This document shows positions 1 to 64,000 of a stretch of DNA of 64,000 bases, one piece after another; positions within the stretch are counted from its first letter, which is position 1; each line of letters begins with the position of its first letter. The notes beneath the pieces were generated by a model. The model was not told the DNA's origin. It was given only the letters and a program-made list of their open reading frames with translations, and searched no databases. A program made the translations under genes and the position numbers. This DNA comes from Roseobacter sp. HKCCD6576-2 (lineage in GTDB: Bacteria > Pseudomonadota > Alphaproteobacteria > Rhodobacterales > Rhodobacteraceae): NCBI RefSeq assembly GCF_013179285.1, contig NZ_WVNW01000003.1:310001-374000 (forward strand), read 5' to 3'.

Positions 1-2
1 AC

Positions 3-473
3 ATGTTGCATGCCGCCGGCATTGGCGAGGCGAAACTGCTGGTCGTGGCCATCGACGACAAGGATCAGATCACCGAACTGGTGCGCTATGCGGTCGACAA
101 CTTCCCCGATTTGCACGTCATCGCCCGCGCGGTGGACCGCGATCATGTGTATCATCTGTGGGCGGTTGGCTGCCGCGATATCATCCGCGAAACCTATGAC
201 AGCTCAGTTCGGATGGGCCGGTCGGCCTATGAGGCGATGGGTATATCGAAAGACCATGCCGAAGCCATGGCCGGCGTGTTCAATCGCACAGATCGCCGAG
301 CAATGATTGAGGTGGCGGATGCGTATGACATCAATATCCCACCGACTGAGAACCCGGCCTATATCGCGCGGGTAAGAGAGATGATTGAGATCCGGCAGCC
401 TGAAATGGCCAGGGAAATGGCCGAGATCAGGGCGGCCGAGGGCGGCGCGCCGCCCGCAACCAAAAGCGATTAG
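3..473 (+). CDS. C-terminal end of a CPA2-type K+/H+ antiporter (KefB/KefC-like), 5' truncated by the window
   Basis: The reading frame is open to the window edge, so this is only the tail (about 156 residues) of a longer protein. The visible part matches the end of an RCK_N (TrkA-N) domain: the stretch AAGIGEAKLLVVAIDD followed by an 'ARA.DR.H...L...G' segment is characteristic of the NAD-binding regulatory domain of monovalent cation:proton antiporter-2 proteins. The transmembrane antiporter domain would lie upstream of base 1. The last 40 residues are charged (EIRQPEMAREMAEIRAAEGG) and probably form a helical tail. The gene ends tail-to-tail with the next gene, with a 4-base overlap. The family is well supported; the ion specificity cannot be judged from this fragment. 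Confidence 0.75.
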   Translation: MLHAAGIGEAKLLVVAIDDKDQITELVRYAVDNFPDLHVIARAVDRDHVYHLWAVGCRDIIRETYDSSVRMGRSAYEAMGISKDHAEAMAGVFNRTDRRAMIEVADAYDINIPPTENPAYIARVREMIEIRQPEMAREMAEIRAAEGGAPPATKSD

Positions 474-1207
474 CGCCCAAGCGTTTCGACGACCAACGCG
501 GCCGCCGCAGCGCCGGAGAATTGCTGCTGCCCGGTGATCAGATTGCCGTCGCGGATCGCGAAGGGTTTGAACATCGAGTTGACCACGAAATTGGTGCCAT
601 CCAGTTTGCGGGCTTCTTCTTCGATCCAGAACGGCTGAATCTTCTGACCGACGAAGGCATCCGCAAAGGCTTCTTCGGCATCGGCAAATCCGGTCCAGGT
701 CTTGCCGTTGACCAGAAGCTCGCCGGTCGAGAGCCGGGTTTTCAAGAGGATGCAGGTGCCGTGACAGACGATGCTGACGAGCTTGCCCGCCTCATACGCG
801 CGGGCGACAAATTCGTGCAGTTTGGTGTCGTCGATCATCGTCACCATTGGGGATTGTCCACCCGCGAGGAAGATCGCATCGTATGTGTCGAGATTGACCT
901 CTGCGATGGATTTGGTGCCGTGCAGCAGCCCCGCATGCGTGGGTGACTTTTTGAACCCCAGGGAGAGAATGTCATGGGCGGAATACTGGCTCTCATCCTC
1001 GGGGTCGGAGAAGCCATCGGCCATCAGATCGCCGCCCTTGGGTGAGACAATCTCGACCTCATATCCCGCTTCGGTAAAGGTCCAGTAGGGGTGTGTGACT
1101 TCGGCCCACCAGAAGCCGACGGGCCAACCGGTCGTGGGCGAAGTGCCTGGGTTGGCGACGATCATCAGGATGCGTTTGGTGCCGTGTGTATCGATGGATG
1201 CAGACAT
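470..1207 (-). CDS. DJ-1/PfpI superfamily protein (type 1 glutamine amidotransferase-like)
   Basis: A 245-residue protein of the DJ-1/PfpI superfamily, in the subgroup with Hsp31/HchA-like glyoxalase or chaperone proteins. The nucleophile elbow is visible as SIVCHGTC with Cys148-His149, and an acidic partner is likely at Glu36 in WWAEVTHPY. Members act on methylglyoxal or as stress chaperones; the exact activity here is unknown. The start is supported by AAAGGAA about 9 bases upstream on the minus strand. It is the last gene of a probable three-gene minus-strand unit with the ABM-like membrane protein and the F420-reductase-like protein. That context suggests a small detoxification or redox operon under the divergent LysR regulator, which is an inference. 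Confidence 0.8.
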   Translation of the reverse strand: MSASIDTHGTKRILMIVANPGTSPTTGWPVGFWWAEVTHPYWTFTEAGYEVEIVSPKGGDLMADGFSDPEDESQYSAHDILSLGFKKSPTHAGLLHGTKSIAEVNLDTYDAIFLAGGQSPMVTMIDDTKLHEFVARAYEAGKLVSIVCHGTCILLKTRLSTGELLVNGKTWTGFADAEEAFADAFVGQKIQPFWIEEEARKLDGTNFVVNSMFKPFAIRDGNLITGQQQFSGAAAAALVVETLGR

Positions 1208-1230
1208 GAAGAGAGTTCCTTTTCAGTGAG

Positions 1231-1773
1231 TTAGGAGGTCGTGTAGATCCAGGCGCCGAGCGCTTTGGTCACGCGGGGCATGATCACGTAGGTCATGAGA
1301 AAAACCTGCAGGATCACGGTGATGAGGAGGCGCGGCGCAAGGGGCCAGCCGCCGATCAGCGGGCTGAGGGCGATGTTGAGGGCGAGGACCAAGAGGAAGA
1401 CCACGGCGACGAGGATCAGCGCCATTCGAAACGCGTTCGGCTTTGGCAGTGGCGTGGCTCTCGGAGCCTCGAACCAGACCTCTAGCCCAGTCAGCCGATC
1501 CCAAACCGCGTCGCCCTCTACATGGGGCGCGATCTCCGCCAAGAAGCGGGCGCGCAGGTCAGATTGTTCGAAGGCGGCGAGATGATCCAGCGTGTCAAAA
1601 CGAAAGACGCTGATGTAAGGCGCGCCGGTGGCGGTTGGTCGATGAAACTCCGCACCAAGATAGCCAGGTAGGGCGGTGGCCGCGTCGGTCAGCCGGGTTA
1701 GCCAGTCTTCATAGGTCGCTTCAGCCCCGGGTTTCACGACACGGCGGGCGACGATGGTGACGGGGTCACTCAT
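1231..1773 (-). CDS. Antibiotic biosynthesis monooxygenase (ABM)-like domain protein with two C-terminal membrane segments
   Basis: Residues 1-100 have the small ferredoxin-like ABM fold pattern: TIVARRVVKPG at the start, then LPGYLGAEFHRP and YISVFRFDTLDHLAAFEQS. Two hydrophobic segments follow at about 116-138 and 147-166, so the soluble domain is probably tethered to the inner membrane. Such fusions are usually annotated only as ABM-domain proteins and their substrate is unknown. I chose the start at 1773 because it overlaps the upstream stop as ATGA; a longer frame runs to 1806 but would overlap the upstream gene more deeply. It is probably cotranscribed with its two neighbours. Confidence 0.75.
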   Translation of the reverse strand: MSDPVTIVARRVVKPGAEATYEDWLTRLTDAATALPGYLGAEFHRPTATGAPYISVFRFDTLDHLAAFEQSDLRARFLAEIAPHVEGDAVWDRLTGLEVWFEAPRATPLPKPNAFRMALILVAVVFLLVLALNIALSPLIGGWPLAPRLLITVILQVFLMTYVIMPRVTKALGAWIYTTS

Positions 1774-2378
1774 TGTCCGGCTCGCGACATGGCGCCAAAG
1801 GCCCAATCGCGCCCCTTGCCCCGCATCAGCGCCTGGTTGATCCAGGTGAGCGCAAAGGGTTCCAGAAGCCTGGCTTTGGTCAAATCGCCCGCGTCGAGCG
1901 GGTCAAACCCGAGATCGGTGAGGAGCGCGGCGACCACCTGTTTTGCCTTATCGTCATTGCCCGCCATGAACTGCACCGGCGGCACTGGAAACCCGGATGT
2001 GTCGGCCATGATCTCGGCCCCAACCTGGTTCAGCGTCTTCACGACCCGGGCCTCAGGCAGCCAGCTCTGCACCTGTTCGCCGCCAGAGGTGTTGTGTCCG
2101 AGGGCCAACCCGATCCCTTCCGGCATACGGGCAATCGGGTTCATGCAATCGATGACAATCTTGCCGCTGAGCGATCCAAGACCGGCCAACACAGCCTCTG
2201 CCGCGCTCCAGGGCAGGGCCAAAACCACGACCGTGCCCCAAGCGGCGGCCTCGCTTGGGGTCAGATGATCCGGCGCGGCAGGCGCGCGGGTCCCATAGCG
2301 GACATCATGGCCTGCCTTGGCCCATCCTTGGCCGAGGGCGCTCCCCACATGTCCGGCCCCAATAATCGCGAGCTTCAT
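1770..2378 (-). CDS. NADPH-dependent F420 reductase-like NAD(P)-binding protein
   Basis: A 202-residue Rossmann protein. The N-terminus KLAIIGAGHVGSALGQGWAKAGHDVRYGTR carries the GxGxxG dinucleotide motif, followed by an arginine that suits NADPH. The VVVLALPW and VIDCMNPI strands are typical of the F420H2:NADP oxidoreductase/NpnB-like group (F420_oxidored domain). Rhodobacteraceae generally lack F420, so the real substrate is unclear and a generic NADPH oxidoreductase is the safest reading. The second ATG (2378) is preferred over the one at 2384, because AGGGAG lies 6 bases before it but abuts the first. It heads the minus-strand trio and faces the LysR gene across a 73-base intergenic region. 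Confidence 0.7.
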   Translation of the reverse strand: MKLAIIGAGHVGSALGQGWAKAGHDVRYGTRAPAAPDHLTPSEAAAWGTVVVLALPWSAAEAVLAGLGSLSGKIVIDCMNPIARMPEGIGLALGHNTSGGEQVQSWLPEARVVKTLNQVGAEIMADTSGFPVPPVQFMAGNDDKAKQVVAALLTDLGFDPLDAGDLTKARLLEPFALTWINQALMRGKGRDWAFGAMSRAGQ

Positions 2379-2451
2379 TTGCATCTCCCTTGGCGATTGC
2401 CTTGGGAGCGTGCTAGCAAGCGGTTATCTTAAATAAAAATGCATACGCCTA
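2379..2451. promoter_or_regulatory. Divergent promoter region between the F420-reductase-like gene and the LysR regulator
   Basis: This 73-base intergenic region contains a conspicuously AT-rich core (TTATCTTAAATAAAAATGCATA around 2424-2445, split here by description only) in otherwise GC-rich DNA. LysR regulators normally bind such divergent regions, so both promoters and the LysR box should be here. I could not identify one clear T-N11-A dyad, so the exact site is left open. Confidence 0.45.
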
Positions 2452-3363
2452 ATGTTAGATATTGATGAAATTGCACTAAGGCGGCTCGATCTGACGGTCC
2501 TGTTGGTTTTTCTCGGGCTGATGCGGCATCACAAAGCGGTCGACGTCGCTGCGCATATGGGGCTGACCCAATCGGCAATCAGTCATTCGATCAAACGCCT
2601 CCGCGATATCTTTGACGATCCGCTGTTCCTGCGTCGCCCGGCTGGCATGGAGCCGACGGCGGTTGCCATCGCCTTGGAGCCAAAGATCCGGCGGGCGGTA
2701 GAAACACTGTCGGAGGCGCTGACGACCGAGACGCAGTTCGACCCCAAAGCCGAGGCCGGCGTGATCCAGATCGGGGCTTATGACAATGAAATGGCGACGC
2801 TGGTGCCGGGGCTGTTGCAACGGGTCCGTGCGGCGGCACCTGGTCTGCGCTTTGCGATCCGTTCATTGGGGCGGCAGGCGGCGCTTGCCGCTTTGGAGGC
2901 GGGTGAGCTGGATTTGGCCCTTGGGTTCATCTGGGATTTGCCGGACCGGTTTCAGGCCGATCCGATCCATGAAGAGGGCTACGCCGTGGTGATGCGGGCC
3001 GATCACCCGCTGACCAACGCGAATTGGGGGCTGGAAGCCTTCTGCACCGCCGATCACCTGGTCGTGTCGCCCGCCGGAGATTTGACGGGTGTTGTGGATC
3101 AGGCGCTGGAGCGGATCGGCCGGGCGCGTCGGGTTGCCGCTTCGGTTCCGCTTTTCTTTCCGGCTTTGGCTACGGTCGCTAGCAGTGACATGATCGCCAC
3201 CTTGCCGGGGCGTCTCGTCGCCGCTCATGCCGCCAGATTTGGCCTCGTGACCCGGCAACCGCCATTGACCATACGGCCGTTCACGGTTGCGGCGATCCGG
3301 CATCAGCGGAATGCTAAGAGCGCCAAGCATGATTGGCTCCTAGCGATGCTAGCGGCGGCGTAA
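2452..3363 (+). CDS. LysR family transcriptional regulator
   Basis: A 303-residue LysR-type regulator. The winged helix-turn-helix covers residues 10-70, with VAAHMGLTQSAISHSIKRLR and the wing FDDPLFLRRPAGMEPT, both highly characteristic. Residues 95-300 form the periplasmic-binding-protein-like effector domain. The sequence after the HTH (DPLFLRR..GMEPT) is like the NodD/SyrM/PcpR branch. It is divergent from the F420-reductase/ABM/DJ-1 trio and probably controls it. The effector is unknown, though the neighbours would fit a response to reactive aldehydes, quinones or xenobiotics (inference). Confidence 0.88.
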   Translation: MLDIDEIALRRLDLTVLLVFLGLMRHHKAVDVAAHMGLTQSAISHSIKRLRDIFDDPLFLRRPAGMEPTAVAIALEPKIRRAVETLSEALTTETQFDPKAEAGVIQIGAYDNEMATLVPGLLQRVRAAAPGLRFAIRSLGRQAALAALEAGELDLALGFIWDLPDRFQADPIHEEGYAVVMRADHPLTNANWGLEAFCTADHLVVSPAGDLTGVVDQALERIGRARRVAASVPLFFPALATVASSDMIATLPGRLVAAHAARFGLVTRQPPLTIRPFTVAAIRHQRNAKSAKHDWLLAMLAAA

Positions 3364-3582
3364 CCCCTTGGCTGATTTACCAAGATCGCGCACGCACGCG
3401 GCCCAGATAGCCGCATGGCCGACGTTTATGTCGCATGTCGCGCTCATCAGATGAGCCGCCACACAGACCGGTTTGGTGCCATACGGGGGCCGGGTTGTCG
3501 ATTGTCACTGACAAGCAGGGCTTGTGTGCAGTCACGCAGCGATTTATCCCAGCCACGACCAACAGAACAGACTGAGACACTC

Positions 3583-5385
3583 ATGGCAGGGCAACCCACC
3601 GGCCCCACCCAATCTGCGGAAGAGCGCGAAGGATCGAAACGGATCGGCAGTTTGCGGGCGTTGGGGCCGTTTCTGTTGCCCTATCGCGGCATGCTGGCCG
3701 GCGCGATCAGCGCGCTGATCCTGACCGCGATTGTCTCGCTGACCTTGCCTTTGGCCGTCCGCCGAGTCGTGGACGGGTTTGAGACCGAGACAACCGAGCT
3801 TCTTGATCAGTATTTCCTGGCCGCCTTTGCCATCGCGGCCCTTTTGGCCTTTGGCACGGGCCTGCGTTATTACTTGGTCACCCGGTTGGGGGAACGGGTC
3901 GTGGCCGATATCCGCAAGGCGGTGTTCGACCGGATGATCGGCATGAGCCCGGCTTTCTACGAGAAAATCATGACCGGCGAGGTGTTGAGCCGGATCACCA
4001 CCGATACCACGCTGCTTCTGAGTGTGATTTCTTCATCGGTTTCCATTGCGCTCAGGAATCTTTTGATCCTGATGGGCGGCTTGGTTTTGATGACGGTGAC
4101 GTCACCGAAATTGGCCGGGCTGGTCCTGCTGATCGTCCCAGCGATTATCATTCCGATTGTGGTCTTGGGTCGTCGCCTTCGGGTGTTGAGCAAAGAAAAC
4201 CAAGATTGGATCGCGGAAAGTTCCGGCAATGCTTCGGAAGCGCTTTTGTCTGTCCAGACGGTTCAGGCCTTTACACATGAGCGCCCCTCGGCAGAGACTT
4301 TCGACAAAGTGACGGAGCGAAGTTTCGACAGCGCCAAGAAGCGGATTGCTACGCGGGCCGTGATGACGGTGATCGTGATCGCCTTAGTCTTTGCCGGTGT
4401 CGTGAGCGTCCTTTGGATCGGGGCGCGCGATGTGCGCAGCGATGCAATGTCGATCGGCGAACTGATCCAATTCCTGATCTATGCGATTATGGTTGCGGGC
4501 TCCGTCGGTGCGCTCAGCGAGATCTGGGGTGAGCTGCAACGCGCGGCAGGGGCCACGGAACGTTTGGTCGAGTTGCTGCATATCACAGACAATGTCGGCG
4601 ACCCTGTGGCCGGTGTCGCACTCCCGCAAGGCGGGCAGGGCGCGATCCGGTTTGAGGACGTGCGGTTCCACTATCCGACACGGCCCGACACGGCGGCGCT
4701 TGATGGCATCACCCTGACAGTGCAGCCGGGAGAGACGGTGGCGCTGGTCGGGCCCTCCGGCGCCGGGAAATCGACGATTTTTCAAATGCTTCTGCGGTTC
4801 TATGACCCTGAAAGCGGGCGTGTGACGCTTGATGGGGTGGATCTGCGCGATATGGATCGCACCACCTTCCGGTCCGCTATGGCGTTGGTGCCGCAAGACC
4901 CGGTGATCTTTGCCAGCTCGGCGCGGGAGAACATCCGCTTTGGCCGCCCTGAGGCCAGTGACGCGGAGGTGGAGGCCGCCGCGAAAGCCGCCGCAGCACA
5001 TGAGTTCCTGACCGCGTTGCCGGAGGGGTATGACACCTATGTCGGCGAGCGCGGCATCATGCTTTCAGGCGGGCAGAAGCAGCGCATCGCGATTGCGCGC
5101 GCCATCCTGCGAGACGCGCCGATCCTGTTGCTGGACGAGGCGACCAGTGCATTGGACGCGGAAAGCGAGCGGGCCGTGCAAGAGGCCGTGGTCGAGATGA
5201 GCGCGGACCGCACCACGCTGATCATCGCCCATCGGCTGGCCACGGTGAAACAAGCGGATCGGATCGTGGTGTTCGAGGACGGGCAGATCGTTGCCGAAGG
5301 CAGCCATGATGCTCTGGTCGCTCAAGGCGGGCTTTATGCGCGCCTCGCCCGGCTGCAATTCACCGAAGGTCTGGCCGCCGAATAA
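3583..5385 (+). CDS. ABC transporter, fused permease and ATPase (ABCB/MsbA-like exporter)
   Basis: A 600-residue half-transporter. The N-terminal half (about 25-315) has six predicted membrane helices of the ABC type-1 exporter fold. The nucleotide-binding domain (about 350-590) shows Walker A GPSGAGKST, the Q-loop region VPQDPVIFASS, signature LSGGQKQR, Walker B ILLLDEATSALD and the H-loop IIAHRL. Domain order and length fit homodimeric exporters of the MsbA/LmrA group (lipids, drugs or peptides). The frame extends upstream to 3415, but those residues look non-coding and the ATG at 3583 starts a plausible soluble N-terminus. The substrate cannot be inferred; it stands alone, with no membrane-fusion partner nearby. 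Confidence 0.9.
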   Translation: MAGQPTGPTQSAEEREGSKRIGSLRALGPFLLPYRGMLAGAISALILTAIVSLTLPLAVRRVVDGFETETTELLDQYFLAAFAIAALLAFGTGLRYYLVTRLGERVVADIRKAVFDRMIGMSPAFYEKIMTGEVLSRITTDTTLLLSVISSSVSIALRNLLILMGGLVLMTVTSPKLAGLVLLIVPAIIIPIVVLGRRLRVLSKENQDWIAESSGNASEALLSVQTVQAFTHERPSAETFDKVTERSFDSAKKRIATRAVMTVIVIALVFAGVVSVLWIGARDVRSDAMSIGELIQFLIYAIMVAGSVGALSEIWGELQRAAGATERLVELLHITDNVGDPVAGVALPQGGQGAIRFEDVRFHYPTRPDTAALDGITLTVQPGETVALVGPSGAGKSTIFQMLLRFYDPESGRVTLDGVDLRDMDRTTFRSAMALVPQDPVIFASSARENIRFGRPEASDAEVEAAAKAAAAHEFLTALPEGYDTYVGERGIMLSGGQKQRIAIARAILRDAPILLLDEATSALDAESERAVQEAVVEMSADRTTLIIAHRLATVKQADRIVVFEDGQIVAEGSHDALVAQGGLYARLARLQFTEGLAAE

Positions 5386-5466
5386 CGGCTTTGCGCAGCG
5401 TTACACTTGCGTCACAATCCGGTTCTGCACATGCTGTGGCAGATTTCGGCCGCCCCATAACACATA

Positions 5467-5488
5467 ATTGGCGGTCAAAACCGCCAAT
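5467..5488. promoter_or_regulatory. 22-bp palindrome upstream of the acyl-CoA synthetase gene
   Basis: ATTGGCGGT, CAAA, ACCGCCAAT: a perfect 9-bp inverted repeat with a 4-base centre, ending 15 bases before the start codon and just before the Shine-Dalgarno (GGGGAGGAAGG). There is no T-run, so it is not a terminator. It could be a repressor operator or a 5' UTR stem-loop controlling translation. Confidence 0.5.
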
Positions 5489-5503
5489 AGGGGAGGAAGG
5501 CAT

Positions 5504-7411
5504 ATGGTGCAATTTGCCACGGTCGAGGATGTCAAAACCATTGAGCAAGAAAAGCCATGGCCAGCCAGCCAGCCGGCGGCGACGCTTTATGAGTTGCTGA
5601 GTAACACCAAAGATAAATTCGGCGATCTGAACGCGATCTCGTTTCAATTGTTTTCCGGGCCAAAAGATAAGGCCGAAACGCTGACATGGAATGGATTTCA
5701 TGGGCGCGTGACCCAGGCCGCCAACCTCTTCCGCAGCCTTGGGATCGGCGAGACCGACACGGTCGCGTATATCCTGCCCAATTGTAATGAAACCGCCGTG
5801 ACCTTGATTGGCGGTGCGGTCGCGGGCATTGCCAACCCGATCAACCCGCTTTTGGATGCCGAGCAAATCGGCTCGATCCTGCGGGAAACCAATGCGAAGG
5901 TCGTGGTCACGCTGAAAGCCTTCCCCAAGACCGATGTGGCGCAGAAAGTCTCAGAGGCCGTCGAGCTTGCGCCGAGTGTGAAAACCGTGCTGGAGGTTGA
6001 TCTCCTGCGCTACATGACCGGCTTGAAGAAGCTGATCGTGCCGTTTTTGCGTCCGAAATTCGAGGTGCAGCACAAAGCGCGCATCTTGGATTTCAATGCC
6101 GAGCTGGACCGTCAGCGAAGCGACCATCTGGATTTCGCCGACAGCACCGGAGACCGTGTGGCGGCCTATTTCCACACCGGTGGCACAACGGGCATGCCCA
6201 AGGTGGCGCAGCATAAGTATTCCGGCATGATCTATAACGGGTGGATCGGGCATACGCTGCTCTTCACCGAGCAAGACAACATCATCTGCCCGCTGCCGCT
6301 GTTCCATGTCTTTGCCTGCCACGTGATCTTGATGGCGGCCTTGGCCTCCGGCGCGCATGTGGTTTTCCCGACGCCGCAAGGCTATCGCGGCGATGGCGTG
6401 TTCGACAATTTCTGGAAGCTGGTCGAGCGCTGGCAGATCAGCTTCATCATCACCGTGCCGACCGCGATTGCCGCGATGATGCAGCGCCCGGTGGATGCGG
6501 ATGTCTCTTCGGTGAAGACCGCGTTTTCCGGCTCCTCGCCGCTGCCGGTCGAGCTGTTCAAGCGGTTTGAGAAAGCCACGGGCGTGACGCTGATCGAGGG
6601 CTATGGCCTGACGGAAGCGACCTGTCTGGTGAGTTGTAATCCGGTCGATGGGGACAAGAAAATTGGCTCCGTCGGGGTGCCATTCCCTCATACGGAGGTC
6701 CGGATTTTGAAGCATGGCGCTGATGGCGTTACGGTTTGCGACACTGACGAAGTGGGCGAGATTTGCATCGACAATCCCGGCGTGTTCGAGGGTTCGACTT
6801 ACACGGAAGACGACAAAAACGTCGACCTCTTCGCCTATGATATCTATCTGCGCACGGGTGATTTGGGCCGGATCGACGCGGATGGCTATCTCTGGATCAC
6901 AGGCCGCGCCAAAGACTTGATCATCCGTGGTGGGCACAATATCGACCCTGCCGAGATCGAAGAAGCGCTGGCCGGACACCCGGCGGTGGCCTTTGCCGGC
7001 GCGATTGGGCAGCCGGATGCGTTCGCGGGTGAATTGCCATGTGTTTATGTCGAATTGGTCGAAGGAGCGGATATCACCATCGACGCGCTGATGGATCACT
7101 GCAAAGAGCATGTTCATGAGCGCGCGGCGGTCCCGAAACACCTGGAAATCCTGCCCGAACTGCCGAAAACTGCCGTTGGCAAAGTGTTCAAACCCGACCT
7201 GCGCAAACGGGCAATCACGCGGGTTTATAACGCCGCATTGGATAAGGCCGAGATCACCGCGCAGGTTGTCGAAGTGCGCGAGGATAAAAAGCGTGGTCTG
7301 GTGGCCCATCTGGAACGCACCGGCGAGGTCGACGAAGCTGAATTGTCGCGGGTTTTGGGCGAATTTACCCGACCTTGGGTCTGGGCCGAGACGGTCGAAA
7401 GCGCGGCTTAG
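5504..7411 (+). CDS. Acyl-CoA synthetase (AMP-forming, ANL superfamily)
   Basis: A 635-residue ANL-superfamily ligase that activates a carboxylic acid to its acyl-CoA via an acyl-adenylate. The P-loop/AMP-binding motif YFHTGGTTGMPKVAQHK lies at about 222-238. The A5-type motif EGYGLTEATCLVS, the hinge region YLRTGDLGRIDADGYLWITGRAKDLIIRGG and the C-terminal catalytic lysine region PKTAVGKVFKPDLRK are all present. Start 5504 has a strong Shine-Dalgarno GGGGAGGAAGG 3 bases before CATATG. The fatty or aromatic acid used is not obvious; sequence length and motifs suit a medium/long-chain or aryl acid ligase. It is monocistronic, flanked by a palindrome upstream and a terminator downstream. Confidence 0.88.
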   Translation: MVQFATVEDVKTIEQEKPWPASQPAATLYELLSNTKDKFGDLNAISFQLFSGPKDKAETLTWNGFHGRVTQAANLFRSLGIGETDTVAYILPNCNETAVTLIGGAVAGIANPINPLLDAEQIGSILRETNAKVVVTLKAFPKTDVAQKVSEAVELAPSVKTVLEVDLLRYMTGLKKLIVPFLRPKFEVQHKARILDFNAELDRQRSDHLDFADSTGDRVAAYFHTGGTTGMPKVAQHKYSGMIYNGWIGHTLLFTEQDNIICPLPLFHVFACHVILMAALASGAHVVFPTPQGYRGDGVFDNFWKLVERWQISFIITVPTAIAAMMQRPVDADVSSVKTAFSGSSPLPVELFKRFEKATGVTLIEGYGLTEATCLVSCNPVDGDKKIGSVGVPFPHTEVRILKHGADGVTVCDTDEVGEICIDNPGVFEGSTYTEDDKNVDLFAYDIYLRTGDLGRIDADGYLWITGRAKDLIIRGGHNIDPAEIEEALAGHPAVAFAGAIGQPDAFAGELPCVYVELVEGADITIDALMDHCKEHVHERAAVPKHLEILPELPKTAVGKVFKPDLRKRAITRVYNAALDKAEITAQVVEVREDKKRGLVAHLERTGEVDEAELSRVLGEFTRPWVWAETVESAA

Positions 7412-7437
7412 GGGATTCTCAAAAACGAAGTAGGATC

Positions 7438-7470
7438 AGGGCGTTATGATTCATTCATAATGCCCTTTTT
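7438..7470 (+). terminator. Rho-independent terminator after the acyl-CoA synthetase gene
   Basis: AGGGC-G-TTATGA pairs with TCATAA-T-GCCCT (one G-T wobble) around the loop TTCAT, followed by TTTTT. It lies 27 bases after the stop codon at 7411 and is a textbook intrinsic terminator on the plus strand. Confidence 0.85.
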
Positions 7471-7577
7471 CACTATGGCCTCTGCGCCACATCTGTCACA
7501 AATCAGATGGAATACACTGGTAACAGATACGTGACGGTCCCATGTGAATTGGGTCTTACACGAATGTTGAGAGGTTT

Positions 7578-8348
7578 ATGGCCGGGTCTTTTTTATCTCC
7601 CGAAATGGTGGCGTTTACGCTGTCTTTGGCCCTTTTGGGCGGGCTCCTGATTTTGGAGCTGATTTTTGCATTATTGGGCGCCACGCTTTTGGGTGCGGGC
7701 GGCGAAGCGGATTTCGATGCGGAGGTCGGGGATATTGGCCTCGACGGCCTTGATGCGGCCGACGGGTTCGACATCAGCGAGCTGGGTGTGGATATCGACG
7801 GACTCGACGTCGATCTGGGCGAGTATGAACTGCCCGAGCTCGACGCAGATGGCACCGCGGCCGATACAGCGGTTGATGCCCCCGCAGGACCCCTGGCTTG
7901 GTTGGGCCTTGGCAAAGCGCCGCTTGTGCTCTGGATGGCGGCGCTCTTCTTAGGGTTCGGACTCAGCGGATTAATCTTGCAAAACATCATGCTGAGTATC
8001 TTCGGTTGGATGCTGCCGGCGCTGATTGCCGTACCCCTGGCGGCGGTCCCTGGGTTGGCGTTTACGCGACGCTTCGCGGGTGTATTTGCCCGCCTCCTGC
8101 CGAAAACGGAGACTACGGCGGTCTCGCGCACGCGGCTCGCGCGCCGTATGGGCGTGGTGACGCAAGGCACCGCAGCACGGGGGCGTCCGGCGGAAGTCAA
8201 AGTGACCGATTTCCATGGCAACACGCACTATATCCGCGCGGAACCGCTGCAAGACGATCAGCAGATCGACCGGGGCACCGAAGTTTTGATCATGCGTCAT
8301 CGACCCACGGGTGGATTTCGTCTGATCCCTTTGAACGCCATCACCTGA
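7578..8348 (+). CDS. yqiJ: YqiJ-like inner membrane protein with NfeD/OB-fold domain
   Basis: A 256-residue membrane protein: one N-terminal hydrophobic helix (about 10-35), a very acidic Asp/Gly-rich linker (about 45-95), two hydrophobic helices (about 110-165) and a C-terminal small beta domain (about 180-256) of the OB-fold/NfeD type. This arrangement, directly followed by a flotillin of the YqiK type, matches the E. coli yqiJ-yqiK pair. NfeD-like proteins partner flotillin/stomatin proteins in organising membrane microdomains. The Shine-Dalgarno GAGAGG precedes ATG by a few bases. The acidic linker is longer than I would expect and may be lineage-specific. Confidence 0.75.
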   Translation: MAGSFLSPEMVAFTLSLALLGGLLILELIFALLGATLLGAGGEADFDAEVGDIGLDGLDAADGFDISELGVDIDGLDVDLGEYELPELDADGTAADTAVDAPAGPLAWLGLGKAPLVLWMAALFLGFGLSGLILQNIMLSIFGWMLPALIAVPLAAVPGLAFTRRFAGVFARLLPKTETTAVSRTRLARRMGVVTQGTAARGRPAEVKVTDFHGNTHYIRAEPLQDDQQIDRGTEVLIMRHRPTGGFRLIPLNAIT

Positions 8349-8399
8349 TCAACCGACACATAAGCTGACTTTACGCGTAACAGATAGAGGAGTTTTCTC

Positions 8400-10097
8400 A
8401 TGGACCTTGTAGGTATTGGCATTGTCGTCGCCGCCTTTCTTGTCTTCCTGATTTTGATCGGCCTGGTGGTCGGGCGGCTATATCGCCGCACCACGCGTGA
8501 AGTTGGGCTGGTCCGAACCGGCTCCGGCGGCAAGAAGGTGATTATGGATGGCGGCGTGCTGGTGATCCCGCTGCTTCATGAAATCAGCCCGGTGAACATG
8601 AAGACCTTGCGTCTTGAGGTGCAGCGGACGGGAGAGGGTGCCTTGATCACCCGGGATCGGATGCGGGTTGATGTCGGTGTGGAATTCTACGTCTCGGTCA
8701 ATGCCACCGATGATGGGATCAGCCGTGCGGCGCAAACCCTTGGCGACCGGACCTTCTATGTCGATCAACTGCGCGAGATGATTGAAGGTAAACTGGTCGA
8801 CGGTCTGCGTGCGGTGGCGGCTCAGATGACGATGGATGAGTTGCACGAGAATCGCTCGGAATTCGTGCAAGAGGTGCAGAACACCGTCTCGGAAGACCTT
8901 CTGAAAAACGGGTTGGAACTGGAATCCGTTTCGCTGACCGCGCTCGATCAGACCCCGTTTGAGGCGCTGGATGAGAACAACGCCTTCAACGCGGTCGGTA
9001 TGCGGAAACTGGCTGAGGTTATCGCGACCTCGAAAAAGGAGCGCGCTGAGATCGAGGCAGAGGCCAACGTGGCGGTGCGTCGGGCCGGTATGGAGGCCGA
9101 ACGGAAGCGACTCGAGATTGAGCGCGATGAGCAAGAAGCGGCGATCTCGCAGGCCGAGCAAATCGCCACGCTGCGCGCGGCACAAGAGGCCGAGATTGCC
9201 CGTCGCGAGGAAGACGCGGAGAAAGAGAAGGAAGGCGCCCGGATTTCGCGGGAGCAGGCCATTCGTGCGGCGGATATTGCGCGAGAGCGGGCCATTCGTG
9301 AGGCGGAGATCGATCGCGACCGAGAACTGGAAGTGGCCGATCAGGAACGCCAGATCATCATCGCGCAGAAATCCGAAGAGGAAAGCCGGGCGCGCGCGTC
9401 TGCCGATACGGCACGGGCCGAAGCCACCAAAGCGTCTGAGGCGATTGAAACCGCGCGCTCCGTGGCCACGGCAGAGCGTCAGAAGCAGATTGCGTTGATT
9501 GAGGCCGAGCGTGAGGCGGAGCGGGAAGCGACCAAAATCCGCCTGGCAGCCCAAGCCGAGAAAGACGCCGCGCAGGACCGGGCCGCGGCCCGCCGGGAAG
9601 AGGCGCAAGCCGATGCCGATGCGATCACCATTCGGGCCGAGGCGAAGAAAGCCGACCTTCTGGCCGAGGCGGAGGGTAACCGCGCGATTGTCGAATCCGA
9701 GAACGTGATCGACCCGGAGATTGTGGCGATGAAGGTCGATTTGGCGCGGCTTGAAGCGCTGCCTAAGGTTGTGGCCGAGATGGTCAAACCAGCGGAGAAG
9801 ATCGACTCGATCAAAATCCATCAGGTCACCGGCATGGGCGGAGCCGCCGGCACCGGCGGCGGCGACGCGGGCAAACCGGCGGTGAACCAGGCTCTCGACT
9901 CGATCCTCGGCATGGCGGTGCAATTGCCCGCGCTGAAGAAGCTGGGCGAGGAACTCGGCGTGTCGCTGGAAAGCGGCTTGAGCGAGGTTGGGGGCACAAC
10001 CCTTGGCAATGTCGCCAATGACGCGCCAACCCCTGAGGCGGAGGAGGGGGGCGAGGTGCTTCCTCCCGCCGATGTTGAAAAGCGACCCGCGGAATAG
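8400..10097 (+). CDS. yqiK: Flotillin-like SPFH-domain protein (YqiK family)
   Basis: A 565-residue flotillin. An N-terminal membrane anchor (about 4-25) is followed by an SPFH/band-7 domain (about 30-200). A very long, highly charged Glu/Ala/Arg-rich coiled coil follows (about 205-430, repeated REAEIARE and AERQKQIALIEAE type heptads). The C-terminal part (about 450-565) contains a Gly-rich segment GMGGAAGTGGGDAG. Flotillins oligomerise on the cytoplasmic face of the inner membrane and scaffold detergent-resistant domains. The upstream yqiJ-like gene is only 51 bases away and is almost certainly cotranscribed. The Shine-Dalgarno is GAGGAG. The strong coiled-coil coding bias produces a long spurious open frame on the opposite strand. 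Confidence 0.85.
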   Translation: MDLVGIGIVVAAFLVFLILIGLVVGRLYRRTTREVGLVRTGSGGKKVIMDGGVLVIPLLHEISPVNMKTLRLEVQRTGEGALITRDRMRVDVGVEFYVSVNATDDGISRAAQTLGDRTFYVDQLREMIEGKLVDGLRAVAAQMTMDELHENRSEFVQEVQNTVSEDLLKNGLELESVSLTALDQTPFEALDENNAFNAVGMRKLAEVIATSKKERAEIEAEANVAVRRAGMEAERKRLEIERDEQEAAISQAEQIATLRAAQEAEIARREEDAEKEKEGARISREQAIRAADIARERAIREAEIDRDRELEVADQERQIIIAQKSEEESRARASADTARAEATKASEAIETARSVATAERQKQIALIEAEREAEREATKIRLAAQAEKDAAQDRAAARREEAQADADAITIRAEAKKADLLAEAEGNRAIVESENVIDPEIVAMKVDLARLEALPKVVAEMVKPAEKIDSIKIHQVTGMGGAAGTGGGDAGKPAVNQALDSILGMAVQLPALKKLGEELGVSLESGLSEVGGTTLGNVANDAPTPEAEEGGEVLPPADVEKRPAE

Positions 10098-10104
10098 GCC
10101 ACAT

Positions 10105-10130
10105 CGCGACCCGGTGTCGCGCATCTCTTT
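10105..10130 (+). terminator. Possible weak terminator after the flotillin gene
   Basis: CGCGAC, loop CCGGT, GTCGCG: a 6-bp GC-rich stem beginning 8 bases after the flotillin stop, followed by the pyrimidine-rich CATCTCTTTCTCTT. The T-run is interrupted, so termination may be partial. Confidence 0.4.
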
Positions 10131-10176
10131 CTCTTGCCTCTCAATCCTTTAGGTTGTGACGCGAAGGAGATGCGCG

Positions 10177-10617
10177 ATGCCGACCCCTTTTGTCCATGGC
10201 TGCCCGCCCGCGCTTGACGGGATCGGGCCTGTTGCGATCATGGATGCGGATTGCGCGCTCTGTTCCTTTGGGGCGCGGATGATCCATCGGCTTGATCGAT
10301 CCGGTACGATCCGTATCTGCCCAATTCAGACGGCGCGCGGCCAAGCGGCCCTTCAGTATTTCGGGATGGACCCGAGCGACCCAGACAGTTGGCTGTTTTT
10401 GGCGGATGGTGCGGCCTGGTCCGATTTTGACGCAATGGTTGAGGTCGGGCGACGTTGTGGGGGATGGGGGCGGCTTCTTGCGGCGCTGATGATCCTTCCC
10501 GGACCAATCCGGGCCTGGCTCTATGCGCGGATTGCTAGGAACCGCTATGCGATCTTTGGCCGGGGCGATATCTGCGGCCTGCCGGATCCCGGCCTGCGCG
10601 CCCGGTTGCTTTTATGA
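10177..10617 (+). CDS. DCC-family thiol-disulfide oxidoreductase-like protein (DUF393)
   Basis: A 146-residue protein with the family hallmark DADCALCSFGARMIHRLD, giving a CxxC pair at Cys26 and Cys29 after a short strand. The DCC family is named for this motif and is presumed to have thiol-disulfide chemistry, but no specific substrate is known. The C-terminal part (RYAIFGRGD) also fits the family. The ATG at 10177 is preferred because AAGGAG lies 8 bases upstream; a GTG start at 10156 is less likely. It overlaps the following frameshifted gene as ATGA, so the two are translationally coupled. Confidence 0.75.
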   Translation: MPTPFVHGCPPALDGIGPVAIMDADCALCSFGARMIHRLDRSGTIRICPIQTARGQAALQYFGMDPSDPDSWLFLADGAAWSDFDAMVEVGRRCGGWGRLLAALMILPGPIRAWLYARIARNRYAIFGRGDICGLPDPGLRARLLL

Positions 10618-12211
10618 CCATCGTGATCCTTGGCGGCACGGGCGTGTTCGGCTCGCGTTTGGCGCGGCTTCTGTGCCGCGATGGACACCGCGTTGTGATC
10701 GCGGTGCGGGGCGTGGCCGACGCGGAGGGCCTGGCGGCAGAGATTGGTGCGGAGGTTCTGCAGGTTGATGGGCCGGAGATCTGGCTCCCCTTTTCCAAAC
10801 AGGCGCCGATTGGGTGATCGACGCGGCAGGACCATTCCATGCCTATGGCAAGGATCCCTACCGGTTGCCGCGGGGCTGCATCCGGGCAGGCGTCAGCTAT
10901 ATGGACCTCTCTGACAACACCGAATTCTGCCTCGGGATCAGCGTGTTGGACGCCGAAGCACATGCGGCTGGTGTTACAATTCTGTCGGGTGTATCAAGTG
11001 TGCCCGCGCTCTCCTCGGCAGCTGTGGCGGCACTGTCCGATGGGATGGAGCGGATTGAAATGATCGACAGCGCGATTTTGCCGGGCAATCGCGCGCCGCG
11101 CGGTCGATCGGTGATCCGGTCGATCCTCGACCAAGTGGGTCGCCCGGTGCCGATTACCTTGGCAGGCCGGACAGAGGCGGCGCGGGGGTGGTCTGACGCG
11201 CGGGCTTATGACTTGCCCGATGGCGTGCGGCGTCGGGGGTGGATGATCGGCGTGCCTGATCTGGCCGTCTTCCCGGGCCGCTTTGGCGCAAAAACGGTTT
11301 CGTTTCGTGCCGGATTGGAGCTTTCGGTGATGAATCGCGGCCTGGCGGCGCTCTCGTGGATCAGGGCTCGAATGCCGTTGCCCGTACCGATGGGCGTGGT
11401 CAGGTTCTGCGCGTGCTTGCTGGCACCCTTTGGCAGCGATAGAGGCGGCATGGCGGTCGAGGTGACTGGCCCCAAAGACGGTGCTTGGATCAGATGGCGC
11501 TGGCGTCTCCTGGCCGAGGCCGGGGACGGGCCATTTGTTCCGGCGATCCCTGCGCGTGCGGTGTTGCGCAATGCAGCGCCGTCGCCGGGCGCGCGGATTA
11601 CGGTTGCGGAGATCGGTTTGGCCGAGATGGAAGCCGCAATGCAGGATCTCTCCATTCGGTTCGAGCGGGAGGAGACCGTCTTGAAGCCGATTTTCCAGAC
11701 GCAACTCGGCGAACCGTTCCAGACGCTGCCAAAGGCCGTGCGCGACAGTCATCAAACCTATGCCGTGTCGCGGCTTGAGGGTCGCGCGAAGGTGACGCGT
11801 GGCGCCGGGCTGTGGCCGCGGTTGCTCGGGTGGATTTTTAGGTTTCCACCCGCAGTCGAAGATGGCCCCGTCACTGTTCTGAAAACCCGGCGTGAAAAGA
11901 CGGAGATCTGGGAGCGGCGCTTTGGCCCGCGACGGTTCCGCTCGACACTCAAAATCAAGGATGGACGGATGACCGAACGGTTTGGACCCATCACCTTCTT
12001 GCTTGACCTACATGTGAAGGACGGCGCGTTGCATTTCCCGGTCCGCGCTGCGCGGATTGGGCCGATCCCGCTGCCAGCCTGGAGCTTACCCATCAGCGAG
12101 GCGACGGAGACCGAAAGGAATGGGCGGTTCCGGTTCGATGTCACGCTTCGCGCGCCGCTGACCGGACAGTTGATCGTGCGCTATCAGGGATGGCTGGTGC
12201 CGACGGTTTGA
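10614..12211 (+). pseudogene. Saccharopine-dehydrogenase-like NAD(P)-binding protein with C-terminal DUF4166-like domain, frameshifted
   Basis: Two reading frames together make one protein of about 530 residues. The first (10614-10817) has a Rossmann start TIVILGGTGVFGSRLARLL and runs to a stop after PFSKQAPIG. The second, open from before 10790, reads LFQTGADWVIDAAGPFHAYG and continues intact to 12211. The join is at the CCCCTTTT run (10787-10794); a single missing base there would restore the frame. The C-terminal half (after about residue 340, e.g. WERRFGPRRFRSTLKIKDG) looks like the DUF4166 domain often fused to such enzymes. The remaining 465 codons show no other damage, so this is either a very recent inactivation or a homopolymer sequencing error. 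It is coupled by ATGA to the DCC gene, a common association. Confidence 0.75.
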
Positions 12212-12236
12212 GATTGCGTTTCTGGGTGGCGGCTTC

Positions 12237-12539
12237 ATGATGGAGTTCATGACGTGCAACCATCTTGATCAGATTACATGGGCCTTGCCCGACGAGGCCG
12301 CCAAAGCGGGGGCCGTCTGCGAGGACTGCGCCAAGATTGGCGGCACTTGGGTCCATCTCAGGATGTGCCGATCTTGCGGCCATATCGGCTGCTGTGACAG
12401 CTCACCCCATCGCCATGCGCGGGCGCATTGGGGCGCAAGCGGCCATCCGATCCTGTGTTCCTATGAGCCGGGGGAGCGGTGGTCTTGGTGTTTCGAGGAT
12501 GAGGAAATCGTCGACAAACGCGGCAAGCTCGGCGGGTAG
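12237..12539 (+). CDS. UBP-type zinc finger domain protein
   Basis: A 100-residue protein made almost entirely of a UBP (ZnF-UBP) zinc finger. The Cys/His ligands can be followed as CNHL, CEDC, MCRSCGHIGCCDSS, HRHARAHW, GHPILCSYEPGERWSWCF. In eukaryotes this domain binds the C-terminus of ubiquitin; bacterial stand-alone versions exist but their role is unknown. The first of three nearby ATG codons is chosen (GGTGG lies 7 bases upstream). It is followed after 2 bases by the YcaQ-type glycosylase gene, so the two are probably cotranscribed. Confidence 0.75.
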   Translation: MMEFMTCNHLDQITWALPDEAAKAGAVCEDCAKIGGTWVHLRMCRSCGHIGCCDSSPHRHARAHWGASGHPILCSYEPGERWSWCFEDEEIVDKRGKLGG

Positions 12540-12541
12540 AT

Positions 12542-13747
12542 ATGGCACGTCCGGTTATCGACAACGCCACCGCAAGGCGGCTGTTCTTGCACCGCCATGG
12601 GTTGGGGGACGCCCCGTCCGGCCCCGCCACGGGTGCGGGCTTGGCGCAGGTGATAGGCGATTTGGGCTTCGTGCAAGTCGATAGCGTCAACACGGTGGCG
12701 CGGGCCCATGACATGATCCTCTGGTCCCGGCGGCAAGCCTATAAGCCCACTAGCCTGCGTTGGTTGAACGACCGCAAACGCGCGACATTCGAGCATTGGA
12801 CCCATGATGCGTCGATCCTACCCATGGCGCTGTTCCCGCATTGGCGGTTGAAATTCGCCCGTGACGCGGCGCGGATGAAGCAACGTTGGACCCAATGGCA
12901 AGGCGGCGGGTTCCACGCAGAGATCGATCGGGTCTTGACGCATATCTCCGATCATGGCCCGGTCGGCAGTGGCGATCTGGCCGAGCAGAGGCCGGAGAAA
13001 TCAACCGGCTGGTGGGACTGGCACCCGTCAAAAACCGCGTTGGAGTATCTTTGGCGCGCGGGTGAGTTGTCGGTCAGCCGCCGCGAAGGGTTCCGGAAAA
13101 TCTATGATTTGACCGAGCGGGTGATCCCGCCAGAAGCGCTTAACGCATGTTTTGACGAAGCGGAGACGGTCGATTGGGCCTGCGCGGCGGCGCTGGATCG
13201 ATTGGGTTTTGCCACATCCGGCGAATTGGCGGCGTTTTGGGATTTGGTCCGCCCGGCTGAGGCGAAGGCCTGGGTTGCCGATGCGGTGGAGACCGGGCGC
13301 GCGATCGAGGTTGAGATCGCGCTGGCGCAGGGCGGCACGCGCTCTGTGGTGATGTGGCCCGAAACGCTTGAGACGCTGACGCAGTTGTCACCGATCCCGC
13401 CCCGGCTCCGCATACTGAGTCCATTTGACCCGGCCTTGCGGGATCGAAATCGCGCCGAGCGCCTTTTCGGGTTCCACTACCGGATCGAGATTTTCGTGCC
13501 GGAGGCGAAGCGGCGCTATGGCTATTATGTCTTCCCGGTGATGGAGGGCGACCGAATGATCGGTCGCATCGATATGAAATGCGACCGGTCTCGTGGCGGT
13601 TTGGACGTGACGGGGTTCTGGCCCGAACCGGGCGTGAGAATGGGCAAAGGCCGACACGTGCGGCTGATGACGGAACTGGAGCGGGTGACGCGGCTGACCG
13701 GGTGCCCAGACCTTCGGCTATCGCCGGGCTGGCTGCGGCACAGTTAG
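12542..13747 (+). CDS. YcaQ/AlkZ-like DNA glycosylase (winged-helix, HTH_42 family)
   Basis: A 401-residue protein of the winged-helix DNA glycosylase superfamily that unhooks alkylated bases and interstrand crosslinks (AlkZ, YcaQ). The segment LGFVQVDSVNTVARAHDMILWSR carries the Q-x-D catalytic motif (Gln45, Asp47). As I recall the literature, this is typical of the YcaQ-like branch, while AlkZ itself has Q-x-Q. The C-terminal segment RILSPFDPALRDRNRAERLFGFHYRIEIFVP and the MxGRIDMKCDR motif are also family signatures. It should act on chromosomal DNA as a repair enzyme. The partner gene upstream encodes a UBP zinc finger. Confidence 0.82.
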   Translation: MARPVIDNATARRLFLHRHGLGDAPSGPATGAGLAQVIGDLGFVQVDSVNTVARAHDMILWSRRQAYKPTSLRWLNDRKRATFEHWTHDASILPMALFPHWRLKFARDAARMKQRWTQWQGGGFHAEIDRVLTHISDHGPVGSGDLAEQRPEKSTGWWDWHPSKTALEYLWRAGELSVSRREGFRKIYDLTERVIPPEALNACFDEAETVDWACAAALDRLGFATSGELAAFWDLVRPAEAKAWVADAVETGRAIEVEIALAQGGTRSVVMWPETLETLTQLSPIPPRLRILSPFDPALRDRNRAERLFGFHYRIEIFVPEAKRRYGYYVFPVMEGDRMIGRIDMKCDRSRGGLDVTGFWPEPGVRMGKGRHVRLMTELERVTRLTGCPDLRLSPGWLRHS

Positions 13748-13812
13748 GGCTTGCGCCCGGGATCGTGGCATAGGACCACTACCGCGCAATGTGAGCGCTA
13801 TCGGAGAGCCTG

Positions 13813-14760
13813 ATGCGGGACGTTCTGACCCTGACCCTCAACCCGGCCTTGGATGTCTCGGCGGTGGTGCCGCAAGTGGTGGCCGGGCCGAAACTCCGCT
13901 GCTCCGATGCCCGGATCGATCCGGGCGGCGGCGGGGTGAATGTCTCGCGTGCTATTCGGCTTTTGGGGGGGAACTCGCGCGCAATCGTTGCCTCCGGCGG
14001 GGTTACCGGGGCGCTTTTATGTGACCTTCTTGAGGGCGAGGGGGTCGACGTCACTCGATTGCCGGTGTCCGGCCTGACCCGACAGTCTTTTGCGGTCACC
14101 GATGCCGAGGCGGGCGGGCAATATCGCTTTGTCATGCCCGGCCCGGACTGGAGCGGGGCGGATTTGGACGCGCTTTGGGCGGCTCTGGATGCCGCCATGG
14201 GGCCGGGCGCGTTGCTGGTTGTTTCGGGCAGCTTGCCGCCGGGTCTGACGCCCGATCTCCTGTCGCAGATCAACAGCCGCGCCCGGGCGGCGGGCGCGCG
14301 GATGCTGCTAGATACATCTGGGGATGCGCTGGTCCAAGCGGTTGAACAGACCGCGCATCCGTTTCACGTGCTGCGCGTTGATGGTGCAGAGGCGGACGAA
14401 CTCGCGGGTCGTCCGCTCAGAACCCCGGAAGACACGGCCGCCTTCGGCCGGAGCCTGATTGCCGCGGGCCGTTGTGAGCATGCGGTGATGGCGCTTGGCG
14501 CGCAGGGCACTTTGGGCATCTCGGCTGAGGCTTGTTTCTTTTGCCGCCCGCCCCTGATCGAAACGGTGAGCGCGGTTGGCGCGGGTGATAGCCTAGTGGG
14601 CGCCATGGCGCTGGCCTTGGCGCGCGGAAAGGAGTTCGATGCGGCGGTGCGCTTTGGCACGGCGGCGGCAGGGGCGGCGGTAAAAACCCCGGCCACAGCG
14701 CTTTGTGACCGGGGTGAGGCCGAAGCCCTTGTGTCGCAGATCAGTGTCGAAGCGATCTGA
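13813..14760 (+). CDS. PfkB-family hexose kinase (1-phosphofructokinase/LacC-like)
   Basis: A 315-residue ribokinase-superfamily protein. The N-terminus LTLTLNPALDVSAVV and the PGGGGVNVSRAIRLLGG segment place it in the FruK/LacC/PfkB subgroup of phosphosugar kinases. The C-terminal anion-hole motif SAVGAGDSLVGAMALAL includes the catalytic Asp. It would phosphorylate fructose-1-P, fructose-6-P or tagatose-6-P. The Shine-Dalgarno GGAGAG is upstream. It is convergent with the FrcA-like importer gene (7 bases apart), so a functional link to that importer is possible but not shown by operon structure. Confidence 0.82.
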   Translation: MRDVLTLTLNPALDVSAVVPQVVAGPKLRCSDARIDPGGGGVNVSRAIRLLGGNSRAIVASGGVTGALLCDLLEGEGVDVTRLPVSGLTRQSFAVTDAEAGGQYRFVMPGPDWSGADLDALWAALDAAMGPGALLVVSGSLPPGLTPDLLSQINSRARAAGARMLLDTSGDALVQAVEQTAHPFHVLRVDGAEADELAGRPLRTPEDTAAFGRSLIAAGRCEHAVMALGAQGTLGISAEACFFCRPPLIETVSAVGAGDSLVGAMALALARGKEFDAAVRFGTAAAGAAVKTPATALCDRGEAEALVSQISVEAI

Positions 14761-14766
14761 GCCGGG

Positions 14767-15555
14767 TTAGACCGTCCCGCCGAGCGACCCCTCCAACGCG
14801 ACAAGCTCTTGCCCGCCGGCCATGAGATCTTGCAGCTCTTCGGGCGTGATCTGGCCACGCTGTGCGGTGCCCAAGGTCTTGCCGCGATTGAGCACGGTAA
14901 ACCGATCACCGACGGCCAGCGCGTGGCGCACATTATGGGTGATGAACACCACCGCGATGCCCTGTTTCCGCACCTTGTCGATGGTCGCCAGAACATTGGC
15001 CGTCTGCCGCACACCAAGCGCCGAGGTCGGCTCGTCCAGGATCAACACTTTGGCACCGAAATGCACGGCGCGGGCAATGGCCACTGTCTGTCGCTCCCCG
15101 CCAGAGAGCGTTCCGACGGCTTGATCCGGTCCGCGCAGGTTGATGCCCATCTTCTTCATCTCGGCCATGGTCACGTCATTGGCGTGCTCATGGTCGAACA
15201 TCTTGATCGGCCCGATTTTCTTGATCGGCTCGTTGCCCATGAAGAAATTCCGGCTGACCGACATCAGAGGGATCATTGCAAGGTCTTGATAAACCGTGGC
15301 GATCCCCGCCGAGATCGCATCGCGCGGATCGTCGAATTTCAGCGGTTGGCCTTCGAAGAAGATCTCACCTTTGGTCGGCTTGTGAACGCCGGACATGGTC
15401 TTGATAAAGGTCGATTTTCCGGCACCATTATCACCCAGAAGGCAATGGCATTCGCCTGGATAGACCTCCACAGTCACCCCGGCCAGTGCGATGACACTGC
15501 CGAAATGCTTCTCGATATTCTTCATCTCGACGATGGGGGCATGTTCGGGATTCAT
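14767..15555 (-). CDS. Sugar ABC transporter ATP-binding protein (FrcA-like), probable myo-inositol importer
   Basis: A 262-residue single-domain ATPase with Walker [11 protein letters not shown]-loop [10 protein letters not shown], signature [13 protein letters not shown], Walker [13 protein letters not shown] and switch His in [10 protein letters not shown]. It is half the size of the duplicated RbsA/XylG ATPases and most like FrcA of the rhizobial fructose system. It is the third gene of a minus-strand operon (binding protein, permease, ATPase). That operon's promoter region carries the same 18-bp palindrome as the inositol catabolic promoter, so myo-inositol or a related cyclitol is the more likely substrate than fructose (inference). 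Confidence 0.85.
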
Positions 15556-15556
15556 C

Positions 15557-16669
15557 TCAACGCTCCCCCGTGATGATGCGGCGAATATAGGTGTTCAGGA
15601 TCACCGCGAAGAGCAGGATGACGCCCAGGAAGACCCGGAAAAGCGAGCTTTCGACGCCCGCGAAGAAGAGGCCCTGTTGCACGACCCCGAAGATCAGCGC
15701 GCCAAGCGCGGCGCCTACGACCGATCCATATCCCCCGGTCAGAAGCGCGCCACCGATCACGACTGCGATAATCGCTTCAAACTCTTTCAGCACGCCCCGG
15801 TCGGCGCCCGCAGAGCCAAACTCCATCACCTGACATGTGGCGAAGACGGCAGCGCAGAACGCGGTGAACATAAACATCTGGATTTTCACCCGGTTCACGG
15901 GAACGCCGACATAGCGGGCGGCTTGCGCATCGCCACCTGCGGCAAAGACCCAGTTGCCAAATCGTGTGCGGGTCATCACGAAATGCCCAAAAATCACCAG
16001 GCCGATGGCCCAGACAATCAACATCGGCAAGCCATCGATCACCGGCTCGCCTGCCCGGTTGCCGCGCTCAAATGTGTCGATGAGGCCGATATCGGCCAGC
16101 CAGACGAAGATTGGCCCACCGATCTCGCCGCCAAAGAGAGACGCCAGCCAGTCACCTTCAGCTGCGTCGTCAATGCCGCCGATGATGGTGCGACGTTCGA
16201 TGGTTTGGGGAAAGAAGATGGTGAAGCCGCGCAGGATGAAGAGTGCGGCAAGGGTGACGATGAAGCTTGGCAAGCCAGTCTTGATCACGATGTAGCCGTT
16301 CAGCGCCCCAATCGAGATACAGATCGCGAAGGTGATCAAGATCGCCATCCACACGGGCCAACTCAGCGTGACTGAGAAGATCGCGATGGACATGCCGGCA
16401 AAACCGATCATCGAGCCGACCGAGAGATCAAACTCGCCCGCGATCATCAGCATACAGGCGCCAACCGCGATAATCATGAACTGCGCCGAAACGGTGGACC
16501 AGTTCATGATGCCCTGGGCGTTGAACATGCCACTATCGGACGCGAATAGGATGAAGAAGGTGAAGACGGCGATGGTGCCGACGATCCCGCCCAATTCGGG
16601 CCGGATCAGCGCCCGGCGAATGCCTGACATTTCCTTAATGCGTTCGTCTTGCGTTGCCGCCTCAGACAT
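15557..16669 (-). CDS. Sugar ABC transporter permease (FrcC-like), probable myo-inositol importer
   Basis: A 370-residue BPD_transp_2-type permease with about eight to ten hydrophobic segments. The stretches [16 protein letters not shown] and [21 protein letters not shown] are diagnostic for carbohydrate-uptake-2 permeases. A loop of about 60 residues ([18 protein letters not shown]...) in the middle is characteristic of the FrcC group. The start at 16669 has a good Shine-Dalgarno (GGGAGGGAG) directly upstream; the longer frame to 16684 would include it. It ends one base before the ATPase gene and lies downstream of a hairpin that separates it from the binding-protein gene. Confidence 0.87.
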
Positions 16670-16710
16670 ATCTCTCCCTCCCAAGAAATCCCGATGGCCG
16701 GGAACAAAAA

Positions 16711-16743
16711 GGGCGCGGCAGCGCCTGACTGGCCGCCGCGCCC
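16711..16743 (-). terminator. GC-rich hairpin with T-run between binding-protein and permease genes (partial terminator or mRNA stabiliser)
   Basis: On the minus strand GGGCGCGGC pairs with GCCGCGCCC (9 bp), and the transcript continues TTTTTGTTCC, so it resembles an intrinsic terminator. It lies inside the operon, 16 bases after the binding-protein stop and 42 before the permease start. The likely role is to reduce read-through and/or protect the upstream mRNA, so that more binding protein is made than permease. Confidence 0.7.
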
Positions 16744-16758
16744 GGTCTTAACTAGCGC

Positions 16759-17709
16759 TCAGCGGAACTCGCCGGCGTATTCTTCGACCAATTCCAGCCC
16801 ATCAGCGGTGATGAAACCGGGGCCCGAGTTGATGTTATTGCCCGGCAGCACGCCATAGCGGTGGTAGTTGGTCAGCACGACAACCGGCAGATAAGCCTGC
16901 AAGAAGGGCTGCTGATCGATGCCCCACTCGATGACGCCATCACGAATGCCTTGAACGATGTTGTCGCCCAGATCGAAGGTGCCGAAATAGATGTCCCCGG
17001 CCATACCGTTGGATTCCAGCGCCAGGATGGTCGGGTCGGCCGAGGTCGGCCCGAGGGTCAGGATGGCGTCGGTGTCCGGGTTGCTGTTCAGATAGGCCAG
17101 AACCCGGTTCTGGATCTCCGACGGGTCGGTGCCGCTGTCGATCATCGAGTCGCCCAGATCGACGCCCAAACCATCGGCAAAGCCCTGGCAACGCTCGGCC
17201 ACAACCGGGTTCGAGATCACATGGTTCACGCAGAGGAACGAGGTGACGCCGTCACGCGCCGCGCGCTGACCTGCGGCCAGGCCCGCGTCATATTCCGGCT
17301 GACCGACATACATTAGCGCGCCGACTTCCGCGGCCTGCTCCGGAGTGCCGGAGTTCATGATGATCACGTCAATGCCCGCATCCACGGCAGCCTGGATCGG
17401 CTCGCGCAGCACGTCGAAATCGGCAAGCGTGGTGATGATCCCGTCGGGGCCGGAGGCGGTGGCCTGTTCAATGATCCGCGCCATATCGGCAATGTCGCCA
17501 CTGGTTGGGTTGCGATACTCAACCTCGACACCCATTTGATCGCCCGCCAGCGCCAGAGCGTTGCGGATCGTATTCCACCAGCTGTCGCTATCGGGGGCGT
17601 GGCTGACCAACACATAGCGTTCGCCCTCAGCGGCGGCCTGACCGGCCACCAAGACCGGCGCGGCGGCGACCAAAGCGGTCAGCGCGACGGTTTTCAAAAA
17701 TGATTTCAT
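16759..17709 (-). CDS. Periplasmic sugar-binding protein (ribose/fructose-type, Peripla_BP_4), probable cyclitol binding
   Basis: A 316-residue exported solute-binding protein. The signal peptide is MKSFLKTVALTALVAAAPVLVAG with cleavage probably after AAAEG or QAAA. The mature protein has RYVLVSHAPDSDSWWNTIRNAL and DGIITTLADFDVLREPIQAAVDAGIDVIIMNSG, the sugar-binding type I periplasmic fold. The start at 17709 is chosen because it begins a perfect signal peptide and has GGGAGGAAATC upstream; the open frame extends to 17964 through the promoter. It is the first gene of the importer operon, divergent from the LacI regulator, with the palindromic operator between them. Confidence 0.87.
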   Translation of the reverse strand: MKSFLKTVALTALVAAAPVLVAGQAAAEGERYVLVSHAPDSDSWWNTIRNALALAGDQMGVEVEYRNPTSGDIADMARIIEQATASGPDGIITTLADFDVLREPIQAAVDAGIDVIIMNSGTPEQAAEVGALMYVGQPEYDAGLAAGQRAARDGVTSFLCVNHVISNPVVAERCQGFADGLGVDLGDSMIDSGTDPSEIQNRVLAYLNSNPDTDAILTLGPTSADPTILALESNGMAGDIYFGTFDLGDNIVQGIRDGVIEWGIDQQPFLQAYLPVVVLTNYHRYGVLPGNNINSGPGFITADGLELVEEYAGEFR

Positions 17710-17796
17710 GATTTCCTCCCAATTTATCCCGCCGGCGGACACGGGTTTTGCGGTCTCTCTCCGCCTTGGGCAAATCGTAACCACGAATCGAGTCAA

Positions 17797-17814
17797 TTTG
17801 CAACCGGTTGCAAA
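17797..17814. promoter_or_regulatory. 18-bp perfect palindrome, probable LacI-family operator (iol regulon copy 1)
   Basis: TTTGCAACCGGTTGCAAA, with the central CG typical of LacI/PurR-type operators. It lies 87 bases upstream of the binding-protein start and 82 bases upstream of the lacI-type gene. The identical 18-mer occurs again at 22125-22142 in front of iolD. Confidence 0.85.
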
Positions 17815-17899
17815 AATCTTTGACCTAAGCCATGTTGATTTTGCAGGTTTCGCCTGAAATGAGGCGCGGAACCGCATTGCAAACGGATCGCGATCAAGG

Positions 17900-18898
17900 A
17901 TGGCTGTCACCCTCAAAGATGTTGCTGAACGCGCCGGTGTGTCCCGCTCTGCGGTCTCGCGCACCTTTACAGAAGGGGCGTCCGTCTCGGAGAAGACGCG
18001 CCGGAAGGTGGAAAAGGCCGCTGACGAGTTGGGCTACAGCCCCAATGCGCTCGCCTCCAGTTTGACGACCGGGCGGACCAAGCTGATCGGGCTGGTCTCC
18101 AACAACTTCCACAATCCGATTTTCTTGGAAGTCTTCGATCTCTTCACGCGGGGGTTGCAAGAGCGGGGTTTGAGGCCGCTCTTGGTCAATCTGAGCGATG
18201 AGATCGACCCGGCCAATTCGGTCCGGATGCTGCGGCAGTATTCGGTGGATGGGGTGATCGTCGCGTCCTCAACACTACCGCCTAGCTTTTCCAAGGCGTT
18301 CCGCGACGCTGGCGTGCCGGTGGTGCATTCCTTTGGCCGCCGGTCGAGCACGCCAGAGGTGCATGTGGTGGGCATCGACAACCAGGAATGCGGGCGGATG
18401 GCAGGGCGAACCCTGGTCGATCGCGGCTATACCCGCGTCGCGTTTCTGGGCGGGCCGGAGCGCGCCACGTCGACCCAAGACCGATTTGCCGGGTTCATGG
18501 ATGTGATGCGCGCGCATCCCGAAATTGAGGTGAGCCACAGTTTCGCGTCGGACTATTCCTTCGATGCGGGCCGTGTGGAGATGACGAAACAGCTGATGAC
18601 TGACCCGGCGCAGGCTTACTTCTGCGGCGACGATGTTTTGTCGATTGGGGCGTTGAGCGCCGTTGAGGATGCTGGCCTGTCGGTTCCGGGCGATGTCGGG
18701 CTAATCGGATTGAACGATATGGAGATGGCGCGGTGGGAGAATATCGATCTCACCACCATCCGGCAGCCGATCCCCGAGATCATCAATTCCTCGATTGATC
18801 TGGTGGTGGCGACCGTGGACAAGCCCGATCGCACACCGGAGGCGCGGCTGTTCCCGTGCGAGATCGTTGAGCGCGGGACGCTGCGGCCCCTGACCTAA
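17900..18898 (+). CDS. LacI family transcriptional regulator, probable inositol regulon repressor
   Basis: A 332-residue LacI/GalR regulator. The N-terminal HTH reads LKDVAERAGVSRSAVSRTFTEGASVS with the hinge NALASSLTTGRT at about 50-60. Residues 62-330 form the periplasmic-binding-protein-like effector domain ending in DLTTIRQPIPEII. It lies divergent to the importer operon with a perfect palindrome in between; the same palindrome precedes the catabolic genes. The likely role is therefore repression of import and catabolism, relieved by inositol or an early intermediate. Autoregulation is also possible given the operator position. Confidence 0.87.
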   Translation: MAVTLKDVAERAGVSRSAVSRTFTEGASVSEKTRRKVEKAADELGYSPNALASSLTTGRTKLIGLVSNNFHNPIFLEVFDLFTRGLQERGLRPLLVNLSDEIDPANSVRMLRQYSVDGVIVASSTLPPSFSKAFRDAGVPVVHSFGRRSSTPEVHVVGIDNQECGRMAGRTLVDRGYTRVAFLGGPERATSTQDRFAGFMDVMRAHPEIEVSHSFASDYSFDAGRVEMTKQLMTDPAQAYFCGDDVLSIGALSAVEDAGLSVPGDVGLIGLNDMEMARWENIDLTTIRQPIPEIINSSIDLVVATVDKPDRTPEARLFPCEIVERGTLRPLT

Positions 18899-18906
18899 CG
18901 GCTTTG

Positions 18907-20064
18907 CTACCGAAACATGGGCGGGCGCGCATCGACCCATGCACCCTCTGCCTTGCCGCTTTCGGCCACTGCGAAGACCGCGGCCATGGAGCGCAATCCG
19001 TCGGCGGCGCGCGGATAAAGATCTGCGGCCGGGTCCATCGGCCGCCCTTCTTTTTCCGCACGAATGGCTTCCGCCAAGTCTTTGTAGATATTGGCAAATG
19101 CCAAAGGCATCCCTTCCGCATGGCCAATGGTGACGCGGGTTGTGCGATCAGCCTCGGGGCTCAAGCCCGCTTCGCCGCGTTCGATGATCTGAAGACGCTC
19201 GCCCAGTGGCATATAGTAAAGCTGGTTCGGCTGTTCCTGCGACCATCTCAGCCCGCCAGTTTCGCCGAAGACTTGGATGCCGAGTCCGTGCTGCCGCCCT
19301 ATCGCAACCGAGGAGGTCCAGAGCCGCCCAACCGCACCGCCGGACATGCGGAAATTCACCATCGCGTCGTCTTCCAACACACGGCTTTCAATGGCTGACA
19401 CCGTGTCAGCACTGAGCCGGTCGACCTCTTGGCCGGTGACGAAGCTGGCCATATGCATCGCATGGATACCGCAATCGGCAAACTGAGCCGAGACCCCGGC
19501 CTGCGCCGGATCATAGCGCCAACGAACGCGGGGGTTGTCGGCATCAGCGGCATCCGCGTGATGGCCATGAGCGAACTCGGCGACGACCAGGCGGATCTTG
19601 CCCAGATCGCCGCGCGCAATCATCGCTTTCATATGGCGCACGAGGGAATAGCCAGAATACCCGTAATTCACCGCGCAGATTTTGCCGGTCGATTGAGAGA
19701 GGCGCACAATCTCTTCGCCTTCCTCGACCGTCATCGTCATCGGTTTTTCGCAGAGGACGTGGAAACCGCCCTCCAAGAAGGCTTTGGTGATCTCGAAATG
19801 GGTCGCGTTTGGCGTCGCGACCGTCACCAGATCGACCGGATCGGGCCGTGCCATTTCGCCCGCCAGCATCTCGCGCCAATCGCCGTAAGACCGATCCGCG
19901 GCCAGCTCAAGCGTTTGCCCATAAGCGCGGCCAGCATCGGGCCGATGGTCCAAAGCGCCTGCCGTGAACGCGAACTCGCCATCCAGCCCCGCGCCCAAGC
20001 GATGCGCAGGTCCGATTTGGCTGCCTTCGCCGCCGCCGATCATGCCCCAGGTGAGTTTTGCCAT
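18907..20064 (-). CDS. Gfo/Idh/MocA family oxidoreductase (385 aa), inositol-locus paralogue 1
   Basis: An NAD(P)-dependent dehydrogenase with the Rossmann start KLTWGMIGGGEGSQIGPAHR, the family lysine motif in HVLCEKPMTMTVEEG, and a substrate-domain motif FADCGIHAMHMASFVTG with the expected catalytic His. At 385 residues it is longer than IolG. The GGGEGSQIG N-terminus is a subgroup often found in rhizobial and roseobacter inositol loci. It could oxidise or reduce a cyclitol (scyllo-inositol, chiro-inositol or an inosose). The frame is open to 20235, but the ATG at 20064 begins the Rossmann fold directly. It is the last gene of a three-gene unit with the IolE-like gene and a second MocA-like gene. 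Confidence 0.8.
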   Translation of the reverse strand: MAKLTWGMIGGGEGSQIGPAHRLGAGLDGEFAFTAGALDHRPDAGRAYGQTLELAADRSYGDWREMLAGEMARPDPVDLVTVATPNATHFEITKAFLEGGFHVLCEKPMTMTVEEGEEIVRLSQSTGKICAVNYGYSGYSLVRHMKAMIARGDLGKIRLVVAEFAHGHHADAADADNPRVRWRYDPAQAGVSAQFADCGIHAMHMASFVTGQEVDRLSADTVSAIESRVLEDDAMVNFRMSGGAVGRLWTSSVAIGRQHGLGIQVFGETGGLRWSQEQPNQLYYMPLGERLQIIERGEAGLSPEADRTTRVTIGHAEGMPLAFANIYKDLAEAIRAEKEGRPMDPAADLYPRAADGLRSMAAVFAVAESGKAEGAWVDARPPMFR

Positions 20065-20080
20065 GGTCGGTATCCTTTGA

Positions 20081-20971
20081 TCAAAAGCCGATGGAGGAGA
20101 GGTATTCCCGATTGGCGCGCGCATCGCCAATCGGATCGGGGTCGAGCAGCGGGTCGCAATCCTGCTCCACCGTGCACCAGCCCTCAAACCCGGCGTCGAG
20201 CAGAACTTGCCGGACGGCAGGGAAATCCACATCACCCTGGCCCAGATTGCAGAAAATGCCTTGGCCGCAGGCGTCGTAAAACCCAGTGCGCTTGGCGATA
20301 ACGTCGGCTTTCACAACCGGGTCTATATCTTTGAAATGCATATAGGAAATCCGATCCATGTGGCGTTTCATAAAGGCCACGGGATCAAAGCCGGCATAAG
20401 AATGATGCCCGGTGTCGAAGCAGATTCTCAGAATGCTCTCATCCACTTCATCCAGGAGGCGCTCCAGTTCCGGCTCGAAATCCATGAAGCCTGCCGCATG
20501 AGCATGGATGCCAACTGTCAAACCATAGTCTTCGGTCCCCATTTTCGCGATGGTGGCGATGCGGTCGCGATAAGCGGCCCATTCGGCGGTGCCCATCTGC
20601 TCGGCCTCGTCAGCCCGACCCGCTGTGGGCGCGCGGCGTGGCGAGATCGAGTCGATTAGCACCAGATGTTCCGCGCCATGCGCAGTGAGTGCTTTGCAGG
20701 TGCGCACCGCGCCATCCATCACATCCTCCCAAGCGTCGGGATCATGGAACGCCCGGAACACCACGCCGCCGATCAACTCAAGATCATGTTCGGCCAGCGC
20801 CTCGGCCAAAATCGCGGGGTCCTCGGGCATGAAACCCACCGGGCCCAGTTCGATGCCTTTATAGCCCGCGGCGGCGCAGTCTTTCAGAACCGATTGCCAG
20901 GTAGGGTTGCGCGGGTCATCCGCGAATTCCACACCCCAGGAACAGGGCGCATTGCCAATGCGTATCGTCAT
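20081..20971 (-). CDS. iolE: IolE/MocC-like TIM-barrel enzyme, probable inosose dehydratase
   Basis: A 296-residue AP-endonuclease-2-type TIM barrel (sugar phosphate isomerase/epimerase fold). The metal-site features include HAHAAGFMD, CFDTGHHSYAG and YMHFKDI. The C-terminus (GQGIFCNLGQGDVDFPAVRQVLL, then EGWCTVEQDCDP) closely resembles the IolE pattern of G-x-F...G-G..DF...L..GW...E.D.DP. IolE removes water from 2-keto-myo-inositol to give the dione that IolD cleaves. MocC of rhizopine catabolism has the same fold, so a methylated or aminated inosose is an alternative. No other iolE candidate is present in the window. Confidence 0.7.
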   Translation of the reverse strand: MTIRIGNAPCSWGVEFADDPRNPTWQSVLKDCAAAGYKGIELGPVGFMPEDPAILAEALAEHDLELIGGVVFRAFHDPDAWEDVMDGAVRTCKALTAHGAEHLVLIDSISPRRAPTAGRADEAEQMGTAEWAAYRDRIATIAKMGTEDYGLTVGIHAHAAGFMDFEPELERLLDEVDESILRICFDTGHHSYAGFDPVAFMKRHMDRISYMHFKDIDPVVKADVIAKRTGFYDACGQGIFCNLGQGDVDFPAVRQVLLDAGFEGWCTVEQDCDPLLDPDPIGDARANREYLSSIGF

Positions 20972-20983
20972 GTCCGTACCTTT

Positions 20984-22099
20984 TCAGACAGAGGAGAGAG
21001 GGAGCCAGCGTCTCGCCTCGGAAGAGGCAATGGCGGCGGTCACGATGCGGTTGACCTCCATCCCGTCGCGGAATGTTGGCCAGACCGGTTGGCCGGTCTC
21101 AATGGCGGTCAAGAAATCCTTCGCCTCGATGATGATCTGGTCTTGATAGCCGGTGCCATGGCCCGGACCCTGACAGAACGGCAGATAGTCGGGATGGGCC
21201 GGGCCAGTCAGAATCTTGGTGAAGCCGCGTGTGGCCTCAGGGCCTTCGGCGCGATAGAGCCAGAGCGCATTCTGGTCCTCTTGATCGAAGCGGATCGCGC
21301 CTTTTGTGCCCGTGATTTCATAAGCATAGCCCATCTTCCGCCCTGTCGCGATGCGGCTGAAATACATGTGCCCCATGACGCCACTTTCAAACCGGCACAT
21401 GAGCTGCGCATGGTCATCATTGGTCACTTCTGCAGGGCCGCCCGCACCGCGCCGCGTCTTATGCACCGTTTCGACCTCGCCCATGACCTCGGCAATCGGG
21501 CCGATCAGAGCCAGCGCGGCGTTGATCATATGCGGGGCCAGATCGCCCATCGTGCCGTTCGCCATCCCAGAGGTGCGCCAATTGGCTGGCAGATCGGGGT
21601 CGGCCAGGAAATCTTCGGTATGCTCGCCACGGAACCAGGTCAGATCGCCAAGCGCGCCCTCGGCGATCAGTTGCCGGGCGAATTGCGTGGCGGGCGTGCG
21701 GACATAGTTGAAGCCCACCATATTGGTGATACCCGCAGCTTCGGCAGCGGCCACCATGGCGCGGCTATCATCAAGAGAGGCGCCCAGAGGTTTTTCGCAA
21801 AGCACCGGTTTGCCCAGAGCAAATGCAGCTTCCGCGATCTGCCGATGCATGGATTGCGGCGCGGCGATCACGATGGCCTCAACCGTTGGATCGTTGACCA
21901 AGACCGGCCAATTATCGGTGGCCCGGGCAAAACCATAGGCCTGTCGGTACCTTTCGGCGCTTTCCTGCGAGGTCGCGCAGACCATCTCCAGCCGGGGCCG
22001 AAGGGCGGTGTTGAAGACCGCCCCGACAGAGGCCATCGCCACAGCATGGGCCTTGCCCATATAGCCGCCGCCGACAATTCCGATCCCAATTTCCGTCAT
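20984..22099 (-). CDS. Gfo/Idh/MocA family oxidoreductase (371 aa), inositol-locus paralogue 2
   Basis: An NAD(P)-binding dehydrogenase: GIGIVGGGYMGKAHAVAM at the N-terminus, KPVLCEKPLGASLDDSRAMV as the EKP motif, then GTMGDLAPHMINAALALIG with the catalytic His. The HYMGKAHAVA type and length match the MocA-like/scyllo-inositol or 'IolW/IolX-type' side of the family, though assignment between these is uncertain. The start at 22099 fits the beginning of the Rossmann fold; the frame extends through the operator to 22141. It is the first gene of a minus-strand trio, divergent from iolD, and 26 bases from the second copy of the palindrome. Confidence 0.8.
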   Translation of the reverse strand: MTEIGIGIVGGGYMGKAHAVAMASVGAVFNTALRPRLEMVCATSQESAERYRQAYGFARATDNWPVLVNDPTVEAIVIAAPQSMHRQIAEAAFALGKPVLCEKPLGASLDDSRAMVAAAEAAGITNMVGFNYVRTPATQFARQLIAEGALGDLTWFRGEHTEDFLADPDLPANWRTSGMANGTMGDLAPHMINAALALIGPIAEVMGEVETVHKTRRGAGGPAEVTNDDHAQLMCRFESGVMGHMYFSRIATGRKMGYAYEITGTKGAIRFDQEDQNALWLYRAEGPEATRGFTKILTGPAHPDYLPFCQGPGHGTGYQDQIIIEAKDFLTAIETGQPVWPTFRDGMEVNRIVTAAIASSEARRWLPLSSV

Positions 22100-22124
22100 G
22101 GGCCATGCCTTTTTTGAAATACGG

Positions 22125-22142
22125 TTTGCAACCGGTTGCAAA
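22125..22142. promoter_or_regulatory. 18-bp perfect palindrome, probable LacI-family operator (iol regulon copy 2)
   Basis: TTTGCAACCGGTTGCAAA, identical in all 18 positions to 17797-17814. It sits between the divergent MocA-like gene (start 22099) and iolD (start 22228), well placed to control both directions. Confidence 0.87.
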
Positions 22143-22227
22143 ACTAGTATCTTCAGATTCGACGCGACGCAATGGCCAAAAGACAGGGCCGCTCGTCGGA
22201 CCCCTATGATGACACCCGGGAGGAGAG

Positions 22228-24099
22228 ATGAGCGCCAGCCCCAAAACGGTCCGTTTGACCATGGCTCAGGCTATTGTGCGGTATTTGTCAGCACAGTTCA
22301 TCGAGATTGATGGGGTGAAGACCCGGATCTGTGGCGGTGGTTTCGGCATTTTCGGCCATGGCAACGTGCCATGCCTGGGGGAGGCGCTCTATGGGGTGCA
22401 GGATATTCTGCCGCTTTACCGGGGGCAGAATGAGCAGAGCATGGGGTTCGCGGCGGCGGCCTATGCGAAGTATCACCTGCGGCGGCGGTTCATGTTTTGC
22501 ACCGCAAGCGCCGGGCCGGGCACGGCGAACTTGTTGACCGCGGCGGCGCTGGCCCATGCCAACCGTTTGCCGATGCTGATGCTCTGCGGCGATACGTTTA
22601 TCACCCGTTTGCCAGACCCGGTGCTGCAGCAGTTGGAGCATTTTGGCAACCCGACGCTTGGGGTGAATGATGCGTTCAAAGCGGTCAGCCGGTATTGGGA
22701 TCGGATCACCCATCCGGCGCAGATCATCCAGTCGTTGCCGGCGGCTCTTGCCATGATGCTGGATCCCGCCGATTGCGGCCCGGCCTTCCTTGGGCTGCCG
22801 CAGGATGTGCAAGGCTGGGCCTATGACTACCCCGAGGATTTCTTTGCCGAAAGAACACACCGTATTCGCCGCGTTGCGCCCGATGCCGGTGAGGTGGCGG
22901 AGGCCGCGGCGGTATTGAAGGCCGCCAAACGTCCGATGATCATCGCAGGCGGCGGGGTGCAGTATTCCGGCGCGGTGGCGGAACTGACCGCGTTTGCCGA
23001 GACGCATCAGATCCCGGTGGTCGAAAGCATCGCGGGGCGGGCGAATATGCTGGCCACCCATGATCTGAACATCGGCCCGATTGGCGTGACGGGCTCCGAC
23101 AGCGCCAATACGATTGCCGAGCAGGCGGATGTGATCCTCTCGGTCGGGTGCCGGATGCAGGACTTCACGACGGGATCCTGGACCGCCTTTGCCCATGACG
23201 CGAAACTGGTGTCGCTGAATGTCGGGCGGCATGACGCGGGCAAGCATATGTCCTTGCCGATGGTCGGGGACGCAAAACTCGGGCTTCTGACGCTTGGCGT
23301 AGCGATGCACGGCTATACCGCGCCCGAAAACTGGACCGCCAGCGCCCGCGCAGAGCGGGCCAAATGGGATGCCTATGTGGCGGAGAATGTCACACCTGGA
23401 AACCGGCCCAACTCTTACGCCCAAGCGATAGGCGTAGTGAACGATCTCTGCGATCCGCGCGACCGTATTGTGGCGGCGGCAGGTGGGTTGCCTGCCGAGG
23501 TGACCGCCAATTGGCGCACCCTGGATATCGGGACGGTCGATGTGGAATTCGGTTTTTCTTGCATGGGTTATGAGATCGCAGGCGGGTGGGGCGCGCGGAT
23601 TGCCCAATCGAAGGCGGAGCCTGAGCAAGACACCATCGTTTTCACCGGTGACGGCTCTTATCTCCTAATGAACTCCGACATCTATTCTTCGGTTCTGACA
23701 GGGAAAAAATTGATCATCCTCGTCCTCGACAACGGCGGCTTCGCGGTGATCAACAAGTTGCAGAACAACACCGGCAACGAGAGTTTCAACAACCTGATTG
23801 CCGATTGCCCAACGGTGCCCGAGCCATTCGCGGTGGATTTCGAAGCCCATGCGGCAGCGATGGGCGCCCATGCCGAAACGGTCGCCAATCCTGCCGAGTT
23901 GGCGGAGGCCTTCAAACGTGCCAAGGCGGCAGAGAAGACCTTCGTCATCGTCATGAAGGTCGATGCCTATGACGGCTGGACCACGGAGGGCCATGCGTGG
24001 TGGGAAGTGGGTACGCCGGAAGTATCAGACAGCGCCAAGGTGCGGGCGGCCCATGAAGATTGGGAATCGAACCGGCCCAAACAGCGCAAAGGGATCTAA
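22228..24099 (+). CDS. iolD: 3D-(3,5/4)-trihydroxycyclohexane-1,2-dione acylhydrolase
   Basis: A 623-residue thiamine-diphosphate enzyme that opens the ring of trihydroxycyclohexane-1,2-dione to 5-deoxyglucuronate. The N-terminal Pyr domain has GGGFGIFGHGNVPCLGEAL and RGQNEQSMGFAAAAYAKY, with the conserved Glu for ThDP activation. The C-terminal PP domain has the GDGSYLLMNSDIYSSV...LDNGGFAVINKLQNN ThDP/Mg motif. The IFGHGN..GLGEAL pattern is highly specific for IolD within the acetolactate synthase superfamily. GGGAGGAG directly precedes the ATG. It heads the plus-strand catabolic operon iolD-phyH-iolC-iolB-iolJ-iolG. Confidence 0.93.
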   Translation: MSASPKTVRLTMAQAIVRYLSAQFIEIDGVKTRICGGGFGIFGHGNVPCLGEALYGVQDILPLYRGQNEQSMGFAAAAYAKYHLRRRFMFCTASAGPGTANLLTAAALAHANRLPMLMLCGDTFITRLPDPVLQQLEHFGNPTLGVNDAFKAVSRYWDRITHPAQIIQSLPAALAMMLDPADCGPAFLGLPQDVQGWAYDYPEDFFAERTHRIRRVAPDAGEVAEAAAVLKAAKRPMIIAGGGVQYSGAVAELTAFAETHQIPVVESIAGRANMLATHDLNIGPIGVTGSDSANTIAEQADVILSVGCRMQDFTTGSWTAFAHDAKLVSLNVGRHDAGKHMSLPMVGDAKLGLLTLGVAMHGYTAPENWTASARAERAKWDAYVAENVTPGNRPNSYAQAIGVVNDLCDPRDRIVAAAGGLPAEVTANWRTLDIGTVDVEFGFSCMGYEIAGGWGARIAQSKAEPEQDTIVFTGDGSYLLMNSDIYSSVLTGKKLIILVLDNGGFAVINKLQNNTGNESFNNLIADCPTVPEPFAVDFEAHAAAMGAHAETVANPAELAEAFKRAKAAEKTFVIVMKVDAYDGWTTEGHAWWEVGTPEVSDSAKVRAAHEDWESNRPKQRKGI

Positions 24100-24103
24100 G
24101 CCC

Positions 24104-24943
24104 ATGTTGAGTGTCACCGCAGAGACCGCTGATCCGGCCACGATTGTGGCGGAGTTGCTCCATGGTGATGGCGCGGTGCGGATTACCGGGCTGTTCTCCG
24201 ACGCGCAGATTACCGAAGCCCGCGCGATCATTATGGCGGAATCCGAAGTCGACACGCAGAAAGTTACGCATTTCCAAGGGGCTGCGGAGGAAAGCGGCCA
24301 ATTGAACTTGCAGCGGCGCGTCTGGAACCTTCTGGCCAAGGGCGAGGTGTTTTCGCAGATGGCGGCGCATCCGGTGCTGATGGCCGTGTTACGCCAGTTT
24401 CTGGGCAGCGAATTCATCATGGGCTCCATCGCCGCAAACCGGATCTTGCCGGGCGGGCCGGGGCAGGAGCCGCATGTGGATTACCCATATTGGGATTTTC
24501 ATACGCCGGAGACGCATCCCATTGGCCTGAATGCCAGCTTTCCGATGAACGCGCAGGTGTCGATCCTCCTCGACCCGTTCACAGAGGAAAGCGGTGCAAC
24601 CGCCTATCTGCCGGGCAGTCAGCGGGAGCTGCGCTATCCGGCCGAGGCGGACGGGTTCTTTGATCGCTGCGAGCGGATGCTGGGCGACCCGGGCGATGTG
24701 GTGATTTTCTATGGAGCGGTCTGGCATTGCGCGATGCCAAACACCGCCGATCATGATCGCTCCGCGGTTCTGACCCAATACCTGCCCAAATGGGTGAAGC
24801 CGATGGAAGACATGCCCGCAGCCTTGCCCGCAGAGTTTGTGGCGGCGGCCAGCCCAGATCTGCGGCAGCTTCTTGGGCTCAATTACCCCTATCCCGAAGT
24901 GCTGGACGCGGCCAAGGCGGGTAATACCGAGGGGCGGGTGTGA
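24104..24943 (+). CDS. Phytanoyl-CoA dioxygenase (PhyH)-family Fe(II)/2-oxoglutarate oxygenase
   Basis: A 279-residue non-haem iron oxygenase-like protein. The facial triad is visible as HVD (His124, Asp126) in QEPHVDYPYW, with the distal His208 in AVWHCAMPN. Arg219 in HDRSAVLTQYLPKW could bind 2-oxoglutarate. It is embedded in the iol operon, 4 bases after iolD and overlapping iolC by one base (TGATG). It is not part of the standard inositol pathway, so it probably acts on a modified cyclitol (hydroxylation or oxidative O-demethylation; inference). The open frame begins earlier, but the first ATG after iolD is natural. Confidence 0.78.
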   Translation: MLSVTAETADPATIVAELLHGDGAVRITGLFSDAQITEARAIIMAESEVDTQKVTHFQGAAEESGQLNLQRRVWNLLAKGEVFSQMAAHPVLMAVLRQFLGSEFIMGSIAANRILPGGPGQEPHVDYPYWDFHTPETHPIGLNASFPMNAQVSILLDPFTEESGATAYLPGSQRELRYPAEADGFFDRCERMLGDPGDVVIFYGAVWHCAMPNTADHDRSAVLTQYLPKWVKPMEDMPAALPAEFVAAASPDLRQLLGLNYPYPEVLDAAKAGNTEGRV

Positions 24944-25911
24944 TGGACCTTTCCGGTAATAGCTTTGTGATCATCGGTCGCGCGGGGATGGATTTCTATC
25001 CCGACCCGCCAGGCACCAAAACCGAAGAGGCCGCGCGCTTTGTGTCCTGTCTTGGCGGGTCGTCGGCGAATATTGGGGTGGCCATCACCAAACAAGGCGG
25101 CAAGGCGGCGCTAGTCACGCGGGTGTCCGACGACGCGATTGGTCGCTTCGCGGTCAATGAGTTGGAGAAATATGGGATTGATCATGCCCATGTGCGCCCG
25201 GTGGGAGGCGAGGCGCGCACCTCTCTGGCCGTGGTCGAAACCCGGATCGAGGACCACCAATCGGTCATCTACCGCAACGGCGCTGCCGATTTCGAGATGA
25301 CGACGAGCGACGTCGACGCGGTTGATTATGCAGCCTATTCGGCGCTGATCACCACCGGAACCGTGTTTGCCGCAGAGCCCTCTCGCAGCGCGACATTTCA
25401 CGCCTTCGATCTGGCCAAAGCCGCCGGGCTCCCACTGATTTTCGACATTGATTATCGGCCGTATTCGTGGCCCTCGGCGGAGGTGGCGGCGGATGTCTAT
25501 TCCCGCGCCGGGGCCATGTGCGACGTGATTATCGGCAATGACGTGGAGTTCGGCTTCATGGCGGGGGATTACGATAAAGGGCTCGAAAAGGCCCGGTCGC
25601 TTGTGGCCGACGGCGCGCAGATTGTCGTTTACAAAATGGGCGAAAAGGGCGCGGTCACAATCACGCCCGAGCGTGAATTCCGCACCGGGATCTACCCGGC
25701 CAATGCGCTGAAACCCACCGGCGCGGGGGACAGTTTCATGGGCGGGTTTATCGCCGCGCTGGCCGCCGGGCGCGATGTGGAAGACGCCGTGCTGCGCGGC
25801 TCGGCCTCCGCCGCGATTGTCGTCTCGCGCGTCGGTTGCGCGCCCGCCATGCCCACCACCGAAGAATTGGAGGCATTCCTCGCCTCCCATGCCGGGCCGA
25901 CAGCGGCCTGA
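24943..25911 (+). CDS. iolC: 5-dehydro-2-deoxygluconokinase
   Basis: A 322-residue PfkB-family kinase that phosphorylates 2-deoxy-5-keto-gluconate in inositol breakdown. The N-terminus FVIIGRAGMDFYPDP followed by FVSCLGGSSANIGVAITKQGGKAALVTRVSDDAIG is the IolC signature. The second PfkB signature is KPTGAGDSFMGGFIAAL with the catalytic Asp. ATG 24943 overlaps the PhyH stop (TGATG), indicating coupled translation. Length agrees with the family. Confidence 0.9.
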   Translation: MDLSGNSFVIIGRAGMDFYPDPPGTKTEEAARFVSCLGGSSANIGVAITKQGGKAALVTRVSDDAIGRFAVNELEKYGIDHAHVRPVGGEARTSLAVVETRIEDHQSVIYRNGAADFEMTTSDVDAVDYAAYSALITTGTVFAAEPSRSATFHAFDLAKAAGLPLIFDIDYRPYSWPSAEVAADVYSRAGAMCDVIIGNDVEFGFMAGDYDKGLEKARSLVADGAQIVVYKMGEKGAVTITPEREFRTGIYPANALKPTGAGDSFMGGFIAALAAGRDVEDAVLRGSASAAIVVSRVGCAPAMPTTEELEAFLASHAGPTAA

Positions 25912-25925
25912 AAGGACCCAGAAAC

Positions 25926-26768
25926 ATGCATATCCCGCCCTTTGACAATCAGAACAGACCCATCGTCGATGTGGATCATGATCTGGTGCCGCTGAACTAT
26001 TTCAACATTGTGAAGCTCAAGGCCGGGGAGCATTTCGATTATGCGGTGCCGGGCTATGAGACTTGCGTGGTTCCCGCGACTGGGACGGTGACGGTTGAGG
26101 TGGCGGGCGAGACTTATCGCCATATCGGCAATCGCACAGTGGATGTCTGGGATGGCGAGCCGGAGGGCGTTTATGTTCCGACCGGTGAGGGCACGCGGAT
26201 CACCTGCCAAACAGAGGCCGCTGAGGTGTTCATTGCCGGTGCGAAATACGATGAGGTTCTGAAGCCCTTCGCCGTGCGCGAGGCGGAGCTGGATTTGGTC
26301 CAATACGGCTCTGACGACACCAAAACCCATCGCAAAATCAAACACATCCTGGGCGCGGGGTATCACGACCGGGTGGGGCGGCTTTTGGTCTCCGAGCTTT
26401 ATACCGTGGGGCAGGGTGGCTGGTCCGGCTTCCCGAGCCACAAACATGACACCGACCGTCTGCCTGATGAGACGCGCCATGACGAGACCTATAATTTCCG
26501 GTTCAAACCGAATTACGGGTCGGGCATGCAGATGTTGCAGCGTGTCGATAATGAGCCGGGCGATGCGTACCACATCGTCGATGGGTCCACGATTCTGATC
26601 GATAAGGGGTATCACCCCTGCGCCGTGCTACCCGGCTATGAGATGTATTATTTCACCATTCTGGGTGGGCTGAGCCAGCGCAGCTTGAAGCAATATTTTC
26701 AGCCGACCCATGAGGCGCAGCTTCATACCATTCCCGGCATCATGGATATGGTGGCCAAGTTCAAATGA
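25926..26768 (+). CDS. iolB: 5-deoxy-glucuronate isomerase
   Basis: A 280-residue bicupin enzyme that isomerises 5-deoxyglucuronate to 2-deoxy-5-keto-gluconate. Diagnostic segments are GWSGFPSHKHDTD with metal-binding His residues, HDETYNFRFKPNYGSGMQMLQR and GYHPCAVLPGYEMYYFTILGG. It begins 14 bases after iolC, and its end overlaps the aldolase gene by 4 bases (ATGA). The length matches the IolB family. Confidence 0.92.
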   Translation: MHIPPFDNQNRPIVDVDHDLVPLNYFNIVKLKAGEHFDYAVPGYETCVVPATGTVTVEVAGETYRHIGNRTVDVWDGEPEGVYVPTGEGTRITCQTEAAEVFIAGAKYDEVLKPFAVREAELDLVQYGSDDTKTHRKIKHILGAGYHDRVGRLLVSELYTVGQGGWSGFPSHKHDTDRLPDETRHDETYNFRFKPNYGSGMQMLQRVDNEPGDAYHIVDGSTILIDKGYHPCAVLPGYEMYYFTILGGLSQRSLKQYFQPTHEAQLHTIPGIMDMVAKFK

Positions 26769-27604
26769 CGCTTGTGACCCTGTCGGAGGTTGTGCAACCC
26801 GCGCTCAAGGGCGGCTATGCGGTGGCTGGCTTGGTCTGTCTGGGCTGGGAAGATATGCGCGCCTATGTGGCGGCGGCGGAAGCTGAGCGGGCACCGGTGA
26901 TTTTGCAGGCCGGGCCAAGCTGCCGGGAGCATACCCCGCTGCCGGTTTTGGGAAAGATGTTCAGGTATTTGGCGGACAGTGTTGACGTCCCCGTCGTGGC
27001 GCATCTGGACCATGGATACACGCTCGAAGAGTGCCGAGAGGCGATCGAGTCTGGGTTCTCTTCTGTCATGTTTGATGGGTCTCGGAAGACCCTGACTGAG
27101 AATATTGCCGAGACCGCCGCGATTGCCGAAATGGCGCATGCGGCAGGCGTATCTTGCGAGGGCGAGATCGGCTTTGTCGGTTATTCCGGAGGCGAGATGT
27201 CAGCAGGCACCGACCCAAGCGAGGCGGCGCAGTTTGCCCGCGAAACGGGGGTCGACGCCATGGCGATCTCGGTCGGCAATGTGCATTTGCAACAAGATCG
27301 GGAAGGCGGTTTGGACGAGCCCCGCATCCGGGCGATTGAGGCGCTGACGGAGGTGCCCTTGGTGATCCATGGCGGATCAGGCGTGCCTTTGGCGCAGCGT
27401 GAGGCGCTGGCCGCCGGTTCCAGCATCTGCAAATTCAATATCGGGACGGAATTGCGCATGGCCTTTGGTGCCGCGCTGCGCCAAGCGGTCACTGCAGATC
27501 CAGATCGGTTTGATCGGGTGCAGATTTTGAAAGAGACACATGATCCGGTGATGGATGCCGCGCGCGTGGCGATCCGGGCCGTCGGGGCCAGCGGGCGAGG
27601 GTAG
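26765..27604 (+). CDS. iolJ: Class II fructose-bisphosphate aldolase family, probable 2-deoxy-5-keto-gluconate-6-phosphate aldolase
   Basis: A 279-residue zinc-dependent class II aldolase. Signature segments are VPVVAHLDHGYTLEECREAIESGFSSVMFDGS (first aldolase signature with zinc His) and CEGEIGFVGYSGGEMSAGTDPSEAAQFARETGVDAMAISVGNVH. The C-terminal VIHGGSGVP and KFNIGTELR motifs are also present. In this operon the expected reaction is cleavage of 2-deoxy-5-keto-gluconate-6-phosphate to dihydroxyacetone phosphate and malonate semialdehyde. Many alphaproteobacteria instead use an IolC-fused aldolase domain, so the separate IolJ-type gene is informative. It overlaps iolB by ATGA. Confidence 0.82.
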   Translation: MTLVTLSEVVQPALKGGYAVAGLVCLGWEDMRAYVAAAEAERAPVILQAGPSCREHTPLPVLGKMFRYLADSVDVPVVAHLDHGYTLEECREAIESGFSSVMFDGSRKTLTENIAETAAIAEMAHAAGVSCEGEIGFVGYSGGEMSAGTDPSEAAQFARETGVDAMAISVGNVHLQQDREGGLDEPRIRAIEALTEVPLVIHGGSGVPLAQREALAAGSSICKFNIGTELRMAFGAALRQAVTADPDRFDRVQILKETHDPVMDAARVAIRAVGASGRG

Positions 27605-27608
27605 AGCG

Positions 27609-28604
27609 ATGTTGAGATTGGGAATTCTGGGTTGCGGCCGGATCGGCCAGGTACATGCCCAATCGATTGGCCAAGTGCCCAATGCAGAGTTGGTCGCCGT
27701 GGCCGATGCGATGCCCGCAGCAGCGGATGCGCTTGCGTCCGCGAGTGGGGCGGAAGCCCGGGCGGCGGAGGATATTCTGGGCGCGGGCGATATCGATGCC
27801 GTGGTAATCGGCACGCCGACAGATACCCATTTCGACTTGATCCAGGCGGCTGCCGCCAATCGGAAGGCGGTTTTCTGCGAGAAGCCGATCGATATGGATG
27901 TGGCCCGCATCCGCGCCTGCATAGACGCGGTCGAGGCTGCAGGGGTCGCCTTTATGTCGGGCTTCAACCGTCGGTTCGATCCGAATTTCGCCGGGTTGCA
28001 GCGGCGTTTGCGGGAAGGCGAGATTGGTGAGGTCGAGATTGTGACGATCCTCTCGCGCGACCCATCTCCGCCGCCGATCTCTTACATCGAAAGCTCCGGC
28101 GGGCTGTTCCGCGATATGATGATCCATGATTTCGACATGGCGCGGTTTTTGCTTGGTGAAGAGCCGGTGCGGGTACAGGCGGTCGGCGCGGCGCTGGTCG
28201 ACCCGGCAATTGGGGCCGCAGGCGATGTGGATACCGCCGCAGCGATCCTAACCACGGCCTCGGGGCGGATTTGCCAGATTTCCAACTCGCGCCGGGCGAC
28301 ATATGGCTATGATCAGCGGATCGAAGTGCATGGCGCGAAAGGTCTGCTCAAAGCCGAAAACCAGTTGGAAAGCACCGTGGAATTGGCCACCGAAGCCGGG
28401 TTCCGTCGCGCCCCAACGCAGCATTTCTTCCTCGAACGATATGCGCAGGCATATGTGTTGGAACTGGCGGAGTTTGTCGGCGCCGTGCTGGATGGCAAGG
28501 CACCGGCGCCCAGCATTCACGATGGCCTCCGCGCCCAAGCCCTGGCCGATGCGGCGGATCTGGCGCTTCGCGAAGCGCGGCTGGTCGAGGTGGATCTGAC
28601 CTAG
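27609..28604 (+). CDS. iolG: myo-inositol 2-dehydrogenase
   Basis: A 331-residue Gfo/Idh/MocA enzyme that oxidises myo-inositol to 2-keto-myo-inositol. The N-terminus [19 protein letters not shown] is the standard IolG/Idh start. [12 protein letters not shown] carries the catalytic Lys, and [22 protein letters not shown] carries the catalytic Asp/His pair. It is the last gene of the catabolic operon, 4 bases after the aldolase, and overlaps the convergent hutU end by 4 bases. Of the three Gfo/Idh/MocA genes in the locus this is the best IolG candidate. The final pathway enzyme (methylmalonate-semialdehyde dehydrogenase, IolA) is not in the window. Confidence 0.88.
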
Positions 28605-30271
28605 CCGAGAATACCCGGCAGGCGTAGCCCGTGTTCTGTGGCGCAATCCCGGGCGATTTCATAGCCGGCATCGGCGTGGCGCATCACGCCGGTGGCCGGA
28701 TCGTTCCAAAGCACGCGTTCCAACCGCCGGTCGGCATCCTCGGTGCCGTCGCAGACCACGACCATGCCGGAATGCTGTGAGAAGCCCATGCCGACGCCGC
28801 CGCCGTGGTGCAGACTGACCCAAGTCGCACCGCTGGCGGTGTTGAGAAGCGCGTTTAGAAGCGGCCAATCGCTGACCGCGTCGGAGCCATCTTTCATCGC
28901 CTCGGTCTCCCGGTTCGGGCTGGCCACCGAGCCGCTGTCCAGATGGTCGCGCCCGATCACCACCGGCGCGGACAGTTCGCCCGTCCGCACCATTTCGTTA
29001 AACGCGAGCCCGGCGCGGTGGCGGTCTCCGAGGCCGATCCAGCAGATCCGCGCGGGGAGGCCTTGGAACGCAATCCGCTCCTGCGCCATGTCGAGCCAGT
29101 TGTGCAGATGGGCATTCTCAGGGAAGAGCTCTTTCATCTTGGCATCGGTTTTGTAGATATCCTCCGGATCGCCCGACAGGGCGCACCAGCGGAACGGGCC
29201 AATGCCCTTACAAAACAGCGGGCGGATGTAGGCGGGCACGAAACCTGGGAAAGCGAAGGCGTTTTCCAGGCCTTCCTCCAGCGCCACTTGGCGAATGTTG
29301 TTGCCGTAATCCAAGGTCGGCACGTCGGCGTTCCAGAAATCCACCATCGCGGCCACATGGGTTTTCATGCTGGCCCGCGCGGCGGCCTCGACCGCTTTTG
29401 GATCACTCTCCTGTTTCTCGCGCCACTCAGCCACGCTCCAGCCTTGCGGCAGATAGCCATGGATCGGGTCATGGGCGCTGGTCTGGTCGGTCACCATATC
29501 GGGCCGGACGCCGCGCCGGTAAAGCTCGGGGAAGACATCGGCTGCATTGCCGATCAAGGCCACGGATTTCGCTTCGCCGGCCTTGATCCAGCGCGCGATC
29601 ATCGCGAGCGCTTCGTCGAGATCATGCGTCTTTTCATCGACATAGCGGGTGCGCAGGCGGAAATCGGCCCGGGTTTCGTCGCATTCCACGGCGAGGCAAC
29701 TGGCGCCCGCCATAACGGCAGCCAGCGGTTGCGCGCCCCCCATGCCGCCCAGGCCGGCGGTCAGAAGCCAGCGGCCCTTGAGATCGCCGTCATAATGTTG
29801 TCGCCCGGCCTCGGCGAAGGTCTCATAGGTGCCCTGCACGATGCCTTGGGTGCCGATATAGATCCACGATCCGGCGGTCATCTGGCCGTACATCGCGAGG
29901 CCGCGCTTATCCAGCTCGTTGAAATGGTCCCAAGTCGCCCAATGCGGCACCAAGTTGGAATTGGCGATCAGCACACGCGGCGCATCCTTTTGGGTGCGGA
30001 AGATGCCCACCGGTTTGCCCGACTGCACCAGAAGCGTTTCATCCTCTTCCAAGTCGGTCAGCCCGGCGACAATCCGGTCAAAATCCTCCCAGGTGCGCGC
30101 GGCACGGCCAATGCCGCCATAGACCACCAACTCATGCGGGTTTTCGGCCACGTCCGGATGCAGATTGTTCATCAGCATCCGCATCGGGGCCTCCGTCAGC
30201 CAGGATTTCGTGGTGATGTCCGGGCCGGTTGGGGGGAAGACGTCACGGGTGTTGTGGCGGGGATTGGTCAT
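28601..30271 (-). CDS. hutU: Urocanate hydratase
   Basis: A 556-residue NAD-dependent urocanase converting urocanate to imidazolonepropionate, step two of histidine degradation. Characteristic segments are [32 protein letters not shown] near the start, [20 protein letters not shown] in the Rossmann part, the active-site region [30 protein letters not shown] with the conserved Cys, and [21 protein letters not shown]. The length is exact for the family. It overlaps hutG by ATGA and is the distal gene of the hutIHGU operon. Confidence 0.96.
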
Positions 30272-31068
30272 GGAGAGCCTCGCAGAGTTGGGGCCAGCCG
30301 AGCCAGCGCATGCAGGATATTGGAGAGAACCGGGCGGAGCACGGCGGCTTTGGCGCGGTCAAAGGCCCAAGGCGGGGCCTCGGTACTCAGATAGGTGGAT
30401 TGTGCCAGTTCCATCTGGATCGCGTGGTAGCCCTCGCTCGGCCGCCCGTAATGGCGCGTGGTCCAGCCGCCTTTAAAGCGGCCATTCAGAACTGTGCTAT
30501 AGCCATCGGCCCTTTGGCAGATTTCGTCAGTGGCGGTTTCGATCTCTGGCGCACATGTCATACCGCCATTCGTGCCGATGTTGAGATCCGGCAGCGTGCC
30601 CTCGAATAGAAATGGGATCGGAGATCGGATCGAGTGGCAATCATACAAGATCGCCACGCCGTGCAGGTCGCGCACCCGGGCCATCTCGGCGGTGAGCGCC
30701 GCATGGTAAGGCGCGTGAAAACGCTCCTGTCGGTCGGCGATGTCGGCGTCATTCGGTGGCTCGGTCCAGATCGGTCGCCCATCGAAATCGGTCAACGGCA
30801 CCAGCGTGGTCGTGTTCTGCCCCGGATAGAGGCTCGCGCCCGAGGGGTCGCGATTGGCATCGATGACATAGCGATGGACATTGGCGCGAACCGTCGTCGC
30901 GCCGGGCAGAAGGCCGTCATACAGCCGATCCACATGCCAATCGGTATCGGCCAGAGCGCGCCCGGTGTCATTGAGCTTGGCCCAGATCTTGGGCGGAACA
31001 TCGGTTCCGGCATGGGGCAGGCCCAAAATGACCGGGCTGTCCCCCTGGCTGACAGTCACGATGGTCAT
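30268..31068 (-). CDS. hutG: N-formylglutamate deformylase
   Basis: A 266-residue N-formylglutamate amidohydrolase (FGase family) that releases formate and glutamate in the last step of the five-step hut pathway. Family features visible are [47 protein letters not shown] and [27 protein letters not shown]. The presence of hutF upstream agrees with this route, rather than the formimidoylglutamase route that gives formamide. It overlaps both hutH and hutU by ATGA. The formate produced could be handled by the formate dehydrogenase genes at the end of the window (inference). Confidence 0.92.
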
Positions 31069-32588
31069 GGGAAGGTCAGCCCGATTGGCTCGATCAGCGC
31101 CCCATCCCGGATCAGCGCCGCTGCCGCGGTTATGTCCGGCGCGAGGTAGCGGTCCTCGGCCAAGCTTGGAACTGCCGCGCGGATCACGGCAATGGCGGCT
31201 TGCAAGCTTGGGCTGGTCTTGAGCGGCGCGCGGAACTCTACCCCTTGTGCGGCGCAGATCAGCTCTACGCCCAGGATCACGTCAAGATTATCCGCCATCC
31301 GAAGCAGCCGCCGCGCCGCATGGGCCGCCATGCTGACATGATCCTCCTGATTGGCGGAGGTCGGTGTGGAGTCAGTGGAACATGGCGTGGCCAGATGCTT
31401 GTTTTCACTCATCAAAGCGGCCGTGGTGACCTCGGCGATCATCAGGCCGGAATTCAACCCTGGCTCAGGCGTGAGGAAAGGCGGCAGATCATAGCTGAGC
31501 GTCGGATCAACCATCAGTGCCACGCGGCGTTGGGCGATCGCCCCGATTTCCGAGAGCGCGATGGCGATCTGGTCCGCGGCGAAGGCCACGGGTTCGGCAT
31601 GGAAGTTGCCGCCGGAGACAATCAATCCTTCTTCAACCAGCACCAAAGGGTTGTCGGTTACGGCATTGGCTTCGATTTCCAATGTCCGGCCAGCTTGGGC
31701 CAAGAGGTCGGCGGCGGCACCCGTCACCTGTGGCTGGCATCGGATGCAATAGGGGTCTTGGACCCGTGTGTCGCCATCGCGATGGCTTTCCCGAATCTCC
31801 GAGCCGGTCATCAAGTCGCGTATCGCGCGGGCGACGGCAATCTGCCCCGGTTGACCGCGCAGCGCGTGAAGCGCGGGCTGCAATGGGGCGGTCGAGCCCA
31901 TAATGGCGTCGGTGGAGAGGGCGGAGGCGATGAGCGCACCTTGCAAGCACCTTTCCGCCCGCCAAAGCCCGGCGAGCGCGCAGGCGGTCGAGAACTGCGT
32001 ACCGTTGATCAGGGCCAGCCCTTCCTTCGGGCCCAAGACGAGTGGTTGAAGCCCTGCCAGGCGGAGCGCCGCACCGCTTGCCATGCGGTCGCGCCGATAA
32101 AGCGCGTCGCCCTCACCGATCATCGTGGCGGCCAGATGTGCCAGCGGGGCAAGATCACCCGAGGCCCCAACAGAGCCCTGCGCAGGGATCACAGGCGTCA
32201 GATCGGCGGCCAACATCGCCTCAATCATCTCGATGATCTGCCAACGAACGCCAGACGCACCGCGCCCGAGGCTGAGCAGTTTCAAGATCATCATCAGCCG
32301 GATGGTGCCCGTGTCCAACACGTCGCCGACGCCGCAGCAATGGGAGAGGACCAGATTGTGTTGCAGCGTTGTGGTTTGATCTGGCGCGACCTTCACGCTG
32401 GCCAGCTTTCCGAAGCCGGTGTTCACACCATAGATCGGCGCATCGCCCGCGGCGGCCTCCGCGACGATGGCGGCGGCGGCCTCGACCGCAGGTCGAGCGC
32501 TCCGATCAATCTCGACTGCGGCACCGTCTCGCCAAAGGCGTTCCAACTGAGCCAAGGAGGTCGCACCTGGTGTCAAAGTCACACGCAT
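31065..32588 (-). CDS. hutH: Histidine ammonia-lyase
   Basis: A 507-residue MIO-dependent ammonia-lyase that converts histidine to urocanate. The Ala-Ser-Gly triad that cyclises to MIO is visible in [21 protein letters not shown]. Other signatures are [11 protein letters not shown] near residue 50 and [15 protein letters not shown]. The ATG at 32588 is chosen because it gives the standard N-terminus (MRVTLTPG); the frame extends to 32711 inside hutI. It overlaps hutI by 10 bases and hutG by 4, so the operon is translationally coupled. Confidence 0.95.
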
Positions 32589-33772
32589 GTTGCCCCTCCG
32601 AATATCCGCTCCGAGAGCGGGTTGAACCCGATGCGGTAAGACAGTTCGGCGGGGTGCTCGACATCCCAAATCGCCAGATCGGCGCGCAGTCCTGGCGCGA
32701 TCTGCCCACAATCGGTGAGGCCCAAGGCCTGCGCGGCGTGGCGTGTGACGCCTGCCAAGGCCTCCGCCGGTGTCAGCCGGAAGAGCGTGCAGCCCATGTT
32801 CATCGCTAGCAAAAGGGAGGTTAGAGGTGACGAGCCCGGGTTGTTGTCGGTTGCCAAGGCCATCGCGACGCCGTGTTCGCGGAAAGCGGCAATTGGCGGG
32901 ATTTTCGTCTCGCGCAATGTGTAAAACGCGCCGGGCAGCAATACCGCCGCTGTCCCGGCTTTCGCCATGGCGGCCGCGTCTTCCGGCGTTGCATATTCGA
33001 CGTGATCGGCCGAGAGCGCGCCATATTGGGCCGCAAGTGCTGCGCCGCCGAAGTGGGACAACTGCTCGGCATGAAGCTTTACCGGCAGGCCAAGCGCCTG
33101 GGCTTCGTCAAAGACCTGGGCGATTTGGTCTGGCGTGAAGGCGATCCCCTCGCAAAACCCATCCACCGCATCGACCAAGCCTTCGGCGGCGGCCGTGCGA
33201 AGCGTGGGAAGACAGACCTCCTCAAGATATGCATCAGCGCGCCTGGCATACGCCTCCGGCACCGCATGAGCGCCGAGAAAGCTGGTGATTACACGCAGCG
33301 GTCGGGCGATCTCAAGGGCGCGGGCGGTGCGCAACTTGCGCAACTCGGTGTCACGGTCCAACCCATAGCCGGATTTGACCTCCAGCGTTGTGATGCCTTC
33401 GGCGATCAGCGCGTCCACGCGGGGCAGGGCGGCCTCCAAAAGCGCCGCCTCGGACGCCGCGCGCGTGGCGTGGACTGTGGACATGATGCCGCCGCCCGCC
33501 TTGGCGATGTCTTCATAGCTCGCGCCATTCAAACGCAGCTCGAACTCTCCCGCGCGATGGCCGCCATGGATGATATGGGTGTGGCAATCGATCAAGGCGG
33601 GCGTTACCAACTTGCCGCCAAGGCTCCGGTGTTCACCCGATTGAGGGGGCATCTCTTGCTGCGGCCCGGCCCAGGTGATCATGCCGTCCGAGATCACCAT
33701 GGACCCATCCTCAATGAGCCCATAAGGCGTGCCGGGGGTCATCGTGGCCAAGGTGCAATCGGTCAGGATCAT
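32579..33772 (-). CDS. hutI: Imidazolonepropionase
   Basis: A 397-residue metal-dependent amidohydrolase that opens the imidazolone ring to formimidoylglutamate. The metal motif is [30 protein letters not shown], followed by [13 protein letters not shown] and [29 protein letters not shown]. The C-terminal [24 protein letters not shown] holds the catalytic Asp. ATG 33772 gives the normal family N-terminus; the open frame runs on to 33838 through the operator. It is the first gene of the minus-strand hut operon, 36 bases from the HutC palindrome. Confidence 0.94.
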
Positions 33773-33808
33773 CAAGGGCGACTCACTTGCGAAGAGACGT
33801 GGTTGCGA

Positions 33809-33828
33809 TAATATGTATATACATATTA
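33809..33828. promoter_or_regulatory. 20-bp perfect palindrome, probable HutC operator
   Basis: TAATATGTATATACATATTA is perfectly symmetric and contains the TGTATATACA core expected for HutC/GntR-type repressors. It lies in the 79-base gap between the divergent hutI (start 33772) and hutF (start 33852) genes, so one dimer could control both operons. It is also strikingly AT-rich for this genome and probably overlaps a -10 region. Confidence 0.88.
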
Positions 33829-33851
33829 AATCGGTCAAGATGAGGATCGGG

Positions 33852-35213
33852 ATGAGACGGATCTGGGCGGAACAGGCGCTTTTGCCCGAGGGCTGGGCCG
33901 AAAACGTGGCTGTTGAGATTGGCGCAGACGGGCGGATCGCTACTGTGACGACAGGTGCCGATCCGGGCGGTCAGCGTCTAACTACGTTGCTCCCCGCGCC
34001 GGCAAATCTTCATTCTCACGCGTTTCAACGGGCCATGGCGGGGATGACGGAACGGCGCGGTGTCCAGTCCGGCGACAGTTTCTGGACCTGGCGGCAGTTG
34101 ATGTTCCGCTTTCTGGACCAGGTGACCCCGGATCATGTGGAGGCGATTGCGGCGTTTGTGCAGATGGAGATGCTGGAGGCGGGATATGCCACCAATGTGG
34201 AGTTCCACTATCTCCACCATCAACCCGGCGGGGCCGCTTATGCCAATATCGCCGAGATGTCCGAACGGATCGCCGCGGCGGCGGGGCAAAGCGGAATCGG
34301 GCTGACACTTCTGCCGGTGCAGTATCAGTTTGGCGGTTGCGATGGGCGGCCGCTTGGCCCGGGGCAGGTTCGGTTTGGCACCACGCCGGACACTTACGCA
34401 AAGCTGCAGGATCATGCGGGGCGGGCATTACACGCATTGCCTGCGGACACCGCGCTTGGTGTTGCGCCGCATTCCTTGCGCGCGGTGGCGCCGGGCACTC
34501 TTGCCGATATCGCCGAGCTGACAGAGGGGCCAGTTCATATGCATCTGGCCGAGCAAATCGCGGAGGTGGCGGAAGTTCAGGCGCATCTCGGCGCTCGACC
34601 GGTCGAGTGGCTGATCGGCAATGTTGCGGTCGACTCAAGCTGGTGTTTGATCCATTGCACGCAAATGCGGCCCCATGAGACCGAGGCCTTGGCCAAAACC
34701 GGGGCGGTGGCAGGCCTTTGCCCAATCACCGAAGCCTCACTTGGCGATGGCATTTTTGATGGGGTGCGCTGGCAGGCGGCAGGCGGGGCGTTCGGTATTG
34801 GATCGGACAGCAATATCCGCATCTCGCTTTCTGAAGAACTGCGGAGCCTGGAGTATTCGCAACGCCTGCGCGACCAGAGCCGGGCCACGCTTGCGACGCC
34901 TGAGCGCTCCACGGGCCGGGTCCTATTCGATGCGGTGACCCAAGGCGGCGCTCAAGCTGCGGGGCGGGCGAGCGGGGCCATTCAGCCCGGGCTTTGGGCC
35001 GATCTGATGGCTTTGGATGGCACGGCGGTAGACCTCGACGGCAGGCGGGGCGACGATACGCTCGACACGTACATCTTCGCAGGGGACGATCGGATGGTTA
35101 CGGATGTCTGGGCCGCCGGTCGCCATTTGGTGCAAAGTGGACGGCATATTGGACATGACCGAATTACAGCTGCATATCGCGCCGCGATGATTGATCTGAG
35201 AGGGCGGATATGA
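33852..35213 (+). CDS. hutF: Formimidoylglutamate deiminase
   Basis: A 453-residue amidohydrolase-superfamily enzyme that converts N-formimidoyl-glutamate to N-formyl-glutamate and ammonia. It shows [20 protein letters not shown] with the first metal His pair, then [38 protein letters not shown] and [26 protein letters not shown], all typical HutF. ATG 33852 has AGGATCGGG directly upstream; an in-frame ATG at 33840 is the alternative. It starts 24 bases from the HutC palindrome and overlaps hutC by ATGA at the end. Confidence 0.92.
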
Positions 35214-35905
35214 AGCAGGCGCGCGGGACCGGCTGGCAACAGGTGCAGGACGAGGTTCGGCGGCGGATTCAAACCCGCGAATGGGCGCCGGGCGACGCGA
35301 TCCCGAATGAAAGCGATCTGGCCGAGGAACTGGGCTGCGCCAGGGCGACAGTGAACCGGGCGCTGCAAGCGCTGGCCGACGATGGCCTGTTGGAGCGTCG
35401 ACGGCGGGCGGGAACACGCGTGGCCCCTTTGCCGGTGCGCCATGCGCGGTTCCGTATTCCGGTTTTGCGGCAGGAGATCGAGGCGACGGGGGCCCGTTAT
35501 GGCTATCGGCTTCTGACGCGCGAGATGAAGATGCCGCCGGTGGGGCTTCTCCCGTCCGAGGGCATATCAAAAGAGGTGCTGCATCTTTGCGCCCTACATC
35601 TCTCCGATGGGGCGAGCTTTGCCCACGAGGACCGCTGGATCAATCTCGCCGCGATCCCCGCCGCGGCAGAGGTGGATTTCGCGCAGATCAGCGCCAATGA
35701 ATGGCTGGTTCAAAATGCGCCGATTTCCGATGGCGAGATCAGTTTCTTTGCTAAGGCCTGCACGGTGGAGGAGGCGGCCCTCTTTGGCTGCAACCGAGTG
35801 GATGCCCTGTTTCGGGCTGAGCGGAAGACCTGGCATGACGGGCAGTTGATCACCTTCGTGCGCCAAAGCTTTCGCCCAGGATATCGGATGACCACCCGGA
35901 TTTGA
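35210..35905 (+). CDS. hutC: Histidine utilization repressor
   Basis: A 231-residue GntR/HutC regulator. The winged HTH covers about 1-72 (WQQVQDEVRRRIQTREWAPGDAIPNESDLAEELGCARATVNRALQALADDGLLERRRRAGTRVA in outline). The UTRA ligand domain runs from about 90 to 230, with SLHLSDGASFAHEDRWINL-type features. HutC senses urocanate and releases the hut promoters. It is coupled to hutF (ATGA), and the matching palindrome lies at 33809-33828. Confidence 0.92.
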   Translation: MKQARGTGWQQVQDEVRRRIQTREWAPGDAIPNESDLAEELGCARATVNRALQALADDGLLERRRRAGTRVAPLPVRHARFRIPVLRQEIEATGARYGYRLLTREMKMPPVGLLPSEGISKEVLHLCALHLSDGASFAHEDRWINLAAIPAAAEVDFAQISANEWLVQNAPISDGEISFFAKACTVEEAALFGCNRVDALFRAERKTWHDGQLITFVRQSFRPGYRMTTRI

Positions 35906-35942
35906 GCGCACCACATAGGGTTTCGCCGCCAGGTCCCGGCTT

Positions 35943-36965
35943 TCAGTGTGTGCCGCGCGCGATCAGTTCCGGGTCGATCATGACGGTTTCGCTGTCTTTG
36001 GAGGGATCTTTAAGGCGCGCCTCCAGAAGGCGCAGGATCTCGGCGATGGTTTTGTCCAAAGGATTGCGGATCGTGGTGAGATCGAAATCCGGCCAAGCGC
36101 CAAGAGCGATGTCGTCGAAGCCAATAATCGACAGTTGATCTGGGACAGCGCGGTTTTGGTTGCGTGCAGCAGAGAGCGCCCCCAGGGCCATCGCGTCATT
36201 TGCGCAGAACAGCGCGTCGATATCGGAGGTCGCGAACATCGTCTCGGCGGCGGCCCGGCCGCCGTCGAATGTGTAGTCGGATTGCGTCAGGGCGCATAGT
36301 TCCAGCCCGGCCTCTGCCAACGCGTGTCGCACGCCCGCCAAACGTTCGGTTTCCGAAGACCAGGATGCAGGCCCGCCGATATAACCAAAGCAGGTCCGCC
36401 CGCGGGCCAAAAGGGTTCTTATCGCCAATTCGGCGCCATCCTTGTTCCGGCAAGCCGCACAGTCGGTCGCGGGGGCGTCGACCACTCGGCCCGATGAGAT
36501 GACCGGAATGCTGAGCCTTGCGCAGTCCTGAAAGACCGAGGCTGGTAGACTGCCGCCGCGGACGATCACCGCGTCTAGCGGGTAGCGCAGAACCGAGCGG
36601 ATCGATTGTTCGGTCAGTTCATCCGAACCGCTCAAGACCAGCGGCCATTTCTGGTGTGCGTTGAGTTCGGCGACCAACGCACCGACAAATGCAGCATCGT
36701 AGTGATTGGCCATGTCACCGGCGATAACGGCAACCAAATCGGTGCGGTTGCCCTGCAAACTCGCGGCCAGAGCATTTGGCCGATATCCCAAGCGCTTGGC
36801 GGTTGCCAGGATTGCGACCCGCTTTGCCGAATCGAGATAGGCCCCAGGTGTAAAGGCGCGTGAGACAGCGGATCGGGAGACGCCCGCCGCTTTCGCGACA
36901 TCGGCGGCGGTGACCCGGCGGGCGCGCTTAAACGTCTCTTTCGAAACAGATTTCTCCGTCGACAT
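35943..36965 (-). CDS. LacI family transcriptional regulator (divergent from the ugp operon)
   Basis: A 340-residue LacI/GalR regulator with an extended 20-residue basic N-terminus (KSVSKETFKRARR) before the HTH VTAADVAKAAGVSRSAVSRAFTPGAYLDSAKR. The hinge region NALAASLQGNRTDLVAV and the effector domain, ending with DLTTIRNPLDKTIAEIL, are standard. The ATG at 36965 has GAGGG about 11 bases upstream; the frame reaches 36998. It is divergent from the ugpB operon across 353 bases and convergent with hutC. What it senses is unknown; control of the ugp importer or of itself is the most economical guess. Confidence 0.82.
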   Translation of the reverse strand: MSTEKSVSKETFKRARRVTAADVAKAAGVSRSAVSRAFTPGAYLDSAKRVAILATAKRLGYRPNALAASLQGNRTDLVAVIAGDMANHYDAAFVGALVAELNAHQKWPLVLSGSDELTEQSIRSVLRYPLDAVIVRGGSLPASVFQDCARLSIPVISSGRVVDAPATDCAACRNKDGAELAIRTLLARGRTCFGYIGGPASWSSETERLAGVRHALAEAGLELCALTQSDYTFDGGRAAAETMFATSDIDALFCANDAMALGALSAARNQNRAVPDQLSIIGFDDIALGAWPDFDLTTIRNPLDKTIAEILRLLEARLKDPSKDSETVMIDPELIARGTH

Positions 36966-36984
36966 CAGGTGAAACCCTCGCGGA

Positions 36985-36999
36985 TTTGTGAGGCACAAA
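36985..36999. promoter_or_regulatory. Inverted repeat upstream of the ugp-linked lacI gene
   Basis: TTTGTG, AGG, CACAAA: 6-bp half-sites around a 3-base centre, 20 bases upstream of the lacI-type start codon. A candidate autoregulatory operator; the odd centre is less usual for LacI proteins, so confidence is modest. Confidence 0.4.
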
Positions 37000-37019
37000 A
37001 CAGCACGCCGCTTGCGTCG

Positions 37020-37037
37020 TTGTCATCAGTCTGTCAC
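37020..37037 (+). promoter_or_regulatory. Pho box (PhoB binding site) upstream of the ugp operon
   Basis: TTGTCATCAGTCTGTCAC fits the 18-bp Pho box (two 7-bp CTGTCAT-type repeats spaced by 4) with one difference in the first repeat and the permitted C at the end. It reads toward ugpB. A CTATGT sequence 9 bases downstream (37047-37052) could be the -10 element, as expected when a Pho box replaces the -35. Confidence 0.75.
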
Positions 37038-37318
37038 TCAATAGGGCTATGTGAACACGTGCGCAGAAAGAGCGCAATCCGACGGGGAACCTAACAAGGT
37101 TAGATCGAGCAGGCAGGGGCGCGGACGGCATGTAAGCCCGGTTGCGTCACGCGTCGTGCAATAGTCGCTTGGCGCCCCAACAGATTGGAGATCGTGTTCT
37201 GGTGTGCCGTTGCGGACATGTTGTTCGTGACGTTTTGAAGGCCTTTCTCTTCGAACAGGAGGGGGAAGGAACGAAACAAATGAAGCCATTTGGCATCCAC
37301 AAGTGTTGGGAGCTCAGC
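37038..37318 (+). other. Long untranslated leader of the ugp operon (no gene seen)
   Basis: About 280 bases separate the Pho box from the ugpB start. I see no convincing gene here. Two weak symmetric elements occur: CTAAC-AAG-GTTAG at 37091-37103 and TTGC...ACGCGT...GCAA at 37142-37161. The second ATG in frame (37280) would add 13 residues before the signal peptide and is considered unlikely. The leader may hold a second promoter or the LacI operator. Confidence 0.4.
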
Positions 37319-38620
37319 ATGACACTTAAAACAACCGCGGCCCTTGGCGTTGCATTCGGCCTGATGGCCGGCGTGGCCCAGGCCCAAACCGAGATTGAAT
37401 TTTGGCACGCAATGGGCGGCCAGCTTGGCGAAAGCGTCAACGCGATGGCCGAGGAATTCAACGCCAGCCAAAGCGATTACGTGATCACGCCGGTTTTCAA
37501 AGGCACCTATGAAGAGACATTGACCGCCGGGATTGCCGCATTCCGCGCTGGTGAGCAGCCCAACATCATTCAGGTCTTCGACGCGGGCGCCGCGACCGTG
37601 ATCGGCGCGCAGGGCGCAACCATTCCGGTGCAGCAGTTGATGGCCGAGAATGGCGTTGATTTCGACATCAATGACTACATCGCCGGCGTCCGGTACTTCT
37701 ATGCCGACACCGAAGGCCAGATGATCGGCATGCCGTTCAACTCCTCCACGCCGATCTTGTATTACAACCAAGCGGCTCTTGATGCGGCGGGCGTTACGGC
37801 GCCGACGACTTGGGAAGAGTTCGCCGAAGTCACCGGCCCCGCGCTTTTGGAAGCGGGTTACGTGCCGCTGGCGCAGTCGCATCTGCCTTGGATCTTCACC
37901 GAGAACTTCTTCTCGCGTCACAACCTGCAATTCGCCTCGAACGACAATGGATATTCCGGCGTCGACACCGAGATCATGGTGAACCACCCCGCGATCCGCG
38001 CCCATTTTGAGGCGTTGGTTGAGTGGCAAGACGCTGGTCTCTTCAACTGGTATGGCACCGGTTGGGCCGATAACCAAAACCCGTTCGAAAGCGGCGACGT
38101 GGCGATGTGGCTCGGCTCCTCCGGCTCCTTCGGTGGTATCCAGGAACGCGTTGACTTCCCGTTCTCCGCGACTTTGCTGCCTTATTGGGAAGCCGTAACC
38201 ACCGAGCCGACCCAAACCTTCATCGGCGGCGCGGCGCTTTTCGCCATGTCCGGCTTTGATGCGGCGGAGAACGAAGCCACCGCGGCCTTCTTCGAGTTCC
38301 TCGCGTCCCCCGAAGTGCAGTACACCTGGCACCGTGACACCGGCTATGTGCCGATCACCGAAGCCGCCTATGCGGTTGCGCAGGAAGATGGCCATTACGA
38401 GCGGTTCCCGGCGGCCGAAGTCGGCATCCAACAGTTGTCCTTGCCGGGTGGCGAATGGACCCGCGGGTATCGCATGGGCTTCTACGTTCAAATCCGTGAC
38501 GTGATGAACCGGGAATACGGGCGCATCTTGACGGGCGATGCTTCGGTTGATGAGGCTTTCGAGACGATCCAAGAAGAAGCCAACGATCTTCTGTCGCGTT
38601 TTGCTCAGACTCAGGGCTAA
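37319..38620 (+). CDS. ugpB: Extracellular solute-binding protein, sn-glycerol-3-phosphate type
   Basis: A 433-residue family-1 binding protein. The signal peptide MTLKTTAALGVAFGLMAGVAQA is cleaved before QTEIEFWHAMGGQLGE, the classic UgpB mature start. Other UgpB features are GTYEETLTAGIAAFRAGEQPNIIQVFDAGAATV and the PFNSSTPILYYNQAALDAAG segment. ATG 37319 is chosen because it starts a clean signal peptide and has GGGAG 6 bases upstream. The protein should deliver glycerol-3-phosphate or glycerophosphodiesters to UgpAEC. A strong hairpin follows the stop codon. The Pho box upstream supports phosphate-starvation control. Confidence 0.9.
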   Translation: MTLKTTAALGVAFGLMAGVAQAQTEIEFWHAMGGQLGESVNAMAEEFNASQSDYVITPVFKGTYEETLTAGIAAFRAGEQPNIIQVFDAGAATVIGAQGATIPVQQLMAENGVDFDINDYIAGVRYFYADTEGQMIGMPFNSSTPILYYNQAALDAAGVTAPTTWEEFAEVTGPALLEAGYVPLAQSHLPWIFTENFFSRHNLQFASNDNGYSGVDTEIMVNHPAIRAHFEALVEWQDAGLFNWYGTGWADNQNPFESGDVAMWLGSSGSFGGIQERVDFPFSATLLPYWEAVTTEPTQTFIGGAALFAMSGFDAAENEATAAFFEFLASPEVQYTWHRDTGYVPITEAAYAVAQEDGHYERFPAAEVGIQQLSLPGGEWTRGYRMGFYVQIRDVMNREYGRILTGDASVDEAFETIQEEANDLLSRFAQTQG

Positions 38621-38638
38621 TCTAGACTGATAAACCTG

Positions 38639-38669
38639 CTCAGTGGCCGCCATCTGTGCGGCCACTGAG
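38639..38669 (+). other. Intercistronic GC-rich hairpin between ugpB and ugpA
   Basis: CTCAGTGGCCGC pairs perfectly with GCGGCCACTGAG (12 bp) around a 7-base loop, starting 18 bases after the ugpB stop. No T-run follows, so it is more likely to stabilise the ugpB mRNA end than to terminate transcription. Confidence 0.75.
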
Positions 38670-38690
38670 GTCTATTGAGGGGCAGATACC

Positions 38691-39572
38691 GTGAAGCGCA
38701 CAACATTCCGAAACCCGTGGTTGCCGATCTTGCTGCTATCGCCGCAACTGGCGATTATTGCGGTGTTTTTCTATTGGCCGGCGGGCTATGCGATCCAATC
38801 GTCCTTCTATCTGCAGGACCCGTTTGGGTTCGGGTCCACCTTTGTCGGGATGGACAACTACTCGCGTTTGACGCGGTCGACGAACTACCTCGACTCGCTC
38901 AGTTTTACGGTCATCTTCACGCTTCTTGTGACCTTCTTGTCGCTGGCGATTGCCTTGGTTCTGGCGGTCAAGGCCGACAAGGTGATCCGCGGCGCGCAAA
39001 CCTATCGGACGCTTCTGATGTGGGTCTATGCGATTGCGCCGCCGGTTGCCGGTTTGATGGGGGTTATGCTCTTCGACCAAAGCCGCGGTAACCTCACGCA
39101 ACTCTTTCAATCCTTCGGGTGGGATTATCGGCTTGGAGTCAATTATTGGGACACAGCCACCGCGATGATCACTGTCTCGGTTTGGAAGCAGATCCCAGTG
39201 AATTTCATCTTCTTTTTGTCGGGTTTGCAGGCCATTCCACAATCGGTGCGCGAGGCCGCGATGATCGACAACCGCTCCGGCATGGGACGATTTTGGGACA
39301 TCACCTTCCCGCTTTTGGCACCAACGGCGTTCTTCCTTCTGATCATCAACATCACCTACGCCCTATTCGACACATTCGGCATCATCGACACGCTGGTGAA
39401 GGGCGAGCCGGGCAACAACCCGATGACACTGGTGTATCGAGTGTTCGTCGACGGGTTCCGGGGCGGTGACCTTGGCGGCTCCTCGGCGCAATCGGTCGTG
39501 TTGATGGTGCTGGTCTTGATCCTAACCATTGTGCAGTTCCGCTTCTTGGAACGCCGCATCCATTACACGTGA
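38691..39572 (+). CDS. ugpA: Glycerol-3-phosphate ABC transporter permease
   Basis: A 293-residue inner-membrane permease of the MalF/UgpA type with six predicted helices. The N-terminus WLPILLLSPQLAIIAVFFYWPAGYAIQSSFYLQDPFGFG is typical of UgpA. The cytoplasmic EAA loop reads REAAMIDNRSGMGRFWDITFPLLAP. The start codon is GTG at 38691; TTGAGGGG lies about 10 bases upstream. It forms the importer with UgpE, UgpC and UgpB and lies 14 bases before ugpE. Confidence 0.9.
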   Translation: MKRTTFRNPWLPILLLSPQLAIIAVFFYWPAGYAIQSSFYLQDPFGFGSTFVGMDNYSRLTRSTNYLDSLSFTVIFTLLVTFLSLAIALVLAVKADKVIRGAQTYRTLLMWVYAIAPPVAGLMGVMLFDQSRGNLTQLFQSFGWDYRLGVNYWDTATAMITVSVWKQIPVNFIFFLSGLQAIPQSVREAAMIDNRSGMGRFWDITFPLLAPTAFFLLIINITYALFDTFGIIDTLVKGEPGNNPMTLVYRVFVDGFRGGDLGGSSAQSVVLMVLVLILTIVQFRFLERRIHYT

Positions 39573-39586
39573 GGGGGAGGGGCACG

Positions 39587-40507
39587 ATGACCGATATGAG
39601 TGAAACAAGCACTGCCACCATCCCCGCCGCCGCCACGCCGGTGCAACGGCGCCGTCGGCGGATCCGCTGGGGCCATGTGGGCGACCATGTTATCCTGATC
39701 CTCGGGGCGCTTTTGATGCTGGTGCCGGTCTGGATGATGCTGGCCAGTTCGAGCCATGATGACATCACCATTCACCGCGAGGGCCTACAATTCTGGTTCG
39801 GCGATCAGTTGGTCGAGAATTACGACGCGGCGTTGTTTGAATATGGCGGCTTCACCGACAGTGTGAATGGCGTGACCATGTTGACCAACTCACTGATCCT
39901 GGGTCTTGGCTTCGCGATAGGCAAAATCATCGTCGGGATGATGGCGGCCTATGCGATTGTCTATTTCCAACTGCGGTTTGGCACATTGGCGTTTTGGATG
40001 ATCTTCACCACGCTGCTCTTGCCGCTAGAAGTGCGGATCTTGCCGTCTTACGAAGTGATCCAGAATATGGGGCTGGCCAACACCTATACCGGTTTGATCG
40101 TGCCGCTCATCGCCTCGGCCACAGCGACCTTCTTCTTCCGGCAATTCTTCCGGTCCGTTCCCGAAGAACTGATCGAAGCTGCGCGGATCGATGGGGCAGG
40201 GCCTGTGAAATTCTTCATCGACATTCTGGTGCCACTCAGCCGCACCATGATCGCAGCGATGTTCATCATCATGTTCGTGTTTGGCTGGAACCAATATCTC
40301 TGGCCCACGCTGATTACGACCGATGAGAGCCTCTTCACCCTGGTGCGCGGCATCCGGCAGATCATTCAAGCCTATGCCGATGGCTCCACCACCCCCGAAT
40401 ACGGAGAGGCCGCAGCGCTGGCGATCATCGCCATGGTGCCGCCGGTGCTCATCGTCATTTTCTTCCAGAGCTGGTTCGTCAAGGGCCTGACGGAATCCGA
40501 TAAGTAA
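39587..40507 (+). CDS. ugpE: Glycerol-3-phosphate ABC transporter permease
   Basis: A 306-residue MalG/UgpE-type permease. After a basic N-terminal segment (PVQRRRRRIRWGHV) come six hydrophobic helices. The EAA loop is PEELIEAARIDGAGPVKFFIDILVPLS, and the sequence FGWNQYLWPTLITTDES is a strong UgpE signature. ATG 39587 has GAGGGGGAGGGG just upstream; the open frame begins 18 bases earlier. The N-terminus is about 25 residues longer than E. coli UgpE. It is followed 12 bases later by ugpC. Confidence 0.9.
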   Translation: MTDMSETSTATIPAAATPVQRRRRRIRWGHVGDHVILILGALLMLVPVWMMLASSSHDDITIHREGLQFWFGDQLVENYDAALFEYGGFTDSVNGVTMLTNSLILGLGFAIGKIIVGMMAAYAIVYFQLRFGTLAFWMIFTTLLLPLEVRILPSYEVIQNMGLANTYTGLIVPLIASATATFFFRQFFRSVPEELIEAARIDGAGPVKFFIDILVPLSRTMIAAMFIIMFVFGWNQYLWPTLITTDESLFTLVRGIRQIIQAYADGSTTPEYGEAAALAIIAMVPPVLIVIFFQSWFVKGLTESDK

Positions 40508-40519
40508 GGATCAAATCAC

Positions 40520-41572
40520 GTGGCAAATGTGACGCTCGATACTGTACGCAAGACCTATCCCAACGGGCACGAGGCGCTTCAACCGTGTAGCTTCGATATA
40601 CCCGACGGGGAGTTGGTCGTCCTGGTGGGCCCGTCGGGTTGCGGGAAATCCACGCTTCTGCGGATGGTGGCGGGGCTCGAAGAGATTACCGAGGGCACGT
40701 TGTCGATCGGGGGTGAGCCGGTCAACGATGTGGACCCGGCAGATCGCAATATCGCGATGGTGTTCCAGAATTACGCGCTTTATCCGCATATGACCGTGGC
40801 CAAAAACATGGGCTACGGCTTGAAGAACCGGGGCCTGCCGCGGGGCGAGATCGACCAGAAGGTGCGCGAAGCGGCGGCGATGCTGAACCTTTCGGAGTAT
40901 CTCGACCGTCGGCCCAGCCAGCTTTCGGGTGGCCAGCGGCAGCGGGTGGCGATGGGCCGGGCGATTGTGCGCGACCCGGAACTGTTCCTCTTTGACGAAC
41001 CGCTTTCAAACCTCGACGCGAAACTGCGCCACCAGATGCGGATCGAAATCCGCGCGCTTCAGCGGCGTTTGGGCGTGACCTCAATGTATGTGACCCATGA
41101 CCAGGTCGAAGCGATGACGATGGCGGATCGGATCATTGTGTTGAATGCGGGCCGGATCGAACAAATTGGGACACCGGCGGAGATTTATGGTCATCCGGCC
41201 TCGACCTTTGTGGCCAGCTTCATGGGCGCGCCGCCAATGAACTTGTTGAAGGGGACCGCCGCGAATGGCCGCATAACCATTGATGGTGGTCCGGCGCTGT
41301 CGCAAGTGGGGCAGGGAGCTGCGGCGGGCGCGGTTTCGGTCGGCATTCGGCCCGAAGATGTGATGCTGACAGCCGAAGGCGATTTGCCCTTCGATGTGCA
41401 GATCATCGAAGAATTGGGCGCGCAACGTCTGCTTCACGGGCAACTGGGCGGTCAGGCCTTTTCTGTCAGCGTTCAGAAGGACGAAGCCGCAGAAGCCGGG
41501 GGACCAGTGCGATTGGCGCTGAAACCCGATGCTGTGCATCTCTTCGACGCCGAAAAGGGCCAGCGTTTGTGA
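40520..41572 (+). CDS. ugpC: Glycerol-3-phosphate ABC transporter ATP-binding protein
   Basis: A 350-residue MalK/UgpC-type ATPase. Walker A is [10 protein letters not shown]-loop [11 protein letters not shown], signature [16 protein letters not shown], Walker [17 protein letters not shown], and the switch His is in [11 protein letters not shown]. The C-terminal regulatory TOBE-type domain runs from about 235 to 350. The start codon is GTG at 40520. It overlaps the following phosphodiesterase gene by 4 bases (GTGA), which ties that gene to the importer. Confidence 0.9.
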
Positions 41573-42573
41573 CACAGATCTTTGCGGAACTGCCTCGGAT
41601 CACCGAGGCAGACCGTGCCCGTATCTTATCGGCGACCCGCACGGCAGACGCGCATCGGGCCCTGTTGTCCGAGATGCCCGCTATGAGCGGCGTGGAATTG
41701 GGCGGTGAGGCCGCAGCGACCACGCTGCCAGAGCGCTTCAAGGTTGCCGCCTGGAATGTCGAACGCTGCCTATTCCCAGCCAAAAGTGCGATCCATCTTG
41801 CAGGCCACAACCCCAAAATTGTGCTTTTGAGTGAGATGGATAACGGCATGGCGCGGACAGCGCAGCGCCATACGACTGCCGAGATGGCCACCGAGCTTGG
41901 CATGGCCTATGCGTATGGCGTCGAGTTTTTCGAGATGGATCTTGGCGGCCCAACCGAGCGGCAGTTTTGCACCCAAGACTTCAATGAACGTGGCTGGCAC
42001 GGCAACGGCATTCTCTCCTCGGTGCCGTTTGATCAGGTGGCTCTCTTCCGCCTCGACGAAGACGGGCATTGGTTCGTCACAGACAACGCGGGTGCGGGCG
42101 ACACGGAGCAGCCGCGTATGGGCGGACGGATGGCCGTTGCAGCGATCGTGCCCGGCGCATCGGGGCCGATCTGTGTTGTCTCAACCCATTTGGAGAGCAA
42201 CGCGGACGTTGCCTATCGTCATGTGCAATTTGCCAAGCTGCTCGACGAGGTTGATGGATTTGCGCCTGGTTTGCCTGTGCTCATCGGCGGCGATCTAAAC
42301 ACTGGAAATCACCTGCCGCCCGATTATGACTGGCGGTCCGAGACGTTGTTCGATCTGGCGCGGGACCGGGGTTATCATTGGGATCTGACACCGGAGGGGA
42401 TCACGACCCGCAACAGCTTGATCACGCCGCATGACACGCGGCGGATGAAGCTTGATTGGTTCTGCGCGCGGGGTTTGACCGGCCAGTCGGGTCCGCTTCT
42501 GCCGTCGCTTGATCCGGATGGCACACCGCTTTCGGATCATGAAGCCGTCTTCTGCGAGGTTGGCGCGACCTGA
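41569..42573 (+). CDS. Endonuclease/exonuclease/phosphatase (EEP) family protein, probable phosphodiesterase in the ugp operon
   Basis: A 334-residue EEP-fold hydrolase. The visible motifs are FKVAAWNVERC (Asn), LLSEMDNGMARTAQR (metal Glu), NERGWHGNGILS, STHLESNADVAYR (catalytic His), LIGGDLNTGNH (Asp-Asn) and LDWFCARG with LSDHEAVF (Asp-His) at the end, so the full active site is present. There is no signal peptide, so it acts in the cytoplasm. It starts with GTG inside the ugpC stop. E. coli has the glycerophosphodiesterase UgpQ in this position. This unrelated fold may do the same job, hydrolysing imported glycerophosphodiesters (inference). Confidence 0.82.
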   Translation: MTQIFAELPRITEADRARILSATRTADAHRALLSEMPAMSGVELGGEAAATTLPERFKVAAWNVERCLFPAKSAIHLAGHNPKIVLLSEMDNGMARTAQRHTTAEMATELGMAYAYGVEFFEMDLGGPTERQFCTQDFNERGWHGNGILSSVPFDQVALFRLDEDGHWFVTDNAGAGDTEQPRMGGRMAVAAIVPGASGPICVVSTHLESNADVAYRHVQFAKLLDEVDGFAPGLPVLIGGDLNTGNHLPPDYDWRSETLFDLARDRGYHWDLTPEGITTRNSLITPHDTRRMKLDWFCARGLTGQSGPLLPSLDPDGTPLSDHEAVFCEVGAT

Positions 42574-42630
42574 GAATATCCGCCGCGCTGCGCCGAGTTT
42601 CGCGTCCGATGCTATGGTGATCCCCTGCGC

Positions 42631-43632
42631 TCATGATTGATGGCGTTGCGCTTCGGCCAGGAAATCAAAGCCCTGCATCTTCCAGAAATGGAGTAGGTCG
42701 ATGAAGACCCAATTCTCGGCCAGTTTATCCCCCTCCCGCCGGTAGATGTCGATCACGCGGAACTCTCCGGCGATGTCGCTGCCGGGCAGGCCCATGAACC
42801 CTCCGGTGGGGCGGGCGGTGAAGTTCGGCCAGCCGAAAAATCCGCCATAGTTCCCCTCGGCCAAGCGGGCGATATGCGACGTGACGGACCGATCTGTCAG
42901 ACCGGCGCGAAACGGCGCTGCGTGCTGCTTGGCATAGCGTTCGATGGAATAGGTGGACCCAATCCCCTCGGGCCCCCACCAAATCATGTCATCATGCCAT
43001 GTCTGCGCCAGTTCTTCTTCCAGCGGCAGGCCTGAACGCCATTGGCCGAGGTCGCGGATCATCGCGTTGATGGTCGCGAGCGTCTTTTGGCCCTCTGCCG
43101 CAGGCTGATCTTCATAGAGTAGGCCATTATGGGTTTGCGGGCCGGGTTGGACCAAATGCGCTGCGGTCTGGTTGGAAAATGGGCTTTGACCGGCCTGCGC
43201 CATCAGGTGCGGAACATCGAAATACATCGCGGTCTCGGCAATCTGGTTTTCCTCGACGCGGTGAAATGTGCAATAGCGGAGAAAGGCCATCTTCGCGGTA
43301 GGAGCTATGCCGAGCCAAGGCGCGTCAAAGAGGCCCATCAGATGCCCCATCGAAACGACCCAGATGCTTTGGCCATCATCCATCTGATTTCGGCCCGCGA
43401 AGAAGACATCTTCGCGTCGCTGGAGCCGCGTGAGCGCGGTTTTGAGTGGCGACCAAAAGGTCTCTGCAACCGCCGCGGCGCCGTGCAACTCGCCAAAGGG
43501 ATGGAACCCTCGCCAGACGTAATCCTCGGATGTGAAATCCGCCAGGGCCGGTAGCAAATCCGCTGTCTGAGCCTGATCCAGCGCCGCGTGATGCGCTCTG
43601 ACAAGGTCTTTAGCGCTTTGAAAATGTTCCAT
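42631..43632 (-). CDS. Double-length SnoaL/NTF2-like protein (polyketide-cyclase-type), catabolic island copy 1
   Basis: A 333-residue protein that appears to be two SnoaL/NTF2-like alpha+beta cone domains in tandem (about 5-160 and 190-333). The C-terminal domain has WWGPEGIGSTYSIERYAKQHAAPFRAGLTDR and ends ENWVFIDLLHFWKMQGFDF. The same pattern occurs in the protein at 49943-50995, so the two are paralogues. SnoaL-like folds catalyse cyclisation, isomerisation, hydration or retro-aldol type steps; the reaction here is unknown. The ATG at 43632 is the likely start, although the frame extends through the promoter to 43725. The gene is divergent from the ABC importer, with two identical-type operators in between. 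Confidence 0.75.
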   Translation of the reverse strand: MEHFQSAKDLVRAHHAALDQAQTADLLPALADFTSEDYVWRGFHPFGELHGAAAVAETFWSPLKTALTRLQRREDVFFAGRNQMDDGQSIWVVSMGHLMGLFDAPWLGIAPTAKMAFLRYCTFHRVEENQIAETAMYFDVPHLMAQAGQSPFSNQTAAHLVQPGPQTHNGLLYEDQPAAEGQKTLATINAMIRDLGQWRSGLPLEEELAQTWHDDMIWWGPEGIGSTYSIERYAKQHAAPFRAGLTDRSVTSHIARLAEGNYGGFFGWPNFTARPTGGFMGLPGSDIAGEFRVIDIYRREGDKLAENWVFIDLLHFWKMQGFDFLAEAQRHQS

Positions 43633-43652
43633 AAAGCTGTCCGAACTCACGA

Positions 43653-43674
43653 TTTTTGCATGCGTCTGCAAAAA
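43653..43674. promoter_or_regulatory. Operator candidate 1: TTTTTGCA-N6-TGCAAAAA
   Basis: TTTTTGCA, TGCGTC, TGCAAAAA: perfect 8-bp inverted half-sites with a 6-base spacer. It lies 21 bases upstream of the SnoaL-like gene start (43632). A second site with identical half-sites and spacer length follows at 43707. The TGCA half-site is typical of LacI-family operators. Confidence 0.82.
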
Positions 43675-43706
43675 TATCTTGCCGTTTTTGACGCGGGTGT
43701 CTAGCC

Positions 43707-43728
43707 TTTTTGCAAAGGTATGCAAAAA
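43707..43728. promoter_or_regulatory. Operator candidate 2: TTTTTGCA-N6-TGCAAAAA
   Basis: TTTTTGCA, AAGGTA, TGCAAAAA: the same half-sites as 43653-43674 with a different 6-base spacer. The centres are 54 bp apart (about five helical turns), so two dimers would be on the same face of the helix and could form a loop or bind cooperatively. It lies 24 bases upstream of the ATPase start. Confidence 0.82.
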
Positions 43729-43751
43729 CCGATTCCACGGGGAGGACGATC

Positions 43752-44801
43752 TTGGCCGAGATCACTTTGGCGGGCGTTTCAAAACGCTGGGGGTCATTCG
43801 TAGGTGTCGATAAGTTCGACCTCACGATCGCGGATCGTGAGTTTCTGGTTTTGCTTGGGCCATCGGGCTGCGGCAAGACGACAACCATGCGTATGATCGC
43901 CGGGCTGGAAGACCCGACGGATGGGGAAATCAGGATCGGCGACAAGGTCGTGAATGATCTGGAACCCAAAGATCGCGATGTGGCGATGGTGTTTCAGAGC
44001 TACGCGCTTTACCCCAACATGAACGTCTACGAAAACATCCGCTTTCCCCTGCGCGTGCGCGGGATCGACCCGGCGGGCCATGAGCAAAAGGTCCGCCGCG
44101 CCAGCGCGATGGTTGAGTTGGATGAGTTCTTGCATCGCAAGCCGGCCGAGCTGTCCGGCGGTCAGCGGCAGCGTGTCGCGCTGGCCCGCGCAATTGTGCG
44201 AGAGCCCAATGTGTTTTTGATGGATGAGCCGCTTTCGAACCTGGATGCGAAGCTGCGCGTCTCGACGCGGGCGCAGATCAAGAACCTCAGCCACGAACTG
44301 GCTGTGACGACAATCTATGTGACCCATGACCAGATCGAAGCCATGACCTTGGCCGACCGTGTTGTCGTGATGGAAAAGGGCGTCGTTCAGCAGGTCGGCA
44401 GCCCGACCGAGATCTATGATCGCCCGGCAAACACATTCGTGGCGAGCTTCATCGGCAGCCCGGCCATGAACCTGATGGAAGGCGATGTCGCGGGCGGTGT
44501 TTTCAGTGCGGAGCGGACGGCGATTTCCGGCCTCAATGTGCCAGACGGCCCCGTAACGCTCGGCTTTCGAGCCGAGGACGCGGAGGTGTGCGAAAGCGGC
44601 GGGCAGATCACGGCGCCGATCTACACGCTGGAACTGCTTGGCGACGCCACAATGGTCAGTGTTCGGATCGGCGGGGCATTGGTCAGTGCGAAGACAGACA
44701 AAACATTCCGCGCCGAAATCGATGACATGATCTCGATCCGCGTTCCCACCGAACATGTGCATTTGTTCGATGCCACAACAGGGGCGCGGATCGATGATTG
44801 A
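43752..44801 (+). CDS. ABC transporter ATP-binding protein (UgpC/MalK-like) of the catabolic island
   Basis: A 349-residue importer ATPase: Walker A GPSGCGKTTTMRM, Q-loop VFQSYALYPNM, signature [16 protein letters not shown], Walker [17 protein letters not shown], switch His in YVTHDQIEAMT, then a TOBE-type C-terminal domain. I place the start at a TTG (43752), because GGGGAGGA lies 6 bases upstream and the protein then begins LAEITLAGVSKRWG; there is no ATG in this position. It is the first gene of the island's plus-strand operon and is clearly a paralogue of the ugpC gene at 40520. It energises the two permeases at 46191 and 47218. Confidence 0.87.
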   Translation: MAEITLAGVSKRWGSFVGVDKFDLTIADREFLVLLGPSGCGKTTTMRMIAGLEDPTDGEIRIGDKVVNDLEPKDRDVAMVFQSYALYPNMNVYENIRFPLRVRGIDPAGHEQKVRRASAMVELDEFLHRKPAELSGGQRQRVALARAIVREPNVFLMDEPLSNLDAKLRVSTRAQIKNLSHELAVTTIYVTHDQIEAMTLADRVVVMEKGVVQQVGSPTEIYDRPANTFVASFIGSPAMNLMEGDVAGGVFSAERTAISGLNVPDGPVTLGFRAEDAEVCESGGQITAPIYTLELLGDATMVSVRIGGALVSAKTDKTFRAEIDDMISIRVPTEHVHLFDATTGARIDD

Positions 44802-44891
44802 TGCCGAGGTTACTCACGTCCAATGGGCTGAGCGGCTGAGGAAAGATGCGGGATTTCAGGACGCATCGCGAACGGAAACAGGGAGGAAAAC

Positions 44892-46121
44892 ATGTTTCTA
44901 AGAAGTCTGACAACAACAAGTGTGTTTGCAATCGTGACCGCAACCGCAGCATTGGGCTGCGAGATTGACGCGCGGGTTAGTGTGGTCGGCAATGAGTTCC
45001 CGGCGATTCAAACCGTGGGGGCCGGGGCGCAGGAATGCACCGGCGCAGAGGTGTCCACGAACCTCACATCTGAGCACCAGTCGATCAACCTGCCGGGGAT
45101 GCAGGGCACCCCGGCAGAATACACCACAGCGATCATTGCGAATTCGTCGATTGTGGCGCTGATGAATGAAGACGTGATCCGCCCGCTGGGTGATCTGGTG
45201 GCCGCCCATGGCGAGGGTCTGAATTCAAACCAGTTGATCACCATCGGTGGAGAGGTGATGGCCGTGGCCTTTATGGCAAACGCGCAGCATTTGGTTTACC
45301 GGGCCGACATTCTGGAACAGATCGGCGTGGAACCGCCCTCCACTTATGAGGAAATGCTGGCTGCGGCCGAGATGATCCGCGACCAGGGCATCATGGAGAA
45401 CCCTGTGGGCGGCGCTTACGCCTCCGGCTGGAACCTGGCGCAGGAATTCAACAACATGTTCCTGGGATATGGGGGCACACATTTCGAACCCGGCACGGCG
45501 GTTCCCAATGTCAACTCCGAAGCAGGTCTTGCCGCGCTTGAAATGATGCGGTCGCTTTCGGACTACATGAACCTTGATTTCCTGACCCATGACAGCAACG
45601 CGACCAACGCCGAATTCCGCGCCGGCAACGTGGCGTTGATGAATATGTGGGGCAGCCGTGCTGCCACCATGTTGGACGTTGATGGCCTGCCGCAGGGTGT
45701 GATTGACGGGTTTGCCATTGCCGGGCCAATGACGGTTGGCGGCGGCGATATCCCGGCATCAACGCTTTGGTGGGACGGCTGGACCGTGGCCAGCAACATC
45801 AGCGATGCAGAGGCGGAGGCAACCTTCATCGCAATGATGAACGGTATCCGCCCGGATATCCTGGAAGACGAGACGGTTGCGGCGCAAGCCGTCTGGCTGA
45901 TCCCTGGCTATGAGCCGACGGATGCCGCAGTCGGCGTTTTCGCGGCGGCCGAAGCGGGCACCATCCCGTACCCGATGCTGCCCTATATGGGCCTTCTGCA
46001 CACGGCGCTTGGCAATGAGCTGGCCGATTTCATGCAAGGCAATGAAAGCGCGGAGCAGGCCCTCGCGGATGTGGAGGCGGCCTATACCGCCGCCGCGCGC
46101 GAGCAAGGCTTCCTCCAGTGA
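44892..46121 (+). CDS. Extracellular solute-binding protein (family 1) of the catabolic island
   Basis: A 409-residue exported binding protein. The signal peptide covers about residues 1-22 (FLRSLTTTSVFAIVTATAALG) and the mature protein begins CEIDARVSVVGNEFPAI. A Cys directly after the hydrophobic stretch is suggestive of a lipoprotein, but the ALGC sequence is a poor lipobox. Typical family-1 features include HLVYRADILEQIGVEPPSTYEEMLAAAEMI and FRAGNVALMNMWGSRAATM. The ligand is unknown; the GGDIPASTLWWDGWTVASN region is like sugar or polyol binders. GGGAGGAAAAC precedes the ATG. A GC-rich hairpin follows the stop. Confidence 0.85.
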   Translation: MFLRSLTTTSVFAIVTATAALGCEIDARVSVVGNEFPAIQTVGAGAQECTGAEVSTNLTSEHQSINLPGMQGTPAEYTTAIIANSSIVALMNEDVIRPLGDLVAAHGEGLNSNQLITIGGEVMAVAFMANAQHLVYRADILEQIGVEPPSTYEEMLAAAEMIRDQGIMENPVGGAYASGWNLAQEFNNMFLGYGGTHFEPGTAVPNVNSEAGLAALEMMRSLSDYMNLDFLTHDSNATNAEFRAGNVALMNMWGSRAATMLDVDGLPQGVIDGFAIAGPMTVGGGDIPASTLWWDGWTVASNISDAEAEATFIAMMNGIRPDILEDETVAAQAVWLIPGYEPTDAAVGVFAAAEAGTIPYPMLPYMGLLHTALGNELADFMQGNESAEQALADVEAAYTAAAREQGFLQ

Positions 46122-46128
46122 TGCCCTT

Positions 46129-46153
46129 GCGGAGGGGGCCTGACCCCCTCCGC
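46129..46153 (+). other. Intercistronic GC-rich hairpin between binding-protein and permease genes
   Basis: GCGGAGGGGG, loop CCTGA, CCCCCTCCGC: a perfect 10-bp stem starting 7 bases after the stop codon of the binding-protein gene. It is followed by TCCAATTCTTCC rather than a clear T-run. Probably an mRNA stabiliser or a partial terminator. Confidence 0.75.
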
Positions 46154-46190
46154 TCCAATTCTTCCTGAGCATGACGGCGACAGAAATCCG

Positions 46191-47216
46191 ATGAAACATC
46201 GTACTTTCTTTTGGTTTTTCCTGCCCACAGGGCTGGCGATGTTGTTGTTCATCGCGGCGCCCATCGTGTCGGTGGTGATGCAATCGCTGTTTGCCCCGCA
46301 TGAGGCCGTGCTCACGACGGTCGAAAGCTGCGGTCCGTTCGGATGCAGGGAAGAAACGACAATCGATCAAGAGGCCACGCAGGCTTTGCGCGATGCGCAG
46401 CCTCTGGGTCGCTTTGTGGGGCTGGATATCTATCTCGACCGTGGGCATCTGGCCGTGAACGAAGTGGCCGAGGCCTGGCGCACGTCCGGTGATTTGGGCA
46501 CGTTTTTCGATGCGCTCGGCAATCTGCCCTTCTATCGCGCGATGGCTTTCACGCTGACCTACACATTCACCGTGACGCCGCTTTTGATCATCCTCGGGTT
46601 GATCATTGCGCTGGCAGTCAACACGTTACACCGCCATCTCAAGGGCTTGGTGATCTTCTTCTCGCTTTTGCCGATGATCGTGACACCCCTTGTTGGCTCT
46701 CTCATCCTGGTTTGGATGATCGATAGCCGTGGGATCATCGGAACATTCCTGCAATGGGCCGCGAATGACCCCGATCTGTCGATGAGAGCCTCAACCGGGC
46801 TGACCTGGGTCATGCTGATCGTCTATGGGGTTTGGCACTCGGCGCCCTTTGCCTTTGTCGTCTTTTATGCCGGGTTGCAGACCCTGCCCAAGGATCAGCT
46901 TGAGGCGGCGCAGATTGATGGCGCAACCCGCTGGCAACAGGTCCGGTTCGTCGTCATCCCGCATCTTATGCCATTGGTCACGTTCGTGGCGCTCATTCAG
47001 CTCATGGATAACTTCCGGGTGTTTGAGCCGATCGTGGGGTTCTCGGCCTCGGCCCATGCCACATCGCTGAGCTGGATCATCTTCAACGACCTTGGCGGCG
47101 AAACCCGGCAGCTTTCCGCAGCCTCCACCACATCCGTCATGACGATCATCGGCGTCGCGATCCTGCTGTCGCCCGTTCTGGTCCGCACATGGCGCGATTT
47201 TAAGGGCAAGCACTGA
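46191..47216 (+). CDS. ABC transporter permease (MalF/UgpA-like) with a large periplasmic insert
   Basis: A 341-residue permease. The first helix (about 7-31) is followed by an unusually long periplasmic loop (about 33-115). That loop contains a SCGPFGC segment with Cys47 and Cys52 that could form a disulfide. The remaining five helices and the EAA loop (LEAAQIDGATRWQQVRFVVIPHL) are standard. The insert is reminiscent of the P2 region of MalF, which touches the binding protein. It is followed one base later by the second permease gene. Confidence 0.85.
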   Translation: MKHRTFFWFFLPTGLAMLLFIAAPIVSVVMQSLFAPHEAVLTTVESCGPFGCREETTIDQEATQALRDAQPLGRFVGLDIYLDRGHLAVNEVAEAWRTSGDLGTFFDALGNLPFYRAMAFTLTYTFTVTPLLIILGLIIALAVNTLHRHLKGLVIFFSLLPMIVTPLVGSLILVWMIDSRGIIGTFLQWAANDPDLSMRASTGLTWVMLIVYGVWHSAPFAFVVFYAGLQTLPKDQLEAAQIDGATRWQQVRFVVIPHLMPLVTFVALIQLMDNFRVFEPIVGFSASAHATSLSWIIFNDLGGETRQLSAASTTSVMTIIGVAILLSPVLVRTWRDFKGKH

Positions 47217-47217
47217 C

Positions 47218-48099
47218 ATGGCATCGAAAGCACAACGCACGCCAACCGGCCTGAAACTGGCCACCAACGGCTTTGTCATCATCTGGCTGATCCTGGCGGC
47301 CTTCCCGTTCCTCTGGACCCTGTGGGGGTCGTTCAAGGTCGAACTTGATTTCTTCTCGATCGCCGATTGGACCAACGCATTGACCGGCGAAAACACCGAA
47401 AACACCCATGGCAACGCCTTCACCGGCGCCGGGTATGAAGGCGCATGGGTGCAAGAGGAATTCTGGCGCTCTGTGTTGAACACATTCATCGTGTGTTTCT
47501 TTGTGGTCTGCACGTCTTTGACCATTGGCACCTTGGGCGGTTATGCCCTGTCGCGCTCAGGTTTTCGCTACACGTTTTGGCTGTTGATCATCGCGCTGAT
47601 CTTTCGGGCCATGCCGCCGATCACGCTGGTCGCCGGATACCTTTTACCGTTCTTTGAATGGAACCTTTGGGGCATTCTTCCAACCACGATCATCGTGCTG
47701 GTTGCGATCAATCAGCCTTTCACACTCTGGATGTTGCACAGCTTTTTTCAGAACATTCCCAAAGAGTTGGACGAAAGTGCCAAGGTCGATGGCTGCACCC
47801 AGTTTCAGGCGTTTCGCCACGTGATTGTGCCGGTGATGTGGCCCGGTGTGATCACGACGGGTCTGTTCAGTTTCCTGTTGGCCTATAACGACTTCGCGGT
47901 GACCTCGATGCTGCTGAGCGAAAGCAACCGCACCATGGTTCCGGCAATCGCGGCCTTCCTGGGCACGACGCAGACAGAGGGCAATGTGATGTTTGCCGTG
48001 GCGGCGGTTGTATCGGCGACCGCACCGCTCTTCATCCTTGTGATGTTCTTCCAACGCCAGATCGTATCCGGCCTGACCGCGGGGGCGGTGAAAGGATGA
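47218..48099 (+). CDS. ABC transporter permease (MalG/UgpE-like) of the catabolic island
   Basis: A 293-residue permease with six hydrophobic helices. It has the EAA-type loop PKELDESAKVDGCTQFQAFRHVIVPVMWP and the C-terminal motif FFQRQIVSGLTAGAVKG, both typical of MalG-like proteins. It also carries a long first periplasmic loop (about 40-90; FFSIADWTNALTGENTENTHGNAF) as its partner does. It begins one base after the previous gene and ends in an ATGA overlap with the SnoaL-like gene, so transport and catabolism are cotranscribed. Confidence 0.87.
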   Translation: MASKAQRTPTGLKLATNGFVIIWLILAAFPFLWTLWGSFKVELDFFSIADWTNALTGENTENTHGNAFTGAGYEGAWVQEEFWRSVLNTFIVCFFVVCTSLTIGTLGGYALSRSGFRYTFWLLIIALIFRAMPPITLVAGYLLPFFEWNLWGILPTTIIVLVAINQPFTLWMLHSFFQNIPKELDESAKVDGCTQFQAFRHVIVPVMWPGVITTGLFSFLLAYNDFAVTSMLLSESNRTMVPAIAAFLGTTQTEGNVMFAVAAVVSATAPLFILVMFFQRQIVSGLTAGAVKG

Positions 48100-48635
48100 A
48101 AGGCGCGCGACCAGAACAGGCGACGCTCAGCCGGGACACCGACATGTCCAAGACCGAGGCGACGCGCGCGGTGATCGAAGGCATGGTTGATGGCCTGAAC
48201 GACCATCGCATCGATGATATCGGTGAGTTCTTTGCCGAAGGGTTTCGTTGGTTGGGCAACACAGGCTGCGGCACCAAGACCGGTCTGAAAGAGTTTCAGG
48301 AAAACTGGCAGCGTCCGTTTCAAGCGGCCTTCTCTGACAAGGTCTGCATCGATGAGGCGCGGCTTTACATGGGCGAATGGGCCGCGGCCTTTGGGCGCCA
48401 GGAGGCCACGCATAGTGGCGCGTTCCTCGGCATCCCCGCGACGGGGAAGCGTGTCGAGATCCGTTACATGGATTTCTGGAAAGTGGTGGACGGCAAGATC
48501 GTCGACAACTGGGTGAATGTCGATTTCGCCCATGTCGCCGCACAGTTGGGCGTGGACGTCTTTGGCGGCCATGGCTGGGAAGCATATGACCGGGGCGAGC
48601 GGCGGCCGCCGCACCCGAACCCTAAGGAAGATTAG
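48096..48635 (+). CDS. Single-domain SnoaL/NTF2-like protein (ester-cyclase-like)
   Basis: A protein of 179 residues from the overlapping ATG (48096), or 163 from the internal ATG at 48144, after which the conserved domain starts (SKTEATRAVIEGMVDGLND). It is one SnoaL-type domain: an N-terminal helical part, FFAEGFRWLG, then THSGAFLGIPATGKRVEIRYMDFWKVVDGKIVDNWVNVDF. The last segment, ...NWVNVDFAHVAAQLGVDVFGG, matches the ends of the double-length paralogues at 42631 and 49943. Single-domain members include predicted ester cyclases. It directly abuts the HisD-like gene (stop 48635, start 48636). Confidence 0.78.
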   Translation: MKGARPEQATLSRDTDMSKTEATRAVIEGMVDGLNDHRIDDIGEFFAEGFRWLGNTGCGTKTGLKEFQENWQRPFQAAFSDKVCIDEARLYMGEWAAAFGRQEATHSGAFLGIPATGKRVEIRYMDFWKVVDGKIVDNWVNVDFAHVAAQLGVDVFGGHGWEAYDRGERRPPHPNPKED

Positions 48636-49946
48636 ATGGCCATCGAGTACCTCAAACGCAGCAAATCCGACGCCGAGAAAGCCGGTGACAATGCCAAGGT
48701 CAGCGCGGTTGTCGCGGAGACCCTGGCCGATATCGAGGCGCGGGGTGACGCGGCGGTGCATGAACTGGCGGTGAAGTTCGACAATTATGATCGGCCCTCT
48801 TATCGGCTCAGCACCGCGGAAATCGATGCGCTGATCGCGAAGGTCAGCCCGCGAGACATGGACGATATCCGCTTTGCGCATGAGCAGGTGGTCAACTTCG
48901 CCAAAGCACAACGCGCCAGCATGACGGATATCGAGGTTGAGACCTTGCCGGGCGTCATTCTGGGCCACAAGAACATCCCGGTTCAGTCTGTGGGTTGCTA
49001 TGTGCCGGGGGGAAAGTTCCCGATGGTGGCCAGCGCTCATATGTCGGTGGCCACGGCCAAGGTTGCCGGTGTTCCCCGGATCATCGCCTGCACACCGCCG
49101 TTCAATGGCGAGCCGAACCCGGCGGTCATCGCAGCGATGCATTTGGGTGGGGCGGACGAGATTTATGTCTTGGGTGGGATCCAGGCCGTAGGCGCCATGG
49201 CTATTGGAACAGAGTCGATCGAGCCGGTGCATCTTCTGGTTGGGCCTGGAAATGCTTTCGTGGCCGAAGCAAAGCGTCAGCTTTTTGGCCGGGTGGGGAT
49301 CGATCTTTTTGCGGGCCCGACTGAAACCATGGTGATCGCTGACGACACCGTTGATGCCGAGATGTGCGCGACGGATCTTTTGGGGCAGGCGGAACATGGC
49401 TTCAACTCACCTGCCTGCCTAATCACCAATTCGCGCAAATTGGCCGAGGAAACCTTGGCCGAGATCGACCGGATTCTCGACATCCTGCCGACCGCGCAGA
49501 CGGCCTCGGCCAGTTGGCGCGATTTCGGCGATGTCGTGCTGTGCGATAGCCATGACGAGATGCTGCAAGTCGCCAATGACATGGCCTATGAGCATGTGCA
49601 GGTCATGACTGATCGCGATGATTGGTATCTTGAAAACATGCATTCTTATGGCGCGCTTTTCCTGGGGCCACGCACGAATGTCGCGAACGGCGACAAGGTG
49701 ATTGGCACAAACCACACGCTGCCGACCATGAAGGCAGGGCGCTATACCGGCGGCCTTTGGGTTGGGAAGTACCTGAAAACGCACAGTTATCAGCGCGTCA
49801 CAACCGATGAAGCCGCCGCGATGATTGGCGAATATGGCTCGCGGCTCTGCCTTCTGGAGGGGTTTGTGGGCCATGCGGAGCAGTGCAATCTGCGGGTGCG
49901 GCGCTATGGCGGTAAAAACATACCCTACGGGGCAGCGGCGGAATGA
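48636..49946 (+). CDS. Histidinol-dehydrogenase family alcohol dehydrogenase, HpsN-like
   Basis: A 436-residue zinc- and NAD-dependent dehydrogenase of the HisD superfamily, which performs a four-electron oxidation of an alcohol to a carboxylate. All catalytic positions of HisD are recognisable: zinc ligands Gln251, His254 (GQAEHG), Asp353 ([10 protein letters not shown]) and His413 (EGFVGHAEQ), and the Glu319-His320 base pair ([10 protein letters not shown]). The N-terminus ([36 protein letters not shown]) resembles sulfopropanediol dehydrogenase HpsN rather than biosynthetic HisD, and there are no his genes nearby. It probably oxidises a terminal alcohol of the imported compound. Its end overlaps the next gene by ATGA. 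Confidence 0.82.
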
Positions 49947-50995
49947 CATCTGCCCATGCAGCCAACCAAGCAGCGCTCGGTCCGCTGCGCGCCGCCCAAT
50001 ATGATTGGGATGCGGGTGGGCTACGGGCTGCTTTGGATGCGGTTGTCGCCTCGGATGCGGTCATCCACTTATGTCACCCGTTTGGCGACCTGATCGGGCC
50101 GGATGCGTTTTTCAATGATGCTCTGGCCGTGCTGCACGCCGCCTGGCCGGACGTCGAACGGCGCGACTGGATCGTAATGGCGGGCGATACCGCGGCGGGG
50201 GAGGCTTGGGTTGGCTGCGCGGGCCATTTTTTTGGAACCTTTATGGCACCGTTGTTGGACATCCGGCCCACCGGCCATCTGACTCATATGCGGTTTCACG
50301 AGTTCTATCGGTTCGAGGATGGAAAGGTGGTGGAGGTTCAAGCGATCTGGGACTTGCCCGAAGTGATGATGCAAGCCGGGGCATGGCCGCTTGCGCCGTC
50401 ATTGGGGCGGGAATTCTGTGTCCCCGGCCCGGCGTCTGACGATGGCCTGATACGGGCGGCGCGGGATGCGGCGCAGAGCCAAGCCAGTTGCGATCTGATC
50501 ATCGAAATGCTGTCGCAGATGGTGCGCCATCCCAAGGACGGTGGCCCCGATGTGATGGAGCTGCCGCGGTTCTGGCATCCTGCGATGAACTGGTATGGCC
50601 CCGCCGGCATTGGGTCGGCGCGGGGCATTGCGGGGTTTCGAACCTGGCATCAGGTTCCGTTCCTCAACGCGATGCCAGATCGTGGCCAGCACAAGGGCGC
50701 GGTGACCCATCATTTGTTTGGAGACAACAACTACGTGGCTGTGACAGGGTGGCCCAATATGGCACAGACACTCACCGCCGATGGTTGGTTGGGAATTGCC
50801 CCATCCGGCAAGGGGGTTACCCTTCGTTCCCTAGATTTTTGGCGCATTGAGGGCCGAAAAATCCGCGAGAATTGGGTGCTTATTGACCTGCTGGATGTGT
50901 ATCGCCAACTGGGTGTCGATGTGTTTGCCCGGCTGCGTGAATTTAACAAAGCGCGCGTGCCGGGTGTTGTCTCTTTTCCTTTGGGAGCGGCGTGA
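49943..50995 (+). CDS. Double-length SnoaL/NTF2-like protein, catabolic island copy 2
   Basis: A 350-residue protein with two apparent SnoaL-like domains (about 10-165 and 185-350). The first has [31 protein letters not shown] and [30 protein letters not shown]. The second has [32 protein letters not shown], then FFD-like strands and [23 protein letters not shown]. It is the clear paralogue of the protein at 42631-43632. Both have a Gly-Pro-x-Gly-Ile-Gly-Ser loop and a His nearby that may be catalytic. The function is unknown. It is coupled to the SDR gene by TGATG. Confidence 0.75.
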
Positions 50996-51759
50996 TGGAT
51001 CTTCCGCATACACCGTCTTTTCGTCTTGATGGCAAACGCGCCCTGGTTGCTGGGGCGTCCTCTGGCATCGGCCTCGCCTGCGCGGTGGCTCTGGGTGAGG
51101 CTGGGGCAGAGGTCACCGTTGCCGCGCGCCGCCAGGACGCGCTCGACGATCTGGTCGCCACTATGTCTGCGGCCGGGATGATGGCCCACGCGCTTGTGCT
51201 GGATGTGTCGGACGTGTCGGCGACCCAATCCGCGGTGGCTGAACATGGCCCCTTCGACATTCTCGTCAACAGCGCCGGTTTCGCCCGGCACAGCCCGGCG
51301 GAGGAGACGACCGAAGAGGATTTCGACGTTGTTGCGGGGCTAAACGTCAAGGGCGCCTATTTCCTGACTCAAGCCGTGGCAAAGGGCCTTATCGAGGCCG
51401 GAAAACCGGGCTCTCTTGTGAACATCAGCAGCCAGATGGCCAAGGTCGGCGGGCCCGATCGCGCGGTTTATGCCGCCACCAAACACGCGGTCGAAGGGTT
51501 CACAAAATCCATGGCGATCGAATGGGGTCGCAAGGGCATTCGGGTCAATACGATCTGCCCGACCTTCATTGAAACGCCTTTGACCAAGCAGACGTTTGAC
51601 AGGCCAGAACGCCGCGCCTGGATCGAAGAGAAAATCAAACTCGGGCGGATTGGCAAGGTCGAAGACATCATGGGCGCCGTCCAGTTCCTGGCCTCGGATG
51701 CCTCTGCACTGATCACCGGAACGGCCCTGATCATTGATGGCGGGTGGACTGCGGAGTGA
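50995..51759 (+). CDS. Short-chain dehydrogenase/reductase (SDR)
   Basis: A 254-residue classical SDR. The cofactor motif is GASSGIGLACAVALG, the NNAG-equivalent is LVNSAGFAR, and the catalytic residues lie in NISSQMAKVGGPDRAVYAATKHAVEG (Ser, Tyr-x-x-x-Lys). The C-terminus ITGTALIIDGGWTAE is typical. An Arg-rich stretch after the second strand (AARRQD) suggests NADP use, but this is not decisive. It probably oxidises a secondary alcohol (or reduces a ketone) of the island's substrate. ATG 50995 overlaps the upstream stop, with TTGGGAG upstream. Confidence 0.88.
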   Translation: MDLPHTPSFRLDGKRALVAGASSGIGLACAVALGEAGAEVTVAARRQDALDDLVATMSAAGMMAHALVLDVSDVSATQSAVAEHGPFDILVNSAGFARHSPAEETTEEDFDVVAGLNVKGAYFLTQAVAKGLIEAGKPGSLVNISSQMAKVGGPDRAVYAATKHAVEGFTKSMAIEWGRKGIRVNTICPTFIETPLTKQTFDRPERRAWIEEKIKLGRIGKVEDIMGAVQFLASDASALITGTALIIDGGWTAE

Positions 51760-52778
51760 TGAGTAAAACCAAGGTCACATCCTTCGAAGTCGCCGCCCGG
51801 GCCGGGGTCAGCCAATCGGCGGTCAGCCGGGTCTTTACCCCCGGGGCGTCGGCGTCGAAAAAGACCGTCGAAAAGGTCCGCAAGGCCGCTGATGAGCTGG
51901 GTTACCGCCCCAATGTCCTGGCCCGCGCCATGGTCTCGGGCAAAAGCCGGATCATCGGGCTTGTCGTCTCCTATCTGGATAATCAGTTTTATCCCGTCGC
52001 GCTCGAGGCCCTGTCGAATGCCTTGCAGGCGCAGGGCTATCATATCTTGATTTTTACCGCGCCAAACTCCGTCGATGGGGTCGAGGCCGTTGTCCAAGAC
52101 CTGATGGACTATCAGGTGGATGGCATTATCGCCGCATCGGTTTCGATGACCTCGGGTCTTGCGGATCGCGCGCGGGATGCGGGCATCCCGATTGTGTTGT
52201 TCAACCGGGGTCAGGAGGGTGATGGGTTTTCTTGCGTCACGTCGACCAATCATGCAGGTGGGCGCAAGGTTGCGGAATTCTTACTGGCGGGCGGGCACAA
52301 GCGGATTGCCCATATTGCCGGGTGGCAAGGCAGCTCGACCGGGCGCGATCGCCAAGCGGGCTTCGTAGAAACCCTGCAGCAGGCGGGAATGGAGCCCTTC
52401 GCGTTGATCGATGGGATGTACAAACGGCCCGTTGCGATGGAATGCGCGCGTCAGCTTATTCAGGGCGACACGATCCCCGACGCGATCTTCGTTGGCAATG
52501 ATCACATGGCTTTTGCGGTGATGGACGCGCTGCGGGAGGCCGGGATCACGGTTGGGCAAGACATCTCGATTGTCGGATATGATGACGTCCCGCTTGCCGG
52601 GTGGGCGTCTTATGATCTGACGACAGTCAGGCAGCCGGTCAACCGGATGGTGGACAGCACGGTTGAGCTTCTGATGAGCCAGATGGCCAATGATGCGCCG
52701 GAGCCGGGTTGGATCGAAATTGATGGCGAGCTCATTTTGCGCAGCTCAGCCCGCATTCCCAAAGGATGGTCGTCATGA
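51759..52778 (+). CDS. LacI family transcriptional regulator of the catabolic island
   Basis: A 339-residue LacI/GalR regulator: HTH SFEVAARAGVSQSAVSRVFTPGASASKKT, hinge NVLARAMVSGKSRIIGLV, then the effector domain with GYDDVPLAGWASYDLTTVRQPVNRM. It is inside the operon, coupled by TGATG to the SDR and by ATGA to the next gene. The twin TTTTTGCA-N6-TGCAAAAA sites in the island's divergent promoter are the obvious candidate targets. It would most likely repress the island and respond to the substrate or an intermediate. Confidence 0.87.
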   Translation: MSKTKVTSFEVAARAGVSQSAVSRVFTPGASASKKTVEKVRKAADELGYRPNVLARAMVSGKSRIIGLVVSYLDNQFYPVALEALSNALQAQGYHILIFTAPNSVDGVEAVVQDLMDYQVDGIIAASVSMTSGLADRARDAGIPIVLFNRGQEGDGFSCVTSTNHAGGRKVAEFLLAGGHKRIAHIAGWQGSSTGRDRQAGFVETLQQAGMEPFALIDGMYKRPVAMECARQLIQGDTIPDAIFVGNDHMAFAVMDALREAGITVGQDISIVGYDDVPLAGWASYDLTTVRQPVNRMVDSTVELLMSQMANDAPEPGWIEIDGELILRSSARIPKGWSS

Positions 52779-53764
52779 AGGGGTTTGACCCGAAATTCGC
52801 GAATTTCCCCGATTACATCATCGGCATCACCAAGGAGATTTGGGAAGATCGCGGCATCGCGACTCTGCATGACTACTATGCGCCAGACATTGTGGTGCGG
52901 ATGCCGGGCGGGGTGTCGACGGGCAATCAGAACGTGATCGGCGCAACGATGGCGACCTTGGCGGAGTTTCCAGATCGAACGCTTTTGGGCGAGGATGTGA
53001 TTTGGTCGGGCACGCCGGAAGAGGGGATGCTGTCGAGCCACCGCATCTTGTCGACGGCGACCCATTTGGGTGAGGGTGTCTATGGCAAGGCGACCGGTAA
53101 GCCCTTGGTTTATCGCATCATTGCCGATTGCCATGCGAAAAATAACGCGATTGATGACGAGTGGCTGATCCGGGATCAAAGCGCGATCCTGCGTCAGATG
53201 GGGTGGGATCCAGTTGACTATACCCGCGATCTGATCGCACGTGAGGGGGGGGCAGAGGCCTGCGCGCAGCCTCTAACGCCGGAAAACGATATTGCGGGGC
53301 CTTACACAGGGCGCGGGAACTCAAATGAATGGGGTCAGCGCTACGCCGATATTCTGACCCGGATCATGGGCGCCGATATGGCCGTGATTGAGGCCGAATA
53401 TGACCGCGCAGTCGAAACCGCATATCCGGGCGGTGACATCGGGCATTCCTACGCATCGGTCGATCGGTTTTGGATGGGCCTACGCGCTGCGTTTCCAGAC
53501 GCGGTGTTTGAAATCCATCATCAGATCGGGCGCGACGACGCAACTATGCCGCCGCGCGCCGCCCTCCGATGGAGCCTGACCGGCACCCATTCCGGCCATG
53601 GCAGGTTTGGCACGCCCACAGGTGCCAAAGTGCATGTGATGGGCATGTCTCATGCCGAGTTTGGCGCGGTGATCCCGGGGCAGGTCAAGCTGCGTCGGGA
53701 ATGGGCCTTGTTCGACGATACCGCGATTTGGAAGCAGATCCTGCTGCAGACCGGGAATCTCTAA
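52775..53764 (+). CDS. Double-length SnoaL/NTF2-like protein, catabolic island copy 3 (divergent)
   Basis: A 329-residue protein with two SnoaL-like domains (about 10-165 and 195-329). It begins GFDPKFANFPDYIIGITKEIWEDRGIATLHDYYAPDIVVRMPGG, a common start for SnoaL/polyketide cyclase-like dehydratases. The C-terminal half contains FPDAVFEIHHQIGRDD and RWSLTGTHSGHGRFGTPTGAKVHVMGMSHAEFG, the ester-cyclase pattern. It is less similar to the other two double-length proteins, so it may have a different reaction. It overlaps the lacI-type gene by ATGA. The frame's first residues (from 52766) are not needed. Confidence 0.75.
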   Translation: MKGFDPKFANFPDYIIGITKEIWEDRGIATLHDYYAPDIVVRMPGGVSTGNQNVIGATMATLAEFPDRTLLGEDVIWSGTPEEGMLSSHRILSTATHLGEGVYGKATGKPLVYRIIADCHAKNNAIDDEWLIRDQSAILRQMGWDPVDYTRDLIAREGGAEACAQPLTPENDIAGPYTGRGNSNEWGQRYADILTRIMGADMAVIEAEYDRAVETAYPGGDIGHSYASVDRFWMGLRAAFPDAVFEIHHQIGRDDATMPPRAALRWSLTGTHSGHGRFGTPTGAKVHVMGMSHAEFGAVIPGQVKLRREWALFDDTAIWKQILLQTGNL

Positions 53765-53887
53765 ATGGGCTTTTTAACACCTCATACGGATCGGCTCACC
53801 GGCCTAAGAGAGACGCAGGCCATGCGGCGGTTCCATGCGTTCCGCCAAAGCTTGCGTGCGCGCCGTCTGAACCTGCGACCGCCCGGG

Positions 53888-53918
53888 ACATAAGAGAAGT
53901 CCAACCATTCTCTTATGT
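53888..53918. promoter_or_regulatory. 31-bp inverted repeat upstream of the cupin gene
   Basis: ACATAAGAGAA, nine bases (GTCCAACCA), TTCTCTTATGT: perfect 11-bp arms, ending 26 bases before the cupin start at 53945. It has no T-run. It could be an operator for a separate regulator of the cupin/MetE-like pair or an mRNA hairpin. The surrounding 180-base gap (53765-53944) holds only a doubtful 42-codon frame. Confidence 0.65.
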
Positions 53919-53944
53919 TCCGAACGCATCAAAGGATTCTCAAC

Positions 53945-54913
53945 ATGACGACCGCCACAATTCAGGACCGTATTGTCCGCTACGGCGACCTCAAACCCTG
54001 CAAAACCGCCTTTATCGACGCGCATACGCCGGGCAGCGATCAGAAGGAAAACTTCACCATTATCGGCGGGGGCGTATCTGAATCCCCCGATCAGCACGTC
54101 CATATCCGCGAGACGCCGGGGTTCAACATTGGCGCGGCTGGTCAGCCGCCGAAATGCCGAAACTCCCTCCACAGCCACACAACCGCCGAAGTGTTCTTCG
54201 TCCTGAAGGGCCGCTGGCGGTTCTTCTGGGGCAGATGGGGCAATGCCGGGGAGTTCGTGGCCGAGGAAGGCGATATCTTCAACATTCCCACCGGTATCTT
54301 CCGCGGCTTCGAGAATATCGGCACGGATTACGGAATGATCATGGCCATCCTGGGCGGTGACGATGCCGGTGGCGGTGTCACCTGGGCCCCGCAAGTGATT
54401 GAAGATGCGAAAGAACACGGATTGATCCTGGGTGACAATGGCGTGCTCTACGACAGCAAAAGGGGCGAAACACTGCCACCAGATGTGCAGCCGATGCCGC
54501 TTCTGTCGGAGGATCAACTGAAAGCGTTCCCAGAAGTGCCGGTTGAGGCCGTGGTGCGGGACTATGTCGCCCGTTATTGGGATTTGATGGCGCTGGCCCA
54601 TGACAAACCTGCGAAGGTGATCGGCGAAGACGCGCTGTTGAAGGATAAGCCCGGCTTTGAGGTGGATTTTCTGACGCGCGGATCAATCCCGACCGGCAGG
54701 CATAGCCCCGAAAAACACACGGTTCTGATGCCGGTTCGCGGGTATTGGAAGCTGCGTTGGGACGGTGGCGAGACCGCGTTGAACCCGGGCGACACGGCAC
54801 TTTTGCTGCCGGGTGAGGCCCATAGTCTCGAACCTTCGATGACTGGTGAGGCCAGCTTGTATCGGGTCACTGCGACGGATGATCCGGCTGGCGCCACTTG
54901 GTCAGCGGCCTAA
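53945..54913 (+). CDS. Double cupin-domain protein
   Basis: A 322-residue bicupin. The first cupin (about 65-155) has RNSLHSHTTAEVFFVLKGRWRFFWG with probable metal-binding His and Glu residues, followed by GDIFNIPTGIFRGFENIG. The second (about 235-320) has FLTRGSIPTGRHSPEKHTVLMPVRGYWKLRWDGGETALNPGDTALLLPGEAHSL. The best-known relatives are dioxygenase-like or isomerase-like cupins of unknown specificity. It sits between the SnoaL copy 3 and the MetE-like gene and begins after the 31-bp inverted repeat, so it may head a second transcription unit. Confidence 0.78.
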   Translation: MTTATIQDRIVRYGDLKPCKTAFIDAHTPGSDQKENFTIIGGGVSESPDQHVHIRETPGFNIGAAGQPPKCRNSLHSHTTAEVFFVLKGRWRFFWGRWGNAGEFVAEEGDIFNIPTGIFRGFENIGTDYGMIMAILGGDDAGGGVTWAPQVIEDAKEHGLILGDNGVLYDSKRGETLPPDVQPMPLLSEDQLKAFPEVPVEAVVRDYVARYWDLMALAHDKPAKVIGEDALLKDKPGFEVDFLTRGSIPTGRHSPEKHTVLMPVRGYWKLRWDGGETALNPGDTALLLPGEAHSLEPSMTGEASLYRVTATDDPAGATWSAA

Positions 54914-54930
54914 ACAAACGGGAGAGCCAT

Positions 54931-56055
54931 ATGACACAGATTTTGACGACCCATGTGGGCTCTTTGCCGCGGTCACAAGACGTGGTCGATTTCATCTTTG
55001 CCCGAGAACGCGGCGACGCTTTCGACCAAACCGCGTTCGACAACTGCATGACAGCGGCAGTGTCCGAGACTGTGCGGAAGCAAAAGGATGCAGGCGTTCA
55101 GATCGTCTCGGACGGCGAAACCTCGAAAATCAGCTATGCGACCTATGTCAAGGATCGCTATACCGGATTTGATGGGGACAGCCCGCGTAATGCACCGGCG
55201 GACCTGAAAAAATTCCCGACCTTTCTGAAACGGCTGGCAGCGGATGGCGGTACGCCAAAATATGCCCGCCCGATGTGTGTTGGAGAGGTGACATCCAAAG
55301 GCCAGGGGGAGTTGCAGAAGGACATTGTGAACTTCAAACGCGCCATGGCCGAACATGGGGTTTCACGCGGATTTATGAATGCTGCGTCGCCAGGTGTGAT
55401 CTCTCTGTTTTTGCAGAACGATCACTATCCAACCCGCGACGCCTATCTCGCCGCACTGGCCGACGCGATGAAAGAGGAATACGAGACCATCGTTGCCAGC
55501 GGTCTCGACCTCCAGCTGGATTGCCCCGACCTCGCCTTGTCGCGGCACATGTTGTTCAACGATCTGAGCGATGACGAGTTTCTGAAGATCGCTGCATCCC
55601 ATATCGAAGCTTTGAACCACGCGCTGCAGGATGTGCCAGAGGACAAGATCCGCATTCACATCTGTTGGGGCAATTATGAGGGGCCGCATGTCTGCGACAT
55701 CCCGATGGCCAAGATGTTTGACACTTTGATGCGTGCCAAGGCCCGTTACGTGCTGTTTGAAACATCGAACCCGCGCCATGGCCATGAATGGGCTGTGTTT
55801 CGCGACCGCAAATCGGATATTCCCGACGACAAAGTGTTGGTGCCCGGTGTCGTCGACACCACCACCAACTTCGTTGAGCATCCCGCGCTTGTGGCCGAAC
55901 GGCTTGAGCGGTTCGTGGACATCGTTGGGGCCGATCGCGTGATCGCTGGATCAGACTGCGGCTTCGGAACATTTGCCGGATTTGGGGCGGTCGACCCCGA
56001 CATCGCCTATGCCAAATTGTCCGCATTGGCCGAGGGGGCCGCTTTGGTGCGGTGA
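54931..56055 (+). CDS. Cobalamin-independent methionine synthase II-like protein (MetE core domain)
   Basis: A 374-residue protein equivalent to the C-terminal catalytic domain of MetE. The start MTQILTTHVGSLPRS is diagnostic. The zinc site is intact: His243 and Cys245 (RIHICWGNYEG), Glu277 (VLFETSNPRHGHEW) and Cys343 (AGSDCGFGTF). The folate-binding N-terminal half of MetE is absent. Related single-domain proteins include core-MetE methyltransferases and epoxyalkane:coenzyme M transferases, so it activates a thiol or transfers a methyl group. In this island it may demethylate or cleave the imported compound (inference). GGGAGAG is upstream, 17 bases after the cupin gene. Confidence 0.82.
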   Translation: MTQILTTHVGSLPRSQDVVDFIFARERGDAFDQTAFDNCMTAAVSETVRKQKDAGVQIVSDGETSKISYATYVKDRYTGFDGDSPRNAPADLKKFPTFLKRLAADGGTPKYARPMCVGEVTSKGQGELQKDIVNFKRAMAEHGVSRGFMNAASPGVISLFLQNDHYPTRDAYLAALADAMKEEYETIVASGLDLQLDCPDLALSRHMLFNDLSDDEFLKIAASHIEALNHALQDVPEDKIRIHICWGNYEGPHVCDIPMAKMFDTLMRAKARYVLFETSNPRHGHEWAVFRDRKSDIPDDKVLVPGVVDTTTNFVEHPALVAERLERFVDIVGADRVIAGSDCGFGTFAGFGAVDPDIAYAKLSALAEGAALVR

Positions 56056-56080
56056 CAGCGAATCTGGGGCTTTCTCGGGG

Positions 56081-58108
56081 TCAGTGTGGTTTGCCGCGAT
56101 CTTCTTCGGCGATGTGATCCTCGATCGTGCGCACGCGCCGGGTGTCTTCGGCATGCGGGTCGAAACCTTCGTTGACCACGGCCTCAACGCGGCAATCTTC
56201 GCACATTTCAAGGACCTTCAGGCGCTTATCGCCATCGTCGCCAACGAACATCCAGTGCGTGCTCAACTTCTCTTGAATCCGCGAGATCGCACTCTGGGTC
56301 GCAAATGGTTTGCCGCAAGAGGTGCAGCAGAAGGCAGGCTCTTCATTCAGGATGCGTTTGGGGGTTTCCCACGCCTCGAAATCGACTTGCGGCACCAGGG
56401 AAATCGCGTCTTCTGGGCAGGTCTGTTCGCAGAGCCCGCATTGTACGCAGGCGGTTTCGGTAAAGCGCAACATTGGCGCTTCGGGGTTGTCCAAAAGCGC
56501 ATTGGCGGGGCAGGCGCCGGTGCAGGCCATGCATAAGGTGCAGGCATCGGTATCGACGACGACCGTGCCGAAAGGTGCGCCTTTCGGCAGCGGCACCTTT
56601 GTCGCCGGGGTCGGCGCGGCCCGGTTCATCTCAGCAAAGGCCATAACCAGAAGCCCGCGCTTGTCATCCGGCGGCAGGAAGCCCGCCGGCGCGGCGCGGC
56701 GCGGCGTGCGGGGCAGGGCGGCCAGTGCGGTTTCCAACTGGTCCGGATCGTCGGTTTCGATCAGGGTGCACGGGCCGTGACCTGTCGCTTCGGCGACCTC
56801 GGACACCAGCGCCAGCCCAGCCTCCAGCCCTGCAAGATCGTGCAAGGGGCGGGCCCGGCCCAGAAGCGCCACAGCACCCGCACCATAGGCAAGCGCGGCG
56901 GCCATCACCTCGGGACCGACCTGGGAAATCTCATTGACGGCAAAGGGGATCACATGCGCCGGCAGACCGTTGCCATAGCGGCCCGAGGCGTCGATCAGCG
57001 GCTCGCCATGGTCCGCATCGTGGAACAGCACGACCGGAGCCAGCGTGCCGCCCGCATCGTGCCAAGCCCGCAGCCCCGCCCGCAATTGGCGGGCCACCGT
57101 TGCCACATCGGGCAGCGCGTAAGACGCCGCGCCGGTTGGGCAGGCTGCGGCGCATTGGCCACATCCGGCGCAGATATTCGGATCGATCACCACACTGTCG
57201 CCATCGGGCATGATCGCGCCGGTCGGGCAGAGCGACAGGCAGCGGGTGCAGCCGGTGATTTCATTGCGGGAATGGGCGCAGAGATCGGCTGAAAAATCGA
57301 TGAAGATCGGTTTGTCGAAGGTGCCGACCATTTGCGAGGTCGTGGTCACCAAACGGGCGACGGCGAGAGGGTCGCGCGGATCGGCACGGTAATATCCGGG
57401 GCGGAGCGCGTCGGCGGCGAAGAGCGGCGTGTCACCGGTCAAATCGATCACGAGATCGGTCCGTGACACCGCCCCGTCGCGTGCAGGCCCGAAGGTGAGC
57501 GTGCGGCGGGAAGAAGGTTCTGGCGCGGCATAATCATCAACCGTGAGGCTGAAGGCCCCCAAATGGCCCTCAGCCTTACGGATTGCACCTTGTAGGACCG
57601 GGAAACGGGTTTGGCGTGGCGGCGTCACGTCCGCGCCGGGTTTCAGAAGCACGGTGATATCAAGCGTGTCGGCCAGATCCTGTGCCACTTGCAACGCGAC
57701 TTCATCACGGCCAAGCACCAGGGCGATGCCGTTGCTCTCCATTGTTGTATAAGAAAAGGCGGCCGGTTGCACCGCCGCCGCGGCCACCAGGGCCGCCATT
57801 TTCGGGCCGCTTTCTGCCGCCTCGGCGGTCCAGCCCGCGGTTTCACGGATATTGGCAAAGCTCAGATCGACACCGGGCGCTTCGGCCTCGGCAACCTCTT
57901 GAAATAGCGGCGCTTCCTGTGTGCACGTCACCGTCACCGGCCCACCTATTGCCAGGGCCTCGCGGAACCGGTCCAGATTCGCGCGGCAGAGCTGATGCGC
58001 CGCCGGATCGCCACTGCAGCCGGCTTTTTCAAGCGCCGAACCATCCGGGGTCATCGTGCCTTCGCAGGTGCAGGTCAGAATCGTCCGAGTGCGATCGGCA
58101 TGAACCAT
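56081..58108 (-). CDS. Large multi-cluster 4Fe-4S ferredoxin-type protein of the formate dehydrogenase region
   Basis: A 675-residue iron-sulfur protein. Four CxxCxxC...CP motifs can be seen: CTRCLSLCPTGAI and CAGCGQCAAACPTGAA (about 275-330), and CTLCMACTGACPANAL and CVQCGLCEQTCPEDAI (about 540-600). A C-terminal CCTSCGKPF and CEDCRVEAV pair looks like a zinc-ribbon or extra metal site. The N-terminal 250 residues contain further Cys (CTCEG, CSGDP, CRANL) and a Rossmann-like stretch. It is probably a soluble electron-transfer partner for formate dehydrogenase, as it lies divergent to the accessory genes. The start at 58108 follows GGGAGG by 11 bases. Confidence 0.78.
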   Translation of the reverse strand: MVHADRTRTILTCTCEGTMTPDGSALEKAGCSGDPAAHQLCRANLDRFREALAIGGPVTVTCTQEAPLFQEVAEAEAPGVDLSFANIRETAGWTAEAAESGPKMAALVAAAAVQPAAFSYTTMESNGIALVLGRDEVALQVAQDLADTLDITVLLKPGADVTPPRQTRFPVLQGAIRKAEGHLGAFSLTVDDYAAPEPSSRRTLTFGPARDGAVSRTDLVIDLTGDTPLFAADALRPGYYRADPRDPLAVARLVTTTSQMVGTFDKPIFIDFSADLCAHSRNEITGCTRCLSLCPTGAIMPDGDSVVIDPNICAGCGQCAAACPTGAASYALPDVATVARQLRAGLRAWHDAGGTLAPVVLFHDADHGEPLIDASGRYGNGLPAHVIPFAVNEISQVGPEVMAAALAYGAGAVALLGRARPLHDLAGLEAGLALVSEVAEATGHGPCTLIETDDPDQLETALAALPRTPRRAAPAGFLPPDDKRGLLVMAFAEMNRAAPTPATKVPLPKGAPFGTVVVDTDACTLCMACTGACPANALLDNPEAPMLRFTETACVQCGLCEQTCPEDAISLVPQVDFEAWETPKRILNEEPAFCCTSCGKPFATQSAISRIQEKLSTHWMFVGDDGDKRLKVLEMCEDCRVEAVVNEGFDPHAEDTRRVRTIEDHIAEEDRGKPH

Positions 58109-58237
58109 GAGACGTGTGCCTCCCTTTTTCTGTTGCTTGCGCGCGTTGCCAACCCTTGTTCGGGACAACACTTGCGCTTGCTGCATTTCCCGTTAGGACT
58201 CTCCTGAATTCTCAGCATATGCAAGGCAGGTTCTGTT

Positions 58238-58948
58238 TTGGACGCACTCGCCCAGCCGCGGCAACTCGTGTTGCCCCCTCCCTATACCGCCCATTGGCTG
58301 CCCGATGGCAGCCCGTTTGAAGATGCACAGCGCCGCGCCGCGGAGGAGGGCGCAGGCACGCTTGTCTGGCAACAGACCGCCGGTGGGAACGGCCCGGGGC
58401 GGTTGGATTTTGCCGTCGTGCTAGAGCCGGACATGCCCCTGGAGGACGCGCGCAAAGCCGTGTTGGTCGGCATGGTTGCCTTGGGTGATGCGTTGGCGGC
58501 CCATGCGCCGCCTGAGCGTGATGTGCGATTTATCTGGCCGACCGGCGTGATCCTTGATGCAGGGCTTTTGGGAGGCATGCGCCTGGCTGTCGCGCCCGGC
58601 GCGGAAGAGGGCACGCCGCCCGATTGGATGGTTTTGGGTGTCGAACTGATCGCGGATCGCGATCACCTTGACCAGGCCGGGGAGAATCCCGGCTCTGTTT
58701 CGCTGAAAGAGGAAGAGTTCACCGACCCTCCGGCGGTTGTTGAAAGCTTTGCCGCGCATCTGATGCTGAATTTCGATCGCTGGATTCATGCTGGTTTCGA
58801 TACCATTGCGCCGCATTATGTCGGGCGGTTGACCGATAAGGCTGCGATTAGCGACGCGGGGGAGCGGGTGCTGGACGCGACGGTGGAGTCGATCGAAAAC
58901 GGTTTGGCGAAAGCGGATTGGCGCGACGCGGACGGGCCAAAGCTGTGA
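58238..58948 (+). CDS. Biotin/lipoate--protein ligase-like protein (DUF4444-type) of the FDH region
   Basis: A 236-residue protein beginning LVLPPPYTAHWLPDGSPFEDAQRRAAEEGAGTLVWQQTAGGNGPGRLDFAVVLEPD, a biotin-ligase-like fold with the GxxR-G-like segment degenerated (GGNGPGRLDF). A small C-terminal domain follows, ending FDTIAPHYVGRL. It lacks an obvious full catalytic Lys motif, so it may not biotinylate anything. I choose TTG 58238 as start because AAGGCAGG lies 7 bases upstream and no ATG fits. It overlaps the next gene by 4 bases. It is recurrent beside alphaproteobacterial formate dehydrogenase genes. Confidence 0.65.
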   Translation: MDALAQPRQLVLPPPYTAHWLPDGSPFEDAQRRAAEEGAGTLVWQQTAGGNGPGRLDFAVVLEPDMPLEDARKAVLVGMVALGDALAAHAPPERDVRFIWPTGVILDAGLLGGMRLAVAPGAEEGTPPDWMVLGVELIADRDHLDQAGENPGSVSLKEEEFTDPPAVVESFAAHLMLNFDRWIHAGFDTIAPHYVGRLTDKAAISDAGERVLDATVESIENGLAKADWRDADGPKL

Positions 58949-59520
58949 CGCGACTGCTGCGGACGATCCGGCTCGACCAATCTGACACGGTGGTTTTTGC
59001 CCAGGCAGCAGAGCCCGGGGAATGGGCGGTGCCGGGCACCTTCCTCTTCGCAGGGCGACCACAAGAGAGCCTGAGCCGTAAGGAACAGATTGCCTTCCGC
59101 TCCGGATTTCTGGGCGTGACAAGTTTCGGCTGGTCGACCCTTGCGGTTGTTACCGAAACGCAAGGCGACGATCAGGATCAGGCGGTATTGGCGCTGGCCC
59201 ATCAACTGGTGCACCATTTGGGCGCGCCCGATCTGGACGCCGCCTTGCCCGCCGCGCGGGAGGAAATCGCGCTGGCCAGCGATCTGTGCCGCGGGCATGA
59301 TGAGGGCACGCTGATCGCGCTGCACCGGCGGATCGATGAGACCGGCGCGATGCGCGAACAGTTCCGCTCGTTGAAGCCGCGCGAGGAAACGGCGTTTTCC
59401 GCAGGCTACTTGCAGGGTCATGACAAGGCGTTCCATTTCGTCGAGACCGAAGACGACGAAGAAGAGCCCGGGATGCAGATCGATCTGACCGCCTTCGGCC
59501 GCGAGGAGGGGGAGCGATGA
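58945..59520 (+). CDS. DUF6505-family protein of the FDH region
   Basis: A 191-residue hypothetical protein: TRLLRTIRLDQSDTVVFAQAAEPGEWAVPGTFLFAG, then helical, with an acidic C-terminus (ETEDDEEEPGMQIDLTAFG). No catalytic motif is evident. GTG 58945 overlaps the upstream stop. Genes of this type sit in the same order next to formate dehydrogenase genes in Rhodobacteraceae, from which I recall the DUF number; the function is unknown. It is coupled to the next gene by ATGA. Confidence 0.7.
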   Translation: MTRLLRTIRLDQSDTVVFAQAAEPGEWAVPGTFLFAGRPQESLSRKEQIAFRSGFLGVTSFGWSTLAVVTETQGDDQDQAVLALAHQLVHHLGAPDLDAALPAAREEIALASDLCRGHDEGTLIALHRRIDETGAMREQFRSLKPREETAFSAGYLQGHDKAFHFVETEDDEEEPGMQIDLTAFGREEGER

Positions 59521-60530
59521 GAGAGTTCTGGGTCGCATCGGGCCATCATCTAACCCAACGGGGCGCCGACAACCGCCTGCACGTGACCGATGCGCTGATC
59601 CTGGCCTGGCTGGCGCGACCCGAAGTGGTGCCGCCCGAGGAGGCCTGCGCGGCGGAACTGGCGCTCTATGCAAAACTCCAGGCCGCGCCACAGGCCACCG
59701 TGACGCGGGCTGAGATCGACGCCATGGAAGACGAGGACGCGCGCGAGAATTGGACCTTCCTCATCACGATGCGCGACCGGCTCTTGCAGGCGGGGAGCAT
59801 CGAGGCCGGCTATCTTGCGCTTTTGCGCGACGGCGTGCGCTTGCCGGTGCTCTTCTACAACCAACTGGTGCAGCTGATCCTCCGCAACGCGCTGGACGGC
59901 TGCGAGGACACCCGTGTCTTGCGCGCCGCCGAACTCTTTTTTCGTCCGCAACGCGCCCATGTGAACGATGACGCCTTGATGCTGGCCGATGATGAATTGG
60001 TCGAAGAGATCGAAGCGGCAAAGGACAGCTCTCCGTTGACGGCAATGCTGGGCAGCGGCGTCGAAGAGCTGGATGTGTTGGGTGATGAGAATGGTTGGAC
60101 CTATTGGAGCCGCTCGGATGCACATACGATGGTTTTGCCCTTCGGGTCCGACCCCAAGGCGCGCGCGGCGCTTGGCACGGTGATCGAACGCTTTGTGATG
60201 CATCTTCTGGGGCATGCTGTGGTCGTCACGCCCCTGGTCGATGTGCAGGATGTCGATTTGCGGTGGTTCGTCGGGCTCGATCCGGTGGGAACGGATATCG
60301 GCAATGCGCTCTGGGATGGGGCGGTGCCGAAGGGTAAGCTTGTGGGGATTTTTGCGCTCAATTTCGTCTCTGAAGAGGCGCTGTTGCCAGCGGCGGTTGG
60401 GCATCCGGTCTATGTTTTGCTTGGGATGGGCGATGACAATGTGATCCGCTGCAAGCCGCAGAACCTTGCGATGGGCCTGCCTCTGGCCCCCGTGTCGCAG
60501 CGCGCGGCCAAAGCATCGGGGAATGTGTAA
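59517..60530 (+). CDS. DUF6352-family protein of the FDH region
   Basis: A 337-residue hypothetical protein beginning REFWVASGHHLTQRGADNRLHVTDALILAWLARPEVVPPEEACAAE. It continues through an acidic middle region to a conserved C-terminal part (FVMHLLGHAVVVTPLVDVQDVDLRWFVGLDPVGTDIGNALWDG). No signal peptide or membrane segment is visible, so it is cytoplasmic. It is coupled by ATGA overlaps to its neighbours. Function unknown; operon context suggests a role in formate dehydrogenase maturation. Confidence 0.7.
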   Translation: MREFWVASGHHLTQRGADNRLHVTDALILAWLARPEVVPPEEACAAELALYAKLQAAPQATVTRAEIDAMEDEDARENWTFLITMRDRLLQAGSIEAGYLALLRDGVRLPVLFYNQLVQLILRNALDGCEDTRVLRAAELFFRPQRAHVNDDALMLADDELVEEIEAAKDSSPLTAMLGSGVEELDVLGDENGWTYWSRSDAHTMVLPFGSDPKARAALGTVIERFVMHLLGHAVVVTPLVDVQDVDLRWFVGLDPVGTDIGNALWDGAVPKGKLVGIFALNFVSEEALLPAAVGHPVYVLLGMGDDNVIRCKPQNLAMGLPLAPVSQRAAKASGNV

Positions 60531-61066
60531 TGCCGCAGGAGGTTTTACGCCTTGGCGTTGTCGCCGCGTCGCACCCGCCGGTCACCCGTTGGTCGGAGCG
60601 GGTCTTGCGCCCAGTTGCGGTGATGACTGATCTGCCAGGGTTGGACGCGGGCGTATTGATGAGTGATCGCGACGGGGTTCAGACCGTGTATTTGGGCGAT
60701 CATGGACTCGTGCTACATTCGGGTGAGACCCGGCACTATATCGACAACCTGACCGCCAAACAGCCGTCTGTTTGGGTCGCGCTGGACGAGGGGCGGGTTT
60801 CGGTCGTGACGGTTGACCCGTATGAGGGTGAGGCACTGGCCAGCGATCCGGAGCGGGTTGTCGAAGCGGTACCGATGCCTCCGTTGCTGGGGTCCCGGCT
60901 TGATGCGTTCATCCAAGCGCATCACGTCGAAGAGGTGTTTTACAAGCGTAAGCGGGTGCCCGCGACATCGGCAGATGATCCGCGGGCACCGCGAATCCTG
61001 CAACCGGATGCCAAATGGGTAAAGACGCGCGGACGGTCTGGGCGCGGGCCGGGTAGAAAGGGCTAA
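60530..61066 (+). CDS. DUF3305-family protein of the FDH region
   Basis: A 178-residue protein: LRLGVVAASHPPVTRWSERVLRPVAV, then GLVLHSGETRHYIDNLTAKQPSVWVAL and a basic C-terminus (KWVKTRGRSGRGPGRKG). The N-terminal pattern of small beta strands followed by a conserved RHYIDNL motif is that of DUF3305 proteins, which accompany DUF3306 and formate dehydrogenase genes in proteobacteria. The start codon shares one base with the previous stop. Function unknown, presumably assembly. Confidence 0.78.
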   Translation: MPQEVLRLGVVAASHPPVTRWSERVLRPVAVMTDLPGLDAGVLMSDRDGVQTVYLGDHGLVLHSGETRHYIDNLTAKQPSVWVALDEGRVSVVTVDPYEGEALASDPERVVEAVPMPPLLGSRLDAFIQAHHVEEVFYKRKRVPATSADDPRAPRILQPDAKWVKTRGRSGRGPGRKG

Positions 61067-61070
61067 GACA

Positions 61071-61814
61071 ATGGCCGAGGATGAGAAGCGCCGGGATGAA
61101 GAAGGTTTCCTGACCGCTTGGTCACGCCGCAAGCGCGCGGCGGCACGGGCAGAAGCCGCCACCGCGACCGAGGCGGAGGAGGCTGCTGCCGAAGCCGAGG
61201 CCGTCGCGGATGTGGAGCCAGGCCCGCTCCCGGATGATGAGCCGGAGCTTGACGCCGACGAACTCGCCGCCCTGCCATCCATCGATGAGATCAGTGCCAA
61301 GACCGATCTTCAGCCCTTCATGAAGCGCGGCGTCCCGGAAGCGTTGCGCAAAGCCGCGATGCGCAAGGTCTGGCTCAGCAACAGTCTGATCCGCGACCAT
61401 GACGATCCCGCCGTCGATTACGCCTGGGATTGGAATGCGCCTGAAGGTGTGCCCGGCGCCGGTGGTGCGTTGAACAAAGATGGGGTCTCCAAAATGGTTG
61501 ATGATCTGATCAACCGTGATCGCCCGAAAGTCGACGCCGAAGACAAGGAGGGCGATAAAGCGGAAGTGGCTGAAACCACCTCAGATACCGATGAAGCAGC
61601 GATGTCGGATGGCGTGCCCACGGATGAGCAGATCGCAGCCCAATCGGATGCCCCATCTCCCCTGCCGACCGAGTCCGTGCGCCGGGCTGGGCACCCCGCG
61701 CCACGTCAGGAATCGAGGGAGACTCGCGTGGATGAGTCGTCATCGGATGGGTTGCAATCTGGGTCGGTGGAGGAGGCCGCGCCGCGCCGACACGGTAGCG
61801 CGGTGCCTGAATAA
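61071..61814 (+). CDS. DUF3306-family protein of the FDH region
   Basis: A 247-residue protein. The family core is at the N-terminus (DEEGFLTAWSRRKRAAARAEA) and in LPSIDEISAKTDLQPFMKRGVPEALRKAAMRKVWLSNSLIRDHDDPAVDYAWDWNAPEG. Between and after these are low-complexity Ala/Glu-rich stretches, and the C-terminal 90 residues are acidic and probably disordered. DUF3306 and DUF3305 are paired in formate dehydrogenase loci; the role is not established. It begins 4 bases after the DUF3305 gene. Confidence 0.8.
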   Translation: MAEDEKRRDEEGFLTAWSRRKRAAARAEAATATEAEEAAAEAEAVADVEPGPLPDDEPELDADELAALPSIDEISAKTDLQPFMKRGVPEALRKAAMRKVWLSNSLIRDHDDPAVDYAWDWNAPEGVPGAGGALNKDGVSKMVDDLINRDRPKVDAEDKEGDKAEVAETTSDTDEAAMSDGVPTDEQIAAQSDAPSPLPTESVRRAGHPAPRQESRETRVDESSSDGLQSGSVEEAAPRRHGSAVPE

Positions 61815-62040
61815 TTCGTTCGAGTTCGCACAAAAGTCCGCATTTGATAGGTTTTTATAGGCCAAACTCATAGGTCTTTGCATTTCTTAATTTTTCCGTC
61901 GCATCCCCAAATCAAATTGCCTAACGTAAGCCTGTTGTGAGGCGTGGCGTTTGTCGGATTCCCTGAACGGCCGACTGGCGCTTTAGTTGCAGATGAAGTA
62001 ATTAGTATAAAAGAACCCATCTTTGGAGCGGGAGGCTTCG

Positions 62041-62700
62041 TTGACTGGCGTAAGCAAGGGTGAAACCAAGCTAGCGATCGATAATCAGAGCGAACAAAGG
62101 GCCCAACACTGGGGCCTGTTGGCGTCTGTTCTTGTTGCTCCGCCATCGGCGGACATGCTTTCCGCTGTCGCAAGTCTGACGGGTGATGACACCGCCTTGG
62201 GTCAAGCTTACCAACGGTTGGCCAGCGCGGCTGAGGTTGCCGATGCGGCCGCGGTTGAGCGCGAGTTTTTCGAGCTTTTTGTGGGTGTAGGCCGGGGCGA
62301 GCTTCTGCCCTACGCCTCCTTCTATCTGACCGGGTTTCTGAACGAACGGCCGCTCGCCGATCTACGCCGTGATCTGGCGGTGATGGGCATTGAACGCGCC
62401 AAGGATCGTCACGAGCCCGAAGATCACATCGCAAGTCTGTCTGAGATCATGGCGGGTTTGGCCTCGGGTGAATTCAGCGCCGATGCGCTTGGCTGTGGCG
62501 CGGCTGGCGAGGCCGGGTTCTTCGCCCGGCATTTGGAGCCATGGGCACCGCAGTTCTTTGACGATCTCGCTGTTGCACCAAGTGCGGATTTCTTCCGCCA
62601 TGTCGCAGAGATCGGCAGCCTGTTCACCGATATCGAAATCCGTGCCTTCGAACTGGCGCGCAAGCAGGACGGGACCGCTTCGGCGGTGACCGCCCATTAA
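62041..62700 (+). CDS. TorD/DmsD-family molecular chaperone for formate dehydrogenase
   Basis: A 219-residue all-helical protein of the TorD/DmsD/NarJ family that binds the Tat signal of a molybdoenzyme until the cofactor is inserted. Recognisable segments are YQRLASAAEVADAAAVEREFFELFVGVGRGELLPYASFYLTGFLNERPLADLRRDLAVMGI (the E-x-x-x-LF-x-G-G-x-G-x-L-P-Y-x-S-x-Y-x-x-G pattern) and REPEDHIASLSEIMAGL-like (EDH motif). The likely start is TTG 62041 with GGAGCGGGAGG just upstream. The 226-base gap upstream (61815-62040) is AT-rich, with TTGCAG and TATAAA at about 61988-62012, a plausible promoter. Its client is the alpha subunit at 62975. Confidence 0.8.
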   Translation: MTGVSKGETKLAIDNQSEQRAQHWGLLASVLVAPPSADMLSAVASLTGDDTALGQAYQRLASAAEVADAAAVEREFFELFVGVGRGELLPYASFYLTGFLNERPLADLRRDLAVMGIERAKDRHEPEDHIASLSEIMAGLASGEFSADALGCGAAGEAGFFARHLEPWAPQFFDDLAVAPSADFFRHVAEIGSLFTDIEIRAFELARKQDGTASAVTAH

Positions 62701-62720
62701 CGTAACAAACGCAATCTTCG

Positions 62721-62745
62721 GCGGGCGCATCTTCGCAGCGCCCGC
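62721..62745 (+). other. Intercistronic GC-rich hairpin between chaperone and Tat-signal genes
   Basis: GCGGGCGC, loop ATCTTCGCA, GCGCCCGC: a perfect 8-bp stem 20 bases after the chaperone stop and 18 bases before the next start. No T-run follows. It may stabilise or process the polycistronic mRNA. Confidence 0.55.
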
Positions 62746-62762
62746 TCATAAGGGAGGTCTCA

Positions 62763-62972
62763 ATGGTCGAGAAGAAGGCGAAACCTGAAGGAATAAGCCG
62801 CCGAGGCTTTGTTGGCGCAATGGCTGGTGTATCCGTCGGCGCCGTTGCGGCCGGTTCGGCCCGCCCGGCCTTTGCTGAGGAAGTCGGGGATGAGCGCACC
62901 AAGCAGCGCTATCAGGAAAGCGACCATGTGCTCGCCTTCTACCGCACCAACCGCTACTATGAGGGACGCTGA
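62763..62972 (+). CDS. Small twin-arginine signal protein of formate dehydrogenase regions
   Basis: A 69-residue protein with a twin-arginine motif (GISRRGFVGAMAGVSVGAVAAG) followed by a signal-peptidase-like AFAEE and a short mature part (RTKQRYQESDHVLAFYRTNRYYEGR). It matches the 'formate dehydrogenase region Tat target' type, a small exported protein of unknown function located just before the alpha subunit gene. AAGGGAGG precedes the ATG. It is 2 bases from the next gene and must be cotranscribed with it. Confidence 0.78.
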   Translation: MVEKKAKPEGISRRGFVGAMAGVSVGAVAAGSARPAFAEEVGDERTKQRYQESDHVLAFYRTNRYYEGR

Positions 62973-62974
62973 AC

Positions 62975-64000
62975 ATGCTGGTCAAACGTAGATCCGCCAC
63001 CGCGGCCCGCCCGGGCCTTCAATCCTTTTCTCAATCCGTGGCTGCACGCCCTGTCGACCGCCGGTCCTTCCTGCGGGGCTCGGGCCTGGCCGTCGGTGGC
63101 CTGGCCGCCGTCAGCGCCATCGGTGCTGGCACGATGCGCCGCGCCGAAGCTGGCCCGACCGATTTCAGCCAGCCGATTGAGGTTCGCACCAACATCTGTA
63201 CGCACTGTTCGGTGGGCTGCACGGTGAAGGCCGAAGTCCAAGAGGGCGTTTGGGTCGGTCAGGAACCCGCCTGGAAAAGCCCGATCAACCGCGGCACCCA
63301 CTGCGCCAAAGGCGCGTCGGTGCGTGAGCTGGTCCATGGGGATCGCCGCTTGAAATACCCGATGAAGAAAGAGAACGGCGAATGGGTCCGGATCTCTTGG
63401 GAGCAGGCGATCGACGAGGTCGGTGAGAAGATGCTGGAAGTGCGCGAGCGCAGCGGCGCCGATGCCGCCTATCTGCTCGGCTCGGCCAAGTTCTCAAACG
63501 AAGGCGCTTATCTGTTCCGCAAATTCGCGGCCTTCTGGGGCACCAACAATGTCGACCACCAGGCGCGGATTTGTCACTCGACCACGGTTGCAGGTGTTGC
63601 CAACACCTGGGGCTACGGCGCGATGACGAACTCTTACAACGACATCCGCAACTCCAAGACCATCGTCTTCATGGGCTCGAATGCGGCCGAAGCGCACCCC
63701 GTTTCGCTGCAGCACATCCTGACCGGTAAGGAAACCAACCGCGCCAATGTGATCGTGCTCGACCCGCGCTTCACACGGACCGCGGCCCACGCCACCGATT
63801 ACATCCGGATGCGTCCCGGCACCGATATCGCTGTGATCTGGGGCATCATGTGGCACATCTTCGAGAATGGCTGGGAAGATACCGAGTTCATCGACCAGCG
63901 TGTTTGGGGGATGGAGCAGATTCGCGAAGCCGTACAGGCCTATCCGCCGGAAGAGGTGGAGCGCATTACCGGCATCCCGGGCGCGACGCTGGAACGTGTG
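62975..64000 (+). CDS. fdhA: Formate dehydrogenase alpha subunit, N-terminal part (cut by the window end)
   Basis: At least 342 codons, open to the end of the window. The N-terminus holds a Tat signal (VDRRSFLRGSGLAVGGLAAVSAI). A 4Fe-4S motif CTHCSVGC...HCAKGAS follows. Within ARICHSTTVAGVANTWGYGAMTNSYNDI the molybdenum/tungsten ligand is Cys, followed by the catalytic His, where E. coli FdnG has selenocysteine. GSNAAEAHPVSLQHIL and DPRFTRTAAHATDYIRMRPGTDIAV are standard molybdopterin oxidoreductase segments. It would oxidise formate to CO2 in the periplasm. The complementing iron-sulfur and cytochrome subunits should lie downstream of the window. It lies 2 bases after the small Tat protein. 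Confidence 0.9.
   Translation, partial: MLVKRRSATAARPGLQSFSQSVAARPVDRRSFLRGSGLAVGGLAAVSAIGAGTMRRAEAGPTDFSQPIEVRTNICTHCSVGCTVKAEVQEGVWVGQEPAWKSPINRGTHCAKGASVRELVHGDRRLKYPMKKENGEWVRISWEQAIDEVGEKMLEVRERSGADAAYLLGSAKFSNEGAYLFRKFAAFWGTNNVDHQARICHSTTVAGVANTWGYGAMTNSYNDIRNSKTIVFMGSNAAEAHPVSLQHILTGKETNRANVIVLDPRFTRTAAHATDYIRMRPGTDIAVIWGIMWHIFENGWEDTEFIDQRVWGMEQIREAVQAYPPEEVERITGIPGATLERV

Follow-up and report, generated by a model that had tools for sequence, protein, structure and literature searches.

A PhyH-type 2-oxoglutarate oxygenase tied to iolD, a candidate entry enzyme for modified cyclitols in the inositol locus of Roseobacter sp. HKCCD6576-2

The inositol catabolic (iol) locus of Roseobacter sp. 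HKCCD6576-2 encodes a PhyH-type oxygenase, here called PhyH-A, which across genomes is an optional inositol accessory tied to iolD, whether the two genes are linked or not. The computational analysis reveals the fold and metal site of this enzyme, its link to iolD, operator-like sites at promoters and its pairing with an inositol-dehydrogenase-like enzyme. We give an even chance to the reading that PhyH-A is an optional, most likely LacI-controlled entry enzyme that oxidises a modified cyclitol for the iol pathway, with demethylation as a first guess. In this scheme PhyH-A, with Fe(II), would oxidise a modified cyclitol imported with inositol at the expense of O2 and 2-oxoglutarate, its product would be ordinary inositol or inosose, and MocA2 and the iol enzymes would complete the breakdown. 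Oxidative O-demethylation of an O-methyl-inositol, e.g., pinitol or ononitol, would give free inositol together with formaldehyde, succinate and CO2, although methyl as the group removed is a guess.

The window (the whole stretch of DNA analysed, 64,000 nucleotides) contains the following features:

14767..15555, minus strand: ABC transporter ATPase (Pfam ABC_tran), adjoining the locus in many Rhodobacterales relatives
15557..16684, minus strand: ABC transporter permease (Pfam BPD_transp_2)
16759..17709, minus strand: sugar/inositol-type substrate-binding protein (NCBIfam rhizopine-binding model, below cut-off; start judged from the ORF)
17798..17813, no strand: predicted LacI-type operator TTGCAACCGGTTGCAA, site 1, in the divergent promoter of the binding-protein and LacI genes
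17900..18898, plus strand: LacI-family regulator (Pfam LacI, Peripla_BP_3)
18907..20064, minus strand: MocA1, Gfo/Idh/MocA oxidoreductase (Pfam; PDB relatives)
20081..20971, minus strand: IolE/MocC-type inosose dehydratase (TIGR04379, below cut-off; PDB 3cny IolE)
20984..22099, minus strand: MocA2, putative scyllo-inositol-dehydrogenase-like enzyme of the LgdA subfamily (PDB 5ya8; conserved residues)
22126..22141, no strand: predicted LacI-type operator TTGCAACCGGTTGCAA, site 2, in the divergent promoter of MocA2 and iolD
22228..24099, plus strand: iolD (TIGR04377, 791 bits, cut-off 715)
24104..24943, plus strand: PhyH-A, Fe(II)/2-oxoglutarate oxygenase (Pfam PhyH; 279 aa)
24943..25911, plus strand: iolC kinase (Pfam PfkB; conserved place in iol loci)
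25926..26768, plus strand: presumably iolB, by its conserved place and its family (start judged from the ORF)
26765..27604, plus strand: class II aldolase, IolJ-like by its place (matches to NCBIfam class II aldolase models, each under its cut-off)
27609..28604, plus strand: iolG, canonical inositol 2-dehydrogenase (TIGR04380, 425 bits, cut-off 355)

The iolD and iolG products both exceed their NCBIfam cut-offs, as expected for an iol operon. The IolE-type protein falls below the TIGR04379 cut-off (174 vs 290 bits); it is the sole match to that model in the genome, lies in a conserved locus and matches the IolE structure 3cny with an E-value of 3e-26. Two Gfo/Idh/MocA genes do accompany it, as the preliminary description had it, flanking it on the minus strand. 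Judged from the ORF translations, their most likely starts are 20064 for MocA1 and 22099 for MocA2, rather than 20235 and 22141, and the MocA2 searches were run with three extra N-terminal residues (to 22108). The locus extends beyond the segment 18907-24943 in both directions: the ABC transporter and the LacI gene precede it, and iolC, iolB, the aldolase and iolG follow it.

PhyH-A scores 83.2 bits against the Pfam family PF05721 (gathering cut-off 22, E 4e-23). The close coupling between iolD and iolC and the complete oxygenase site described earlier both stand: the ATG at 24104 lies 4 nt past the iolD stop, the last nucleotide of the PhyH-A stop codon (24941-24943) is also the first of the iolC ATG (24943), a 1-nt overlap, and the HxD...H iron site with its 2-oxoglutarate arginine (His124, Asp126, His208 and Arg219, correctly numbered there) is invariant in 92 of 92 aligned PhyH-A rows. 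The predicted structure has a pLDDT of 84.7, and in a fold search the model was matched to FtmOx1 (7etk; Z 27.4, rmsd 2.2 over 236 residues) and, under fungal enzymes and lowest of the best 50 matches listed, to KanJ (Z 22.1). Such relatives settle the fold of the model and not its substrate. By sequence, PhyH-A is nearest in the PDB to 'DhiD' (8zyb), for which a literature search returned no relevant paper on function.

The connection with inositol comes from comparison across genomes. In 63 of the best 80 of 123 related loci, all 80 from named genomes, the PhyH-A orthologue directly adjoins iolD and/or iolC, which excludes chance placement. Where the gene lies away from the iol genes, an iolD above the cut-off is nevertheless present in the genome in 12 of 12 cases checked; the same check took in five more genomes in which PhyH-A is linked. 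In the Luteibacter family (that of G297), all 10 PhyH-A genomes fall within the 23 of 147 having iolD (P 1e-9, relatedness ignored), four of the ten being also among the 12 unlinked genomes, and G692, from another family, likewise combines an unlinked PhyH-A with iolD. The window's own family has iolD in 8/8 PhyH-A genomes against 151/295 overall, a comparison that adds little because the two genes are adjacent there. Both families are samples, of 295 (the window's) and 147 genomes (that of G297), and the probabilities ignore shared ancestry. The accessory character of the gene is apparent from the gap between iolD and iolC, which is 5-53 nt in 18 loci without PhyH-A and 830-930 nt with it, and from the iolD tree, on which its presence (cleaned count) requires at least 13 changes, seven of them forced by starred branches, and is only weakly clustered (13 changes against a shuffled mean of 16.5). 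Some copies have less telling surroundings. In G692 the gene sits among unrelated genes and has no MocA2-like neighbour, and in locus L088 it stands alone among unrelated genes, apart from that genome's iol locus (L198). The genes around PhyH-A in L088 and in Luteibacter, Rhodanobacter and Inquilinus encode, among others, a peptidase, esterases, a tRNA synthetase, a sulfatase and a Kelch protein, none of which names a substrate. A Caballeronia replicon with a mere fragment of PhyH-A has no iolD on that replicon, and other PhyH relatives on plasmids of Tistrella, Mycetohabitans and Xanthobacter lie among non-inositol genes.

MocA2 appears to be a scyllo-inositol-dehydrogenase-like enzyme of the LgdA subfamily. 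It matches PDB 5ya8 with an E-value of 6e-94, and seven substrate or catalytic residues of LgdA (Lys106, Tyr135, Glu165, Arg178, Asp191, His195 and His318) are kept in 108/108 rows, which include repeats of one locus and from which L001, L002 and the outliers L169 and L171 had been excluded; the eighth, Tyr163, is replaced by His in 98 rows and by Met in 10. The best PDB relatives of MocA1 are 3v5n, 7d5m, 7d5n and 3dty (E 4e-85 to 8e-81). On the MocA2 tree the Luteibacter/Inquilinus sequences form a separate clade, and the tree is used for this point alone because some of its labels for short loci are mistaken (L160 is the locus of the window itself minus PhyH, and L150-L159, labelled alpha, really belong to the Luteibacter family).

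In all 15 Luteibacter, Rhodanobacter and Inquilinus-type loci of sufficient length, PhyH-A and a MocA2-like gene are divergently oriented. Between the two genes lies the predicted LacI-type operator TTGCAAGCGCTTGCAA, which occurs once per genome in 11/11 genomes of this type, before PhyH-A and the MocA2-like gene only, and is absent from the seven core iol loci fetched. The two operator sites of the window are the sole copies of TTGCAANNNNTTGCAA in its 4.4 Mb genome, and its LacI shares 51% identity with the one close to the oxygenase of Luteibacter L059. These sequence patterns suggest that LacI binds the operator-like sites at these promoters, and PhyH-A is most likely LacI-controlled. PhyH-A follows inositol catabolism across genomes and has a scyllo-inositol-dehydrogenase-like enzyme as its partner; the best reading is therefore that oxygenase and NAD-dehydrogenase together channel a modified cyclitol towards the iol enzymes, and we infer that the substrate of PhyH-A is a cyclitol.

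The idea of modified inositols entering the iol pathway therefore survives from the preliminary description, on the tracking of iolD and the dehydrogenase pairing; what is not supported is the reasoning from MocA/MocC-like genes and from rhizopine catabolism. Among 20 fetched loci of relatives without PhyH-A, 17 keep MocA1, the IolE-type gene and MocA2 in the same order, and the view that these three genes belong with PhyH-A was accordingly rejected; in the remaining loci (L166, L169 and L171) iolD is more divergent (52-56% identity). PhyH-B, a second clade, occurs somewhere in 11 of these 17 genomes, and at the thresholds used neither clade was found in six (G257, G120, G145, G171, G250 and G203). 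The same result weighs on the proposal that PhyH-A is part of a pathway for rhizopine (3-O-methyl-scyllo-inosamine), to which we assign the lowest probability of all. MocA-like, MocC/IolE-like and rhizopine-binding-protein-like genes are indeed present, but they are the common set of this type of iol locus without PhyH-A, and the binding protein reaches 272 bits against an NCBIfam cut-off of 420. Binding proteins from three other inositol-type loci score 224-269 bits on this model, an unclean control since each belongs to a genome or record that carries PhyH-A or PhyH-B. Rhizopine catabolism as published, in the accessible parts of the sources, uses the ferredoxin oxygenase complex mocDEF and MocR (PMC10107442, PMC5789663), whereas the oxygenase here is of the 2-oxoglutarate type and a LacI is the neighbouring regulator. 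Membership of the rhizopine (moc) system was rejected on the binding-protein score and the different oxygenase family.

A different cyclitol chemistry, in which PhyH-A hydroxylates a deoxy-inositol of the quercitol type to inositol or oxidatively deaminates an inosamine, would fit the locus and the dehydrogenase pairing equally well. KanJ oxidatively deaminates an aminoglycoside, and this PhyH-fold enzyme is a structural relative; it is, however, one of many, the last of the best 50 listed, and no nitrogen-handling gene was noticed among the annotated neighbours; we hold this possibility to be unlikely. The tight iolD-PhyH-A-iolC coupling in the window and the constancy of iolD as a companion, linked or unlinked, could also mean that the compound on which PhyH-A acts is no peripheral substrate but arises within the core pathway, as an intermediate or a by-product, the enzyme then providing a repair step or an O2-dependent bypass. 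This is distinctly unlikely given that the Luteibacter-type operator precedes PhyH-A and the MocA2-like gene only and none of the seven core iol loci, that the partner there is a dehydrogenase expected to act before IolE, and that many otherwise identical loci lack PhyH-A. Those same loci, the family name phytanoyl-CoA dioxygenase and the unrelated surroundings in G692 and L088 would suit a hitch-hiker that plays no role in cyclitol use and acts on an unrelated substrate, e.g., an acyl-CoA. Against such a passenger, which we think very improbable, stand the repeated occurrence of PhyH-A at the same site, the dedicated operator and MocA2-like partner that it separately has in other lineages, and the parallel association of PhyH-B.

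PhyH-B is about 29% identical to PhyH-A and occurs in 63 of the 295 genomes of the window's family, 60 of which have iolD; the three without it are 71-84% complete. No genome of this sample carries both clades (0/8 PhyH-A genomes, P 0.015). Trp74 and Asn75 are constant in 103/103 PhyH-A and 49/49 PhyH-B rows, repeats included, and in five other PhyH proteins (one partial) they appear in 0/5 and 1/5, respectively; His56, Phe57 and Asp268, seen as common residues in a first alignment, were dropped after realignment with other PhyH proteins. Among 12 annotated loci read, of 47 records found and picked mainly for having annotation, six have a LacI gene together with an SDR or Gfo/Idh/MocA gene alongside PhyH-B, and the other six lack LacI, an adjacent dehydrogenase or both. 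In Tsukamurella and Thioclava, PhyH-B forms part of iol clusters; overall, just 12 of the 47 testable places (of 65) lie within 20 kb of iolD. The LacI proteins beside it are 22-27% identical to that of the window or give no match (3/8), and no common operator was found ahead of PhyH-B genes at eight loci. The two clades need not have the same substrate. In Ensifer adhaerens OV14 on roots, nine genes fell in expression from day 1 to day 7, and in the accessible text these comprise six for inositol/rhizopine-type uptake, two phage genes and one labelled phytanoyl-CoA dioxygenase (PMC6637203).

More tentatively, and at somewhat less than even probability, PhyH 2-oxoglutarate oxygenases may have been recruited at least twice (clades A and B) by inositol degraders. 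The resulting module would be interchangeable, would often include a LacI of its own and an NAD-dehydrogenase, and would be the missing bacterial route by which methylated inositols, pinitol and ononitol among them, are demethylated or activated in some other way. These two compounds are widespread in legumes, according to the available portion of PMC8730688, and in the root exudate of Mimosa pudica pinitol was the most concentrated measured compound, at 145 uM against 0.73 uM for inositol (PMC5789663, likewise in part). No bacterial 2-oxoglutarate oxygenase for inositol derivatives was recognised in the accessible literature, which lies mostly outside subscription journals, and the oxygenase-dehydrogenase pair of marine, soil and rhizobial genomes would be a direct candidate. 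PhyH-A, with its gene in, or apparently regulated like, the inositol genes, probably lets some inositol-using bacteria exploit chemically modified inositols; if so, the label 'phytanoyl-CoA dioxygenase' on these genes would need correcting.

The locus shares iolD, iolC, iolB, iolG, an IolE-type dehydratase, an ABC transporter and an aldolase with alphaproteobacterial iol operons that rely on ABC-type import of inositol, and differs from them in the extra PhyH gene between iolD and iolC, an IolE under the TIGR04379 cut-off and two more Gfo/Idh/MocA dehydrogenases. With the rhizopine system mocRABCDEF it has in common the Gfo/Idh/MocA and IolE/MocC-type enzymes and a related binding protein, but an Fe/2-oxoglutarate oxygenase replaces the mocDEF complex and LacI replaces MocR as neighbour. 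LgdA of Paracoccus laeviglucosivorans, a scyllo-inositol/L-glucose dehydrogenase, is encoded like MocA2 in a putative inositol gene cluster, although the accessible part of the report mentions no oxygenase partner (PMC5969746), unlike the arrangement seen here. The solved PhyH-fold oxygenases FtmOx1, SptF, PrhA and KanJ share their fold and the His-Asp-His/Arg site with PhyH-A, but are only about 20% identical to it and act on fungal secondary metabolites or an aminoglycoside.

PhyH-A, the PhyH-type Fe(II)/2-oxoglutarate oxygenase of the window together with its orthologues, is best read as an optional accessory of inositol catabolism. The presence of an oxygenase within the iol locus was confirmed, and the locus extends beyond the limits of the preliminary description, taking in genes for an ABC transporter and for a regulator of the LacI family on its upstream side, as well as the genes from iolC to iolG. 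Its central genes are as follows:

18907-20064, minus strand, MocA1 (Gfo/Idh/MocA gene)
20081-20971, minus strand, IolE-type gene
20984-22099, minus strand, MocA2 (Gfo/Idh/MocA gene, scyllo-inositol-dehydrogenase-like)
22228-24099, plus strand, iolD
24104-24943, plus strand, PhyH-A
after PhyH-A, plus strand, iolC, iolB, a class II aldolase gene and canonical iolG

PhyH-A starts 4 nt past the end of iolD, and its own end shares 1 nt with iolC. The residues for metal and 2-oxoglutarate agree with those of the preliminary description and are invariant across 92 aligned rows. The structure model (pLDDT 84.7) has a PhyH fold and matches FtmOx1 with a Z-score of 27.4, though such a predicted fold does not name the substrate. 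Hut-like (histidine utilisation) genes, identified by eye, directly adjoin iolG (28601-35213).

Among 80 loci from named genomes, the best 80 of 123 relatives, PhyH-A adjoins iolD and/or iolC in 63. In a further 15 (from Luteibacter, Rhodanobacter and Inquilinus, plus a record labelled Mycobacterium sp. KBS0706), its neighbour is a MocA2-like gene and iol genes are missing from the vicinity; of the rest, L075 is too short to judge and L088 has PhyH-A alone. The Mycobacterium record (L053) groups with Inquilinus and is probably a misnamed or contaminated assembly. A tree of iolD from 78 loci, of which 60 have PhyH-A and 18 lack it, requires at least 13 gain or loss changes, seven of them forced by starred branches, against a shuffled mean of 16.5, and the iolD-iolC gap measures 830-930 nt with the oxygenase versus 5-53 nt without it. 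Where PhyH-A is unlinked, iolD was found in the genome in 12 of 12 cases (five further genomes of the same check were linked), and this is also so in genome G692. In a sample of 147 genomes of the Luteibacter family, iolD occurs in 23, which include all 10 oxygenase genomes; four of these ten overlap with the twelve unlinked-PhyH-A genomes. The 8 of 8 PhyH-A genomes with iolD in the window's own family count the linkage again, since the two genes are adjacent there. In G692, which belongs to another family, PhyH-A (L218, 9455-10357; 64%) has neither a MocA2-like nor an iol neighbour and lies among TetR and aldo/keto reductase genes, with iolD on a different contig. Caballeronia sp. SBC1 and SBC2 hold only the end part of PhyH-A, in two pieces at 59% identity (L214, 9001-9341), apparently a remnant; the 2 Mb replicon of SBC1, when searched, contained no iolD.

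The preliminary description had linked both MocA genes, along with the MocC-like gene, to the oxygenase, a link that is not supported. Among 20 loci of the same family, picked for a similar iolD score and the absence of PhyH-A, 17 keep the order MocA1-IolE-MocA2 / iolD-iolC-iolB-aldolase without the oxygenase, 13 of them with iolG next in line; iolD is more distant in the remaining three, and L198 is an additional locus of this order. MocA2 resembles the Paracoccus enzyme LgdA, which is a scyllo-inositol/L-glucose dehydrogenase (E 6e-94), and of the eight substrate and catalytic residues named for LgdA (PMC5969746) it keeps seven in all 108 rows. In this genome, the sole match to the IolE family is the IolE-type protein, which scores 174 bits, below the cut-off of 290, so that annotation based on the cut-off would overlook the dehydratase of this locus. 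From the gene order, the LgdA residues, and this sole match, the three genes are best read as encoding the predicted inositol dehydrogenases and the predicted inosose dehydratase that belong to loci of this type.

Operator-like sites accompany the oxygenase in both settings. At the window locus, TTGCAACCGGTTGCAA occurs in each of the two divergent promoters, and the 4.4 Mb genome has no further copy of TTGCAANNNNTTGCAA. In the 15 unlinked loci, the intergenic stretch that separates PhyH-A from the MocA2-like gene contains a sister motif, TTGCAAGCGCTTGCAA. This motif is present exactly once per genome in 11 genomes examined with this locus type; it is absent from a twelfth, G306, which has the other locus type, and from seven fetched iol loci of unlinked-type genomes (L191-L196, L200). 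In unlinked-type genomes, the oxygenase and the scyllo-inositol-dehydrogenase-like enzyme seem to form a separate small regulon. The LacI protein near the Luteibacter oxygenase (L059) is 51% identical to that of the window; we infer that these proteins bind the operator-like sites, and the oxygenase would then be under LacI control.

A second clade, PhyH-B, shows 45-80% identity among the first five members compared and about 29% to PhyH-A. It was found (E 1e-60 or better) in 63 of 295 family genomes, 60 of them with iolD and three, of 71, 73, and 84% completeness, without. None of the eight PhyH-A genomes in that sample carries it (chance 0.015 among iolD-positive genomes). PhyH-B is present somewhere in 11 of the 17 genomes with same-order, PhyH-A-free loci, compared by hand, and neither clade was detected in the other six at the thresholds used. 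At five loci carrying the higher-scoring kind of iolD, PhyH-B follows iolD on the same strand at a distance of about 1 kb; in two of these (L181, L183), the coordinates place it between iolE and iolB. In 12 annotated neighbourhoods, a LacI-family gene stands beside PhyH-B or its operon in nine, counting Pantoea At-9b, whose 'substrate-binding domain-containing protein' shares 33-49% identity with the remaining LacI proteins. In six, all with LacI, PhyH-B is immediately adjoined by an SDR or Gfo/Idh/MocA gene. The module sits within the iol cluster in Tsukamurella and Thioclava, and in a Sinorhizobium meliloti record PhyH-B is accompanied by an SDR gene and by a LacI gene that is divergent to it. 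Against such a linkage, PhyH-B is within 20 kb of iolD at just 12 of 47 testable places, and no common operator was found at its loci. Rhodobacterales have two kinds of iolD (about 900 versus about 800 bits) with differing neighbourhoods, together in some genomes (e.g., L188 and L189 of G262). The search listing also places PhyH-B on another SBC1 replicon, and a different PhyH gene lies near one for a haloalkane dehalogenase on the Xanthobacter flavus plasmid pDCA (L223, 5758-6600), an Ancylobacter plasmid like it being among the matches listed.

The substrate of PhyH-A is presumably a cyclitol. Our guess is that it O-demethylates an O-methyl-inositol, as this would yield an inositol open to oxidation by the paired dehydrogenase, and O-methyl-inositols are plentiful in some plants (PMC5789663, PMC8730688). 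Instead of O-demethylation, the enzyme may plausibly hydroxylate a deoxy-inositol or deaminate an inosamine. Nine genes of Ensifer adhaerens OV14 decreased in expression between day 1 and day 7 on Arabidopsis roots: those for a rhizopine-binding protein, an ABC ATPase and an ABC permease, a Gfo/Idh/MocA enzyme, inositol 2-dehydrogenase and 5-dehydro-2-deoxygluconokinase (iolC), two phage genes, and a phytanoyl-CoA dioxygenase, so named by annotation, whose locus tag is distant from the others (PMC6637203). No publication joining phytanoyl-CoA dioxygenase with inositol and iolD was found in searches mostly outside the subscription literature, which is hence no proof, and none from related searches was recognised as describing such an inositol-linked oxygenase. 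The rhizopine analogy, by which modified inositols had been proposed to feed into the iol pathway, is not supported: the binding protein encoded in the window scores below the cut-off of the rhizopine binding-protein model, and whereas rhizopine catabolism uses a ferredoxin oxygenase and MocR (PMC5789663, PMC10107442), the window has an Fe(II)/2-oxoglutarate oxygenase and a neighbouring LacI.
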